Below are positions 1 to 44,945 of a stretch of 44,945 nucleotides of DNA, one piece after another. Under the pieces are notes generated by a model. That model saw only the letters and a list, made by a program, of their open reading frames with translations, made no database searches and was not told the DNA's origin. Positions within the stretch are counted from its first letter, which is position 1; each line of letters starts with the position of its first letter. The stretch covers positions 1 through 44,945 of the forward strand of contig CAKZJB010000221.1 in assembly GCA_936940865.1 (NCBI GenBank), given 5' to 3'. Source of the DNA: an uncultured Asticcacaulis sp. (lineage in GTDB: Bacteria; Pseudomonadota; Alphaproteobacteria; Caulobacterales; Caulobacteraceae). The position numbers and the translations under genes were made by a program.

Positions 1-183
1 GGGACCGCACGAGGAGCCTTTAGGCGACGAGATGTGGTGGAGGGGTTTCTTGCTTTCCGACCGCCGGCCATGCGCCCAAGCCGCAGACTCTCCGCGTCGA
101 GAAGAGATATGTGAACATGATAGCCCGGTAAACGGGGAGGGCCGAAGCAGCCATAGCTTCGCACTCGAACAGCAGGTGCTCTG

Positions 184-1737
184 ATGTCGGCCGGGCCCTG
201 GTACAAACGGTTGCCGTTCATCCATTCGCGCCTGGGGCGGCTGGTGGTCGGGCTGAATATCGTCAGCCTGCTGATCCTGCTGGCCGGCGCCATGGCCGTG
301 AACGAACTGCAGAAGGGCCTGGTCAATGCCTACAAGGATTCGCTGACCTCACAGGCGCACCTTATCGGCCACCTGATGGGCGCGGTGGCGACCGGCGATG
401 GACCGGAAGCCTATCTCGATCCCATGTACGCCAACCGGGTCCTGTCGGACTTCATTCCGCCTGACCAGCGCGCCCGCCTGTTCGACGCCGAGGGCAATCT
501 GCTTTCCGATTCCTACGTGGTTTCGGAAAACGTCGACGTTCACAGCCTGCCGCCGGCGCGCAAGCCGGGCGAACCGGCGCCCGAGGACAAGTCGCAGGTC
601 CGCGCCGAGCGCCGCGCCGAAGGCCAGAAGGAACTGCGGCAGGAGGTGCGCACGGCGCTCACCGGCACCGAGGTCGAGCAGGTCCGCCGCAATGAACGCG
701 GCAAGAGCGTGGTGTCGGTGTCGATTCCCATCCGCCGGGTGCGCACCGTGCTGGGCGTGCTGACACTGGAACGCGGCGACCTCGACCGCATCGTCGCCGA
801 CCAGCGCAAGGCCATGATTCCGTTTGCCCTGGTGGCCCTGTGCGTCAGCCTGGCCTCGTCCGTCATCCTGCATTTCCTGATCACCCGGCCGATCCAGCGC
901 CTGTCGGCGGCGGCCGACAGCGTGCGCGCCAACCAGACGCGGGAGATTTCGCTGCCCGACCTTGAGGAGCGCAAGGACGAAATCGGCGGACTGGCGCGTT
1001 CGATCGAAAGCATGACCGCGACCCTGTGGCGCCGCATGGAGGAAATCGACCGCTTTGCCGCCGATGTGGCGCACGAGATCAAGAACCCGCTGACCTCGAT
1101 CCGCAGCGCGCTGGAAACGCTCAAGCTGGTCAAGGACGACTCGGCCAAGGAACGGCTGATGGGCGTGGTCAACCAGGACGTCCGCCGCATCGACCGGCTG
1201 ATCACCGATATTTCGAACGCTTCACGCCTTGATGCCGAGTTGTCGCGCGATATGCCGCGCCGGGTCGAAATCGGCGGCCTGCTCGATGACATCGTGTCGC
1301 TGTACCAGCAGAGCGTCAAGCCGGGCGAGGCGGAGGTAGCCTTCACGCGCGAAGCCAATCCGGCCTTCGTCAGCGGCCGCGAGGGGCCGCTGGGACAGGT
1401 CTTCCGCAACGTCATCGACAACGCGCGTTCGTTCAGCCCCGAAGGCGGCACGGTGCGGGTGCGTCTAAGCCGCCGCATCGATGTCGAACGGCCGCTGGTA
1501 TTGACGGTGGAAGATGACGGTCCCGGCATTCCCGAGGAGAATCTGGAGACCATTTTCCAACGCTTCTATACGTCGCGGCCGAAGGGAACCAGCTTCGGGC
1601 GCAATTCCGGCCTCGGCCTGTCGATTTCGCGCCAGATCGTCGAAGCGCATCGCGGCGTGATCTGGGCGGAGAACCGCAAGGATGCCGACGGCAAGGTCAC
1701 GGGCGCGCGCTTTACCATCGCCTTGCCTGAGGCGTGA
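184..1737 (+). CDS. chvG: Sensor histidine kinase ChvG (ExoS type)
   Basis: A 517-residue inner-membrane sensor kinase of the ChvG/ChvI envelope and acid-stress system. A membrane segment at about residues 22-42 and a second at about 211-233 bracket a periplasmic stimulus-sensing domain. A HAMP linker follows (ITRPIQRLSAAAD onward), then the HisKA box with phosphoacceptor His297 in VAHEIKNPLTSI, and a complete HATPase domain with N box VFRNVIDNARSFSP, G1 EDDGPGIPEE and G2 GLGLSISRQI. The family is normally preceded by the response regulator chvI, but the 183 bases before this start show no recognisable chvI end. Downstream come hprK and an EIIA-Man gene, the classical alphaproteobacterial neighbourhood, which supports the orthology. 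Family and domain order are clear; the signal sensed in this organism is inference. Confidence 0.93.
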   Translation: MSAGPWYKRLPFIHSRLGRLVVGLNIVSLLILLAGAMAVNELQKGLVNAYKDSLTSQAHLIGHLMGAVATGDGPEAYLDPMYANRVLSDFIPPDQRARLFDAEGNLLSDSYVVSENVDVHSLPPARKPGEPAPEDKSQVRAERRAEGQKELRQEVRTALTGTEVEQVRRNERGKSVVSVSIPIRRVRTVLGVLTLERGDLDRIVADQRKAMIPFALVALCVSLASSVILHFLITRPIQRLSAAADSVRANQTREISLPDLEERKDEIGGLARSIESMTATLWRRMEEIDRFAADVAHEIKNPLTSIRSALETLKLVKDDSAKERLMGVVNQDVRRIDRLITDISNASRLDAELSRDMPRRVEIGGLLDDIVSLYQQSVKPGEAEVAFTREANPAFVSGREGPLGQVFRNVIDNARSFSPEGGTVRVRLSRRIDVERPLVLTVEDDGPGIPEENLETIFQRFYTSRPKGTSFGRNSGLGLSISRQIVEAHRGVIWAENRKDADGKVTGARFTIALPEA

Positions 1738-1805
1738 GCCAATTGGCCCACGCCTTTTTCCAGCTCAAACGCCGCCGCATCAGCGGGGGCGGGCGGTCGC
1801 CCTTG

Positions 1806-1840
1806 CCAACGGCGATCGAGGAAAAGGCAATCGCCGTTGG
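1806..1840. other. Perfect 11-bp stem-loop between chvG and hprK
   Basis: The arms CCAACGGCGAT and ATCGCCGTTGG pair perfectly around a 13-nt loop in the 242-bp gap. There is no T-run after it on either strand, so it is not a classical intrinsic terminator. It may be an mRNA end-stabilising or Rho-associated structure. Nothing else was recognised in the gap. Confidence 0.5.
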
Positions 1841-1979
1841 AATGACCGGCGACTGGGATTTCGCACCTGCGCCCTTTTTGTCCCACCTTCCCGGAAAAGT
1901 CGTGCCGCGGCCGTGTCACATATCGCGTTACCGCGCTTTCGTCTAAGGTCGGCAGTCCCCATATCCTGCCCGTATTGCG

Positions 1980-2411
1980 ATGAGTAAGCTTGTTCTTCAT
2001 GCCACCACTTTAAGCCTTATGGTCGGCCCTGCCTGGCGCGGCGTCCTGATCGTCGGGCCGTCGGGAATCGGCAAGAGCGACATGGCGCTCAGGGCGATGC
2101 AGGCGGGCTGCCAGCTGGTGTCGGACGACTATAGCTGCGTATGGACGTCCGGCGGAAATCTGTACGCGGCGCCGCCGGAAACCATTGACGGAAAAATGGA
2201 AATTCGCGGCATGGGAATAATGAGCGACCTGCCCAGGCGTCCGTTGACGCGCATAAGCCTGATCGCCCTGGCCCAGACCGATCCGGTCGACCGGCTGCCC
2301 GAGGCCGAGATCACGCCGATTTTAGGGTTGAACGTGGCGACCATCCGGCTCAACCCCCGGGAGGCATCCAGTGTGCCGAAGCTGCTGACGCGGCTGCGGA
2401 GGAGCGGTTAG
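1980..2411 (+). CDS. hprK: HPr kinase/phosphorylase, short alphaproteobacterial form
   Basis: At 143 residues this is the short HprK that keeps only the C-terminal kinase domain; Firmicute HprK is about 310 residues with an extra N-terminal domain. The Walker A loop GPSGIGKS lies at residues 26-33, followed by the family SDDY segment and the signature MEIRGMGI. The enzyme phosphorylates a seryl residue of HPr-type phosphocarriers in the regulatory PTS, which does not transport sugar in these bacteria. It lies between chvG and an EIIA-Man gene. In many alphaproteobacteria rapZ follows hprK; here only 173 bp separate it from the EIIA gene. An ATG start at 1980 gives the normal N-terminus. Identification is confident. 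Confidence 0.92.
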   Translation: MSKLVLHATTLSLMVGPAWRGVLIVGPSGIGKSDMALRAMQAGCQLVSDDYSCVWTSGGNLYAAPPETIDGKMEIRGMGIMSDLPRRPLTRISLIALAQTDPVDRLPEAEITPILGLNVATIRLNPREASSVPKLLTRLRRSG

Positions 2412-2584
2412 GGATGCCGCCCGTGGTTGCAATGAAATCCCTTCACCGGCGGCCGCGCGCGGAATTTGCCGGCGTGGATCGAAATTCTCATTTTGCAGTG
2501 CGAAGCAAACCGGACTAATATCACGCGTTATGGCCGGATTTCGCCCCGGAAACGGGCGGCCCGGCGGCAAGGATTAGGCAATAC

Positions 2585-2989
2585 ATGATCGGACTGGTGA
2601 TCGTAACGCATGGCAAGCTCGCCGAGGAGTTTGTAGCGGCGATGGAACATGTGGTCGGCCCGCAAAGCCAGGTAACCCCTATCTGCATCGGACCGGAAGA
2701 CGACGTCAGCCAGCGTCGCCAGGACATCCTGAAGGCTACCGCCGAGAACGATACCGGTGACGGCGTCATCCTGCTTACCGACATGTTCGGCGGCACGCCG
2801 TCCAACCTGGCGATCTCCGTAATGGAGCAGACCCGCGCCGAGGTCATTGCCGGCCTTAACCTGCCCATGCTGATCAAGCTGGCGTCGCTGCGCAAGAACG
2901 AGGACCTTGGCAACTGCGTTTGTCACGCCCAGGAAGCCGGGCGCAAATACGTCACCGTGGCGTCCTATGTCCTGTCGGGCGACAACTGA
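2585..2989 (+). CDS. PTS mannose-type EIIA component
   Basis: A 134-residue EIIA-Man domain protein (ManX/PtsN-M type). The N-terminus MIGLVIVTHGKLAEEF places the phosphorylated His at residue 9, and the typical segment ILLTDMFGGTPSN is present. In alphaproteobacteria this stand-alone EIIA receives phosphate from HPr in the regulatory PTS and influences carbon or nitrogen signalling; no EIIB or EIIC is encoded here. An AAGGA sequence precedes the start. The usual next gene, ptsH (HPr), is absent: the following gene is an unrelated alpha/beta hydrolase. The family call is firm; its regulatory targets are unknown. Confidence 0.92.
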   Translation: MIGLVIVTHGKLAEEFVAAMEHVVGPQSQVTPICIGPEDDVSQRRQDILKATAENDTGDGVILLTDMFGGTPSNLAISVMEQTRAEVIAGLNLPMLIKLASLRKNEDLGNCVCHAQEAGRKYVTVASYVLSGDN

Positions 2990-3029
2990 AGCTTTAAGCG
3001 CTTCCTAACCCTGCCGGGGTAGAGTGCGG

Positions 3030-3049
3030 GGATACCCGTGTGAGTATCC
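3030..3049. promoter_or_regulatory. Inverted repeat just upstream of the RsbQ-like gene
   Basis: GGATAC and GTATCC flank an 8-nt spacer and end three bases before the start codon at 3053. It could be an operator or a small hairpin over the ribosome-binding region. No clear Shine-Dalgarno precedes this gene, so translation may depend on this leader. Function is inference. Confidence 0.3.
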
Positions 3050-3052
3050 GCA

Positions 3053-3865
3053 ATGTCCGTCCTTGCCCGCAACGCCGTCGCCGTCCGCGGTTCCGGCGAA
3101 AAGCCGATGCTGTTCCTGCATGGCTATGGCTGCGATCAGCGGATCTGGGGCCAGATCGTTCCGTGGTTCGAAGCGACGCACAAGGTGGTGCTGCTGGACC
3201 ATGTCGGCAGCGGCCGCTCCGACCGCGCGGCCTACGACAAGCTCCGCTACGCCACGCTTCACGCCTATGCCGACGACCTGATCGAGGTCTGTGACGCGCT
3301 GGACCTGCGGCAGGCCGATGTGCTGGCCCACAGCGTCGCCTGCATGATCACCCTCCTGGCGGCGAAAAAGCGGCCCGACCTGTTCGACCGCGTCATGCTG
3401 CTGGGGCCCTCGCCCTGCTATGTTGACGATGATGGCTATGCCGGCGGCTTCACGCACCAGGACATGGACGACCTCCTGTCCATGCTGGCGCTCAATCATG
3501 AGGCCTGGTCCGCCCAGATGGCGCCGCTGGTCATGGGCAACGCCGGGCGGCCGGAACTGGCGGATCAGCTCGAAGGCTTCTTCTGCCGCAACGATCCCGG
3601 CATTATCCACCACTTCGCCGGAGTCGTCTTCCGTTCCGACCATCGCGCCGACATCGCCGGCCAGACCACGCCGTGCCTGATCATGCAATGCCAGGACGAT
3701 ATCGTGGCGCCCATGGCTGTCGGCATGTACCTTCGCGGCGTCCTGCCGGCAAGCGAACTCATGGTGCTGGACGCCCATGGCCATTATCCGCAGCTCAGCG
3801 CGCCCGAAACGGTGATCGAGGCGGTGAAATGTTATATGGCGCGGCCGGCGGCCCGGGCGGCCTGA
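3053..3865 (+). CDS. Alpha/beta hydrolase, RsbQ/KAI2-like
   Basis: A 270-residue hydrolase of the RsbQ family, the bacterial relatives of plant KAI2/D14 receptors. The oxyanion region is FLHGYGCDQRIW (residues 21-32). The nucleophile is Ser94 in LAHSVACMI, the acid is the Asp of CQDDIVAP, and the base is the His of DAHGHYPQLSAPE, a match to the KAI2/RsbQ C-terminal signature. In Bacillus, RsbQ works with the PAS phosphatase RsbP in energy-stress signalling, probably by making or presenting a small ligand. Here one base separates the stop from the start of a multi-PAS histidine kinase, so the same ligand-supply role is likely. The partner kinase reading frame is interrupted. The family call is strong; ligand and pathway are unknown. 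Confidence 0.88.
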   Translation: MSVLARNAVAVRGSGEKPMLFLHGYGCDQRIWGQIVPWFEATHKVVLLDHVGSGRSDRAAYDKLRYATLHAYADDLIEVCDALDLRQADVLAHSVACMITLLAAKKRPDLFDRVMLLGPSPCYVDDDGYAGGFTHQDMDDLLSMLALNHEAWSAQMAPLVMGNAGRPELADQLEGFFCRNDPGIIHHFAGVVFRSDHRADIAGQTTPCLIMQCQDDIVAPMAVGMYLRGVLPASELMVLDAHGHYPQLSAPETVIEAVKCYMARPAARAA

Positions 3866-3866
3866 C

Positions 3867-5522
3867 ATGTCCGGGACGCTGGACGAACAGCTTCTGGATC
3901 TTGCGCCGTGCGGCATCCTGGCCTGCGATTCCCTCGGGCGCATCGTGCGCGCCAATGCCTTTTTCCGCGGGCTTTGCGGCATTGCGGCCGACGCTCCGCT
4001 GGAATCGTTCAACCGCTATCTGACGCGGCCGTCGCGCGTCATTCTCAATGCCCAGGTGCTGCCGCTGCTGCAACGCGCCGGTCAGGTGCGCGAGGCCACA
4101 TTGGACGTGCAAGGGACTGCCGGCGTGATGCCGGTCCTGCTCAACGGCGATTACGACGGTCGCGGCACCTACGTCTTTTCGCTATTCCCGGCCGCCGATC
4201 GGCGTCAGCACGAGCGCGAGCTCCTGGTCGCCCGCAAGCAGCTCAGCCAGTCGCACGACTATCTCGAGCTGGCGGAAAAGCTGGCCAATGTCGGCCACTG
4301 GCATTTCGACCTGGCGACGGGCAAGGGCTTCTGGTCGTCCGCAATCTATTCGATCATCGGCCTCGATCCCGACGGGCCCGCGCCGGCCCTGAACGAAAGC
4401 ACCAGTCTTTATCATCCGGACGACCGCGCGTCCGTTGCAGCCGAAATCGAAGCGGCCATCCGGACGGGCGAGGGATTTAGCTTCGCCAAACGCATCGTGC
4501 GCCCCGCGACCGGGGAAATCCGCCATATCGTGGCCTCCGGCGTCTGCGAAACCAATGTCCACGGCACGGTCGTCGGCCTGTTCGGCGTATTCCGGGACGT
4601 GACTGAGGCGGTCCAGAACCAGGCCGACCTGGCGGCCAGCGAAAGCCGCTATCGCCTGCTGGCGGACTATTCCAACGATATCATCACCATTTTCGATATT
4701 GGCGGGACGATAAGCTACATATCGCCCGCCGTCACCAAGGTGCTGGGTTATGCGCCCGAGGACCTCACGGGCAGGCACGTCGACGAAATCGTCCATGCCG
4801 ATGATTTCGGCCATGTCCAGGCCGCCTATCGCGCCTATGTGACCGGCGGCGTCTGGGACGATGCGCCGCGTATCCGCTATCGCGCCCTGCACAAGGACGG
4901 CCACTACATCTGGGCCGAAGCCAACCCGACCGCCATCCTGGGCGAGGACGGCCGTGTCAGGGCCATTCAGGACGTGGTGCGCGATATTTCGCGGCAGAAG
5001 GCGACCGAGGACGCTCTGGCGCGCGCCAGCCTTGAAGCCAATGCTGCTGCCGAAGCCAAGGCGCATTTCCTGGCGACCATGAGCCACGAACTGCGCACGC
5101 CGCTGACCAGCATCATCGGCTTTTCCGGCCTGCTGCGCGACCTCCTTGCCGGCCAGGACGATCTGCGCCGCCATGCCCTGCGCATCCACACCGCGGGCCA
5201 GGCGCTGCTGGGCCTGATCAACGATATCCTCGATCATTCCAGGCTCGAGGCCGGCCAGCTCGAGCTCGATCTGGCGCCGGCCTCGGTGGTGGAAATCGTG
5301 GCCGAGGCGGCCGATCTGCTGCAGATGCAGGCGGACGCCAAGGGCCTTCACCTCGAAGTCACCGGCGGCGAGGACATGCCGCCGTCACTGCTGGTCGACG
5401 ACGGCCGGTTGCGGCAGATCCTGGTCAATCTCATCGGCAATGCCGTCAAGTTCACGACATCGGGCGGCGTCACGGTTGCCATGGCCTACGATCCGGACGG
5501 CGCCGGGCGCCTGCGCTTTTAG
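3867..5522 (+). CDS. Three-PAS hybrid histidine kinase, N-terminal part ending at an in-frame TAG
   Basis: This 551-residue frame holds three PAS-like domains (roughly residues 8-110, 140-250 and 255-375), the HisKA box with His407 in TMSHELRTPLTSI, and the first part of the ATPase domain with N box ILVNLIGNAVKFT. It stops at TAG 5520-5522 right after GRLRF. Reading on in the same frame gives VRDTGPGIS, the G1 box, then the G2 box GTGLGLSICRQLVEL and a receiver domain to 6242. Thus one codon, probably GAG for Glu in the usual 'FEVRDTG' context, has become a stop. The truncated product lacks the G1 and G2 ATP-binding elements and should not autophosphorylate. It is either a recent pseudogene, a readthrough site or a sequencing error. 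It is coupled to the RsbQ-like gene upstream. Confidence 0.82.
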   Translation: MSGTLDEQLLDLAPCGILACDSLGRIVRANAFFRGLCGIAADAPLESFNRYLTRPSRVILNAQVLPLLQRAGQVREATLDVQGTAGVMPVLLNGDYDGRGTYVFSLFPAADRRQHERELLVARKQLSQSHDYLELAEKLANVGHWHFDLATGKGFWSSAIYSIIGLDPDGPAPALNESTSLYHPDDRASVAAEIEAAIRTGEGFSFAKRIVRPATGEIRHIVASGVCETNVHGTVVGLFGVFRDVTEAVQNQADLAASESRYRLLADYSNDIITIFDIGGTISYISPAVTKVLGYAPEDLTGRHVDEIVHADDFGHVQAAYRAYVTGGVWDDAPRIRYRALHKDGHYIWAEANPTAILGEDGRVRAIQDVVRDISRQKATEDALARASLEANAAAEAKAHFLATMSHELRTPLTSIIGFSGLLRDLLAGQDDLRRHALRIHTAGQALLGLINDILDHSRLEAGQLELDLAPASVVEIVAEAADLLQMQADAKGLHLEVTGGEDMPPSLLVDDGRLRQILVNLIGNAVKFTTSGGVTVAMAYDPDGAGRLRF

Positions 5523-5660
5523 GTCCGCGATACGGGGCCGGGCATTTCCGAAGCGGGGCAAAAGGCGCTGTTCCAGCGCTTCAGCCAGGTCGACCAGGTA
5601 ACGCACGACGGCAGCGGCGGCACGGGCCTCGGCCTGTCGATCTGCCGGCAGCTCGTCGAG

Positions 5661-6242
5661 TTGATGCACGGCACGATCGGGGTCGACAGCGTCCAGGGCA
5701 AGGGTGCCGAATTCTGGTTCGAAATCCCGCTGCCGGAAACGGCCCCGGCGACCGGAGCGGCGGCGGAACACCCGCCGGGCCGTCTGCTGGTCGTCGATGA
5801 CCAGGACGCCGTCGCCGACCTGCTGGCGACGCTGTTGCGGCGCCATGGCCATACGGTGGATGTCGCGCATAACGGCTACGACGCGGTCGAGGCATGCCGG
5901 CGCTCCATCTACGACCTCATCCTCATGGATATCAACATGCCCGTCATGGACGGCTTTGCCGCCAGCCGCGCTATTCGCGATTCCAGCCCGCTCAATCGCG
6001 AGGTGCCCATCCTGGCCCTGACTGCGGCCGGGGGCGGCGCGCGCCAGCAGGCCTGCCTTGCGGCCGGGATGAACGCCCTGCTGCTCAAGCCCGTCAACCC
6101 TGCCGCCCTGTCCGACGCAGTCGCCCTGTGGCTGTCGTCGGCGCCGCGCGAAGCCGGCACGGCGGCCGCCATTGCCGGCCAGACCTCGGCCCATCTGGTC
6201 CACAACGAGCCCCAGCCATGCCCCAAGCCCGCCGTATCCTGA
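5661..6242 (+). CDS. C-terminal remnant of the interrupted hybrid kinase (receiver domain)
   Basis: The fragment is in the same frame as the kinase broken at 5520-5522, and homology to the kinase resumes at once at 5523. The ATG at 5661 is the methionine of LMHGTIGV inside the end of the ATPase domain, so it is unlikely to be a natural start. From about residue 35 it carries a receiver domain: LLVVDDQDAV, the phosphoacceptor Asp in LILMDINMPVMDG (codon 688 of the restored gene), the ALTA switch segment and the LLKPVN lysine. If translated alone it could act as a free receiver. It overlaps the following response regulator by 25 bases. I regard it as part of one broken gene spanning 3867-6242. 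Confidence 0.7.
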   Translation: MMHGTIGVDSVQGKGAEFWFEIPLPETAPATGAAAEHPPGRLLVVDDQDAVADLLATLLRRHGHTVDVAHNGYDAVEACRRSIYDLILMDINMPVMDGFAASRAIRDSSPLNREVPILALTAAGGGARQQACLAAGMNALLLKPVNPAALSDAVALWLSSAPREAGTAAAIAGQTSAHLVHNEPQPCPKPAVS

Positions 6243-6640
6243 TCGTCGAAGACAATTCCGATATCGCGGAGCTGTTGATCCTGCGCCTCGGCCTTGCTGG
6301 CTACGAGACCTGTCGGGCCGCCGACGCCGACTCGGCGTTACGGGCCATGGATGCCTTCAGGCGCGACGGCATCCTGCTGGATATCGGCTTGCCCGGGCGG
6401 GACGGATTTTCCTTCCTGCGGTCGATCAAGGCGATTGCGAAATACAAGGACATTCCCGTCCTCATGCTGACAGCGCGCCAGGCCATGGGCGATATCCAGA
6501 TTGCCATGAGGCTCGGAGCCAAGGACTATGTCGCCAAGCCGTTCGACGACAAGAAACTGTTGTTCCGTATCGCGCGCATGCTGGGCGAACAGGTGGCCAG
6601 GCCGACGCCCGTTCAGCGCACCTATGTCTGGGACAAGTAG
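6218..6640 (+). CDS. Single-domain response regulator
   Basis: A 140-residue CheY-like receiver starting MPQARRILIVEDN. The acidic pair is Glu11/Asp12, the phosphoacceptor is Asp55 in ILLDIGLPGRDG, the switch segment is MLTAR, and the conserved Lys is in YVAKPFDDKKL. There is no DNA-binding or enzymatic output domain, so it probably passes phosphate or a conformational signal to another protein. The start at 6218 lies 25 bases inside the hybrid kinase gene, indicating an operon, and a strong hairpin with T-run follows 20 bases after the stop. The ATG at 6218 is chosen because the receiver fold begins right there; longer frames upstream are shadow sequence. Confidence 0.9.
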   Translation: MPQARRILIVEDNSDIAELLILRLGLAGYETCRAADADSALRAMDAFRRDGILLDIGLPGRDGFSFLRSIKAIAKYKDIPVLMLTARQAMGDIQIAMRLGAKDYVAKPFDDKKLLFRIARMLGEQVARPTPVQRTYVWDK

Positions 6641-6659
6641 GGTTCAGGCCTGAGGCGCA

Positions 6660-6691
6660 GGACGCGCCAGTGTCGCGTCCCCTTCCTTTTT
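6660..6691 (+). terminator. Intrinsic terminator after the response regulator
   Basis: A hairpin GGACGCG-ccagtgt-CGCGTCC (7-bp perfect stem, 7-nt loop) is followed by a pyrimidine tract ending in TTTTT at 6687-6691. It lies 20 bases after the stop at 6640 and before the convergent Rrf2 gene. Confidence 0.75.
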
Positions 6692-6724
6692 GATTAAGGG
6701 GTCGGACGCGCCAGTGTCGCGTCC
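6660..6724. repeat. Duplicated 21-bp hairpin element
   Basis: The same 21 bases (GGACGCG-ccagtgt-CGCGTCC) occur at 6660-6680 and again at 6704-6724. The first copy forms the terminator; the second lies in the last codons of the convergent Rrf2 gene, where it encodes DATLARP. The offset of 44 bp is not a multiple of three. Confidence 0.8.
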
Positions 6725-7104
6725 TCCAGCACCCGCGCCATGGCGTCGCGCGCGGCGACCAGGATCGTACGCAACTGGCAGTCGTCGGGCGTCGGACAAT
6801 CGTCGCACTGGGCATAGGCCGTCCGGCTGGCGCAGGTCGTGAGCGCCAGCGGCCCGTCGGTCAGGCGGATGAGATCGGCGATGGAAATCAGGTCCGCAGG
6901 CTTGGCCAGACTGTAGCCGCCGCTGCGGCCGCGCCTCGAGACCAGGAAGCCTTCCCGGCGCAGTTCGAGCAGGATGCCTTCCAGAAAATGCTGCGGCGCC
7001 TTGATGCGCGCCGCCAGTTCCCCGGCATGGAGGCTTTGCTCTTGCGGGCAACGGGCTAATTCCTGCATGACGCGTATGGTATATTTGGCGCGCTGGGACA
7101 GCAT
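6694..7104 (-). CDS. Rrf2-family transcriptional regulator
   Basis: A 136-residue winged-helix regulator. The N-terminal MLSQRAKYTIRVMQELA and the wing GFLVSRRGRSGGYSLAKPA are typical of Rrf2 proteins (IscR, NsrR, CymR). Cysteines at 91, 100, 103 and 109 lie where IscR and NsrR bind their Fe-S cluster, though the spacing differs from the IscR three-Cys pattern. It is divergent from the DszB-like gene and 175 bp away, and two dyads lie in that gap, so control of the sulfur genes and of itself is likely. CymR of this family controls cysteine metabolism, which fits the neighbours. The last codons are formed by the second copy of a duplicated hairpin. Family firm; ligand unknown. Confidence 0.9.
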   Translation of the reverse strand: MLSQRAKYTIRVMQELARCPQEQSLHAGELAARIKAPQHFLEGILLELRREGFLVSRRGRSGGYSLAKPADLISIADLIRLTDGPLALTTCASRTAYAQCDDCPTPDDCQLRTILVAARDAMARVLEDATLARPTP

Positions 7105-7193
7105 GTCTGGTCGATTCCCGGTCGATATGTCCTTGTCTCTTATGATAATTTGTGCGGACGGGCAAGCTGCTGGTGCCTGATCGTTGATTTTTT

Positions 7194-7206
7194 CTCATCC
7201 CATGAG
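7194..7206. promoter_or_regulatory. Dyad in the Rrf2/DszB-like divergent gap
   Basis: CTCATcccATGAG is a perfect 5+3+5 dyad, with TTT before and gtAGAAA after extending the symmetry imperfectly. It is centred between the two divergent genes and is a candidate Rrf2 operator. Binding is inference. Confidence 0.35.
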
Positions 7207-7234
7207 GTAGAAATTTTCGCGCGCTAAAACCACA

Positions 7235-7269
7235 CCAAAATGATAGGAATTAGACCGTGATCATTTTGG
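7235..7269. promoter_or_regulatory. Perfect 10-bp inverted repeat overlapping the ribosome-binding site
   Basis: CCAAAATGAT and ATCATTTTGG are separated by 15 bases, and the right arm runs into the GGAGA Shine-Dalgarno of the gene starting at 7280. On DNA it could be an operator for the adjacent Rrf2 regulator; in RNA the arms could pair and partly hide the ribosome-binding site. Confidence 0.55.
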
Positions 7270-7279
7270 AGAACCGCCC

Positions 7280-8314
7280 ATGCCCGGTCCGCGCGCCACG
7301 ACACCCAACCATACGGTTCCGCTGATCTGGTATGCCCGATGCCCGACACTGACGGCGACCGGGCTTGTGGCCAATCGTGGCGTCTTCCAGCGGGAATTCC
7401 TGCGTGAAAACGTCAATCTGGTGTCGGTGCGCGAAACCAATACGCCGTCGGTTCGCCAGGGCCATCTCGATCATACCCTGCCCAACCTGGTGCGAGAGGC
7501 CGATGCCGCCACCGCCCTTTGGGCCTATGGTCAGAATGCGCGGTCGCGGCTTCTGGCCATCGGAAAGACCTGGCATGCGGTAACGATAGTTGCGCGGCCG
7601 CGCGGTCATGTTGCGGGCTTGCGCGACCTGATCGGCCGTCGCCTGTCGCTGCCCAGGGAGGCCGGCACCTTCTCGCCGGCTTCAGCGCGGGCTTTACGGG
7701 CGTGGGAAACCGTGCTGTCCGCGGCCCACGTGCCGCTGCAGGACATCGAATTCGCGCCCGTGGTCGCCGACCATCCGTCGGTGCCCTTCGGCGACATTGC
7801 GCGCCGCGAGGTCGAGGCGCTGTTGAGCGGTCATACGGACGTGGCGGTTTTGTTCGGCGCCAAGGGGCTGGAACTGGCGCGGTCGGCGCATCTGCATGTG
7901 GTGCGCCGCTTCGAGGCGCGCGAAATCCAGGCGTCGCCGCAATTGTCCGGCCTTGTGGAATTGCGGGCGCTGACGGTCGATCATCCCCTGCTCGACGGCA
8001 GTCCGGAGGTCGTGACGCGCATCACGGGCAACCTGCTGAAGGCGGCGCCCTGGGCCTCCGCCTTCCCGAAGGAGGCCCTGCGCCAGGTGGCGGTCGAGGG
8101 CAAGGTCGAGGAAGCCGACGCGGCGGACGCTTACGGCGGCCTGATCGCGGAAGGCGCCCGCCTCGGGCTGGAGCCCGAACGGCGGGACGAGATCGCGGCC
8201 CTGTCGCAGTGGCTGAAGACGCGGCACCTGGTGCCTGACGATATCGACCTCGGGGCGTGGGAGCGCCCCGAAGTCCTCGAAGCCGCACGGCAAGGACTGA
8301 AGGCTGTGGCGTAA
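7280..8314 (+). CDS. DszB-like desulfinase / sulfonate-binding-fold protein
   Basis: This 344-residue protein resembles DszB (2'-hydroxybiphenyl-2-sulfinate desulfinase), an enzyme built on the SsuA/TauA periplasmic-binding fold. The start LIWYARCPTLTATGLVANRG aligns with the DszB segment around its catalytic Cys27; here the residue is Cys21. DszB also uses His60 and Arg70, ten residues apart; here His62 and Arg72 keep that spacing in GHLDHTLPNLVRE. The C-terminus LSQWLKTRHLVPDDIDLGAW matches the DszB end. No signal peptide is visible, so a cytoplasmic enzyme is more likely than a transporter subunit, and no ABC permease or ATPase lies nearby. GGAG precedes the start. Alignment was from memory; the substrate is unknown. 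Confidence 0.68.
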   Translation: MPGPRATTPNHTVPLIWYARCPTLTATGLVANRGVFQREFLRENVNLVSVRETNTPSVRQGHLDHTLPNLVREADAATALWAYGQNARSRLLAIGKTWHAVTIVARPRGHVAGLRDLIGRRLSLPREAGTFSPASARALRAWETVLSAAHVPLQDIEFAPVVADHPSVPFGDIARREVEALLSGHTDVAVLFGAKGLELARSAHLHVVRRFEAREIQASPQLSGLVELRALTVDHPLLDGSPEVVTRITGNLLKAAPWASAFPKEALRQVAVEGKVEEADAADAYGGLIAEGARLGLEPERRDEIAALSQWLKTRHLVPDDIDLGAWERPEVLEAARQGLKAVA

Positions 8315-8341
8315 GGGTGTTATGGGTGTTAATCACCGGTC

Positions 8342-9490
8342 ATGAACCCGATCTTCGCCGACCTGCCGACCAGCATCTTCGAGATCATGTCGCTCGAGGC
8401 CAGAACGCGCGGCGCCGTAAACCTTGGCCAGGGTTTTCCGGAGGCTGACGGTTTCCCCGAGGTGCGCGAGGCCGCGGCCCGCGCCTTCATGGAGCAGTCG
8501 AACCAGTACGCGCCCATGCGGGGCCTGCCCGTCCTGCGGCAGGCGGTCGCGGCCTTCTATAGCCGCACCCAGGGACTTTCGCTCGATCCCGACACCGAGG
8601 TCATGATCACTTCGGGCGCCACCGAGGCGATCGCGGCGGCCATCCTGTCGTTCATTACGCCCGGTGACGAGGTGGTGCTGTTCGAGCCCATGTACGACGC
8701 CTATCTGCCGCTGGTGCGGCGCGCCGGTGGCGTGCCCAGGGTCGTGCCGCTGAAGCCGCCGCACTGGACTTTCGACGGCGACGGTCTCGACGCCGTATTC
8801 AGCGACCGGACGCGATTGGTTCTCCTGACCACGCCCAACAATCCGACGACCCACGCCTTGACGCACGCCGAGCTCGATCTCCTGGCGCAATATTGCGAGC
8901 GCAGCGGCGCCGTGGTCATGAGCGACGAAGTGTGGGAACAGGTCGTTTTCGACCGGCCGCACCTTTCCGTGCTCCATGTGCCGGGTCTGAAGGAAAGGGC
9001 CGTCAAGATCGGTTCGGCCGGCAAGATCTTTTCGCTCACCGGCTGGAAGGTCGGCTTCGTCTGCGGGCCCAGGCCGCTGGTCGACCAGATGGCGCGGGCG
9101 CACCAGTTCATCACCTTCGCCACGCCACCGGCGCTGCAGCACGGCGTCGCGTTCGGCCTCGGCCTGCCGCAGGCCCGCTTCGATACGGCGCTGGTGGAAT
9201 TGCGGGCGCAGCGCGATCATCTTGCCGACGGGCTGGCCCAGGGCGGCTTCCGGGTCATGGCGGCCGAAGGAACCTATTTCCTCAATATCGACCTGGGGGA
9301 CGGCGTCGCCGATCCCGTTGCCTTCGCCTTCGATCTTTTGACGAAGCATGGCGTGGCCACCATTCCGCTCAAGGCCTTTTGCGAAAGTGGGCGCAACCTG
9401 CCGATCCTGCGCCTGTGCTTCGCCAAGTCGCCGGCCACGCTCGACCGTGGCATAGCCGGTCTAGTTTCGGCCCAGGAAAGCCTGCTGTAG
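8342..9490 (+). CDS. PLP-dependent aminotransferase, methionine/kynurenine type (YbdL-like)
   Basis: A 382-residue class I/II aminotransferase. NLGQGFPEADGFPEV, NQYAPMRGLPVLRQAV and TPNNPTT are typical of the KAT/YbdL group, which prefers methionine, glutamine or aromatic amino acids. The PLP lysine is Lys228 in SAGKIFSLTGWKVGF, and the Asp binding the pyridine nitrogen is in MSDEVWE. It starts 28 bases after the DszB-like gene on the same strand, so the two are probably co-transcribed, consistent with sulfur amino acid metabolism. No strong Shine-Dalgarno precedes the start. The last 30 bases overlap the convergent cupin gene. Fold and cofactor are certain; the exact substrate is inference. 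Confidence 0.87.
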   Translation: MNPIFADLPTSIFEIMSLEARTRGAVNLGQGFPEADGFPEVREAAARAFMEQSNQYAPMRGLPVLRQAVAAFYSRTQGLSLDPDTEVMITSGATEAIAAAILSFITPGDEVVLFEPMYDAYLPLVRRAGGVPRVVPLKPPHWTFDGDGLDAVFSDRTRLVLLTTPNNPTTHALTHAELDLLAQYCERSGAVVMSDEVWEQVVFDRPHLSVLHVPGLKERAVKIGSAGKIFSLTGWKVGFVCGPRPLVDQMARAHQFITFATPPALQHGVAFGLGLPQARFDTALVELRAQRDHLADGLAQGGFRVMAAEGTYFLNIDLGDGVADPVAFAFDLLTKHGVATIPLKAFCESGRNLPILRLCFAKSPATLDRGIAGLVSAQESLL

Positions 9491-10486
9491 CGAGCGGATC
9501 AGCCCGGCGCGGATCTCCCGCGTATGGCGGCCCAGCCCGCCCTGGTGCCGCGGCGGAATATGAGCCACCGGATCGCCGTCGGTCTGGAAGATGTAGAGAT
9601 CGAACATGGTCTTCCAGTAGTGGCGCTCCGCCGGCGGCAGGTCCTTGATGGCCAGGATGGCGTCGTTGAAGCACAGGGCCGGGTTTTCGAGCGGGTTGGC
9701 CGGTGTTCCCCACCAGTAGTTGATGAGAATGTTGAAGCGATCCAGCGATTGGACATGGTGCCACCAGTAGCGCGGGATGTAGAGTGCGTCGCCGGGCTCA
9801 AGCTCCGCGACCTGGGCCTGGGCGATGGCCTCGCGCAGTTTCGGATAGGTATCGAAATCCGGTTCCTCAAGGCTGGCCAGGCTGATCGGGCGACCGGACG
9901 GCGTGTGTTCGAAAGGCCCGATATAGAGGTTTTTCACCTGTTCGGGCGGGAAAAGCGTAAAGCGGCGGCGGCCGGCCACGACGCACGCGATGTTGTAGTC
10001 GTTGTCGTTATGGGTCTGGGCGCGGGTGGCGTTGCTGATCCAGATGCGCGGGCCGACCTGCGGCGGCAGCAGGGGATTGCGGTTTTCCGCGGCGAAACGC
10101 GGCAGGTACTGCGCGGTGGGTGTCGACTGGATGTAGACATAGGGTGGATTTTCGCGATCCATGACCGACAGGAGCTGGTCGATTCCTTCGGATATGGTCT
10201 TGTTGCGGTGGTTGAAGTTGAAGTCGGCCATGTCGGGACCGTAGGTGAAACGGCCCTGGACGGTATTCCGCGATTCGAGGACTGAGGTCGGTATGCCCCG
10301 GTCCATCGCCTTTATGTAGCTGGCTACGGCCACTTCGGAGGTGCGGCCGTGCGTTACGGCCGGCCAATCGGAAACCAGGCCCCTGAGCAGGACGGGGCGC
10401 GCCGCGGGCACGATTTCACGGGCAAACCGTTCCGGAGTGATGCCGCTTTCCGCGGGAACTGAAGCGATGTCGAACGCGTCCAGCAT
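9461..10486 (-). CDS. Cupin-like (JmjC-type, cupin_8) protein
   Basis: A 341-residue cupin_8 protein, related to JmjC and factor-inhibiting-HIF hydroxylases. The metal site is readable: His159 and Asp161 in TRAQTHNDNDYN, and a distal His at 243/244 in YIPRYWWHHVQSL. VVAGRRRFTLFPPEQ and ELEPGDALYIPRYWWH are family signatures. Such proteins are predicted Fe(II)/2-oxoglutarate oxygenases and are often found next to TonB-dependent receptors and tryptophan halogenase-like genes in Caulobacter and Xanthomonas relatives, as here. AGGAA lies 12 bases before the start. It is divergent from the large receptor gene and shares its 566-bp upstream region. Its 3' end overlaps the aminotransferase by 30 bases. 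Substrate unknown. Confidence 0.87.
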   Translation of the reverse strand: MLDAFDIASVPAESGITPERFAREIVPAARPVLLRGLVSDWPAVTHGRTSEVAVASYIKAMDRGIPTSVLESRNTVQGRFTYGPDMADFNFNHRNKTISEGIDQLLSVMDRENPPYVYIQSTPTAQYLPRFAAENRNPLLPPQVGPRIWISNATRAQTHNDNDYNIACVVAGRRRFTLFPPEQVKNLYIGPFEHTPSGRPISLASLEEPDFDTYPKLREAIAQAQVAELEPGDALYIPRYWWHHVQSLDRFNILINYWWGTPANPLENPALCFNDAILAIKDLPPAERHYWKTMFDLYIFQTDGDPVAHIPPRHQGGLGRHTREIRAGLIRSLQQAFLGRN

Positions 10487-10611
10487 CGGACTGAATTATT
10501 TCCTGTTTAGCAAGGGTGCCTGTTTGCGCCAGTTGGCGGCGCAAAGCCAGAAAAATTGCACGCGACTCAGCGACGCACGACCCCGGATAAGCGAATTTCG
10601 CGTGGCAATTT

Positions 10612-10625
10612 TGACAGCGTTGTCA
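10612..10625. promoter_or_regulatory. LacI-type operator candidate
   Basis: TGACAGCGTTGTCA is a 14-bp dyad with a central CG and only one asymmetric position per arm, the general form of LacI-family operators in Proteobacteria. It is about 125 bp upstream of the cupin start on the other strand. No LacI gene lies in the window, so the regulator would be encoded elsewhere. Confidence 0.45.
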
Positions 10626-10890
10626 TAAATTTTGTGCGGGTCACAAGATTGCGATCTCCGGCACAAAAGTGTGAGCGGTAACGGAATTTTGGCATTTTGA
10701 CGCCTTAGATGACGCCAAAGTGTGACATTCGTGCCATTATCGACGGCGTTTGTGCCTTTGCTGTCATAATACGCCTAGTGTTTCGGGCGTCATTCCGGTA
10801 ACAGAGAAAGATGAAATAATTAATCGGGAAGAAGCCGTCCTAATCACTCCTAAAAAAATTGCCGGCCGCGAACTGCGCCCAGCACGGGAA

Positions 10891-10906
10891 TTGACGCTTA
10901 TGTCAA
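10891..10906. promoter_or_regulatory. TTGAC-N6-GTCAA dyad upstream of the TonB receptor
   Basis: A perfect 5-bp inverted repeat with a 6-base spacer, about 150 bp before the receptor start. It resembles the 10612 site in its TGAC/GTCA ends but lacks the central CG. It could be a second regulator half or chance symmetry. Confidence 0.3.
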
Positions 10907-11052
10907 AGCCGGGTTGCGGGGGAGGGTCGATGCATGAAAAGGGGCGTGAGCGGACAGCGTACAAGGCTTCGGCCGGTCAATAACTTCGTAGGTATCAGCA
11001 GGTCTCACCGGATGGGCAAACGCTCACCGTAAGGAGAATAGGGAGAACATAC

Positions 11053-14000
11053 ATGAAGAATTCCGAAGGCAAGGCCCGGCTTGGGCTGCAGCTCCTGAAG
11101 GGCGGCGCATCGATGGTCGCGCTTACGGCTGTGGCTATGCTGGCCGCTCCGGTCCATGCGCAGGACACCAAGGCCGGCGACGACAAGTCGGCCAGCGATA
11201 AGGGTTCCGAAGTCGTGGTCGTCGGTGTCCGCCGTTCGCTGAAGTCGGCGCAGCAGATCAAGCGCGACGCCGACACCGTCGTCGATTCGATCACTGCAAA
11301 CGACATCGGCGCTTTCCCGGACAAGTCGGTCGCCGAAGCGCTGCAGCGCGTCGCCGGCGTCACCGTGTCGCGCTTCGCCGCCACCGGTGACACCGCTCAC
11401 TTCTCGGCCGAACCGTCGGGCGTTCTGGTCCGCGGCCTGTCGCAGGTCCGTTCGGAATTCAACGGCCGCGACACCTTCTCGGCCAACTCTTCGCGCGGCC
11501 TCTCGTGGGGCGACGTCTCGCCGGAACTGATGGCGCGCGTCGACACCTACAAGAACCAGACCGCGGAACTGATCGAAGGCGGCATCTCCGGCTCGATCGA
11601 TCTGCGTACCCGCCTGCCGTTCGATTCGAAGGGCCGCGTCCTGGCCGCCTCGGCCGATTTCGTCTACAACGACCTGTCGAAGGAAACGACGCCTTCGCTG
11701 TCGGCCATCTATTCGAACCGCTGGGATACGTCGATCGGTGAGTTCGGCGTGATGCTCAACGCCGCCTATTCGAACGTCAAGACGCGTTCGGAAGGCGCTC
11801 AGTACGGCCGCGTCGGCATTTTCGATGCGTCGGTGTTCGGTACGCCGGGCAAGGTCTACATCCCGACCAACGTCACCTTCCACGACAACCTGTACAACCG
11901 TACCCGCGACGGTATTTCGGCCGCGGCGCAGTGGCAGAACCACGACCACACCATGCAGGCCACCCTGCAGTATAACCGCTCGAAGTACGACAACAGCTGG
12001 GAAGAGCACTACCTGTCGGCTGGCGCCTTCGGCATGTGGCAGGTCGTTCCGTCGAACGTCTATACCGACAAGACGATCGTCGAGCCGCTGGCTGGTTCGT
12101 CGTTCACCTTCGATCAGTCGGGCGTCTTCCAGACCGGCATCATGACCTCCAAGCTGCTCGACAGCTCCGCCGGCGGTCCGTTCGGCAACAACGACCAGAA
12201 CCAGCCTTTCTTCTCGGGTTGCTATGACTGGGCTGGCAAGACCGACGCCCAGTGCCGCCAGCCCGCCCAGGTCGGCACCGGTTCGCGTTATGCGACCACC
12301 AAGGAAATGACGGAAGATACGTCGTTCAACCTGAAGTGGGATCCGACGGAAAAGCTGAAGCTGAACTTCGACGTCCAGTACGTCAACTCGACCGTCGACA
12401 ACTACGACATGACCGCCGACACGGCGACCTATGCCGAAACCTATTTCGACTATTCGGGCAAGTATCCGAAGCTGAACTTCGTGCAGCCGACGGCCGCCCA
12501 GAACTTCGCGGCTTCGGCGGGCTTCCTGACGAACCCGAACAACTACCACTATAATGACCTGATGGACCACGCTGAAACCAGCGCTGGCCACGAACTGGCG
12601 ACTCGTCTCGACGGCCAGTATTCGTTCGGTGGCGACGGCTGGCTGCAAAGCCTGAAGGTTGGCGTCAGGTATTCGGATCGCGAACAGACTATCCGCTGGT
12701 CGACATACAACTGGGCTGGCATTACCCAGCCCTGGAACAGCAGCCCGTCGATCGATGCCTGCTATTCGGTCAACGCGACCTACAGTTCGGGCGGCGTCAA
12801 CTGCTATCCGAAATATTATGAGACCGATAAGTTCGGTTCCGACCTCCTCGGTGGCGGCCTGCTGACCCAGTCGGCGGCCGACGGCAGCAACAAGACGGCG
12901 GCGAACCAGTTCGTGTTCACGTCGATCGATGCGCTCAAGGATCGCGTGAAGTTCCAGAACACGATGAGCGCGACGGCTCTCGGCTTCCCGGGTTGGACGC
13001 CGCTGTGCCTGCGCTCCGACAACGTGGCGGGCACCTGCTATCGCCAGGTCGAAGTCAGCAAGGTTTCGGAAAAAACCGATGCCGCCTATGCCATGCTGAA
13101 ATTCGGCGGCAAGGACAAGACGATCTTCGGTACGGGCATCAGCCTCGAAGGTAACGTTGGCATCCGCTGGGTCCAGACTGAAGACGCTACGACCGGTTTC
13201 GTGGTCTATCCGAACCAGACCTGGCTTAACAGCCTGAGCTGCGTCTCCGGCGGCCCGACTCCGACCGACCGTCAGCTTGGCTGTCTGATCGGCACCTCGG
13301 GTGCGACGAACCTCAACAACGCGGTTCTGTTCTCGACCAACACCGGCAAGTCGAACGTCGCCGACGTGACGCATATCAACTGGCTGCCGAGCCTGAACCT
13401 GAAGTTCAACCTGTCGGATCAATGGGTCCTGCGTCTGGCCGCGTCGCGCGCCATGTCGCGTCCGGACATGGGTTACCTGAAGAACTACGTGTCGATCAGC
13501 AACCCGAGCATCGACCTGACCTGCTCGACCAGCCCGGAACGCTGCGTGAAGGACTCGAGCGGCAAGAACGTCGACTACAAGCCACTGTTCACCGCATCCG
13601 CCGGCAACCCGTACATCAAGCCGACGACCGCCGATCAGATCGATATGTCGGTCGAAAACTACTTCGCCGCTGTCGGTTCGTTCAGCTTCGACCTGTTCTA
13701 CAAGAAGTTCTACGACTGGATCCAGTTCGGCAACTACACCGCCAACTTCACCAATAACGGTGTGACCGAAACGGTTCGTATCAACGGCCCGATGAACAAT
13801 GACGGCGCCACGATCAAGGGCTTCGAAGTCGCCTATCAGCGCTTCTTCGACTTCCTGCCGTCGCCGTGGAATGGTCTGGGTATCCAGGCGAACTACACCC
13901 ACCTGCACAACACGGGTATCACCAACGGCAACCTGTCGTCGGTGTCGGGTGACGGCGGCACCAACACCTCGTCGGGCGGTATCGCCCAGGCGACGACGGC

Positions 14001-14379
14001 CATCAACCCGCATGCCCTGGAAGGCCTGTCCGACAACGCCTACAACGTCGTTGGCATGTACGAAAAGGGCCCGTGGGCGCTGCGTCTGGCCTACAACTGG
14101 CGTGAAAAGTACCTCGTCACGGCCGCTGACTGCTGCGTCGGTCTGCCGGTCTGGCAAGGTTCGCAAGGCTTCCTCGACGGCTCGGTCCGCTATCGGATGA
14201 ACGACAACATCGAAGTCAGCCTGCAAGCCAACAACATCACGGGTACCGATACGGTCCTCTATGAACAAGTCGAAGGCGACATCCCGGGTGCGACCCCGAA
14301 TGCTCCGCGCAAGCTGGTTCCGAACGGCGCGTTCAAGAACGACCGTCGCGTTCAGGTCGGTATCCGCCTGAAGTACTAA
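11053..14379 (+). CDS. TonB-dependent outer-membrane receptor (halogenase cluster)
   Basis: An 1108-residue receptor. The signal peptide ends at about Ala36 (APVHA-Q). A TonB-box-like segment EVVVVGVRRSLKSAQ (about residues 53-67) precedes the plug domain (ITANDIGAFPDKSVAEALQRVAGV, VLVRGLSQVRSEFNGRD). A long beta-barrel follows and ends in the aromatic outer-membrane signature VQVGIRLKY. There is no N-terminal STN domain, so it is not a sigma-signalling transducer. Length and plug sequence fit the large Caulobacter/Xanthomonas carbohydrate or oligomer receptors (TIGR01782-like). GGAGAA lies before the start. The gene leads a run of three halogenase-like genes after a hairpin. The imported substrate is unknown. 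Confidence 0.93.
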   Translation: MKNSEGKARLGLQLLKGGASMVALTAVAMLAAPVHAQDTKAGDDKSASDKGSEVVVVGVRRSLKSAQQIKRDADTVVDSITANDIGAFPDKSVAEALQRVAGVTVSRFAATGDTAHFSAEPSGVLVRGLSQVRSEFNGRDTFSANSSRGLSWGDVSPELMARVDTYKNQTAELIEGGISGSIDLRTRLPFDSKGRVLAASADFVYNDLSKETTPSLSAIYSNRWDTSIGEFGVMLNAAYSNVKTRSEGAQYGRVGIFDASVFGTPGKVYIPTNVTFHDNLYNRTRDGISAAAQWQNHDHTMQATLQYNRSKYDNSWEEHYLSAGAFGMWQVVPSNVYTDKTIVEPLAGSSFTFDQSGVFQTGIMTSKLLDSSAGGPFGNNDQNQPFFSGCYDWAGKTDAQCRQPAQVGTGSRYATTKEMTEDTSFNLKWDPTEKLKLNFDVQYVNSTVDNYDMTADTATYAETYFDYSGKYPKLNFVQPTAAQNFAASAGFLTNPNNYHYNDLMDHAETSAGHELATRLDGQYSFGGDGWLQSLKVGVRYSDREQTIRWSTYNWAGITQPWNSSPSIDACYSVNATYSSGGVNCYPKYYETDKFGSDLLGGGLLTQSAADGSNKTAANQFVFTSIDALKDRVKFQNTMSATALGFPGWTPLCLRSDNVAGTCYRQVEVSKVSEKTDAAYAMLKFGGKDKTIFGTGISLEGNVGIRWVQTEDATTGFVVYPNQTWLNSLSCVSGGPTPTDRQLGCLIGTSGATNLNNAVLFSTNTGKSNVADVTHINWLPSLNLKFNLSDQWVLRLAASRAMSRPDMGYLKNYVSISNPSIDLTCSTSPERCVKDSSGKNVDYKPLFTASAGNPYIKPTTADQIDMSVENYFAAVGSFSFDLFYKKFYDWIQFGNYTANFTNNGVTETVRINGPMNNDGATIKGFEVAYQRFFDFLPSPWNGLGIQANYTHLHNTGITNGNLSSVSGDGGTNTSSGGIAQATTAINPHALEGLSDNAYNVVGMYEKGPWALRLAYNWREKYLVTAADCCVGLPVWQGSQGFLDGSVRYRMNDNIEVSLQANNITGTDTVLYEQVEGDIPGATPNAPRKLVPNGAFKNDRRVQVGIRLKY

Positions 14380-14404
14380 GACCGAACTTTTGTTCGAAAT
14401 GTTG

Positions 14405-14447
14405 CGGGCGTGTCATGGGAAACCGTGGCGCGCCCGTTACGTTATTT
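14405..14447 (+). terminator. GAAA-capped 14-bp hairpin after the receptor gene
   Basis: CGGGCGTGTCATGG pairs with CCGTGGCGCGCCCG through a GAAA tetraloop; three positions are G-U wobbles in RNA. It lies 25 bases after the stop and is followed only by a weak T-rich stretch (ttacgttattt). It may partly terminate or stabilise the receptor mRNA, lowering expression of the halogenase genes that follow. Confidence 0.6.
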
Positions 14448-14547
14448 AAAGGGCGCGGCAAATTGGCGGGGCGCGTATATTTGACTTGTAAATCTGCTGT
14501 TCGATTGCTCATTGTGCAGACAGGATACAAGGCGAAGGCAACAGGGA

Positions 14548-16092
14548 ATGAATGGTCCACTAAGAGTCGTGATTGTCGGCGGCGGGACGTCGGGGTGGAT
14601 GGCGGGGGCGGCCCTGGCCACAGTCCTGAAGTCCGGGCAGCCGGACGCCATTGCGAATGTCCGCCTGGTCGAATCGAGCGAAATCGGTACGGTCGGCGTC
14701 GGTGAAGCGACCTTGCCGCAGGTCAAGGACTTCAATGACTATCTCGGCATCAACGAAGCCGAGTTCATGCGCAGGACCAACGCGACCTTCAAGCTCGGCA
14801 TTGAATTCGTTGACTGGGGCAAGCGCGGCAACTCCTATATCCATCCGTTCGGCGCCTTCGGCTATCCGATCGGTGGCGTGGAGTTTCAGCACTACTGGGT
14901 ACGTGGGCGCAGGCTGGGCTTGACCTCGCCGCTCGAAGCCTATTCCTACGCCGTCGTCGCGTCGCGAAGGCACCGCTTCGATTTCCCGTCCGAAGACCTG
15001 ACCTCGATCCGGTCCACCTATTCCTATGCCTATCACTTTGACGCCGGCCTCTACGCCGCGTATCTGCGCGAATTTGCCGAAGCCCGGGGTTTGAAGCGCA
15101 CCGAAGGCAAGGTCGTCGACGTCCGCCAGAACGCTGACAGTGGCGATATCGCGGCCATTGTCCTGGAATCGGGCGAAGTCATCGAAGGCGACCTCTTCAT
15201 CGATTGCTCGGGTTTTCGCGCCCTGCTGATCGGCCAGACCCTCAAGGTCGGCTGGGAAGACTGGACACCGTGGCTGCCGTGCGACCGCGCCGTCGCCGTG
15301 CCGTGCGAATCCGTGGCCGACATCACCCCCTATACCCGCGCCACGGCGCTCGAAGCCGGGTGGCAATGGCGCATCGCGCTTCAGCACCGCATCGGCAACG
15401 GCTATGTCTATTCCAGCCGTTTCATCGACGACGATGCCGCGGCGGCGCGCGTTCTGGGAAATCTCGATGGCCGGCCGCTGGCCGACCCGCGCGTACTGAA
15501 ATTCAGTGCCGGGCGCCGGACCCATTCCTGGACCAACAACTGCGTGGCCGTAGGCCTGGCCAGCGGCTTCCTCGAACCGCTCGAATCGACCAGCATCTAT
15601 CTGGCCCAGATCGCCGTCACCAACCTTCTGCAGATGCTTCCCGCCCGGGCGATCGATCCCGCCCTGCGCGACGAATTCAACCGACTTGTCGACAACGAAT
15701 ATGACCGCGTCCGCGACTTCCTGGTCCTGCATTATCATGCCAACAGCCGCGACGACTCAGAACTGTGGCGCTATGCCCGCAACATGCCGATTCCCGACAG
15801 CCTGGCTTTCAAGATCGAACAGTTTCGCCATCGCGGTCATATCACGCAGTACAAGGATGGACTGTTCTCGCCGGCCAGTTGGCTGGCCGTCTTCAATGGC
15901 CAGGATATCAATCCCGAGGGCTACGACCGCCTCGCCGACAATCTGTCGGACGACATGGTCCGCGAAAAGCTCGACGAACTGGAAAGCCGCATCCGGGTCA
16001 ATGTCGAGGCCATGCCCGATCATACCCAGTTCATCCGGGATTATTGCGCATCCCGGGAGAATCCCGCGGCAACCCGGGAGACGGTCGGATGA
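14548..16092 (+). CDS. Flavin-dependent tryptophan-halogenase family protein 1
   Basis: A 514-residue halogenase-family protein. The FAD-binding loop is VIVGGGTSGWMAG at the N-terminus and GVGEATLPQV follows. The catalytic lysine (Lys79 of PrnA) is Lys82 in ATFKLGIEFVDW, and the catalytic glutamate is Glu346 in FLEPLESTSIYL. The diagnostic W-x-W-x-I-P motif reads GWQWRIAL, so the proline is Ala. The start at 14548 is chosen over an ATG at 14512 because the FAD motif then begins at residue 7, and GGGA precedes it. It follows the receptor gene and overlaps the next halogenase-like gene by 4 bases (ATGA). Receptor-linked family members from Xanthomonas brominate indole-like compounds in vitro; the natural substrate is unknown. 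Confidence 0.9.
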   Translation: MNGPLRVVIVGGGTSGWMAGAALATVLKSGQPDAIANVRLVESSEIGTVGVGEATLPQVKDFNDYLGINEAEFMRRTNATFKLGIEFVDWGKRGNSYIHPFGAFGYPIGGVEFQHYWVRGRRLGLTSPLEAYSYAVVASRRHRFDFPSEDLTSIRSTYSYAYHFDAGLYAAYLREFAEARGLKRTEGKVVDVRQNADSGDIAAIVLESGEVIEGDLFIDCSGFRALLIGQTLKVGWEDWTPWLPCDRAVAVPCESVADITPYTRATALEAGWQWRIALQHRIGNGYVYSSRFIDDDAAAARVLGNLDGRPLADPRVLKFSAGRRTHSWTNNCVAVGLASGFLEPLESTSIYLAQIAVTNLLQMLPARAIDPALRDEFNRLVDNEYDRVRDFLVLHYHANSRDDSELWRYARNMPIPDSLAFKIEQFRHRGHITQYKDGLFSPASWLAVFNGQDINPEGYDRLADNLSDDMVREKLDELESRIRVNVEAMPDHTQFIRDYCASRENPAATRETVG

Positions 16093-17588
16093 GCGCGATC
16101 AGGAACGTCGTCATTGCCGGCCGCGATGCGGCAGCCTGGCTGACCGCCAACGCCTTGAGCCGCGCCTTGGGCGCCACGGGGCTCAACGTCACCGTGGTCG
16201 AGCTTCCCGGTCTCTTGCGGGCGCAGGATGTTTACGCCAGCCAGCCTGCGTTGGAAGCATTCCATCGCCTGCTGGGTTTCGAGGAGAGCGAAATCCTGAA
16301 GGCGTGTGGTGGAAGTTATAGCCTGGGTCAGACCTTTGCCAATTTCGCCCACACGCGCCCGGCCTTCCTCCAGCCGTACGGCAGCCATGGGGCGGCGCTA
16401 AATCGCCTTCCCTTCCATCAGTTGTGGATCAAGGCCCGGCAGCTTGGCCTGAATGTAGCCTTCGAGGACTTCAGCCTGAGCGCCGTAGCGGCGAAACAAG
16501 GGCGCTTCTTCGTCGCCAATGCCGAGATGGCGGCGTTCGGGCGTTGCGACTATGCCTACCACCTGCGCGCCGGCGCCTATGTCGGTTTCCTCAAGGCGCA
16601 TGCCTTACGGCGCGGTGTGACCCTGCACCAGACCCGGCACGTCGCGGCGCGGCTGGATGCGGACGGTTTGATCGACCATCTCGTCCTGGCCGACGGCACC
16701 GAGGTCGAGGGGGATTTGTTCATAGACGCCACGGGCGCGGAAAGCCGGCTGCTTGGTGAAGCGCTCAAGGTAGGCAGCGAAAGCTGGGCGCACTGGTTCC
16801 CGGCCAATCGCGTCCTGACGGCCGCGGGCGAGCGCCTGCGCACCCTGCCGTCGCATTCACAGGTCAAGGCCCTGGACTGGGGCACGCTGCACATGCTGCC
16901 GACCCAGGACATGACGGGATTGATGCACGTCTACGACGGTGGCGCCACAAGCGACGACGAGGCTTTTCGGGCCATGGCGGTTACCGCGGGGCTTCGCGTC
17001 AGTCCCGACGCCACGGTCAGCTCCCTGGCCGCCGGCCGCCGGCACGTCGCGTGGAGCGGCAACTGCGTCGCCATCGGCGAAGCGGCCTGCGTGTTCGATC
17101 CGATCGTCAATCCGGGCCTGCATTCCATTCAGCTGGGGCTGGCGCACCTGATCGCCCTGTTCCCGACCGAACGGGTCTGCGCGCTCGAGGCCCAGGAATA
17201 CAACCGCAACATCCAGCGGTCGTTCGAGCGTTTCCGCGACTTCCAACTGACCCATTACGCACTCAACAAGAATTTCGATCGTCCTTTCTGGGATCACCTA
17301 CGGACCGTAGGCTTGCCCGACATGCTGGCGCACAAGATCGAGGTTTTCCAGGCCCGTGGGCTGGTGGTGCTTTACGACGAAGAAACCTTCCAGTTCGACG
17401 AATGGCTGGCGGCCTTTTTCGGCCATGGCCTGATGCCGCGATCCTATGATCCGCTTGCCGACCTGGTTCCCCAGGACGAGGCCATACGCCATGTTCAGTC
17501 CATCCTGGGCTTCATCCGGCAGCATATCGAAGAGATGAGCTCACACGACGCCTATGTCGAAATGTTCGCCAGCCGCGACTTTGCGTAA
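16089..17588 (+). CDS. Degenerate halogenase-family protein 2, catalytic residues lost
   Basis: A 499-residue protein colinear with its neighbours across the whole family, including DYAYHLRAGAYVGFLKAHAL and DLFIDATGAESRLLGEALKVG. Its key sites differ. The FAD loop GGGTxGW is AGRDAAAW (residues 10-17); the GVGEAT segment is lost; Lys79 of PrnA is replaced by Ser78 in GSYSLGQTF; the PLEST glutamate is replaced in FDPIVNPG; and W-x-W-x-I-P is missing. It should not halogenate and may not bind FAD normally. The frame is intact and of normal length, with start overlapping the previous stop, so it is probably a functional non-catalytic partner rather than decay. It may regulate or escort the flanking halogenases. 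Confidence 0.85.
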   Translation: MSAIRNVVIAGRDAAAWLTANALSRALGATGLNVTVVELPGLLRAQDVYASQPALEAFHRLLGFEESEILKACGGSYSLGQTFANFAHTRPAFLQPYGSHGAALNRLPFHQLWIKARQLGLNVAFEDFSLSAVAAKQGRFFVANAEMAAFGRCDYAYHLRAGAYVGFLKAHALRRGVTLHQTRHVAARLDADGLIDHLVLADGTEVEGDLFIDATGAESRLLGEALKVGSESWAHWFPANRVLTAAGERLRTLPSHSQVKALDWGTLHMLPTQDMTGLMHVYDGGATSDDEAFRAMAVTAGLRVSPDATVSSLAAGRRHVAWSGNCVAIGEAACVFDPIVNPGLHSIQLGLAHLIALFPTERVCALEAQEYNRNIQRSFERFRDFQLTHYALNKNFDRPFWDHLRTVGLPDMLAHKIEVFQARGLVVLYDEETFQFDEWLAAFFGHGLMPRSYDPLADLVPQDEAIRHVQSILGFIRQHIEEMSSHDAYVEMFASRDFA

Positions 17589-17606
17589 TTCCAGAGGCCT
17601 TCAGAC

Positions 17607-19133
17607 ATGAATTCACAGCGCATCAGCAACATCGTCATTGTCGGTGGCGGTACGGCCGGCTGGATGACCGCCGCCATGCTGTCCAAGAGCCTCGGCACGC
17701 AGAACTACAGCATTACGCTCGTCGAATCGGAAGAAATCGGTACGGTCGGTGTTGGCGAAGCGACCATTCCGCCGATCCTGCTGTTCAACGAAGTGCTGGG
17801 ACTGGACGAGGACGAATTCATCCGCGAGACCAACGCCACTTTCAAGCTGGGTATCGAATTCGTCGACTGGCGCAAGGTCGGGCACACCTACTTCCACCCG
17901 TTCGGCCAGCTCGGCGTCGACATGGATGGAATTGGCTTCAACGCTTTCTGGTTGCGCATGGCGGCCATGGGCGGCAACGCCGATTTCGGCCGTTTCAATG
18001 CTGAAACCATGGCTGCGCGTGAGAACCTGTTCGCGCGGACACCGAAAAACGACACCTCGGCCTTGCCGCGCATCAATTACGCCTTTCAGTTCGACGCCGC
18101 GCAATATGCCGCCTACCTTCGCCGCTATAGCGAAAAACGGGGCGTGGTGCGCGTCGAGGGTAAGATTTCCAAGGTCCACCAGCATCCGGAAAGCGGCTTC
18201 ATCCAGTCGGTCGAGCTGGAAAGCGGCCGTATCATCAAGGGTGACCTCTTTTTCGACTGCTCGGGTTTCAGGGGCCTACTTATCGAACAGACGCTACAGA
18301 GCGGGTACGAAGACTGGTCACAATGGCTGCCGTGCAACCGCGCCGCCGCGGTGCCATGCGAAAAGGCGCCGGGGCCGATTACGCCCTATACGCGCTCGAC
18401 CTCGCGCGAAGCTGGCTGGCAGTGGCGTATTCCCCTGCAGCACCGGACCGGCAACGGCTATGTCTTCTGCAGCGAATTCATCAGCGAAGACGAGGCTTGC
18501 GAAAAGCTTCTGACGCGGCTCGACGCCAAACCGCTCAAGGATCCGAAGGTGCTGCGCTTCGTCACCGGCCACCGCAGGAAGGTGTGGAACAAGAACGTAG
18601 TGGCGCTGGGCCTGGCGTCGGGCTTCCTGGAGCCGCTGGAATCGACCAGCATCCACCTGGTCCAATCGTGCCTGACGCGCTTCATTTCGATGATGCCGCG
18701 CACAGAGTTCCGCCAGGCGGTGATCGACGAATACAACCGCATGGTCGTGGCCGACTATATCAACGTCAAGGACTTCCTGATCGCGCACTACAAGATCACC
18801 GAACGCGAGGACACGCCGTTCTGGAAGCATTGTAAAAATATGGATATTCCGGACAGTCTGAAGGCGCGGCTGGAAATCTTCTCCAATATCGGTTTCGCCA
18901 ACGTGACCCTGACCGAGCTGTTCAAGGAAACCAGCTGGTTCGCCGTCCTGTTCGGCCAGGGATTCTTCCCGAAGGACTACCATCCGGTCGCCGACGCTAT
19001 TTCGACCGATGAACTGAAGCTCAGGTTGTCGCGCGTTCGCACCGCCATCACCGATCGCATTGCCACCCTGCCGGTGCATGACGACTTCATCGCCAAACAC
19101 TGCGCGGCACCGGCGATGGAGAAGATGGCCTAA
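17607..19133 (+). CDS. Flavin-dependent tryptophan-halogenase family protein 3
   Basis: A 508-residue halogenase with all family marks. They are the FAD loop IVIVGGGTAGWMTA, GTVGVGEATIPPI, catalytic Lys80 in ATFKLGIEFVDW, the full W-x-W-x-I-P motif in AGWQWRIPLQHR, and catalytic Glu345 in FLEPLESTSIHL. This is the member most like experimentally active flavin-dependent halogenases; reduced FAD from a separate flavin reductase would be needed, and none is seen in the window. AGAGG lies 9 bases before the start, and only 18 bases separate it from the previous gene, so it belongs to the receptor-led operon. Its stop overlaps the stop of the convergent DUF6445-type gene by 4 bases. Confidence 0.92.
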   Translation: MNSQRISNIVIVGGGTAGWMTAAMLSKSLGTQNYSITLVESEEIGTVGVGEATIPPILLFNEVLGLDEDEFIRETNATFKLGIEFVDWRKVGHTYFHPFGQLGVDMDGIGFNAFWLRMAAMGGNADFGRFNAETMAARENLFARTPKNDTSALPRINYAFQFDAAQYAAYLRRYSEKRGVVRVEGKISKVHQHPESGFIQSVELESGRIIKGDLFFDCSGFRGLLIEQTLQSGYEDWSQWLPCNRAAAVPCEKAPGPITPYTRSTSREAGWQWRIPLQHRTGNGYVFCSEFISEDEACEKLLTRLDAKPLKDPKVLRFVTGHRRKVWNKNVVALGLASGFLEPLESTSIHLVQSCLTRFISMMPRTEFRQAVIDEYNRMVVADYINVKDFLIAHYKITEREDTPFWKHCKNMDIPDSLKARLEIFSNIGFANVTLTELFKETSWFAVLFGQGFFPKDYHPVADAISTDELKLRLSRVRTAITDRIATLPVHDDFIAKHCAAPAMEKMA

Positions 19134-19855
19134 CGGTGGATTTCGATAAAGCTGTTGGCGGTCAGCCGGCCGGTTCTCGGGTCGCCGGTCAGGGGCGCGC
19201 CGCCCAGAAGCGCCGAATGCAATGAGGTCGTGCTGTAGACCGCCAGACGGTTGAACTGTGCCGGCACGCAGTCGATCTGGATGTAGTGCTGCGTCTCGTC
19301 TTCGATGTAGTCGTGGCGCGGGGCGTTTTCCAGTTCCGCGAAGACGTGTTGGCGGTAACGGCCGACCCTGCGGCTGTCGACGGTTTCGAAGCCGGTCGGC
19401 AAATGGCGGTAAAGCGCCGTACCGCGAAACGGGGCGCCGCAGAAATAGTGCACCATGGCGAGGCGCCGAGGGTTGTCGGAATCAAAATGCGGTATGGTCT
19501 GCAGGGGTTCCAGTTGCTTGCCGGACAAGGTGCTGAGGCCGAAAAAGCCCTCGTAGCTCAGGCGTTCCTTTTCACTGATGCCGAAAATCTGCGCCAGCAG
19601 CGGCCGCAACGCCGAAACCAGGCTCCGGCCGTAGGCCGGGGGCAGCGCACCGTTGAGGCCGGGATAGTAGGAGCCCTTGGGCGGCGGCGCGAAATTGCCG
19701 TGGGCGACGGCGAACTCGACCATCTGCTCGGGATGCTGCAGAACATTGTCGATAACTAGCAATGGCATCCGCTCGTCGCCCACGGAACGGGCGTCGATGC
19801 GGGCGCGCGGGTTGAAAGTCAGGTCGGGAAAGGTCGGCGACATGGACAGATGCAT
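19130..19855 (-). CDS. DUF6445-type protein A (predicted 2OG/Fe(II) oxygenase fold)
   Basis: A protein of about 241 residues from a family that recurs beside halogenase/TonB-receptor clusters. The signature is an iron-oxygenase facial triad: His123 and Asp125 in TIPHFDSDNP, a distal His213 in TTSLHSALLGG, and Arg230 in TGRLTANSF at the place of a 2-oxoglutarate-binding Arg. The frame stays open far upstream (to 20701), but that part is antisense to the next gene, so the start is placed at 19855 (MHLSMSP); 19879 and 19843 are also possible. It is convergent with halogenase 3 and divergent from its paralogue at 19964. Function is predicted only from the motif layout. Confidence 0.8.
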   Translation of the reverse strand: MHLSMSPTFPDLTFNPRARIDARSVGDERMPLLVIDNVLQHPEQMVEFAVAHGNFAPPPKGSYYPGLNGALPPAYGRSLVSALRPLLAQIFGISEKERLSYEGFFGLSTLSGKQLEPLQTIPHFDSDNPRRLAMVHYFCGAPFRGTALYRHLPTGFETVDSRRVGRYRQHVFAELENAPRHDYIEDETQHYIQIDCVPAQFNRLAVYSTTSLHSALLGGAPLTGDPRTGRLTANSFIEIHR

Positions 19856-19963
19856 ACAGATCGCTTCGGAAAAGTCCATATTGCCGGTTGGGGCGAAAAG
19901 CCGCGCCCCTTTGCCCGGAAACGATTTTCGTGTAGCTGGTGGGTGCGGGAGTGACGAAAGACC

Positions 19964-20650
19964 ATGAAGATCCAAGTGCATGAGGTCGGGCGGGAACGCA
20001 GCCGGATCGTGATGATCGAAGACTTTATGGAAGATGCCGGCCAGGCGGTCGAACTGGCGGCGTCGCTGGCGCCGTTTCCGCGGGTCGCCAATCACTACTA
20101 TCCCGGACAACGCCGCCTGGTTGCCGGCAACGAACCGGCCTTCGCCTATTTCGACTGGATCTGCCGCGCCTTGCCGCAAATACTGAGCGAGGTCTGGGGC
20201 GTGCGCCGTTTCCAGATCACCGAGGCCGGGTTTTCGCTGGTGACGCAGCGGCCGCGCGAAATCCAGATGATCCAGCGCATTCCGCACTTCGATACGTTCG
20301 ACTTGGGCAACTTCGCCGTGCTGCATTATCTTAGCCGGCCGGAAAAGGGCGGGACTTCGTTCTACCGCCACCGTCGCACGGGATTCGAGGTCATCACCGC
20401 CGATCGCCATCCCCGATTCCGCGCGGCGCTGGACGAAGATGTCCGCGCGTACGGGCCGCCGGCCGAGGCCTACATCGGTGACTCGACGCCGGCGTTCGAG
20501 CGCATCGCCGACTATGAGGGCCGCTTCAACCGTCTGCTGGTCTACCAAGGGGCGCTGCTCCATTCCGGTCAGATTCCGGACGATTTCGACTTCAGCGCCG
20601 ACCCACACACTGGCCGGCTGACCGGCAACGTCTTCCTTAGCGCGCGTTGA
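19964..20650 (+). CDS. DUF6445-type protein B (paralogue of A)
   Basis: A 228-residue paralogue of the protein encoded at 19130-19855 on the other strand. The triad is His108/Asp110 in RIPHFDTFD and His200 in GALLHSGQ, with Arg218 in TGRLTGNVFL. Spacings (90 residues HxD to His, 18 to Arg) nearly equal those of A (90 and 17). Both share N-HYYPGQ/SYYPGLNG, GxxFYRH and FNRL-VY segments. GGGAGTGACGAAAG before the ATG includes a ribosome-binding site. It ends in a 14-base overlap with convergent halogenase 4. A hydroxylase or related oxidative role on the cluster's substrate is plausible but unproven. Confidence 0.83.
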   Translation: MKIQVHEVGRERSRIVMIEDFMEDAGQAVELAASLAPFPRVANHYYPGQRRLVAGNEPAFAYFDWICRALPQILSEVWGVRRFQITEAGFSLVTQRPREIQMIQRIPHFDTFDLGNFAVLHYLSRPEKGGTSFYRHRRTGFEVITADRHPRFRAALDEDVRAYGPPAEAYIGDSTPAFERIADYEGRFNRLLVYQGALLHSGQIPDDFDFSADPHTGRLTGNVFLSAR

Positions 20651-22232
20651 CGCTGAGAAAACGATCGGCCGGCCGCGGTGCGAAACCGTTGGCATAGACA
20701 TGGTCGATCATCTCACGGTGCGACGGCAGGTCCTTCGTCGCCAGCTCTCCGAAATTGCGCAGCTTGGCGAAAGTTGTTTCCGCCCTGGCGGTCTCGCCAT
20801 AGCGGCTTCGCGACGCTGACAGGTCGGTTTTGAAATCCATGCCGTACAGGATGTACTGGTAGTTGAAGTGCGCGAAGCTTTCGACGTCCAGCGTGAAGTC
20901 GAGGCGCACCGGCGGCCGGTAGCGCCACATGTCGAGCATGTATCGCAGTTCGTCCGGTATCGTCGCCGGATCGGCATTGTCGCGCCAGAACGACTCACTG
21001 CGGCGGGAAAGGCAGTAGTGCAGTTTCAGGAAATTGGTGATTTTCTCGAACCGCGCCGCCATCAGCCGATTGAACAGGGGGGCAGGCGCATCGACCGGTC
21101 CGTCGCCGGCCAGGAATTCCGCGAGGTAGCCGGCCGCGATTTCGATAAGCACGATGCCGGTCGATTCCAGCGGCTCGAAGAAGCTCCCGGACAGGCCGAT
21201 GGCAACGCAATTCTTGATCCACTGTTTGTCGCGGTACCCTGCGTCGAAGCGGATGCGGCGCGGGGTGACGCCGTCCGCCGCCGGACCGATATAACCCCGC
21301 AAGATGTCCTCGGCGCGGTCGTCGCTGGTGTGGTCGCTGGAATAGACGTAGCCGATACCGCGGCGACTATCGAGGCCGATGTCCCATGTCCAGCCGGCTT
21401 CGTGCGCAGTTGAGACGGTAAAACTGTTGATAGGTGCATCGGGATCGGGATAGGGGACCTGGCAGGCCACGGCCCGGTCGGTGAAAAGGTAAGGCCTGAC
21501 CGAGATAAAGGACGCCTTCAGCGCCTTGCCGATCAGCAGAGAGGCAAAGCCCGTGCAGTCGACGTAAAGGTCGGCGGTCAGTTCGCCATGTTCGGGTGAC
21601 ACCAACGATGTTATGGCGCCCGTGTCGTCCAGCTTCACTTCACCGACATTGCCGGTCAGGTGGGTTACGCCGAGTTCACGGCCACGGGCGGCCAGGACGC
21701 GGGCGAAGCGGATCGCGTCGAAATGGTAGGCGTAGGACAGGCGGGAGGAATAACCGTCCTCGAACAGCCGCTTGGGGGCGCGCTGGGCGTCGGCCACACG
21801 CTTCTGGAAGGTGACGGCGGCGGCGAAGGAATCGCGCCTATCCTCTTCCTGCATCAGCCAGTAGGGCACCAGGTCGATATTATCGAGGTGATAGGGCGAC
21901 TCGAACGGATGCAGGTAGTGGCTATGGCCATATTCAGAGGGCGTATGCAGCCAGTCGGCGAACTTGATGCCCTGCTTGAAGGTGGCTGAGGACTCGCGAA
22001 GGAAGGCGGCCTCGTCGATGCCGATGGCGCGCAAGGTGTCGCGAATGGTCGGAAAGGTGCCTTCGCCGACGCCGATGGTGCCGATTTCCGCGCTTTCGAT
22101 CAGCGTGATCCTGGGGCCAGCCTGACGGCCGGCTCCGAGTTTCGCGGCGAGAAGGCAGGCCGTCAGCCAGCCGGCGGTACCGCCGCCCACGATAAGAATA
22201 CGCCGTGGCGGCGCCGTATAGGTCCCTGTCAT
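20637..22232 (-). CDS. Flavin-dependent tryptophan-halogenase family protein 4
   Basis: A 531-residue halogenase-family protein. The FAD loop is ILIVGGGTAGWLTA, followed by GTIGVGEGTFPTI. The catalytic lysine is Lys86 in ATFKQGIKFADW and the glutamate lies in FFEPLESTGIVL; the W-x-W motif is AGWTWDIGL, with Gly in place of Pro. It is more divergent than the + strand copies 1 and 3 (ATFKQGIKF versus ATFKLGIEF). The start at 22232 puts the FAD motif at residue 12; the frame continues upstream but overlaps gabT. It lies 98 bases after gabT on the same strand and may be read from that promoter. Together with copies 1-3 it makes four halogenase-family genes within 8 kb. Confidence 0.9.
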   Translation of the reverse strand: MTGTYTAPPRRILIVGGGTAGWLTACLLAAKLGAGRQAGPRITLIESAEIGTIGVGEGTFPTIRDTLRAIGIDEAAFLRESSATFKQGIKFADWLHTPSEYGHSHYLHPFESPYHLDNIDLVPYWLMQEEDRRDSFAAAVTFQKRVADAQRAPKRLFEDGYSSRLSYAYHFDAIRFARVLAARGRELGVTHLTGNVGEVKLDDTGAITSLVSPEHGELTADLYVDCTGFASLLIGKALKASFISVRPYLFTDRAVACQVPYPDPDAPINSFTVSTAHEAGWTWDIGLDSRRGIGYVYSSDHTSDDRAEDILRGYIGPAADGVTPRRIRFDAGYRDKQWIKNCVAIGLSGSFFEPLESTGIVLIEIAAGYLAEFLAGDGPVDAPAPLFNRLMAARFEKITNFLKLHYCLSRRSESFWRDNADPATIPDELRYMLDMWRYRPPVRLDFTLDVESFAHFNYQYILYGMDFKTDLSASRSRYGETARAETTFAKLRNFGELATKDLPSHREMIDHVYANGFAPRPADRFLSVNAR

Positions 22233-22330
22233 TGCGGAGAAACTCCCGGTTAACGCCGCAAAATTGCTTTTCAGAACGGTATCACGGGGTTTTGGGGAGG
22301 GCAATGTCCGGCGAACGGCGTTTCGGGGGA

Positions 22331-23608
22331 TTATATTTTGAGCGCGCTTTCCAGCTTTTCCAGGCCTTCGTCCAGGATGGCGTCGGACGCGGTCAGGGGG
22401 CAGAGCAGCCGGACCGTATTGGCGTAGACGCCGCAAGTCAGCAGGATCAGGCCGCTCTCCTGGGCTTTCTGGGTAACCTGTTTGGCTGTCGCGGCGTCGG
22501 GGACGTGGCTGCCGCGCTCGGTCACGATGTCGAAGGCGACCATGGCGCCGAGGCCGCGAATGGCGTCGATCGGCACGATGTCGTTGCGCTGGCTGAGCGC
22601 TTTCAAGCGCGCCAGCAGCTTTGCGCCCTGCGCTTCGGCTTTGGCCAGCAGGCCTTCCTCGGCGATGACATCGAGCACGGCCAGCGCCGCGGCGCAGGCG
22701 ACAGGATTGCCGCCATAGGTGCCGCCGAGGCCGCCGGTGACCGGCGCGTCCATGACCTCGGCGCGCCCGACCACGCCCGACAGCGGGTAACCGCCGGCCA
22801 GCGACTTCGCCATGGTCATCAGGTCGGGGCGGGCAGCGTAATGCTCCATGGCGAACAGCTTGCCCGTGCGGCCGAAGCCGGTCTGGACCTCGTCGGCGAT
22901 CAACAGGATACCGTGGGTGTCGCAGATCTTTCGCAAGGCGGTCATAAGCTCGGGCGGGGTGATCAGGAAGCCGCCTTCGCCCTGGACGGGTTCGATGACG
23001 ATGGCGGCCACGGCGTCGGGCGCGATGTCGGCCTTGAACAGGTAGTCGAGCATCTTCAGCGAATCTTCGACCGATACGCCGTGCGCCTCGACGGGGAAGG
23101 GCAGGTGGTAGACACCGGCCTGCGGGGGCCCCAGGTCCTTCTTGTAGGGCACGACCTTGCCGGTCAGCGCCGATGTCAGGGCCGTGCGACCGTGAAAGCC
23201 GCCGGTAAAGGCGACGATGCCGTCGCGCCGCGTATGGGCGCGGGCGATCTTGACGGCGTTTTCGACGGCCTCGGCGCCTGTGGTAAAGAAGACCGACTTG
23301 GCCGGGCCGTCGATCGGCGCCAGGGCGTTGATGCGTTCGGCCAGCGCGATGTAGCTTTCGTACGGCACGACCTGGAAGGCGGTGTGCGTGAAGGCGTTCA
23401 TCTGGGCGAGCGCCGCGGCCTGGACCTTCGGGTGGCGATGGCCGGTATTGAGCACCGCGATGCCGCCGGCGAAGTCGATGAAGCGGTTGCCGTCGGCGTC
23501 CCACAACTCGGCGTTTTCTGCGCGGGCGGCGTAAAGCGTAGTGGCGTGGCCGACGCCGCGCGGGACGGCTAGGGCACGGCGGGTGGCAAGGTCGGAATTG
23601 GCGCTCAT
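22331..23608 (-). CDS. gabT: 4-aminobutyrate aminotransferase (GabT-like)
   Basis: A 425-residue class III aminotransferase. Family marks are FIDFAGGIAVLNTGHRHPKV, SVFFTTGAEAVENAVKIAR, VAFTGGFHGRT, the PLP-contacting Asp239 in LLIADEVQTGFGRTGK, and the Schiff-base lysine Lys268 in TMAKSLAGGYPLSGV. This matches GABA:2-oxoglutarate transaminase, which yields succinic semialdehyde; related ornithine or beta-alanine enzymes are less likely but not excluded. No gabD lies beside it. A TTGTGATCACAA palindrome is 35 bases upstream of the start. The gene runs toward halogenase 4 on the same strand. Confidence 0.9.
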   Translation of the reverse strand: MSANSDLATRRALAVPRGVGHATTLYAARAENAELWDADGNRFIDFAGGIAVLNTGHRHPKVQAAALAQMNAFTHTAFQVVPYESYIALAERINALAPIDGPAKSVFFTTGAEAVENAVKIARAHTRRDGIVAFTGGFHGRTALTSALTGKVVPYKKDLGPPQAGVYHLPFPVEAHGVSVEDSLKMLDYLFKADIAPDAVAAIVIEPVQGEGGFLITPPELMTALRKICDTHGILLIADEVQTGFGRTGKLFAMEHYAARPDLMTMAKSLAGGYPLSGVVGRAEVMDAPVTGGLGGTYGGNPVACAAALAVLDVIAEEGLLAKAEAQGAKLLARLKALSQRNDIVPIDAIRGLGAMVAFDIVTERGSHVPDAATAKQVTQKAQESGLILLTCGVYANTVRLLCPLTASDAILDEGLEKLESALKI

Positions 23609-23642
23609 GGTCAGGCTCCGGGAATTTCCGGAAGCCTACGGT

Positions 23643-23654
23643 TTGTGATCACAA
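23643..23654. promoter_or_regulatory. Palindromic operator candidate upstream of gabT
   Basis: TTGTGATCACAA is a perfect 12-bp palindrome 35 bases before the gabT start, in the likely promoter zone. The form could suit a CRP/FNR-like or GntR-like regulator. The regulator is not identifiable here. Confidence 0.4.
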
Positions 23655-23723
23655 TTTGCAACGTCAGCACAGACGTATCCGATCTCATTCCGACAGAAAA
23701 TTCCGAATTGCCGCAGGCAATGA

Positions 23724-23958
23724 GGCAAGCGCGAATGCGCGTGGGCGCTGATGCGGCGGGCCTCGCGGCGCTTGAGCGGGAAAAATGAAACTCCGAAATG
23801 CGGAGTATTTCGGCAAGCGCGAATGCGCGTCGGCGCTCGTGCGTCGAGCCCGCGCGGCACTTGAGCGGCAAAAATGAAACTCCGAAATGCGGAGCATTTC
23901 GGCAAGCGCGAATGCGCGTCGGCGCTCGTGCGCCGAGCCCGCGCGGCACTTGAGCGCA
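23724..23958. repeat. Tandem intergenic hairpin repeats, unit about 89 bp
   Basis: About 2.6 copies of an 88-89 bp unit fill the gap between gabT and the efflux genes: one partial diverged copy, then units beginning at 23781 and 23870. Each unit contains three potential hairpins: CCGAAATGC/GCATTTCGG, a GCGCGAATGCGCG palindrome, and TCGGCGC-tcgt-GCGCCGA. Base changes between copies keep G-U pairing in the stems (GTATTTCGG for GCATTTCGG; GCGTCGA for GCGCCGA). It resembles repetitive extragenic palindrome families. Open frames across it (ISEFHF-like peptides) are spurious. Confidence 0.82.
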
Positions 23959-23996
23959 CAAAAAAGAGGGGGTGGGCCGGGAAATCCACCCCCTCT
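23957..23996 (-). terminator. Intrinsic terminator of the efflux operon
   Basis: Read on the minus strand, an 11-bp perfect stem AGAGGGGGTGG/CCACCCCCTCT (positions 23996-23965) is followed by TTTTTTGTG. It lies about 60 bases after the stop of the MFS gene, the last gene of the minus-strand operon. Confidence 0.88.
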
Positions 23997-24054
23997 CTGC
24001 CGCGGGGGAATGCCGCGGCGCCCTCGCCGGGAGCGAGGATTCGGTTTGGCTGCC

Positions 24055-25605
24055 TTAGTGGGCGGCGCTCATGTCGACTGGCCCCTTGGGGCGCGGCAGG
24101 GTCCAGGCCAGGGTGGCGCAAATGGCGAAAACGACGGCCGCACCCATGAAGATTTCGTTGGTGGCAATCATCATCGCTTGGCTTTGCACGAGCTGGTCGG
24201 ACATGGCCAGGGTCGCCGATGACCCGCTGCCGCCGAAGACGGCATTGATGTCATCGAAATGGGTCAGCGGCGCCAGCTTGGCATGATTGGCATTGGTGGA
24301 GTTTTCCCATGCCGTCGTCACGAACGAGGTCGCGACGGCGCCCGCCATCGTCCGGATGAAGTTCTGCAGCCCTGCGGCCGAGGCGGTTTCCTCAGGCCTG
24401 ACGGCGCCCATGGAAATGGCGATCAGTGGCATGAAGAAGAACGGCATGCCGGCGCCGGCCAGGAAAATCCAGATGCCGATCTGGCCGAAGCTCATTCCGG
24501 TGTCGGCATGCGAACGCATGAACGTAACGAAGGCCAGCCACATGACGCCGCAAAAGATCAGCTTGCGCGGATCGACCTTGGTGGTCAGTTGCGCCGATAT
24601 GGGGGCGGCGAAGATGGCGAGAATGCCGATCAGGCCCGTAGCGTTGCCGGCCCAGGTCGCCGTCCAGCCGAGATTGAGCTGCATCCACATCGGCGCCAGC
24701 ACATTGATGGCGAAGAAGGAGCCGATCATCAGCGCCATGCAGACCATGGCGAGGGTGAAGCCCCTGTGCCGGAAGATGCGCAGGTCGACGATCGGGTTGG
24801 CGTCGGTCAGCTCCCATATGACGAAGGCGACGAAGCCAAGGGCCGCGATGACGGCCAGGCTGATGATGAAAGGCGAGGCGAACCATTCGTTTTCCTTGCC
24901 GAGATCGAGCATGATCTGTAGCGAACCGACCCACAGGATCAGGAGCAGAAGGCCGACCACATCGACGCGCGCCTTGACGGTCTGGGTCTCCTGGCTGAAC
25001 AGGACGCGCCACACCAGGAAGCCGGCGCCGATGGCGATCGGCACGTTGACCAGGAAGATCGAGCCCCAGCCGTAAGTGTCGCAAAGGGTGCCGCCGAGCA
25101 CCGGCCCGGCGATGGGCGCGACCAGGGTCGTGATGGCCCAGATCGACATGGCGGCCGGGCGCAGTTTCGGCGGGAAGATCGACAGCAGCAGGGTCTGCGA
25201 CAGGGGCATCAGCGGACCGCCGCAGAAGCCCTGGATTATGCGTGCGAGCACGAGGACATTGAGTGACGGCGACAGGCCGCACAGCAGCGAGGCGATGCCG
25301 AAGCCGATCAGCGCCACCGAAAAGGTGCGCACCGTGCCGAAGCGCGCCGCCAGCCAGCCGGTCAGCGGCACCGAGATGGCCTCGGCGACGGCATAGGAGG
25401 TGATGACCCATGTGCCCTGTGAGGTCGAGGCGCCGAGTGCGCCGGCGATGTTGGGCACCGAGACGTTGGCGATCGACACGTCGAGGATGGCGACGAAGTT
25501 GGCGAGCGCCAGAAGGACGCCCGACATCCACAGCGTCATGCCGGTCAGTTGTTTATGGGGGGCTTGAGGCACACTCGTGCCGTCAGCGGTCGCAGCACCA
25601 GACAT
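24055..25605 (-). CDS. MFS multidrug transporter, DHA2 (EmrB/QacA) family
   Basis: A 516-residue, 14-segment major facilitator drug:proton antiporter. The first helix ALANFVAILDVSIANVSVPNIAGALGAS with the D1 motif, the helix-2 loop GWLAARFGTVR and motif C-like IAGPVLGGTL are characteristic of EmrB-type pumps. It is the last gene of an operon with an EmrA-type adaptor and a NodT-type outer-membrane lipoprotein, making a complete tripartite system across both membranes. The start at 25605 (MSGAATADG) is preferred over 25665 because AAGGACAGG lies just before it. A strong terminator follows. Expression is probably set by the divergent TetR repressor. Substrates are unknown. Confidence 0.93.
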   Translation of the reverse strand: MSGAATADGTSVPQAPHKQLTGMTLWMSGVLLALANFVAILDVSIANVSVPNIAGALGASTSQGTWVITSYAVAEAISVPLTGWLAARFGTVRTFSVALIGFGIASLLCGLSPSLNVLVLARIIQGFCGGPLMPLSQTLLLSIFPPKLRPAAMSIWAITTLVAPIAGPVLGGTLCDTYGWGSIFLVNVPIAIGAGFLVWRVLFSQETQTVKARVDVVGLLLLILWVGSLQIMLDLGKENEWFASPFIISLAVIAALGFVAFVIWELTDANPIVDLRIFRHRGFTLAMVCMALMIGSFFAINVLAPMWMQLNLGWTATWAGNATGLIGILAIFAAPISAQLTTKVDPRKLIFCGVMWLAFVTFMRSHADTGMSFGQIGIWIFLAGAGMPFFFMPLIAISMGAVRPEETASAAGLQNFIRTMAGAVATSFVTTAWENSTNANHAKLAPLTHFDDINAVFGGSGSSATLAMSDQLVQSQAMMIATNEIFMGAAVVFAICATLAWTLPRPKGPVDMSAAH

Positions 25606-25638
25606 GGTCCTGTCCTTGAATAATTCGGATTGCAAATC

Positions 25639-25661
25639 GGCGCGGGTTTGAAACCCGCGCC
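25639..25661. other. Perfect 11-bp hairpin between the adaptor and pump genes
   Basis: GGCGCGGGTTT and AAACCCGCGCC surround a single base, so the real loop is 3-5 nt. It lies in the 65-bp space between the EmrA-type stop and the EmrB-type start, without a T-run. It may adjust the relative amounts of adaptor and pump. Confidence 0.6.
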
Positions 25662-25670
25662 GCATAAAAC

Positions 25671-26825
25671 TTAGTCGGCGACGTCGATCCTGGCGTCCAT
25701 GCTCATGCCGACCCGAAGCGGGTGCTGCTTGAGCTCGCGCGGATCGAGCGCGATGCGGACGGGCAGGCGCTGCACGACCTTGATCCAGTTGCCGGTGGCG
25801 TTCTGAGCCGGGATGACGGAGAAGGCCGAGCCGGTGCCGCCGGACAGGCCGACGACCTTGCCGTGGAACTTGACCGAGTGGCCGTAGAGGTCCGAGGTCA
25901 GGACGACAGGCTGGCCGACCTTGACCTTCTTGAGCTGAACTTCCTTGAAGTTGGCGTTCACATAGGCGTTGTCGATCGGCACGATCGTCATGATCGGGGT
26001 GCCGACCTGGACGCGCTGGCCGACCTCGACCGTATTCTTGGCGATGACTCCGCTGATCGGGGCGCGGATGACCGTGCGGTCGACATCGACCTGCGCCTGC
26101 TGGACGCGGACCTCGGCGGCCTTGACGGCCGGGTTGGCCTCGACGTCATTATCCGAGATCAGCACGGCGTTCTGGGCGCGCTGGCCCTGCGCCGCGGCGG
26201 CCTGGGCGCGGGCGGCGGCGGCGGCGGCCTGGGCCTTGTCCAGCGCCGCCTTGGCATTGGTCAGGTCTTCGCCGGCGACGGCGCCGATGGCGGCCAGAGA
26301 CTTGCGGTCGTCATAGGCTTTTTGTGCCTGGGCCAGGGCAGCCTCGGCGGACGCGACTTCGGCCTGGGCGGCAGTGGCCTGGGCGGCCAGGGTGGTGTCG
26401 GCGGTATAGTAGCCCTTGACCTGGCGGCGCGCCTGGTCGAGCTGGGCCCGGGCCTGGGCGAGCGCCAGTTGCGCGTCGGTGTCGTCGAGCGTGACCAGCA
26501 CGTCGCCAGCCTTGACCGGCTTGGTGTCGTAGATGTCGGCCGTCTTGACGGTCGCTGCGATCTGCGGGGTAACCGTGGCGGATGAGGCTTCGACGTAGGC
26601 GTTGTCGGTCGACACCGTCTTGCCGCCTTCGAGAAGCTCATAGGCGCCCCAGGCGAGGCCCCCCAGGACCACGACTCCGCCGAAGATCATGAACAGCGGA
26701 CCGCGGCTCTTGGCGGCGCCCTGCGGGGAGCGTCCGCCGCCGCCGTTGCCGCCGCCCGGCGGGGTCGAGGGCGGGGTATACTGTTCGGCGGTCTCGGTTC
26801 TTTGAGGGGAGGAATCTTCGGCCAT
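25671..26825 (-). CDS. HlyD/EmrA-family membrane fusion protein
   Basis: A 384-residue periplasmic adaptor. A Pro/Gly-rich cytoplasmic N-terminus (about 1-42) is followed by one membrane segment (about 44-66, FMIFGGVVVLGGLAWGAYEL). Next come the first lipoyl half (TVSTDNAYVEASSATVTPQI), a long Ala/Gln-rich coiled-coil hairpin (about 115-220), the second lipoyl half (RTVIRAPISGVIAKNTVEVGQRV) and a beta-barrel domain. This is the EmrA pattern, which connects an MFS pump to an outer-membrane channel. It sits between the NodT-type channel gene and the EmrB-type gene in one operon. The reading is straightforward. Confidence 0.92.
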   Translation of the reverse strand: MAEDSSPQRTETAEQYTPPSTPPGGGNGGGGRSPQGAAKSRGPLFMIFGGVVVLGGLAWGAYELLEGGKTVSTDNAYVEASSATVTPQIAATVKTADIYDTKPVKAGDVLVTLDDTDAQLALAQARAQLDQARRQVKGYYTADTTLAAQATAAQAEVASAEAALAQAQKAYDDRKSLAAIGAVAGEDLTNAKAALDKAQAAAAAARAQAAAAQGQRAQNAVLISDNDVEANPAVKAAEVRVQQAQVDVDRTVIRAPISGVIAKNTVEVGQRVQVGTPIMTIVPIDNAYVNANFKEVQLKKVKVGQPVVLTSDLYGHSVKFHGKVVGLSGGTGSAFSVIPAQNATGNWIKVVQRLPVRIALDPRELKQHPLRVGMSMDARIDVAD

Positions 26826-26866
26826 GATGCTAACTTCGGTTGGATCTGTTCTGAAATCGTCGGGAT

Positions 26867-28333
26867 TTATTGAGGTTGAAACCCGCCGCCGAGTGCGGCG
26901 ATGAAGGCAATGCGGTTATTGTACGCCTGAGCCTTTAAGTTTGTCTCTTCAAGTTCGGCCGAGACCAGCGCCGAGTGAGCCTGAAGGACGTCGACCTTGG
27001 TGGCGAGTCCCTTGGCGAAGCGGGCCTTGGACAGGTCGTAGGTCGTCTGCGCGGCGCCGACGCGGCGCGCGGCTTCCTTGAGCTGGCCGGCTGTCGACCG
27101 TGAGTTCGCCGCTGCGTCGGCCACCTGCTGCAGGGCCTGGGTCAGGGTCTTGTCGTAGGTCGCGACGGCGGCGTTATAGTCGGCTTCCGACGAACGGTAG
27201 GCGGCTCGCAAATTGCCGCCGTTGAACAGCGGCAGGCTGACCGCCGGCCCGATCGTACCGACCTGCGACTTAGGATCGCCGAGATATTGCAGGCCGATCG
27301 ACTGGATGCCCCACGAGGCGTTGAGCTTGACGTTGGGATAGAAATCGGCGCGCGTATACTTGATGTTTTCGGCTTGCGCCTCGACGCGCAGGCGGGCGGC
27401 CTGGACGTCGGGGCGGCGGCCCAGAAGGTCGGCGCGGACGTCGTCGGGCAGGGTATCGATGCCGGCAGGCTTAAGTGCGGGACGCGTAATCTGCAGGCCA
27501 CGGTCGGGTCCGGCGCCGCTCAGCGCGGCGATCAGGTTGCCCTGGATGCGAATGGCGCCGTCGATGGCAGCCAGGCGCTGGTTGACCTGGGCCTGGTCGT
27601 CCTGGGCGCGCAACAGCACGTCCATCGTGTCGAGATTGTGGTCGAGGCGCGCCTGGATAAGGTCGACGCGCATGTCGGCGCCGCGCTTGATTTCATTAAG
27701 GTCGTCGCGTTCCTGGTAGAGGCGGTCGAGCTCGACATAGGCGCGGGCGATCTGCTGCGACAGGGCCTGGCGCGCAACTTCGGCTTCCAGCTGGGCGGCC
27801 CTGGCCTGGCCGACGGCGCCGCGCAGGGCCGCGTGGCTCTTGCCCCACAGGTCGATGTCGTAGCTGGCGTCTAGCGTGAAACGGCCTTCGGGCAGATAGC
27901 CCGACGGAAGGAAATCCTTGAAGGCGTCCGGGAAACCCATATTCAGGCTGGACTTGGTTTCGGCGACCGATCCGTTGGCGGTGACGGTCGGCGACAGGAC
28001 CGCATGGATACGATCGTAGAAGGCCTCGGCCGAGGCGACGCGCGCCTGCGCGGCCTTCAGGTCGGGCGAACCCTTGAAGGCTTCGTCCATCAGGGCGTCG
28101 AGCTGCGGATCGTTGAAACCCTTCCACCACTCGCGGGCGGGCCAGGCGCCGGCCTCGCCTTTCAGGCTCTGATCGGCGGCCAGGCTTTCGGCCTTGACGG
28201 GGGCATCGGTGGTCGACGGCGGTACGGTGGCGCAGGCGGTCAGGCCGGCCGTTGCGACAATTAGCGCCAGGGCGCTTATTTTGCGCAGGGAAATGCCTGC
28301 GATTTCAACGGGAAACATGATCGGGGGCAGCAT
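26867..28333 (-). CDS. Outer-membrane efflux lipoprotein, NodT/OprM family
   Basis: A TolC-like outer-membrane factor of about 488 residues. A lipoprotein signal ends in the lipobox LTAC (Cys34 from this start). The mature part has the duplicated OEP domains: WWKGFNDPQLDALMDEA, LDASYDIDLWGKSHAALRGA, LLGRRPDVQAARLRVEAQAENI and SLPLFNGGNLRAAY. It forms the exit duct for the adaptor and MFS pump encoded downstream on the same strand. Starts at 28357, 28333 and 28318 are all possible; 28333 has an AGGA 11 bases upstream, while 28318 gives the most usual signal length. First gene of the operon behind the TetR-controlled promoter. Confidence 0.9.
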   Translation of the reverse strand: MLPPIMFPVEIAGISLRKISALALIVATAGLTACATVPPSTTDAPVKAESLAADQSLKGEAGAWPAREWWKGFNDPQLDALMDEAFKGSPDLKAAQARVASAEAFYDRIHAVLSPTVTANGSVAETKSSLNMGFPDAFKDFLPSGYLPEGRFTLDASYDIDLWGKSHAALRGAVGQARAAQLEAEVARQALSQQIARAYVELDRLYQERDDLNEIKRGADMRVDLIQARLDHNLDTMDVLLRAQDDQAQVNQRLAAIDGAIRIQGNLIAALSGAGPDRGLQITRPALKPAGIDTLPDDVRADLLGRRPDVQAARLRVEAQAENIKYTRADFYPNVKLNASWGIQSIGLQYLGDPKSQVGTIGPAVSLPLFNGGNLRAAYRSSEADYNAAVATYDKTLTQALQQVADAAANSRSTAGQLKEAARRVGAAQTTYDLSKARFAKGLATKVDVLQAHSALVSAELEETNLKAQAYNNRIAFIAALGGGFQPQ

Positions 28334-28363
28334 GGGGGAGGAAATCCTGCAACACAAAAAGGT

Positions 28364-28384
28364 GAACCGTACTGTACAGTTTCG
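28364..28384. promoter_or_regulatory. TetR operator, site 1
   Basis: GAACCgTACTGTACaGTTTC contains the palindrome ACTGTACAGT. It lies just downstream of the -10 element of the efflux promoter, where bound repressor would block transcription. It is an inverted near-copy of site 2. Confidence 0.72.
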
Positions 28385-28386
28385 TT

Positions 28387-28415
28387 TCTATGCGCTACTA
28401 TCCACGACGAGTCAA
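28387..28415 (-). promoter_or_regulatory. Efflux operon promoter
   Basis: On the minus strand TTGACT (28415-28410) and CATAGA (28392-28387) are separated by 17 bases, a good -35/-10 layout. The promoter lies exactly between the two operator copies. Confidence 0.55.
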
Positions 28416-28418
28416 TAA

Positions 28419-28438
28419 GAAAACGTACAGTATGGTTC
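28419..28438. promoter_or_regulatory. TetR operator, site 2
   Basis: Read on the minus strand this is GAACCaTACTGTACgTTTTC, matching site 1 in 17 of 20 positions, including the core TACTGTAC. It lies upstream of the efflux -35 and 9 bases before the TetR start, so it can also give autoregulation. Confidence 0.72.
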
Positions 28439-28447
28439 AGATTTAGA

Positions 28448-29083
28448 ATGGATACCCAGGTACCCAACTTTCGCGACGAGCGCCGTGCGCGTATCATAGA
28501 GACGGCCCGCGAAGTCTTTTATGAAGTCGGCTATGCCGGCGCGAGCATGTCCATGATCTCCAGCCGCCTCGGCGGTTCGAAGGCGACGCTCTACGCTTAT
28601 TTCAACAGCAAGGAAGAGCTGTTCGCCGCCATCATCCGCGATCAGTGCATGACGATGGCCAGTTTCTTCCAGGCGCACATCGGCACGGACGATCTCCGGC
28701 AATCCCTGACCATGGTTTCGCGTCAGCTTATGTCAGTGGTGTTGTCCGACTGGGGCGCGCGCACCATGCAGCTGATCGTCGAGGAAAGCCGACGCAACCC
28801 GATGCTGGCGCGCCTGTTCAATGAGGCCATCGAGGAAAACGGCCGCGCCACGCTCAAGGCGCTGCTGCGGACCGCGCACGACAAGGGCCAGATCGAGGCG
28901 CCCGATATCGACGAGGCGGCGGTGATCCTGAAAAGCCTGCTGTTCGGCGATATTCACTTCAAGCGCCTGCTCAATTTCGAGGCGCCGACCGAAGCCCAGA
29001 TGTACAGGCATGTCGACCGGGCGATCGATGTCTTCATGACCTATTACGGTCTGGAAGCGGGACGCTCAGGTCGAGTGTCATAA
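28448..29083 (+). CDS. TetR/AcrR-family repressor of the efflux operon
   Basis: A 211-residue TetR regulator. The N-terminal helix-turn-helix ARIIETAREVFYEVGYAGASMSMISSRLGGSKATLYAYF is canonical, ending in the ATLYAYF recognition segment. A TetR_C-type ligand domain follows (WGARTMQLIVEESRRNPMLARLF). It is divergent from the three-gene efflux operon, with 114 bases between starts and two inverted operator copies there. Regulation of the pump and of itself follows from this layout. The inducer is unknown. Its 3' end overlaps the convergent GNAT gene by 50 bases. Confidence 0.93.
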   Translation: MDTQVPNFRDERRARIIETAREVFYEVGYAGASMSMISSRLGGSKATLYAYFNSKEELFAAIIRDQCMTMASFFQAHIGTDDLRQSLTMVSRQLMSVVLSDWGARTMQLIVEESRRNPMLARLFNEAIEENGRATLKALLRTAHDKGQIEAPDIDEAAVILKSLLFGDIHFKRLLNFEAPTEAQMYRHVDRAIDVFMTYYGLEAGRSGRVS

Positions 29084-29519
29084 ATCGGCGGTCGGGATCG
29101 GCCTTGTAATCGGCAAACGGTGGACAATCTACGAAACCGTGCCGGAGATAGACCCGGTAGGCGGGATGGAAATACGGCCATGTACCGGTTTCCAGGCTGA
29201 GCCGCGTCAATCCCATGGCCCGCGCCTGATCGATCATGTGCTTCAGGATGCGGCTGCCGGCGCCCAAGCCTCGGTGCGCCTCGGCGGTGTGCATCGATTT
29301 CACCTCACCGTGGCCGGGCGAAAGGGTCTTCAGCGCGCCGCAGCCGAGCAGGGTCTCGTTATCCCACAGCGTAAAAAAGCGGATGTCCGGGGTATTCAGG
29401 CCGGAAACGTCAAGCGCATGGGCCTTTCCGGGTGCGGTTTCGGCGCGTGCGCGCGAGACATGGGTTTCGAGCAGCGCCAGGACGCGCGGATCGTCGAGCT
29501 GGCCTTCCTTGATGTCCAT
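29034..29519 (-). CDS. GNAT-family N-acetyltransferase
   Basis: A 161-residue acetyltransferase. The acetyl-CoA loop is readable in VKSMHTAEAHRGLGAGSRILKHMIDQA (R-G-L-G-A-G), followed by GLTRLSLETGTWPYFHPAYRVYLRHGF, the pattern of PhnO/YsnE-like GNATs. The start at 29519 shares its A with the TGA of the upstream XRE-cupin gene (TGATG), so the two are translationally coupled. The substrate is probably a small molecule or peptide; it cannot be named. The 3' end overlaps tetR by 50 bases in convergent orientation. Confidence 0.88.
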   Translation of the reverse strand: MDIKEGQLDDPRVLALLETHVSRARAETAPGKAHALDVSGLNTPDIRFFTLWDNETLLGCGALKTLSPGHGEVKSMHTAEAHRGLGAGSRILKHMIDQARAMGLTRLSLETGTWPYFHPAYRVYLRHGFVDCPPFADYKADPDRRFMTLDLSVPLPDRNRS

Positions 29520-30094
29520 CAGTTTCGCCTCGCAATCGCGACAAGGTAATGGGCGGGCTCCGTGCCCGGCACCCGGAACCGCGTGCGCCCCCACAGATGC
29601 AGCCGCAGACAGTCGCCGGCTTCGAGGTGGTGTGCCTTGTCGCCGTGGGTGAAATCGAGCGCGCCCTCAAGCATCCAGATATGTTGTTCCATGCCGGCCA
29701 CAGGCGGCGCCTCATAGGCAATGTCCGCCCCCGCCGGCAGTTCGCCTTCGATTATTTCGATGGCAAGATCTTTCGACGGCGGTGAAACCATGCGGCGACG
29801 AAAGCCGGTTTCGGGATCGGTCCACAGACTTTGTTGCCCGCGCCGGACGATCTCGGCGGCGGGCGCGTCGAGCGGTGACAACAGTTGCGACAGGGTCAGA
29901 TGCAGCGCGCTGCACAGCCGGCCCAGTTGCGCCGCTGTCGGGCTGGTTTCGCCGCGTTCGATGCGCGAACAGGTGGCGCGCGACAGGCCGGTCTGGCCGG
30001 CAAGATCGTCGAGCGTCCAGCCGCGATCGTTTCTTAACGCCTGAATGCGGGCAGCCAGGCGGACATCGAGGTCGGTATCGACGGCTTCGTTCAT
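29519..30094 (-). CDS. XRE-family regulator with C-terminal cupin
   Basis: A 191-residue regulator. The helix-turn-helix LDDLAGQTGLSRATCSRIERGETSPTAAQLGRLC is followed by a cupin domain (about residues 90-185: GADIAYEAPPVAGMEQHIWMLEGALDFTHGDKAHHLEAGDCLRLH), where a small ligand would bind. The family often controls the adjacent amine or amino-acid acetylation gene, here the coupled GNAT. The start at 30094 (MNEAVDTD) is preferred over 30145 because an inverted repeat and TATAAG element lie directly upstream of 30094. Transcription from that element would give a very short leader. Confidence 0.87.
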   Translation of the reverse strand: MNEAVDTDLDVRLAARIQALRNDRGWTLDDLAGQTGLSRATCSRIERGETSPTAAQLGRLCSALHLTLSQLLSPLDAPAAEIVRRGQQSLWTDPETGFRRRMVSPPSKDLAIEIIEGELPAGADIAYEAPPVAGMEQHIWMLEGALDFTHGDKAHHLEAGDCLRLHLWGRTRFRVPGTEPAHYLVAIARRN

Positions 30095-30097
30095 ATT

Positions 30098-30112
30098 AGA
30101 GAAATATTCTCT
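30098..30112. promoter_or_regulatory. Autoregulatory operator candidate of the XRE gene
   Basis: AGAGAA-ata-TTCTCT is a perfect 6-bp dyad directly before the start at 30094, and TATAAG (30116-30111, minus strand) adjoins it as a possible -10. Position and symmetry suit autoregulation by the XRE protein. Confidence 0.5.
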
Positions 30113-30228
30113 TATACGAGATTTTTCAAGCCGTGAATCCGCCATAACATCGTTAAGACGACACCGTTCATATTTACAAATGGGTAAACCTTTTTGGTTA
30201 ACTTCGCGGTATCCAAGAAGGTTTTCCC

Positions 30229-32058
30229 ATGCCCCAAGCTGCCGAAGTCATCGCTCAAACCGCCGCTCCCTCGCTCGAATCCCAGGGGCGCGACCTTGAA
30301 TTCGGCCGGATCTGCACCTCGATCTGTGAGCTGGCGGCGGGCGTGTTCGAGACGCCGATGGTCCTGATCAAGCTTTACGAAGGCAGCGAGCTGGTCGTGA
30401 AGGGGATGGCTGGTTTCGCCAGCGCCGCCATGCTCGACGATCTGAGTTTCTCGCAGCGCAAGCTTATTCCGGGTGAAAGCCTGGTCATTCCCGATGCTAC
30501 GGCCGATGCGCGTTACTTCCTGGAAAGCGCCGTCCTCAACGGACCGAAGATTCGCTTCTATGCCGACATGCCGCTGGTGTCGGACGGTGTCGTCTTGGGG
30601 GTCCTGTCCCTGAGCGAACGCACGCCGCGCCATGACTTCGGCACCAGGGTCAACCTGTTCCGGCAGTTCGCCAACAATGCCGCCACGACGATCGCCTTGG
30701 CGCAATCGACTCTGGAGCGCAATGAACTGGCATATGAAATCCGGTCGCAGCAGTCGCGATTCGATCTCGCCCAGGAAATGACGGGCATCGGCTATTGGTC
30801 GATCGACCTGAAGACCCGCGAAATCACCTGGTCGAAGGGCCTGTACGCCGTCTACGGCATCAGCCCCAAGTCATACAAGCCGCGCGTCGCCACCCAGCTC
30901 GATATCTACGAGCAGGAAGACCAGGCGATCATCATCGACCGCTTCCAGCGCGCCGTGAACCAGGGCGAAGACTTCGACTTCACCGTCAACATCGTCCGCC
31001 GCAAGGACAAGGTGACGCGCACCATCCGCACCAAGGGCGGCGTCGAGCTGGGCGAGGACGGCAAGCCGGCGCGCCTGTGCGCCTGTGTCCGCGACATCAC
31101 CGAAGGCGCCAGCGACGCCGAGGAACTGGTCCGCGCCCGCATGGCGGCCGACGAAGCCGACAGCGCCAAGACGGCCTTCCTGGAGCAGATCACCAACGAG
31201 CTCAAGACGCCGCTCAACAATATCCTTGGCTATGCCCGCCTGATCAACGAACACCGCCACGACAATCCGGACATCGCGTCGTACACGCAGAACCTGATGA
31301 AGTCGGCCAAGGCGCTGCAGTCGATGGTCAAGGACACGATCGAGACGACCGCGCTGGAAACCGCGCCGTCCGTCCGTGAAGCCGGTCATGCTCACACGAC
31401 CGAAGAGTCGGTCAATGTCGTCAGCTTCGTCAAAGACCTGGTCAACCAGTTCTCGCCCCTGGCCCAGGCCAACCAGACGCGCCTCAACGCCCACTTCGTC
31501 GACTTCGACAATTCGTGGGCCCAGATGGACGTCATGCGCGTGCGCCAGGTGATCCAGAACCTGATGTCGAACGCGGTAAAGTTCACCAAGGGCGGCCTGA
31601 TCAACGTCACGGCTTCGCAGGTCATGGTCGACAACGGCACCTGGCTGCGGATTTCGGTCCGCGACACCGGCATCGGCATGAGCGAAGAGCAGGCGCACGG
31701 CCTGTTCGGCGGCAACGTCCAGGACATGAACGGCAACCGCGTCTCGGGCAGCGGCATCGGACTGTCGATCGCCAAGGCGATCGTCGACCTGCTGGGCGGC
31801 CATATCGGGGTCGTCTCGCGCATCGGCGAAGGTTCGAACTTCTGGTTCGAAATCCCTGTCAATTGGGTCGACGCACCGGCGCGCACCCGCATGGCCGACG
31901 TCGCTCCGGCGCCTCTGGCCCGCACCGTAAACCGCGTTCCCGGCGCCGACCCGATGCGGCCCGCGGCCGCGACGGCCCGCCCGCCGGTCGACGAGGACCG
32001 CATCAACCGTGAATATCTGAGGGCCCTGCTCGAGGACATGAAGCTCGATATCGGCTGA
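30229..32058 (+). CDS. GAF-PAS histidine-kinase-like protein with Asn at the phosphoacceptor site
   Basis: A 609-residue soluble kinase-like protein: GAF domain (about 25-165), PAS domain (about 175-290, FDLAQEMTGIGYWSID to CACVRDITEG), a HisKA-type helical hairpin (about 300-365) and HATPase (about 430-545). The H box reads QITNELKTPLNNI: the position of the phosphorylated His is Asn323 (AAC). The ATPase boxes are intact: N box VIQNLMSNAVKFT, G1 VRDTGIGMS, G2 GSGIGLSIAK. It probably binds ATP but cannot autophosphorylate in the usual way, as in DivL-type pseudokinases. A proline-rich tail ends in REYLRALLEDMKLDIG. A solid terminator follows. No transmembrane segment is visible. Confidence 0.9.
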   Translation: MPQAAEVIAQTAAPSLESQGRDLEFGRICTSICELAAGVFETPMVLIKLYEGSELVVKGMAGFASAAMLDDLSFSQRKLIPGESLVIPDATADARYFLESAVLNGPKIRFYADMPLVSDGVVLGVLSLSERTPRHDFGTRVNLFRQFANNAATTIALAQSTLERNELAYEIRSQQSRFDLAQEMTGIGYWSIDLKTREITWSKGLYAVYGISPKSYKPRVATQLDIYEQEDQAIIIDRFQRAVNQGEDFDFTVNIVRRKDKVTRTIRTKGGVELGEDGKPARLCACVRDITEGASDAEELVRARMAADEADSAKTAFLEQITNELKTPLNNILGYARLINEHRHDNPDIASYTQNLMKSAKALQSMVKDTIETTALETAPSVREAGHAHTTEESVNVVSFVKDLVNQFSPLAQANQTRLNAHFVDFDNSWAQMDVMRVRQVIQNLMSNAVKFTKGGLINVTASQVMVDNGTWLRISVRDTGIGMSEEQAHGLFGGNVQDMNGNRVSGSGIGLSIAKAIVDLLGGHIGVVSRIGEGSNFWFEIPVNWVDAPARTRMADVAPAPLARTVNRVPGADPMRPAAATARPPVDEDRINREYLRALLEDMKLDIG

Positions 32059-32131
32059 CCTTCAATGGCCGGGATCCCGGGGAGAGGGACCCGTAGCGAA
32101 AAAGTAGCGTAGAGTTCGATGCCATCTGAAT

Positions 32132-32160
32132 GCACTCCGCCTGGGCGGGGTGCGTTTTTT
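32132..32160 (+). terminator. Intrinsic terminator after the GAF-PAS kinase-like gene
   Basis: GCACTCCGCC pairs with GGCGGGGTGC (one G-U in RNA), followed by gTTTTTT at 32154-32160. It is 74 bases after the stop at 32058. The rest of the 192-bp gap to the next gene shows nothing else recognisable. Confidence 0.9.
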
Positions 32161-32250
32161 GCCATGAAAGTCAAATTTTAAGGGTTGGCACATATCCTCG
32201 TTCGTTCAGGTCCTCAAAAAGAGGATGCTCCCACGGCGGGACGGGACAGT

Positions 32251-33909
32251 ATGAGCGACGATTACAAGCACCAGCGCGACCGGTACATGGCATTTTCGCT
32301 GGCGGCGGCAGACCTGCTGATAGAAGCGGGGCCGGACCTGAAAATCGTCCAGACGGTCGGCGCCAGCCAGGCGCTTCTGGGACATCTAGGCGATCTCAAG
32401 GGACGCGACATCGTCGACGTTTTCGCCGCGTCCGACCGTACCTTCGCCCGTCATCTTTTGCAGCGCGCCTTGCGCGCGGGCCGTATCGAACCGTGCGGCC
32501 TGCATCTCGACCAGCGTTCGGGCATGCCCTTGCTGGTCAACCTGGGCGCCTGCCACCTGCCGACCGCCGGCAGCATCTATGTCAGCCTGACCGTGCTGTC
32601 CGACGCCATGGTCCTGACAACCGAAAGTCACGATGCTTCGGGCCTGCTCGACCGCGAGGATTTCGAGGAGATGGCCGGCCGGGTGCTCGACCTCGACGGC
32701 GACCGTGCGCCACGCGAAATGAAGCTGATTCGCTTCAAGGGCCTTGCCGGTGTCATCCGCGGCCTGCCCAGAGCCCAGTCCGACCAGCTGCTGGGCGAAA
32801 TCGGCTCGGCGCTTCGTGCCCAGTCGATGGGCGGTAATGCGGCAGCGCGGCTGTCGGACGAAGAATTCAGCTATCTCGCTCCGGTCAAGGGGGACCCTTC
32901 GACGCCGGACGTCCTGGCGCAGGACCTGACAGACCTGGCCAAGGATGCGCTCAAGGCGGCCGGGGTCGCCGGCGACGCCATCAGGCCGAGCGTGATGAGC
33001 TTCGAGCTCAACACCGGCAATCTCGACGAGGACAGCGTGGCGCGGGCGCTCAGCTTCGCCCTGACGCATTTCTGCCATCCGGACAACCGTCCTCCGGCCG
33101 CCTCGCTGCAGGACAGCCTGGCCCAGGCCATGGATGAGACGGTCCAGCACTTCGATTCGATCCGCAACCTGATCGAGGACAAGAATTTCACCCTGTTCTA
33201 TCAGCCGGTTGTCGATCTCGACACGCGCAAGGTCCACCATTATGAGGCGCTGATGCGCTTCAAGGACGGGCGCAAGGTCTTCGACACCATCCGTCTTTCG
33301 GAGCAACTGGGCCTGGTCAAGGATTTCGACCTGGCGGTCGCCAAGAAGGCACTGGAAACCCTGCAGACGCACGACGGCGTCACCATCGCCGTCAATATGT
33401 CGGGCCTGTCGGTCCAGGACGATACCTTCCGCGACTCTTTGAAACAGCTTCTGGCGCCGTTCCGCATGCTGAACCGCCGCCTGATGTTCGAATTGACCGA
33501 ATCGAGCGCCATCGAGGACATGGACGCCGCCGGCAACTTTCTGAAATGGCTGCGCCAGCAAGGTTTCGGCGTCTGCCTCGACGACTTCGGCGCCGGCGCC
33601 GCCGCCTATGCGTATCTGCGCCGCTTCGACGTCGACTTCGTCAAGATCGACGGGCCTTTCCTGCGTGACGCGCGGGAAAATCCGCGTCAGCGCGCCCTGC
33701 TCAAGTCGGTCGCCGTCCTGTGCAAGGATCTTCGCAGCAAGGTCGTGGCCGAGATGATCGAGGACGAGGAAACCGCCAAGCTGTGCAAGGCGCTGGGTAT
33801 CGAATACGGCCAGGGTTTCCTCTTCGGCAAGCCGCGCGCCGAGATCGTGGTGCAAAAGGATGTCCAGCCCGCCGCCCGCCGTGCCGGGATCAAGGAGAGC
33901 TGGGGGTAA
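32251..33909 (+). CDS. PAS - degenerate GGDEF - EAL cyclic-di-GMP phosphodiesterase
   Basis: A 552-residue cytoplasmic protein. An N-terminal PAS-like domain (about 1-125) is followed by a region that aligns with diguanylate cyclases but has RLSDEEFSYLAP where GGDEF should be (Ser202-Phe206), so it should not make c-di-GMP. The C-terminal EAL domain keeps the active residues: E332-A-L in YEALMRF, the Asn of NMSG, FELTES, LDDFGAG, VKIDG, the Glu of EMIEDEE, and YGQGFLFGKP. It probably hydrolyses c-di-GMP to pGpG. The start at 32251 (MSDDYKHQ) is preferred over 32185. It lies directly before the galactan locus but has no evident link to it. Confidence 0.88.
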   Translation: MSDDYKHQRDRYMAFSLAAADLLIEAGPDLKIVQTVGASQALLGHLGDLKGRDIVDVFAASDRTFARHLLQRALRAGRIEPCGLHLDQRSGMPLLVNLGACHLPTAGSIYVSLTVLSDAMVLTTESHDASGLLDREDFEEMAGRVLDLDGDRAPREMKLIRFKGLAGVIRGLPRAQSDQLLGEIGSALRAQSMGGNAAARLSDEEFSYLAPVKGDPSTPDVLAQDLTDLAKDALKAAGVAGDAIRPSVMSFELNTGNLDEDSVARALSFALTHFCHPDNRPPAASLQDSLAQAMDETVQHFDSIRNLIEDKNFTLFYQPVVDLDTRKVHHYEALMRFKDGRKVFDTIRLSEQLGLVKDFDLAVAKKALETLQTHDGVTIAVNMSGLSVQDDTFRDSLKQLLAPFRMLNRRLMFELTESSAIEDMDAAGNFLKWLRQQGFGVCLDDFGAGAAAYAYLRRFDVDFVKIDGPFLRDARENPRQRALLKSVAVLCKDLRSKVVAEMIEDEETAKLCKALGIEYGQGFLFGKPRAEIVVQKDVQPAARRAGIKESWG

Positions 33910-33959
33910 AACCGCCTCGACGGCCGGCGGAAAACGACCGTCCAGGCATCGTAGTGAAT

Positions 33960-35315
33960 ATGACCCAGAAAATCCTTGTTCCCCTGTTCGCCGCCGCGCT
34001 GCTCGCCGCGAATTCCGTGTCCGCGCATGAGCCATGGTTCGGCGCCGATCTCTCCTATGTCAACGAGATGCAGGCGTGCGGCGCGCACTACGCCTATCAA
34101 GGCGAGACCGATCCCTACGCCATCTTTGCCAGGTCGGGCACGAACATCGTGCGTGTCCGGCTTTGGAACAACCCGACCTGGACGAAATACTCCAATGTCG
34201 CCGACGTGACGAAGACCATTGCGGCGGCAAAGGCGCGCGGCATGAAGGTGCTGCTCGACTTCCACTATTCCGACGACTGGGCCGACGGCGACCACCAGAT
34301 CGTACCGGCGGCGTGGGCGAAGCTCGACACGGACGCACAAGCCGGGGCGTTGTACCAGTTCACGCTCGATACGCTGAACGGGCTGAAGGCCAAGGGCTTG
34401 ATGCCCGACGCCGTACAGGTCGGCAATGAGACCAATCACGAAATCATGCTGCCGGGCGATGGCAAGCCGACGAAGCCGATCGACTGGACGCGTAATGCCA
34501 AACTGTTCAATGCCGGTATAAGCGCCGTGCGCGACGCGTCGCGGGACAGCGCCATCAAGCCGGACATCATGCTGCACATCGCGCAGCCGGAAAACGTCGA
34601 GGCCTGGTTCGCCGATGCCGAAGCGGCCGGCGTCAGGGATTTCGACATCATCGGCATGAGCTATTACCGCAAGTGGTCGAAGGACGACTTCGCGGCGGCG
34701 GCCGAAACCATCCGTCGAGTCCACGCCCGCTTCGGCAAGGACGTGGTGATCGTCGAGACCGCCTATCCCTTCACCGACGACTATGCCGACAACGCACCCA
34801 ACCTGCTGGGTTCGGATTCCGCCCTGCCGGGCTATCCGGTGACGCCGGAAGGGCAGGCGAAATACATGCACGACCTGATGCAGCTGACGCTCGATTCCGG
34901 CGGCATGGGCGTCGTCTACTGGGAGCCGGCCTGGGTGTCCACGAAATGCAGCACGCGATGGGCGCAGGGGTCGAACTGGGAAAACGCCGCCTTCTTCGAT
35001 TTCAAGGGCAAGGCTCTGCCGGCGCTGGAATGGCCGAAGGCGTCATACGTCATGCCGGTCGAAATCACCTTTACCGTGCCCGACCATGGCCAGGCGGCAC
35101 AGTATCTCAGCGGCGATTTCACCGGCGGCGTCGATGTCGCCATGACGAAGACAACCCAAGGCTTCGTCTACACGACGGCCCTGCGCCCCGGCAGCGATGT
35201 CGTGGTCGGTACGGCCGAGACGGAGGCGGGGCTCGATACGGCCGAGGCGCTGAGCCTGACTGTCCCCGATGCTCCGCGGACCGTGGCCCTGGTGAAACAG
35301 CGGCCTATATTATAA
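33960..35315 (+). CDS. Arabinogalactan endo-beta-1,4-galactanase (GH53)
   Basis: A 451-residue exported GH53 enzyme that cuts beta-1,4-galactan. A signal peptide ends near ANSVSA-HE. GADLSYVNEMQACG, VRVRLWNNP and LLDFHYSDDWADGDHQ are GH53 signatures. The acid/base is Glu157 in VGNETNHE and the nucleophile Glu266 in VIVETAYPF. After the catalytic domain (ending about FDFKGKALPALEW) an extra C-terminal domain of about 80 residues (YVMPVEITFTVPDHGQ onward) has the look of a beta-sandwich accessory module. An in-frame GTG two codons upstream (33954) is an alternative start. It opens the galactan locus with sigma factor, FecR, TonB receptor and GH2 beta-galactosidase downstream. Confidence 0.93.
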   Translation: MTQKILVPLFAAALLAANSVSAHEPWFGADLSYVNEMQACGAHYAYQGETDPYAIFARSGTNIVRVRLWNNPTWTKYSNVADVTKTIAAAKARGMKVLLDFHYSDDWADGDHQIVPAAWAKLDTDAQAGALYQFTLDTLNGLKAKGLMPDAVQVGNETNHEIMLPGDGKPTKPIDWTRNAKLFNAGISAVRDASRDSAIKPDIMLHIAQPENVEAWFADAEAAGVRDFDIIGMSYYRKWSKDDFAAAAETIRRVHARFGKDVVIVETAYPFTDDYADNAPNLLGSDSALPGYPVTPEGQAKYMHDLMQLTLDSGGMGVVYWEPAWVSTKCSTRWAQGSNWENAAFFDFKGKALPALEWPKASYVMPVEITFTVPDHGQAAQYLSGDFTGGVDVAMTKTTQGFVYTTALRPGSDVVVGTAETEAGLDTAEALSLTVPDAPRTVALVKQRPIL

Positions 35316-35321
35316 TACAAT
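35309..35321. promoter_or_regulatory. AT-rich dyad, copy 1 (end of GH53 gene)
   Basis: Read on the minus strand it is ATTGTATTATAAT, differing by one base (the centre) from the site before the GH2 gene at 40066. It covers the GH53 stop codon and lies about 140 bases before the ECF sigma gene. It is also enclosed by GCCTAT/ATAGGC arms and may double as a hairpin. Confidence 0.4.
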
Positions 35322-35461
35322 AGGCTGGCCAAAGCGCCAAAACGTGTTATGACTCTGTCACAAAGACTGGTTTTCGACTGAAAAACCGGCACGTGACAGG
35401 GAGGAATACGAAAAATGGCGGAAAGAACGCTGCCAGGCATCATAATAATGGAAGCAAGGTC

Positions 35462-36043
35462 ATGACGGCGGCGAACAGCCGTGCCGCCCTTCTGGCCTTC
35501 GTGGGGACACAGATCCTGCCGCATGAGGCGGATCTGCGCCGTATGCTGACTCGGCTGGGTGTGAAGGCGCATGAACGCGACGATATCGTGCAGGAGGTCT
35601 ATTGCCGGCTGTTGCGGCTGGACGGGGTCGATCACATCGACGACCCGCGCGCCTATCTGTTTCGCACGGCCCGCAACGTCGTCCTGGCGCAGATCCGGCG
35701 CAACCGCGTGGTGTCGATCATGACCATGCAGAATCTCGACGACCTCCACGTGGCCGACGCGATGCCCAATCCCGAGACGGCGACCGCCGCGCGGGTGGAA
35801 CTGAACCAGGTGCTGGGCCTGATCCGCGACCTGCCGGAGCGCTGCCGCCAGGTTTTCGAACTGCGCAAGGTGCATGGCCTGTCGCAGGCCGAGACCGCCG
35901 CGCGCCTGGGCGTCAGCGAAAACATCGTCGAAAAGGAAACGGCGAAGGGCCTTACCGCCATCCTGAAGACACTGTCGGCGTCGCCGCTGCTGACCAAACG
36001 CGTGCCTGCGAGCGCCCCGGGAGCGCGGCATGTCGTCGATTGA
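35462..36043 (+). CDS. ECF sigma factor, FecI type
   Basis: A 193-residue extracytoplasmic-function sigma factor. Region 2 is readable in ERDDIVQEVYCRLLRLDGVDHIDDPRAYLFRTARNVVLAQIRR, and region 4 in IRDLPERCRQVFELRKVHGLSQAETAARLGVSENIVEKETAKGL. The start at 35462 (MTAANSRA) has AAGG just upstream; a longer frame from 35393 lacks support. The gene overlaps the FecR gene by 14 bases, and the STN-containing receptor follows, which is the FecI-FecR-FecA surface-signalling arrangement. Here the signal should be a galactan oligosaccharide rather than iron, judged by the flanking GH53 and GH2 genes. Confidence 0.9.
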   Translation: MTAANSRAALLAFVGTQILPHEADLRRMLTRLGVKAHERDDIVQEVYCRLLRLDGVDHIDDPRAYLFRTARNVVLAQIRRNRVVSIMTMQNLDDLHVADAMPNPETATAARVELNQVLGLIRDLPERCRQVFELRKVHGLSQAETAARLGVSENIVEKETAKGLTAILKTLSASPLLTKRVPASAPGARHVVD

Positions 36044-37010
36044 CCAGCTTGCCTCGAACTGGGTCGCGCGCCGGTATTCCGGCCGGATGGACGCGGCCGC
36101 GGAGGCCGCGTTCCAGGTGTGGCACGACGCCGACCCGCGTCATGCCGGCGCCTACCTGCGCGCCGAGGCGGCATGGGTACTGCTCGACCGAAGCCAGGTT
36201 CTGACACACGGCGATGGTATTTCCGAAGATATCCTGTCAAGTCCCCTGAGCGCTTTGCCCAATCGCGCCCGGCCGGAGCCGACCCGGCGGGCCGTGCTGA
36301 TGGGGACGGTTGCGGCCTCGGTCGCGGCGCTGGCCGGCATGGCCTGGTTCCTCAGGAGCCGTCTGAGTTTCGAAACCGGCCGCGGCGAACTGCGCAAGGT
36401 GCCGCTGGCCGACCGCTCTCTGGCCGCCATCAATACCGACAGCCGTATCGATGTCGCCATGAGCCCGCGCCGCCGTGACATCCATCTGGTCAAGGGCGAG
36501 GCCTGGTTCGAGGTCGCCAAGAATCCCGATGCGCCCTTCGTCGTGTCGGCCGGCGACATTCGCGTGCGCGCGGTCGGAACGGCGTTCAGCGTCCGCCGCC
36601 ATGACGACGGCGCCGATGTGCTGGTGACCGAAGGCATAGTCGAGACATGGAGCGTGCGCGAACCCGGAAAGAAGACTCGTCTGAGCGCCGGCGACCAGGC
36701 CTTCGTCGCGGACGCGGCCAGGGTCGCCACGGCCTATGAGCCCGACGAGGTGACGCGCAAGCTGGCCTGGCGCGAGCGCAAGATCATCCTGCGCGAAGAG
36801 ACCCTGTCCGACGCGGTCGCCGAGTTCAACCGTTACAACGAGCAGCAGATCGTCATCGCCGACCCGTCCCTGGCCGGCCTGAAGCTGGTGGGCGGCTTCG
36901 ACGTCGACCAGCCAGAAGACTTCGCGCGCTCGGTCCATGCCGCCTCCGAAGCGCCGGTCAGCATCCGCAGCGACCGTATCATAATTGGCACACAATCGGG
37001 CGCCGGATAA
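36030..37010 (+). CDS. FecR-family anti-sigma regulator
   Basis: A 326-residue transmembrane anti-sigma factor. The N-terminal DUF4880-type cytoplasmic domain (QLASNWVARRYSGRMDAAAEAAFQVWHDADPRH) is followed by one membrane segment (about residues 88-108). The periplasmic FecR domain comes next (ELRKVPLADRSLAAINTDSRIDV, IHLVKGEAWFEVAKNPDAPFVVSAGDIRVRAVGTAFSVR), then an STN-like C-terminal segment (REETLSDAVAEFNRYNEQQIVIADPSL). It should hold the upstream sigma factor and receive the signal from the downstream receptor. Start overlaps the sigma gene by 14 bases, implying coupled translation. Confidence 0.93.
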   Translation: MSSIDQLASNWVARRYSGRMDAAAEAAFQVWHDADPRHAGAYLRAEAAWVLLDRSQVLTHGDGISEDILSSPLSALPNRARPEPTRRAVLMGTVAASVAALAGMAWFLRSRLSFETGRGELRKVPLADRSLAAINTDSRIDVAMSPRRRDIHLVKGEAWFEVAKNPDAPFVVSAGDIRVRAVGTAFSVRRHDDGADVLVTEGIVETWSVREPGKKTRLSAGDQAFVADAARVATAYEPDEVTRKLAWRERKIILREETLSDAVAEFNRYNEQQIVIADPSLAGLKLVGGFDVDQPEDFARSVHAASEAPVSIRSDRIIIGTQSGAG

Positions 37011-37110
37011 AATTGTCGTACAAGGGGCGGCGGAAAAATATTCGCCCACGCATCTGACATCGTAAGGGCCGGGAACTGCCCTTGGCACTTATAATAACAG
37101 GGAAATCCAC

Positions 37111-39996
37111 ATGTCAGACTTTTTCAATGCCGGCCTGCGGGCGGCCCTTCTGGGCTCGGTCGCGGTCGTCGCCATTGCTGCTCCGGCGATGGCGCAGGGA
37201 GAAAAGACGTTCAACATTCCGGCGCAGGACGCCGTATCGTCGGTGCCCAGCTTCGTGCAGCAGTCCGACCTTCAGGTTCTGGCGACCGCCGCCGACCTTA
37301 AGGGCGTGCGCACCAACGCCGTCCAGGGCACGATGGCGCCCGAATCCGCGCTCGACGCCCTGATCCGCGGCACCGGGCTTTCGATCAAGAGCCGCGACGG
37401 TTCGTCGGTGGTGCTGGTTCGCGCCGCCACGGCCGAAGCTGCCGCGACACCGGCCGCCGCCGAAGCGCCTGCCGATTCGCAGGAAGTCGTCGTGACCGGT
37501 GTTCGCAAGTCGCTGCGTGAAGCGCTCGACGTCAAGCGCCATCAGGCCGGCGTCATGGAAGCCGTTTCGGCCAAGGACATCGGCGTCCTGCCGGACGTGA
37601 CCATCGCCGAAACCCTGAACCGCCTGCCGGGCCTGAATGCGTCGCGCGACCGGGGCAACGACAGCCAGGCGTCTATCCGGGGGCTGGGCGCCCGCATGGT
37701 GCTGGGCACGGTCAATGGCCGCGAAGTCGCCTCGTCCGAACCGGACCGCAATATCCGCTGGGAAATCTATCCGTCGGAAGTGATCTCGGGCGCCGCCGTC
37801 TACAAGTCGTCGGAAGCCAAGCTGATCTCGGGCGGCATTTCGGGTACGGTCGACCTCCAGACCATCCGCCCGCTCGATTATCGCGGCCCGTCGCTCGTCC
37901 TGCGCGCCGGCCCCGTCTATTACGACGGCGGCTCGCGTTTCCCGGGCTATGACGGCATGGGCTATCGCGGCGCCCTGTCCTACGTCACCAAGCTGACGCC
38001 CAATCTCGGCCTCGTCATCGGCCTGACGTCGCAACAGCAGAAGAACGGCTTCGAGTCGGTCCAGGGCTGGGGCTACAACTTCGGCGCCGACAACGGCCCG
38101 GTCCTGGCCAGCCAGCCGACCACCAAGTACAACACGCCGTGGGGTGCGCAGTCCGAAGCCAAGAAGCTGACCGAAACCCGCAACGGCGTCTCGTTGGGCC
38201 TGCAGTACAAGCCCGCCGACAATTTCGAGCTGGCCTACGACCTGCTCTATTCGGACGTGAAGATCGACGAGAACCAGGACCAGGCCTGGTACGGCGGCAA
38301 CAAGTGGGGCAACTGGGACGGCGGCAACTATGCCGACTACGTCGCGGGCGCTGCCATCGGCGGCCAGCCGGTCATCCAGAACGGCGACGTGGTCGCGGCC
38401 ACCCTGCCGTACGGCCAGGATCAATCGATCGTCGCCAAGTACACCGAAGACAAGACCCTGCTGGTTACCGGCCTGAACGCCAAGTGGAAAACGGGTGCGT
38501 GGACCATCACGGCCGACGCCGCCTATTCGAAGGCCGAGCGCAACAACCTGTGGCGCGCCGCCGAATTCATCTACTGGCCGACCTGGGAAAGCTTCGATTT
38601 CCGCGGCAAGCCGGTGATCAAGGTCAGCCAGGACCCGACGACGCAGACCCAGAGCGCCAACGGCGGCCAGTGGTCGGACGGCCGCGTCGCCGACACCCTG
38701 TCGTCGGGCCAGCTCGACTTCAAGCGCACCTTCGGTGATGAAGGCTTCACCTCGGTCATGTTCGGCGTCCGCTATGCCGACCGCACCAAGGAACTGGCCG
38801 ACGCCAGCGGTTCGGCTTCGGTGCTGTCCGGCGTCACCTCGGTGCCGTCGGCCATGCTGACCGCCTACACCTTCAAGAACTTCGACGTCCCGACCATCCT
38901 TACCGGCAATTTCGACGCCCTGGCCAGCTATCTCTACGGCTCGAACCTGTACCAGGACGCCAAGTCCCTGCCGGCCAACAACACCGTAAAGGAAAAGGTC
39001 GCAGAAGCCTATCTCGAAGGCACCTATGCGACGACCTTCTCGGGCGTTCCGGTCGACGGCAATATCGGCTTCCGTCTCGTCAACGCCCAGACCCGCTCGG
39101 ACGGCACCTCGTCCATGGGCGGCGGCTGGTTCCAGGACCTGAGCGGCAACTGGGCCTACTACCCCCTGGTCGTCAGCCATGCTTCGGGCGGCCGCAACTA
39201 CACCACCATCCTGCCGTCGGCGACGGCGCGCTTCGACTATGGCGACGGCCGCTATCTCAAGCTGTCGGCCGCCAAGGTCATCTCGCGTCCGCCGCTCAAC
39301 GACCTGACCGCGACCCTGACCCTGTCGCCCGTGGCGCCTTATTCGGGCGGCGGCGGCAACCCGTACCTGAAGCCGTTCGAAGCGACGCAGTTCGACGCCA
39401 GCTATGAATGGTACTTCAACAAGGACTCGCTGGTCGCCGCCTCGGGCTACTACAAGCTGGTCGACAACTATGTCGGCTATGCCCAGCGCACCCAGGTGAT
39501 CAACGGCAACAGCTATACGCTGACCTCGCCGGTCAACGCGACCAAGGGCGGTTATATCCGCGGCGCCGAATTCACCTTCCAGACACCGTTCAGCTTCCTC
39601 CCGGGCTTCGGCATCTATTCGAACCTGTCGCTGGTCGATTCCGATCTGAAGGAAATGGTCTATAATCTGCCGATGGTCGGCCTGGCCAAGACGACGGGCA
39701 CGCTCGACCTGTGGTATTCGGGCCATGGCATCGATGCCCGTCTCGGCACCAAGTACCATTCGACCTATACGGCGATCTACGGCTGGGACGATTCGGCGCT
39801 GATCCGCGTGAAGCCGGAAACGACGCTTGACCTGTCGATCGGCTATACGGTCAACAGCCACATCCAGCTGCGTCTCCAGGCCAACAACCTGCTCGATACG
39901 CCGCTGAAGACCTATCAGAACAATGTCGAAGACCGCCTCGGCCGCTATGACTATTACGGTCACCGTATCCTGGCCGACATCACGTTCAAGTACTAA
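37111..39996 (+). CDS. TonB-dependent receptor/transducer with STN domain (galactan locus)
   Basis: A 961-residue outer-membrane receptor. The signal peptide ends at about residue 28 (APAMA-Q). An STN domain follows (about 30-105: KTFNIPAQDAVSSVPSFVQQSDLQVLATAADLKGVRTNAVQGT), the part that touches FecR in surface signalling. Then come a TonB-box-like EVVVTGVRKSLREAL, the plug (VLPDVTIAETLNRLPGL) and a barrel ending ILADITFKY. With the FecI/FecR pair just upstream and galactan hydrolases on both sides, it is probably the oligogalactoside importer and sensor. A hairpin of AAGGGC/GCCCTT (37064-37083) lies in its 100-bp leader. Substrate assignment is by context only. Confidence 0.93.
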   Translation: MSDFFNAGLRAALLGSVAVVAIAAPAMAQGEKTFNIPAQDAVSSVPSFVQQSDLQVLATAADLKGVRTNAVQGTMAPESALDALIRGTGLSIKSRDGSSVVLVRAATAEAAATPAAAEAPADSQEVVVTGVRKSLREALDVKRHQAGVMEAVSAKDIGVLPDVTIAETLNRLPGLNASRDRGNDSQASIRGLGARMVLGTVNGREVASSEPDRNIRWEIYPSEVISGAAVYKSSEAKLISGGISGTVDLQTIRPLDYRGPSLVLRAGPVYYDGGSRFPGYDGMGYRGALSYVTKLTPNLGLVIGLTSQQQKNGFESVQGWGYNFGADNGPVLASQPTTKYNTPWGAQSEAKKLTETRNGVSLGLQYKPADNFELAYDLLYSDVKIDENQDQAWYGGNKWGNWDGGNYADYVAGAAIGGQPVIQNGDVVAATLPYGQDQSIVAKYTEDKTLLVTGLNAKWKTGAWTITADAAYSKAERNNLWRAAEFIYWPTWESFDFRGKPVIKVSQDPTTQTQSANGGQWSDGRVADTLSSGQLDFKRTFGDEGFTSVMFGVRYADRTKELADASGSASVLSGVTSVPSAMLTAYTFKNFDVPTILTGNFDALASYLYGSNLYQDAKSLPANNTVKEKVAEAYLEGTYATTFSGVPVDGNIGFRLVNAQTRSDGTSSMGGGWFQDLSGNWAYYPLVVSHASGGRNYTTILPSATARFDYGDGRYLKLSAAKVISRPPLNDLTATLTLSPVAPYSGGGGNPYLKPFEATQFDASYEWYFNKDSLVAASGYYKLVDNYVGYAQRTQVINGNSYTLTSPVNATKGGYIRGAEFTFQTPFSFLPGFGIYSNLSLVDSDLKEMVYNLPMVGLAKTTGTLDLWYSGHGIDARLGTKYHSTYTAIYGWDDSALIRVKPETTLDLSIGYTVNSHIQLRLQANNLLDTPLKTYQNNVEDRLGRYDYYGHRILADITFKY

Positions 39997-40026
39997 CCTC
40001 CGTAACCTCCCTACGGAGCAACTCAT

Positions 40027-40063
40027 GGCCGGATGCTTGCAAAACAGGTGTCCGGCCTTTATT
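40027..40063 (+). terminator. Terminator-like hairpin after the galactan receptor gene
   Basis: GGCCGGA (40027-40033) and TCCGGCC (40051-40057) pair around a 17-nt loop and are followed by tttatt. It lies 30 bases after the receptor stop. The stem is short and the loop large, so termination may be partial. Confidence 0.5.
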
Positions 40064-40065
40064 AT

Positions 40066-40078
40066 ATTGTAATATAAT
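40066..40078. promoter_or_regulatory. AT-rich dyad, copy 2 (upstream of GH2 gene)
   Basis: ATTGTAATATAAT, inside an 18-bp symmetric stretch (ATTATATT-gt-AATATAAT, 40061-40078), sits 14-26 bases before the beta-galactosidase start. It matches the site at 35309-35321 in 12 of 13 positions. It also contains TATAAT, which could be the -10 of a promoter. Confidence 0.42.
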
Positions 40079-40091
40079 TATAACCGGAAAC

Positions 40092-42542
40092 ATGCCCATG
40101 ACGCCCCATCGCCGCGATATTCTCGTCACCGCGTCCGCCTTGGCCCTGATGGGCCTGCCGTCGCTGGCCTCGGCGCAAACACAGGCGAAGCCGGCGGCGT
40201 TGGATGGGCGAGAGCGACTCGACGAGGGCTGGAAGTTCGCCTTCGGGCACCTCAACGACCCGGCGAAGGATTTCGGCTTCTCGGACGGCCTCAGGACCTT
40301 TGCCAAACAGGGACCGGATACGGGCCCCGCCGCACGGCTCGATTTCGACGATTCCAAATGGCGCGATATTACCCTGCCGCACGACTGGGCGGTCGAGCTG
40401 CCCTTCGTTCCGAACCCCAAGGCCGCCGCCATCAAACCCGACAATTACGGCGTGGTCTGGGACCCTGCCGCCGACCATGGCTATAAGCCGCTGGGACGCG
40501 ACTATCCCGACACCAGCGTCGGCTGGTACCGGCGCACGATCGAATGGACCGCCGCCGATAAGGGCAAACGCCTGCGCGTCGATTTCGACGGCGTCTTCCG
40601 CAATGCCATCGTCATTTTCAACGGCTATATCGTCAAGCAGCACGATGGCGGCTACGTGCCGTTCTCGGTCGACCTGACGGACTTCCTCAATACAGACGGC
40701 AAGCCCAATGTGCTGGCCCTGCGTGTCGATGCTTCGTTGGGCGAGGGCTGGTTCTACGAAGGCGCGGGCATCTACCGCCATGTCTGGCTGGTCAAGCACG
40801 ACCCCGTTCATATTGTGAAGAACGGTGTGTGCGTGCGGGCAAAGACCGACGGCACGGTTGATATCCAGGTCACCGTGCGCAACGACAGCGACACGCCTCG
40901 CGATATCACGATTTCCGGCGGCATAGATGTGCCGGCTCGCGACGTGCCGGCGCATCTCGAACCCTGGCAAACGGCGATCGTGCCACGAACGATCAAGATC
41001 GACGCGCCCAAGCTGTGGAGTCTGGAGACCCCTTATCTCTATGCCCTGGTGACTACGGTGAACGAAGGCGATCGCCAGCTTGACACCGCCACCACCCGCT
41101 TCGGCTTTCGCGACATCCGCTTCGACGCCGACCAGGGCTTTTTCCTCAACGGCAAGCCGGTCAAGCTCAAGGGCACGTGCAACCACCAGGATCACGCCGG
41201 GGTCGGTTCGGCCATTCCGGATGCGCTGAACTATTACCGCCTGAAGTGCCTGAAGGCGATGGGCTGCAACGCCATCCGCACATCGCACAATCCGCCGGCG
41301 CCCGAACTGCTCGACGCCTGTGACGAACTCGGCATGCTGGTCATCGACGAGACGCGGATGATGACCTCGTCGGAAGAGGGGCTCGATCAGCTGCGCACCA
41401 TGATCGTGCGCGATCGCAACCACCCCAGCATTATCCTGTGGTCGATCGGCAACGAGGAACCGCAGCAGGGCACGGACCGGGGGGCCGTCATCGCGCGCAC
41501 CATGAAGCGCGTGTGCAAGGAGCTCGATCCGACGCGCGGCATCACGGCGGCCATGGACGGCGGCTACGGCCAGGGCATCACCGAGGTGCTCGACGTCATC
41601 GGCTTCAACTACCGCGACAGCAAGATCGACGACTTCCACAAACAGTTCCCGCATATCCCGATCATCGGCACCGAGACGGCGTCGACCGTCGCCACGCGCG
41701 GAGAATATGTGAAAGATCCGGCCAGGCACATCGTGCCGGCCTACGATACCGAGGCGCCGTGGTGGGCCAATACGGCCGAAGGCTGGTGGCCGCATTTCGA
41801 CAGCAAGGCTTTCATCGCCGGCGGCTTTATCTGGACGGGCTTCGACTATCGCGGGGAACCGACGCCCTATCCCAACTGGCCGTCGATCTCGTCGCAGTTC
41901 GGCGTGCTCGATACCTGCGGCTTCCCGAAGGACAACTATTACTACTACCGCGCCTGGTGGCGGCCGGAGCCGCTTCTGCACCTCTTCCCGCACTGGAACT
42001 GGGAGGCAGGATCGACGGTCAGCGTCTGGGCCTATTCGAACTGCGACGCCGTCGAGCTGTTCGTCAACGGCAAGTCCATGGGCAAGAAGGACATGGCGAA
42101 GGACATGCACGTCGAATGGAGCGTGCCCTACCAGCCCGGCAAGATCACAGCCTTCGGCTACAAGGGCGGCAAGGTTGTCATAAAAGATTCGCGTGAGACG
42201 GCCGGGGCGGCGGCGCGCATCGTGCTGACGGCCGACCGCACGGCGTTGAATGCCGACGGCCGCGACTGCGCCGTCATCCGTGCCGAAGTCGTCGACGCCA
42301 AGGGCCGGACCGTGCCGAAGGCCGACAATCTGATCCGATTCGACGTGGCGGGGGCCGCTTCCGTCATCGGCGTCGGCAACGGCAATCCGAACAGCCACGA
42401 AGCCGACAAGGCGTCGCAACGCCTGGCCTTCAACGGCCTCTGCTGCGCGATCGTGCAAACAGGAAAGGCCGCCGGCCTAGTGACGGTTACCGCCACGGCC
42501 GACGGCCTGACCTTGGGTAAGGTTGTACTTAAAGCCACTTAA
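40092..42542 (+). CDS. Exported GH2 beta-galactosidase
   Basis: An 816-residue GH2 enzyme. The N-terminus MPMTPHRRDILVTASALALMG with a twin Arg and SLASAQ cleavage region suggests Tat export to the periplasm. Sugar-binding domain (about 40-215), immunoglobulin-like domain (about 220-330) and TIM-barrel catalytic domain follow, then DUF4982-type and Ig-like C-terminal modules. Family segments are NGKPVKLKGTCNHQDHAGVG, AIRTSHNPPAPELLDACDELGM and GGFIWTGFDYRGEP. The acid/base is Glu455 in WSIGNEEP and the nucleophile Glu528 in IIGTETAS. It likely releases galactose from imported galacto-oligosaccharides. It ends in a 4-base stop overlap with convergent msrA. Confidence 0.92.
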   Translation: MPMTPHRRDILVTASALALMGLPSLASAQTQAKPAALDGRERLDEGWKFAFGHLNDPAKDFGFSDGLRTFAKQGPDTGPAARLDFDDSKWRDITLPHDWAVELPFVPNPKAAAIKPDNYGVVWDPAADHGYKPLGRDYPDTSVGWYRRTIEWTAADKGKRLRVDFDGVFRNAIVIFNGYIVKQHDGGYVPFSVDLTDFLNTDGKPNVLALRVDASLGEGWFYEGAGIYRHVWLVKHDPVHIVKNGVCVRAKTDGTVDIQVTVRNDSDTPRDITISGGIDVPARDVPAHLEPWQTAIVPRTIKIDAPKLWSLETPYLYALVTTVNEGDRQLDTATTRFGFRDIRFDADQGFFLNGKPVKLKGTCNHQDHAGVGSAIPDALNYYRLKCLKAMGCNAIRTSHNPPAPELLDACDELGMLVIDETRMMTSSEEGLDQLRTMIVRDRNHPSIILWSIGNEEPQQGTDRGAVIARTMKRVCKELDPTRGITAAMDGGYGQGITEVLDVIGFNYRDSKIDDFHKQFPHIPIIGTETASTVATRGEYVKDPARHIVPAYDTEAPWWANTAEGWWPHFDSKAFIAGGFIWTGFDYRGEPTPYPNWPSISSQFGVLDTCGFPKDNYYYYRAWWRPEPLLHLFPHWNWEAGSTVSVWAYSNCDAVELFVNGKSMGKKDMAKDMHVEWSVPYQPGKITAFGYKGGKVVIKDSRETAGAAARIVLTADRTALNADGRDCAVIRAEVVDAKGRTVPKADNLIRFDVAGAASVIGVGNGNPNSHEADKASQRLAFNGLCCAIVQTGKAAGLVTVTATADGLTLGKVVLKAT

Positions 42543-43147
42543 TCCGCGAGTTTGCCCCAGAGCTTGTGCAGGGCGACGGCGCGGCCGCAGCCGAGCGCAT
42601 AGCCGTCGTACTGGGCGGCGTGCGTCTTCCAGTAGTGCTGGTGGTAGTCTTCGGCCGGGTAAAACGGCAGCTTGAGCGACGACGCCTTGATGACCTGCGT
42701 CACGACGGTCTTTTTCAGGAAGGCCTGGACCTTGGCCTTCGAGGCGTTGGCGGCGGCGAACTGGCCGTCGTTGAAGGTGAAGATGGCCGTATGGTAGCTC
42801 GGCGCCAGGTCGCAGATGACGCCACGCGGATCGGTTGGATCGGTGTGGTGCCAGTAGGTGTCCAGCAGGGTGTCGTAACTGATTTTGGACGGGTCGAAGA
42901 CGACCTCGACGGCCTCGAGATGGCCGGTGCCTTCGCCCGTGACGTCTTCGTATGACGGATTCTTGACGTTGCCGCCCATGAAGCCGGCGCGGGTAGAGAC
43001 GACGCCCTGGACGTGGTCGAAGGCCTTCTGCATGCTCCAGAAGCACCCGCCGGCGAAGACGGCGGTTTCGCGCTGGGGCGCGGCGGCCATGGCCGAGGCG
43101 GAAAGGCCCAGAGTAGCGAAGAGAACGAAAAGCAGACGTTTCAGCAT
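42539..43147 (-). CDS. msrA: Peptide methionine (S)-sulfoxide reductase MsrA, exported
   Basis: A 202-residue MsrA with a signal peptide (LLFVLFATLGLSASAMA-A), so it repairs oxidised proteins in the periplasm. The catalytic Cys35 is in GGCFWSMQKAF. The usual motif is GCFWxxE, and here the Glu position is Gln40 (CAG). EGTGHLEAVEVVFDP, YWHHTDPTDP and YHQHYW are family segments, and a recycling Cys is in YALGCGRA. The start at 43147 is chosen for the signal peptide. It follows msrB by 5 bases on the same strand, so the two form an operon that handles both sulfoxide stereoisomers. It meets the GH2 gene end to end. Confidence 0.92.
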   Translation of the reverse strand: MLKRLLFVLFATLGLSASAMAAAPQRETAVFAGGCFWSMQKAFDHVQGVVSTRAGFMGGNVKNPSYEDVTGEGTGHLEAVEVVFDPSKISYDTLLDTYWHHTDPTDPRGVICDLAPSYHTAIFTFNDGQFAAANASKAKVQAFLKKTVVTQVIKASSLKLPFYPAEDYHQHYWKTHAAQYDGYALGCGRAVALHKLWGKLAD

Positions 43148-43152
43148 GATCT

Positions 43153-43623
43153 TTAAGCCTTCGCGGGAATGAATTTGAGGGCGGCGCCGTTGTTGCAATA
43201 CCGCAGGCCGGTGGGCTTGGGGCCGTCGTCGAACAGGTGGCCGTGATGGCCGCCGCAGCGCGCGCAGTGATATTCGGTGCGCACCATGCCGAGCGACAGA
43301 TCGGTCCTGGTCTTCAGGTGATCGGGGATGGCGCGGAAGAAGCTGGGCCAGCCGGTGCCGCTGTCGAACTTGGCGTCCGAATTGAACAGGGGCAGGTCGC
43401 AGCCCAGGCAGGCGAAGAGACCCTTGCGATGCTCATCGAGCAGGGGCGAGGTGAACTGGCGCTCGGTCGCCTCGTGGCGCAGCACCGCGTAGGCTTCCGG
43501 CGGAAGGCGCTTCTTCCATTCGGCATCCGGCAGGTTGAGCGGAGTTATGGTCTCGGCCGAGGCGCCGGAAGCGGCGGTGAGGGCGCCGAGGCCGAGGGCG
43601 GAGAGGAAATGACGGCGGTTCAT
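43153..43623 (-). CDS. msrB: Peptide methionine (R)-sulfoxide reductase MsrB, Tat-exported
   Basis: A 156-residue MsrB. The N-terminus MNRRHFLSALGLGALTAASG is a Tat signal, fitting export of a folded zinc protein. Zinc is held by two CxxC pairs: FACLGC and HCARCGGHHGHLFDDGP. GTGWPSFF and the catalytic Cys in LRYCNNGAALKF complete the family pattern (the usual form is RYC-N-S/G-A). It is the first gene of the msrB-msrA operon. The export of both enzymes suggests envelope defence against oxidants. Identification is firm. Confidence 0.93.
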   Translation of the reverse strand: MNRRHFLSALGLGALTAASGASAETITPLNLPDAEWKKRLPPEAYAVLRHEATERQFTSPLLDEHRKGLFACLGCDLPLFNSDAKFDSGTGWPSFFRAIPDHLKTRTDLSLGMVRTEYHCARCGGHHGHLFDDGPKPTGLRYCNNGAALKFIPAKA

Positions 43624-43778
43624 GCGGTCGTCCTTCTGAAGCTATGCCCTTTATACGTCGAAAGCCGCTGTCCGGTTACTGGTTAATTTTCCCCTTTTGC
43701 GAAGCGCCCCGCCGCGGCATGCCCGCCGCAAATGGAAACTGCGCTGAAAACGCCACAGTCGGGACACAGTCCGGCCCA

Positions 43779-43833
43779 TGTCATCGAACTGTCATGGAAG
43801 TTACATGGGACCGTCATTCGCCGCCCGTATTAG
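43779..43833 (+). promoter_or_regulatory. Two tandem Pho boxes and -10 of the porin gene
   Basis: Four half-sites recur every 11 bp: TGTCAT (43779), TGTCAT (43790), TTACAT (43801) and CGTCAT (43812). This is the PhoB recognition pattern of direct TGTCA repeats. TATTAG at 43828-43833 lies 10 bases after the last half-site, the place of the -10 in PhoB-activated promoters, which lack a normal -35. The start codon is 48 bases further on. Confidence 0.78.
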
Positions 43834-43881
43834 CCGCCTCATGGCCGGTTAGGGGCCAGAGATTCAACTAAGGCGAACGAC

Positions 43882-44934
43882 ATGAAATTCACCTCCCTTC
43901 TCCTGAGCGCGGCTACGGGCGCTCTCGCCCTGGCGGCTTTTGCCGGCAGCGCCCAGGCCGACGACGCGGTCCTGTCGGGCCGCATCTACGCGGACTTCAG
44001 CAACATCTCGAACAAGGTCGACGGCGTCGAATCGAACGGCACGGCCGGCTTCGGCATCCCCGCCTCGAACGGCACGGGCTTCGACGTGAAGCGCTTCTAT
44101 GTCGGCATCGACAAGAAGTTCACCGACACCTGGTCGCTGAACGTCACGACCGACTTCCAGTATTCGTCGGCGATCAGCGCGACGGAAGTCTATATCAAGA
44201 AGGCCTATATCCAAGGCACCTTCTCGCCGGCCTTCATCGTGCGCGCCGGCGCGGCCGACCTGCCCTGGATTCCGTATGCCGAAGACATCTACGGCTATCG
44301 CTACGTTGAAAACACCGTCGCCGACCGCACCAAGTTCGGCACCTCGGCTGACTGGGGCCTGCATTTCCTCGGCAAGCTGAACGACAACTTCTCGTACCAG
44401 GTGTCGGTCATCAACGGCAACGGCTACAAGAACCCGACCCGTACGAAGACCATGGACGTCGAAGGCCGCCTGAGCGCCAAGTTCGACCAGTGGAACTTCG
44501 CCGTCGGCGGCTATACCGGCAAGCTCGGCCAGGAAGTTCCGGGTACGGCCACGCCGCAAACCGCCTCGCGCTTCAACGCCCTGGCCGCCTACACCGGTGA
44601 CCGCGCGAAGTTCGGCGTCGAATATTTCTCGGCCAACGACTTCTCGGGCACGCTCGTCAAGTCGACGACCCCGGACAAGGCCGACGGCACTTCGCTGTTC
44701 GGTTCGTACCGGATCACGCCGGTTTACACGATCTTCGGCCGCGTCGACTCGACCAAGCTGTCGAAGACGATCACCCCGGCCAAGAAGGACGACTACTACA
44801 ACCTCGGTATCGAGTGGCTGGCCTTCAAGGGCGTCGCCTTCTCGGCCGTCGTGAAGCACGACAAGTACGTTCCGTCGGCCGGCCACGCGGTCGAGGCCAA
44901 CGAAGTCGGCGTCTGGTCGCAACTGCGCTTCTAA
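43882..44934 (+). CDS. Outer-membrane porin, probably phosphate-starvation induced
   Basis: A 350-residue beta-barrel protein. A signal peptide ends at about residue 26 (AGSAQA-DD). Alternating aromatic strands fill the rest (GFDVKRFYVGIDKKFTDTWSLNVTTDFQY, FIVRAGAADLPWIPYAEDIYGYRYVE) and the C-terminal Phe in VGVWSQLRF is the outer-membrane insertion signal. It resembles the Porin_O_P-type family of phosphate-selective porins in strand pattern. AAGG precedes the start. Two Pho boxes upstream point to PhoB activation and hence to uptake of phosphate or a phosphorylated compound. The family call is good; ion selectivity is inference. Confidence 0.87.
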   Translation: MKFTSLLLSAATGALALAAFAGSAQADDAVLSGRIYADFSNISNKVDGVESNGTAGFGIPASNGTGFDVKRFYVGIDKKFTDTWSLNVTTDFQYSSAISATEVYIKKAYIQGTFSPAFIVRAGAADLPWIPYAEDIYGYRYVENTVADRTKFGTSADWGLHFLGKLNDNFSYQVSVINGNGYKNPTRTKTMDVEGRLSAKFDQWNFAVGGYTGKLGQEVPGTATPQTASRFNALAAYTGDRAKFGVEYFSANDFSGTLVKSTTPDKADGTSLFGSYRITPVYTIFGRVDSTKLSKTITPAKKDDYYNLGIEWLAFKGVAFSAVVKHDKYVPSAGHAVEANEVGVWSQLRF

Positions 44935-44945
44935 GCAAACAGCGG

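Follow-up and report, generated by a model that had tools for sequence, protein, structure and literature searches.

The closest described systems are the indole-brominating flavin halogenases BrvH from Brevundimonas (6FRL) and Xcc4156 from Xanthomonas (6Y1W). In the reports on these enzymes, both have open active sites, peptide substrates are suggested for both, and the BrvH K83A mutant is inactive. A halogenase homologue called inactive, StaK, belongs to a glycopeptide cluster (PMC11727664); StaK is a single gene of an actinomycete antibiotic cluster, whereas the gene designated hal2 below is one of a clade that is conserved widely and that has a live halogenase as its neighbour at TonB receptor loci. 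As far as the accessible text of the open-licence PMC matches listed extends (including PMC5945002, PMC7336383, PMC8269204, PMC11337851, PMC1790865, PMC6644159, and PMC11727664), a conserved pseudo-halogenase at TonB loci is described in none of them. Carbohydrate utilisation (CUT) loci with a TonB receptor (PMC1790865) offer a further comparison, and the word 'halogenase' occurs 0 times in the main text of that paper. A similar set is found in relatives such as L099, which appears to hold a degradative enzyme, a transporter, and a regulator of the CUT type, whereas a degradative enzyme, an inner-membrane transporter, and a regulator are all absent among the eight genes of the island described here. 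For the oxygenases of the island, the JmjC/cupin_8 proteins FIH, JMJD5, JMJD7, and C2orf60/TYW5 are the nearest solved relatives of the cupin by sequence, and the prolyl hydroxylases OGFOD1, PHD2, and bacterial P4H are nearest to DUF6445 by predicted fold, with the Fe ligands conserved in each case.

The window, that is, the whole stretch of 44,945 nucleotides that was analysed, comes from an Asticcacaulis-type genome and carries the island at positions 9461-22232 (Table 1). Pfam and NCBIfam profiles identified a cupin_8 gene, a TIGR01782 TonB receptor, four PF04820 genes, and two DUF6445 genes, the last two being divergent and not tandem. This inventory agrees with that of an earlier note on the same DNA, and alignment upheld its reading that three halogenases (hal1, hal3, and hal4) have catalytic Lys and Glu and that hal2 has neither. 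The absence of a flavin reductase, SapC, and a polymer hydrolase was likewise confirmed, as none of the eight genes gave a Pfam or NCBIfam match to them; nor was an inner-membrane uptake gene found among the eight with Pfam. The exact eight-gene set was rejected as a fixed unit because no complete copy was found among 33 relatives. All genes except hal4 are present in 4/33 (L032, L033, L035, and L037), and in L031 hal4 is present and the DUF6445 genes are absent.

Table 1. Features of the receptor and halogenase island in the window, with functional assignments as predicted.
Feature	Coordinates	Strand	Basis or remark
cupin_8 / FIH-like putative Fe(II)/2OG oxygenase	9461-10486	-	PF13621 E 3e-68; divergent from operon
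Intergenic region, cupin_8 to receptor	10487-11052	.	Sequence; both promoters expected there
TonB-dependent receptor, TIGR01782 (TonB-Xanth-Caul)	11053-14379	+	NCBIfam 582 bits vs cut-off 310; Plug and barrel by Pfam
hal1, live flavin halogenase by motif, BrvH/Xcc4156 type, upstream partner of hal2	14548-16092	+	PF04820 E 6.5e-188
hal2, probable pseudo-halogenase	16089-17588	+	4-nt overlap between its start and the hal1 stop; motifs replaced
hal3, live flavin halogenase by motif, common third gene	17607-19133	+	PF04820 E 2.4e-187
DUF6445a, putative prolyl-hydroxylase-like Fe/2OG oxygenase	19130-19879	-	PF20043 E 3.8e-65
DUF6445b, putative prolyl-hydroxylase-like Fe/2OG oxygenase	19964-20650	+	
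hal4, live halogenase by motif, separate clade	20637-22232	-	PF04820 E 1.2e-124

Judged by GxGxxG, Lys, and Glu, with K79 of PrnA and E346 as the reference catalytic residues, hal1, hal3, and hal4 are predicted flavin-dependent halogenases. The motifs of hal1 are Lys82, Glu346, GGGTSGW, and GWQWRI, and its best PDB match is BrvH (6frl); that of hal3 is 9luq. The hal4 protein retains Lys and Glu, has WxWDIG in place of WxWxIP, and falls in a clade of five own-genome rows (100*) in a 134-row tree. Both residues are present in 43/43 members of the hal1 group and 6/6 of the hal4 group, and the hal3 group has Lys in 41/41 and Glu in 40/41, the exception being a cut-off frame in L024. Thirty halogenase frames of the own genome were aligned, with two fragments at contig ends left unscored; both residues are retained in 28, the other two being hal2 and a cut-off frame. 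Since the halogenase frames begin directly with the FAD-type motif, the halogenases look cytoplasmic.

The hal2 protein was assigned to PF04820 by a whole-length profile match and its predicted halogenase fold, and by mechanism it does not qualify as a flavin-dependent halogenase. Its FAD loop reads GRDAAAW where GxGxxG is expected, Ser78 and Val340 align with the catalytic Lys and Glu, and GTLHMLP stands at the position of WxWxIP; BrvH keeps GxGxxG, Lys83, and WxWxIP. Among 34 hal2-type proteins (hal2 and 33 relatives; 33 of the 34 form alignment A1, with L052 left out), 0/34 have either catalytic residue, G[RSC]D replaces GxG at the FAD loop in 34/34, and the second Rossmann glycine is Asp in all. 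The Glu is replaced by Asp in 23/34, a mild change that counts against the interpretation favoured below.

A wider sample was obtained by a genome-contig search with an alignment as the query (a single-protein query gave no match), from which the best 80 loci by likeness to hal2 were kept. For alignment A2, 45 relatives selected from these loci were added to the window protein, and in alignment A3 the relatives were trimmed to the BLAST-matched part. Within this best-80 sample, 56/76 degenerate genes are of the GRD type and 20/76 are not, and both catalytic residues are lost in 69/76 and only one in 7/76. The 56 GRD-type genes lose 34 and keep 37 of the 101 columns that are invariant in live halogenases; the lost columns include two Rossmann glycines, V-G-E of the FAD loop, K82, and E346-S-T, and the second Trp of WxWxIP is kept in 0/56. 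Some of the 20 non-GRD genes may still bind FAD, since they retain GGG; the motif GGGVAGW is retained in 5/76, all of them second-group genes.

The degenerate gene, noted at first reading only as non-intact, is a conserved part of the core. In the best-80 sample a live halogenase lies directly upstream of 73/76 degenerate genes and a TonB receptor within 8 kb of 72/76, and the combination of receptor, live halogenase, and dead halogenase is met again in other genera, among both Alpha- and Gammaproteobacteria. The live-to-dead junction overlaps in 61/74 cases, compared with 26/49 for dead-to-live, 5/12 for live-to-live, and 0/58 for receptor-to-halogenase junctions. Decay of hal2 as a pseudogene was rejected because pN/pS was 0.08-0.52 in 18/18 pairs, which indicates purifying selection, and because 32/33 non-own hal2 matches (41-60% identity) are free of in-frame stops; G129:C42 has one TGA within the matched stretch, and its open part alone was used. 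In the 134-row tree, which drew on 55 of the 76 degenerate rows and on sampled live partners, those live partners that lie upstream form one clade (97*) of 29 rows (27 upstream rows, the window hal1, and one downstream row), and the dead genes, with long branches retained, are not one group. In a 58-row tree of a random sample from which six long-branched rows were left out, the dead genes lie on one side of a single branch (98*, 30 vs 28 rows). Pairing, receptor linkage, purifying selection, and the kept fold make it probable that hal2 is a conserved pseudo-halogenase tied to hal1.

Both oxygenase families of the island have the residues expected of Fe(II)/2OG enzymes. Among the operon cupins, HxD is present in 52/53 and the distal His in 51/53, and the best sequence match of the window cupin to FIH and JMJD5 covers residues 157-265. 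In DUF6445, H108, D110, and H200 are invariant in a 27-row alignment and are also present in 25/25 relatives; DUF6445a carries the invariant H, D, H, and R of that alignment. By these ligands and the predicted fold, DUF6445 is a putative Fe(II)/2OG oxygenase. Its best fold matches are OGFOD1, PHD2, and P4H, although the small-molecule enzymes SnoN, SnoK, and HygX are also matched, which counts against a protein substrate. A sequence comparison of DUF6445 with the PDB gave no match better than E 0.37, and no open-licence PMC paper on DUF6445 was found. By analogy, cupin_8 and DUF6445 resemble protein hydroxylases, their nearest solved relatives being enzymes that act mostly on proteins; we know of no activity or substrate for the cupin_8 family of the island or for DUF6445. 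DUF6445 was rejected as an obligate part of the island on the basis of 20 high-scoring, hand-picked DUF6445 loci from the order, each covered over 10-18 kb, two of them of the window's family and two from one genome. A PF04820 gene was found in 8/20 of these loci and a receptor with cupin_8 in 1 more, and 11/20 had no halogenase, receptor, or cupin_8 by our own profiles, which detect only TIGR01782-like receptors.

Recurrent neighbour families in the best-80 sample were clustered from ORFs of at least 90 aa; 3/10 cluster representatives scanned gave no Pfam hit, and these are possibly antisense frames. GH97, GH3, GH10, or GH43 genes occur at many of the related loci, xylan-type GH10 and GH43 in 7/20 loci of the second dead group, and these families, together with LacI and a permease-like MFS protein, hint at sugars. 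In L099, LacI, an MFS-like permease, a receptor, and GH97 surround the live/dead pair, with Pfam matches taken from homologues in L106 and L097.

The reading that we favour, tentatively and at somewhat less than an even chance, is a receptor-linked modification cassette in which hal1 and hal2 form a complex acting on a protein of the import system. The TonB receptor, live hal1, and pseudo-halogenase hal2 would constitute its core. Having kept the halogenase fold without the FAD-binding and catalytic residues, hal2 would be made in step with hal1 through translational coupling, most likely in complex with it, and would hold or position a large substrate while hal1 provides hypohalous acid; hal3, hal4, cupin_8, and DUF6445 would be accessory modifying enzymes. 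The retention of an open hal2 in many relatives, regularly just behind a live halogenase, suggests that these enzymes work as pairs. The elution of BrvH as a dimer, the open active sites and suggested peptide substrates of BrvH and Xcc4156, and the likeness of cupin_8 and DUF6445 to protein hydroxylases speak for this reading, whereas Xcc4156, possibly a monomer in solution, and the live/dead pairs of L072 and L073, which have no receptor nearby, count against it. The substrate would most likely be the side chain of Trp or a similar residue in a protein of the import system, and not an imported sugar-type ligand, with the receptor itself as the first candidate. A regulator or chaperone of hal1, serving stability or containment of halide or HOX and not substrate holding, would be an equally stoichiometric partner, and the overlap and near-constant pairing fit it too; most halogenases of the own genome manage without a dead partner, however, and this role appears improbable.

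The earlier note had proposed scavenging and tailoring, with import through the receptor followed by halogenation or oxidation by two cofactor chemistries. That model is supported in part. Co-occurrence in other genomes, the check that the note itself had named, was found, the receptor with live and dead halogenases recurring often with cupin_8 (48/76) and sometimes with DUF6445 (21/76) in the best-80 sample, and the pairing of flavin halogenases with Fe/2OG-type oxygenases is supported by the intact motifs together with the fold predicted for DUF6445. The imported molecule as the target of halogenation did not find support, because no importer gene is present among the eight and the neighbours at related loci hint at sugars, compounds poorly suited to electrophilic aromatic halogenation; the oxygenase relatives that act mostly on proteins point the same way. 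A hal1:hal2 complex acting on an imported small aromatic or glycan-linked aromatic ligand, such as a phenolic or feruloylated oligosaccharide, would accommodate the near-constant receptor link, and the GH10/GH43 neighbours could bring aromatic-substituted glycans. A TonB receptor delivers only to the periplasm, however, whereas the halogenases appear to be cytoplasmic and the oxygenases resemble protein hydroxylases. BrvH halogenates free indole and Xcc4156-type enzymes act on indoles, but the reported indole activity of BrvH is low, and a small imported ligand is considered unlikely. It is also improbable that hal2 is alive with a different activity, whether flavin-independent, with an unusually bound flavin, or as a monooxygenase of peptides resembling QhpG, LodB, or GoxB. 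Weak NCBIfam matches to these three, far under cut-off, and the loss of WxWxIP, a motif whose presence is reported to prevent monooxygenase function, agree with such an activity, as does the retained GGGVAGW; similar weak matches are given by hal1, hal3, and hal4 to QhpG and by hal1 and hal3 to LodB, and the Rossmann Asp and, in the GRD type, the missing V-G-E argue against it.

If the enzyme needs a partner, single-enzyme screens on free indoles may have missed the natural substrate of BrvH/Xcc4156-type halogenases. The target of live/dead pairs is perhaps a protein and not a small molecule. Annotations of PF04820 as 'tryptophan halogenase' include a clade that is probably unable to halogenate, and DUF6445 gains a likely fold and chemistry. 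A broader proposal, which we regard as doubtful, is that the TonB-linked halogenases of Proteobacteria are a large, so far unrecognised machinery of protein modification, in which live/pseudo-halogenase heteromers, with FIH-like and prolyl-hydroxylase-like oxygenases, might halogenate and hydroxylate proteins that are yet to be exported, either the outer-membrane receptors of the same cell or proteins exported alongside them. The effect would be to adjust how nutrients are captured, how receptors turn over, or how phages recognise the cell.

Receptors were compared using 69 from the 76 dead-halogenase loci of the best-80 sample (frames of at least 800 aa within 8 kb) and, from the own genome, 19 receptors linked to a halogenase and 18 that are not. 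Trp1016 is present in 14/19 linked and 3/18 unlinked own-genome receptors (p 8e-4, kinship uncorrected); it ranked second of ~896 column/residue tests of aromatic columns, was not significant after correction, and is a lead only to the receptor substrate. Clustering of the own-genome halogenase loci found no other gene common to more than three loci. Of the 23 halogenase clusters in that genome, 16 have a TIGR01782-type receptor interval no more than 1.5 kb away, out of 40 such intervals that were merged by hand (rough chance 0.065 per cluster; binomial p 1.6e-14), and because the core also recurs in other genera, the clustering of halogenases with receptors is not due to chance.

The island comprised eight genes: a cupin_8 gene, a TonB-dependent receptor gene, three PF04820 halogenase genes on one strand (hal1 to hal3), two divergently oriented DUF6445 genes, and, on the minus strand, the fourth PF04820 gene (hal4). 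None of the glycoside hydrolase, LacI or permease genes of relatives' loci was present in the island itself. Genes were scored as live when catalytic Lys and Glu were both present and as degenerate when one or both were lost.

Coordinates of the island and of neighboring features in the window
Feature	Position	Strand	Description
Island	9461-22232		
Receptor	11053-14379	+	TIGR01782 type
hal1	14548-16092	+	live halogenase
hal1/hal2 overlap	16089-16092	+	ATGA
hal2	16089-17588	+	degenerate halogenase
hal3	17607-19133	+	live halogenase
hal4	20637-22232	-	live halogenase
Flank beside island	22331-29083		aminotransferase and efflux set
Aminotransferase	22331-23608		class III
TetR gene	28448-29083		with MFS/HlyD/OEP efflux set
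Second TonB locus	33720-42542		no halogenase

In hal2, Ser78 and Val340 replace the catalytic Lys and Glu, the FAD-loop motif reads GRDAAAW versus GGGTAGW, and GTLHMLP occupies the WxWxIP position. Relatives of hal2 at E ≤1e-100 were found in 30 of the 199 genomes of the family searched and, among the matches listed, in 21 of 25 same-genus genomes, counting the window's own. A hal1-type gene was directly upstream in all 33 fetched loci of these relatives (L029-L061), and our own profile detected a TIGR01782-type receptor in the fetched stretch of 31. Neither catalytic residue was kept in any of 34 hal2-type proteins (Glu had become Asp in 23), and in all 34 the GGG of live genes was replaced by G[RSC]D; all 43 members of the hal1 group had both Lys and Glu. 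hal2 is very probably a pseudoenzyme.

A wider sample was obtained by scanning contigs with the hal2 alignment and retaining the best 80 loci (L062-L141); because it was selected by likeness to hal2, it is uninformative on the frequency of degenerate genes among all halogenases. Alignment of its 230 PF04820 frames longer than 300 aa gave 149 with Lys and Glu, 76 degenerate genes, and 5 unscorable owing to gaps. The degenerate genes, one per locus, had lost both residues in 69 cases and only one in 7. The G-x-D loop defining the GRD type, in which Asp is therefore present by definition, was found in 56; the other 20 lacked it, 5 reading GGGVAGW. Degenerate genes in these loci came from Alpha- and Gammaproteobacteria, in Caulobacteraceae (34), Sphingomonadaceae (17), Cellvibrionaceae, Steroidobacteraceae, Parvularculaceae, Maricaulaceae, Azospirillaceae, Microbulbiferaceae, and others.

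A same-strand live halogenase lay immediately upstream of 73 of the 76 degenerate genes; two of the remainder (L077, L083) were at contig ends, and the live gene of L141 fell slightly beyond the distance rule. A receptor was located within 8 kb of 72 of the 76, the others being the contig-end loci L077 and L083 plus two apparently true exceptions, L072 and L073, so that the live/degenerate pair may serve elsewhere too. The live stop overlapped the degenerate start in 61 of 74 measurable pairs (by exactly 4 nt in 42), and in 73 the two were no more than 30 nt apart, although start codons were assigned by rule and individual gaps may err by some codons. Control junctions overlapped in 26 of 49 cases for degenerate to live (exactly 4 nt in 20), 5 of 12 for live to live, and 0 of 58 for receptor to live. 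In an alphaproteobacterial MAG (L123) and a Brevundimonas MAG (L133), adjacent cupin_8 and DUF6445 genes lay beside receptor and halogenases; in the second halogenase of L133, Arg replaces Lys.

Across 18 pairs of related loci, one of which (L129/L133) had lost Lys alone, pN/pS of the degenerate gene was 0.08-0.52, and in 15 of 17 comparable pairs the upstream live gene had the lower value; constraint on the degenerate gene is thus real, if somewhat looser. For the two closest pairs, dN was 0.017 (dS 0.26) and 0.018 (dS 0.20). A single clade (SH-aLRT 97) of a 134-row tree united window hal1, one downstream row and the 27 live partners sampled from upstream positions; it contained sub-clades of 15 (100) and 12 rows (99) matched with different groups of degenerate genes. 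Degenerate rows were not monophyletic in this tree, which included long branches, and L113, which keeps Lys, fell beside live genes. A 58-row tree, sampled with the six longest rows excluded, had one branch separating its 30 degenerate rows from 28 others (SH-aLRT 98). Judged from these sequences, a single ancient origin of the degenerate halogenases is likely.

Tryptophan halogenases adjoining TonB receptors have reportedly been noted in regulon reconstructions and Xanthomonas work. The window's own genome (5.07 Mb, 245 contigs) contained 34 PF04820 matches, two of them short and weak; the other 32 formed 23 clusters. A receptor lay within 1.5 kb of 16 clusters (p 1.6e-14 at a chance of 0.065 per cluster, a rough estimate based on 40 receptor intervals hand-merged from TIGR01782 matches), and 16 of the 40 intervals had a halogenase neighbor at this distance. 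The island is therefore one among many receptor-halogenase units. Of the seven remaining clusters, C225 and C21 had a receptor within 6 kb, C110, C157, C237, and C7 started no more than 0.5 kb from the end of a contig, and C22 had no receptor close by. Three of four cupin_8 and three of four DUF6445 genes lay in a halogenase cluster or no more than 4 kb from one; the fetched stretches around the others (C222, C136) held no halogenase cluster. Both residues were kept in 28 of 30 aligned frames, the exceptions being hal2 and one cut-off frame. A frame on contig C125 (L024:786-3359), matching profile positions 1-235 only and with a very long branch, is probably a broken halogenase copy.

Sugars have no electron-rich aromatic ring of the kind that halogenases require, and TonB receptor delivery reaches the periplasm only. 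The island halogenases begin straight at the FAD-type motif and, by sequence, look cytoplasmic. Constant order, overlap and lost catalysis make a hal1:hal2 complex the most economical reading, and such a complex would probably form. As the enzymes are kept with a sugar-type receptor yet are chemically unsuited to sugars, the simplest substrate would be a protein of the import system; that they act on one is an evenly balanced possibility. The full combination of pseudoenzyme, complex and protein substrate is proposed tentatively. In two papers (PMC5945002, PMC7336383), BrvH eluted as a dimer, Xcc4156 was a crystal dimer and possibly a monomer in solution, and both had open active sites, with peptide substrates suggested. 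A glycopeptide paper (PMC11727664) names StaK as an inactive halogenase; among the matches listed, our literature search found no description of a conserved pseudo-halogenase at receptor loci.

Neighbor families were counted by BLAST with one representative each, confirmed by Pfam. GH97 was found in 21 and LacI in 18 of the 56 GRD-type loci, and GH10 in 7, GH43 in 7, and GH3 in 9 of the 20 others; at least one of the four hydrolase families occurred in 25 and 10 loci, respectively. Sphingomonas mali (L099) carried, consecutively, a LacI-type gene, an MFS-like permease (identified by eye, without a profile), receptor, live and degenerate halogenases, cupin_8, and a GH97-like gene. A link to sugars is suggestive, the counts covering halogenase loci alone, without a comparison set of other TonB loci. 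TonB-linked carbohydrate (CUT) loci have been described (PMC1790865), and the main text of that paper lacks the word 'halogenase'.

The window's second TonB locus, with GH53, ECF sigma factor, FecR, STN-type receptor and GH2 genes, looks like a galactan utilization locus. Trp1016 (YNWR) of the island receptor was present in 99% of 69 receptors at degenerate-halogenase loci; in the own genome it occurred in 14 of 19 halogenase-linked receptors (window counted) versus 3 of 18 unlinked, a difference non-significant after correction. An aminotransferase similar to that of the flank was found in 7 of the 56 GRD-type loci. hal4 is one of a distinct group of live genes in which GW[TI]WDIG replaces WxWxIP in 6 of 6 rows (window, own-genome L009, L010, L020, and L027, and relative L031), the five own-genome rows forming one long-stemmed clade (support 100, 134-row tree). 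Ordinary live halogenases adjoin the hal4-type gene in L009, L010, and the window, possibly as another type of pair.
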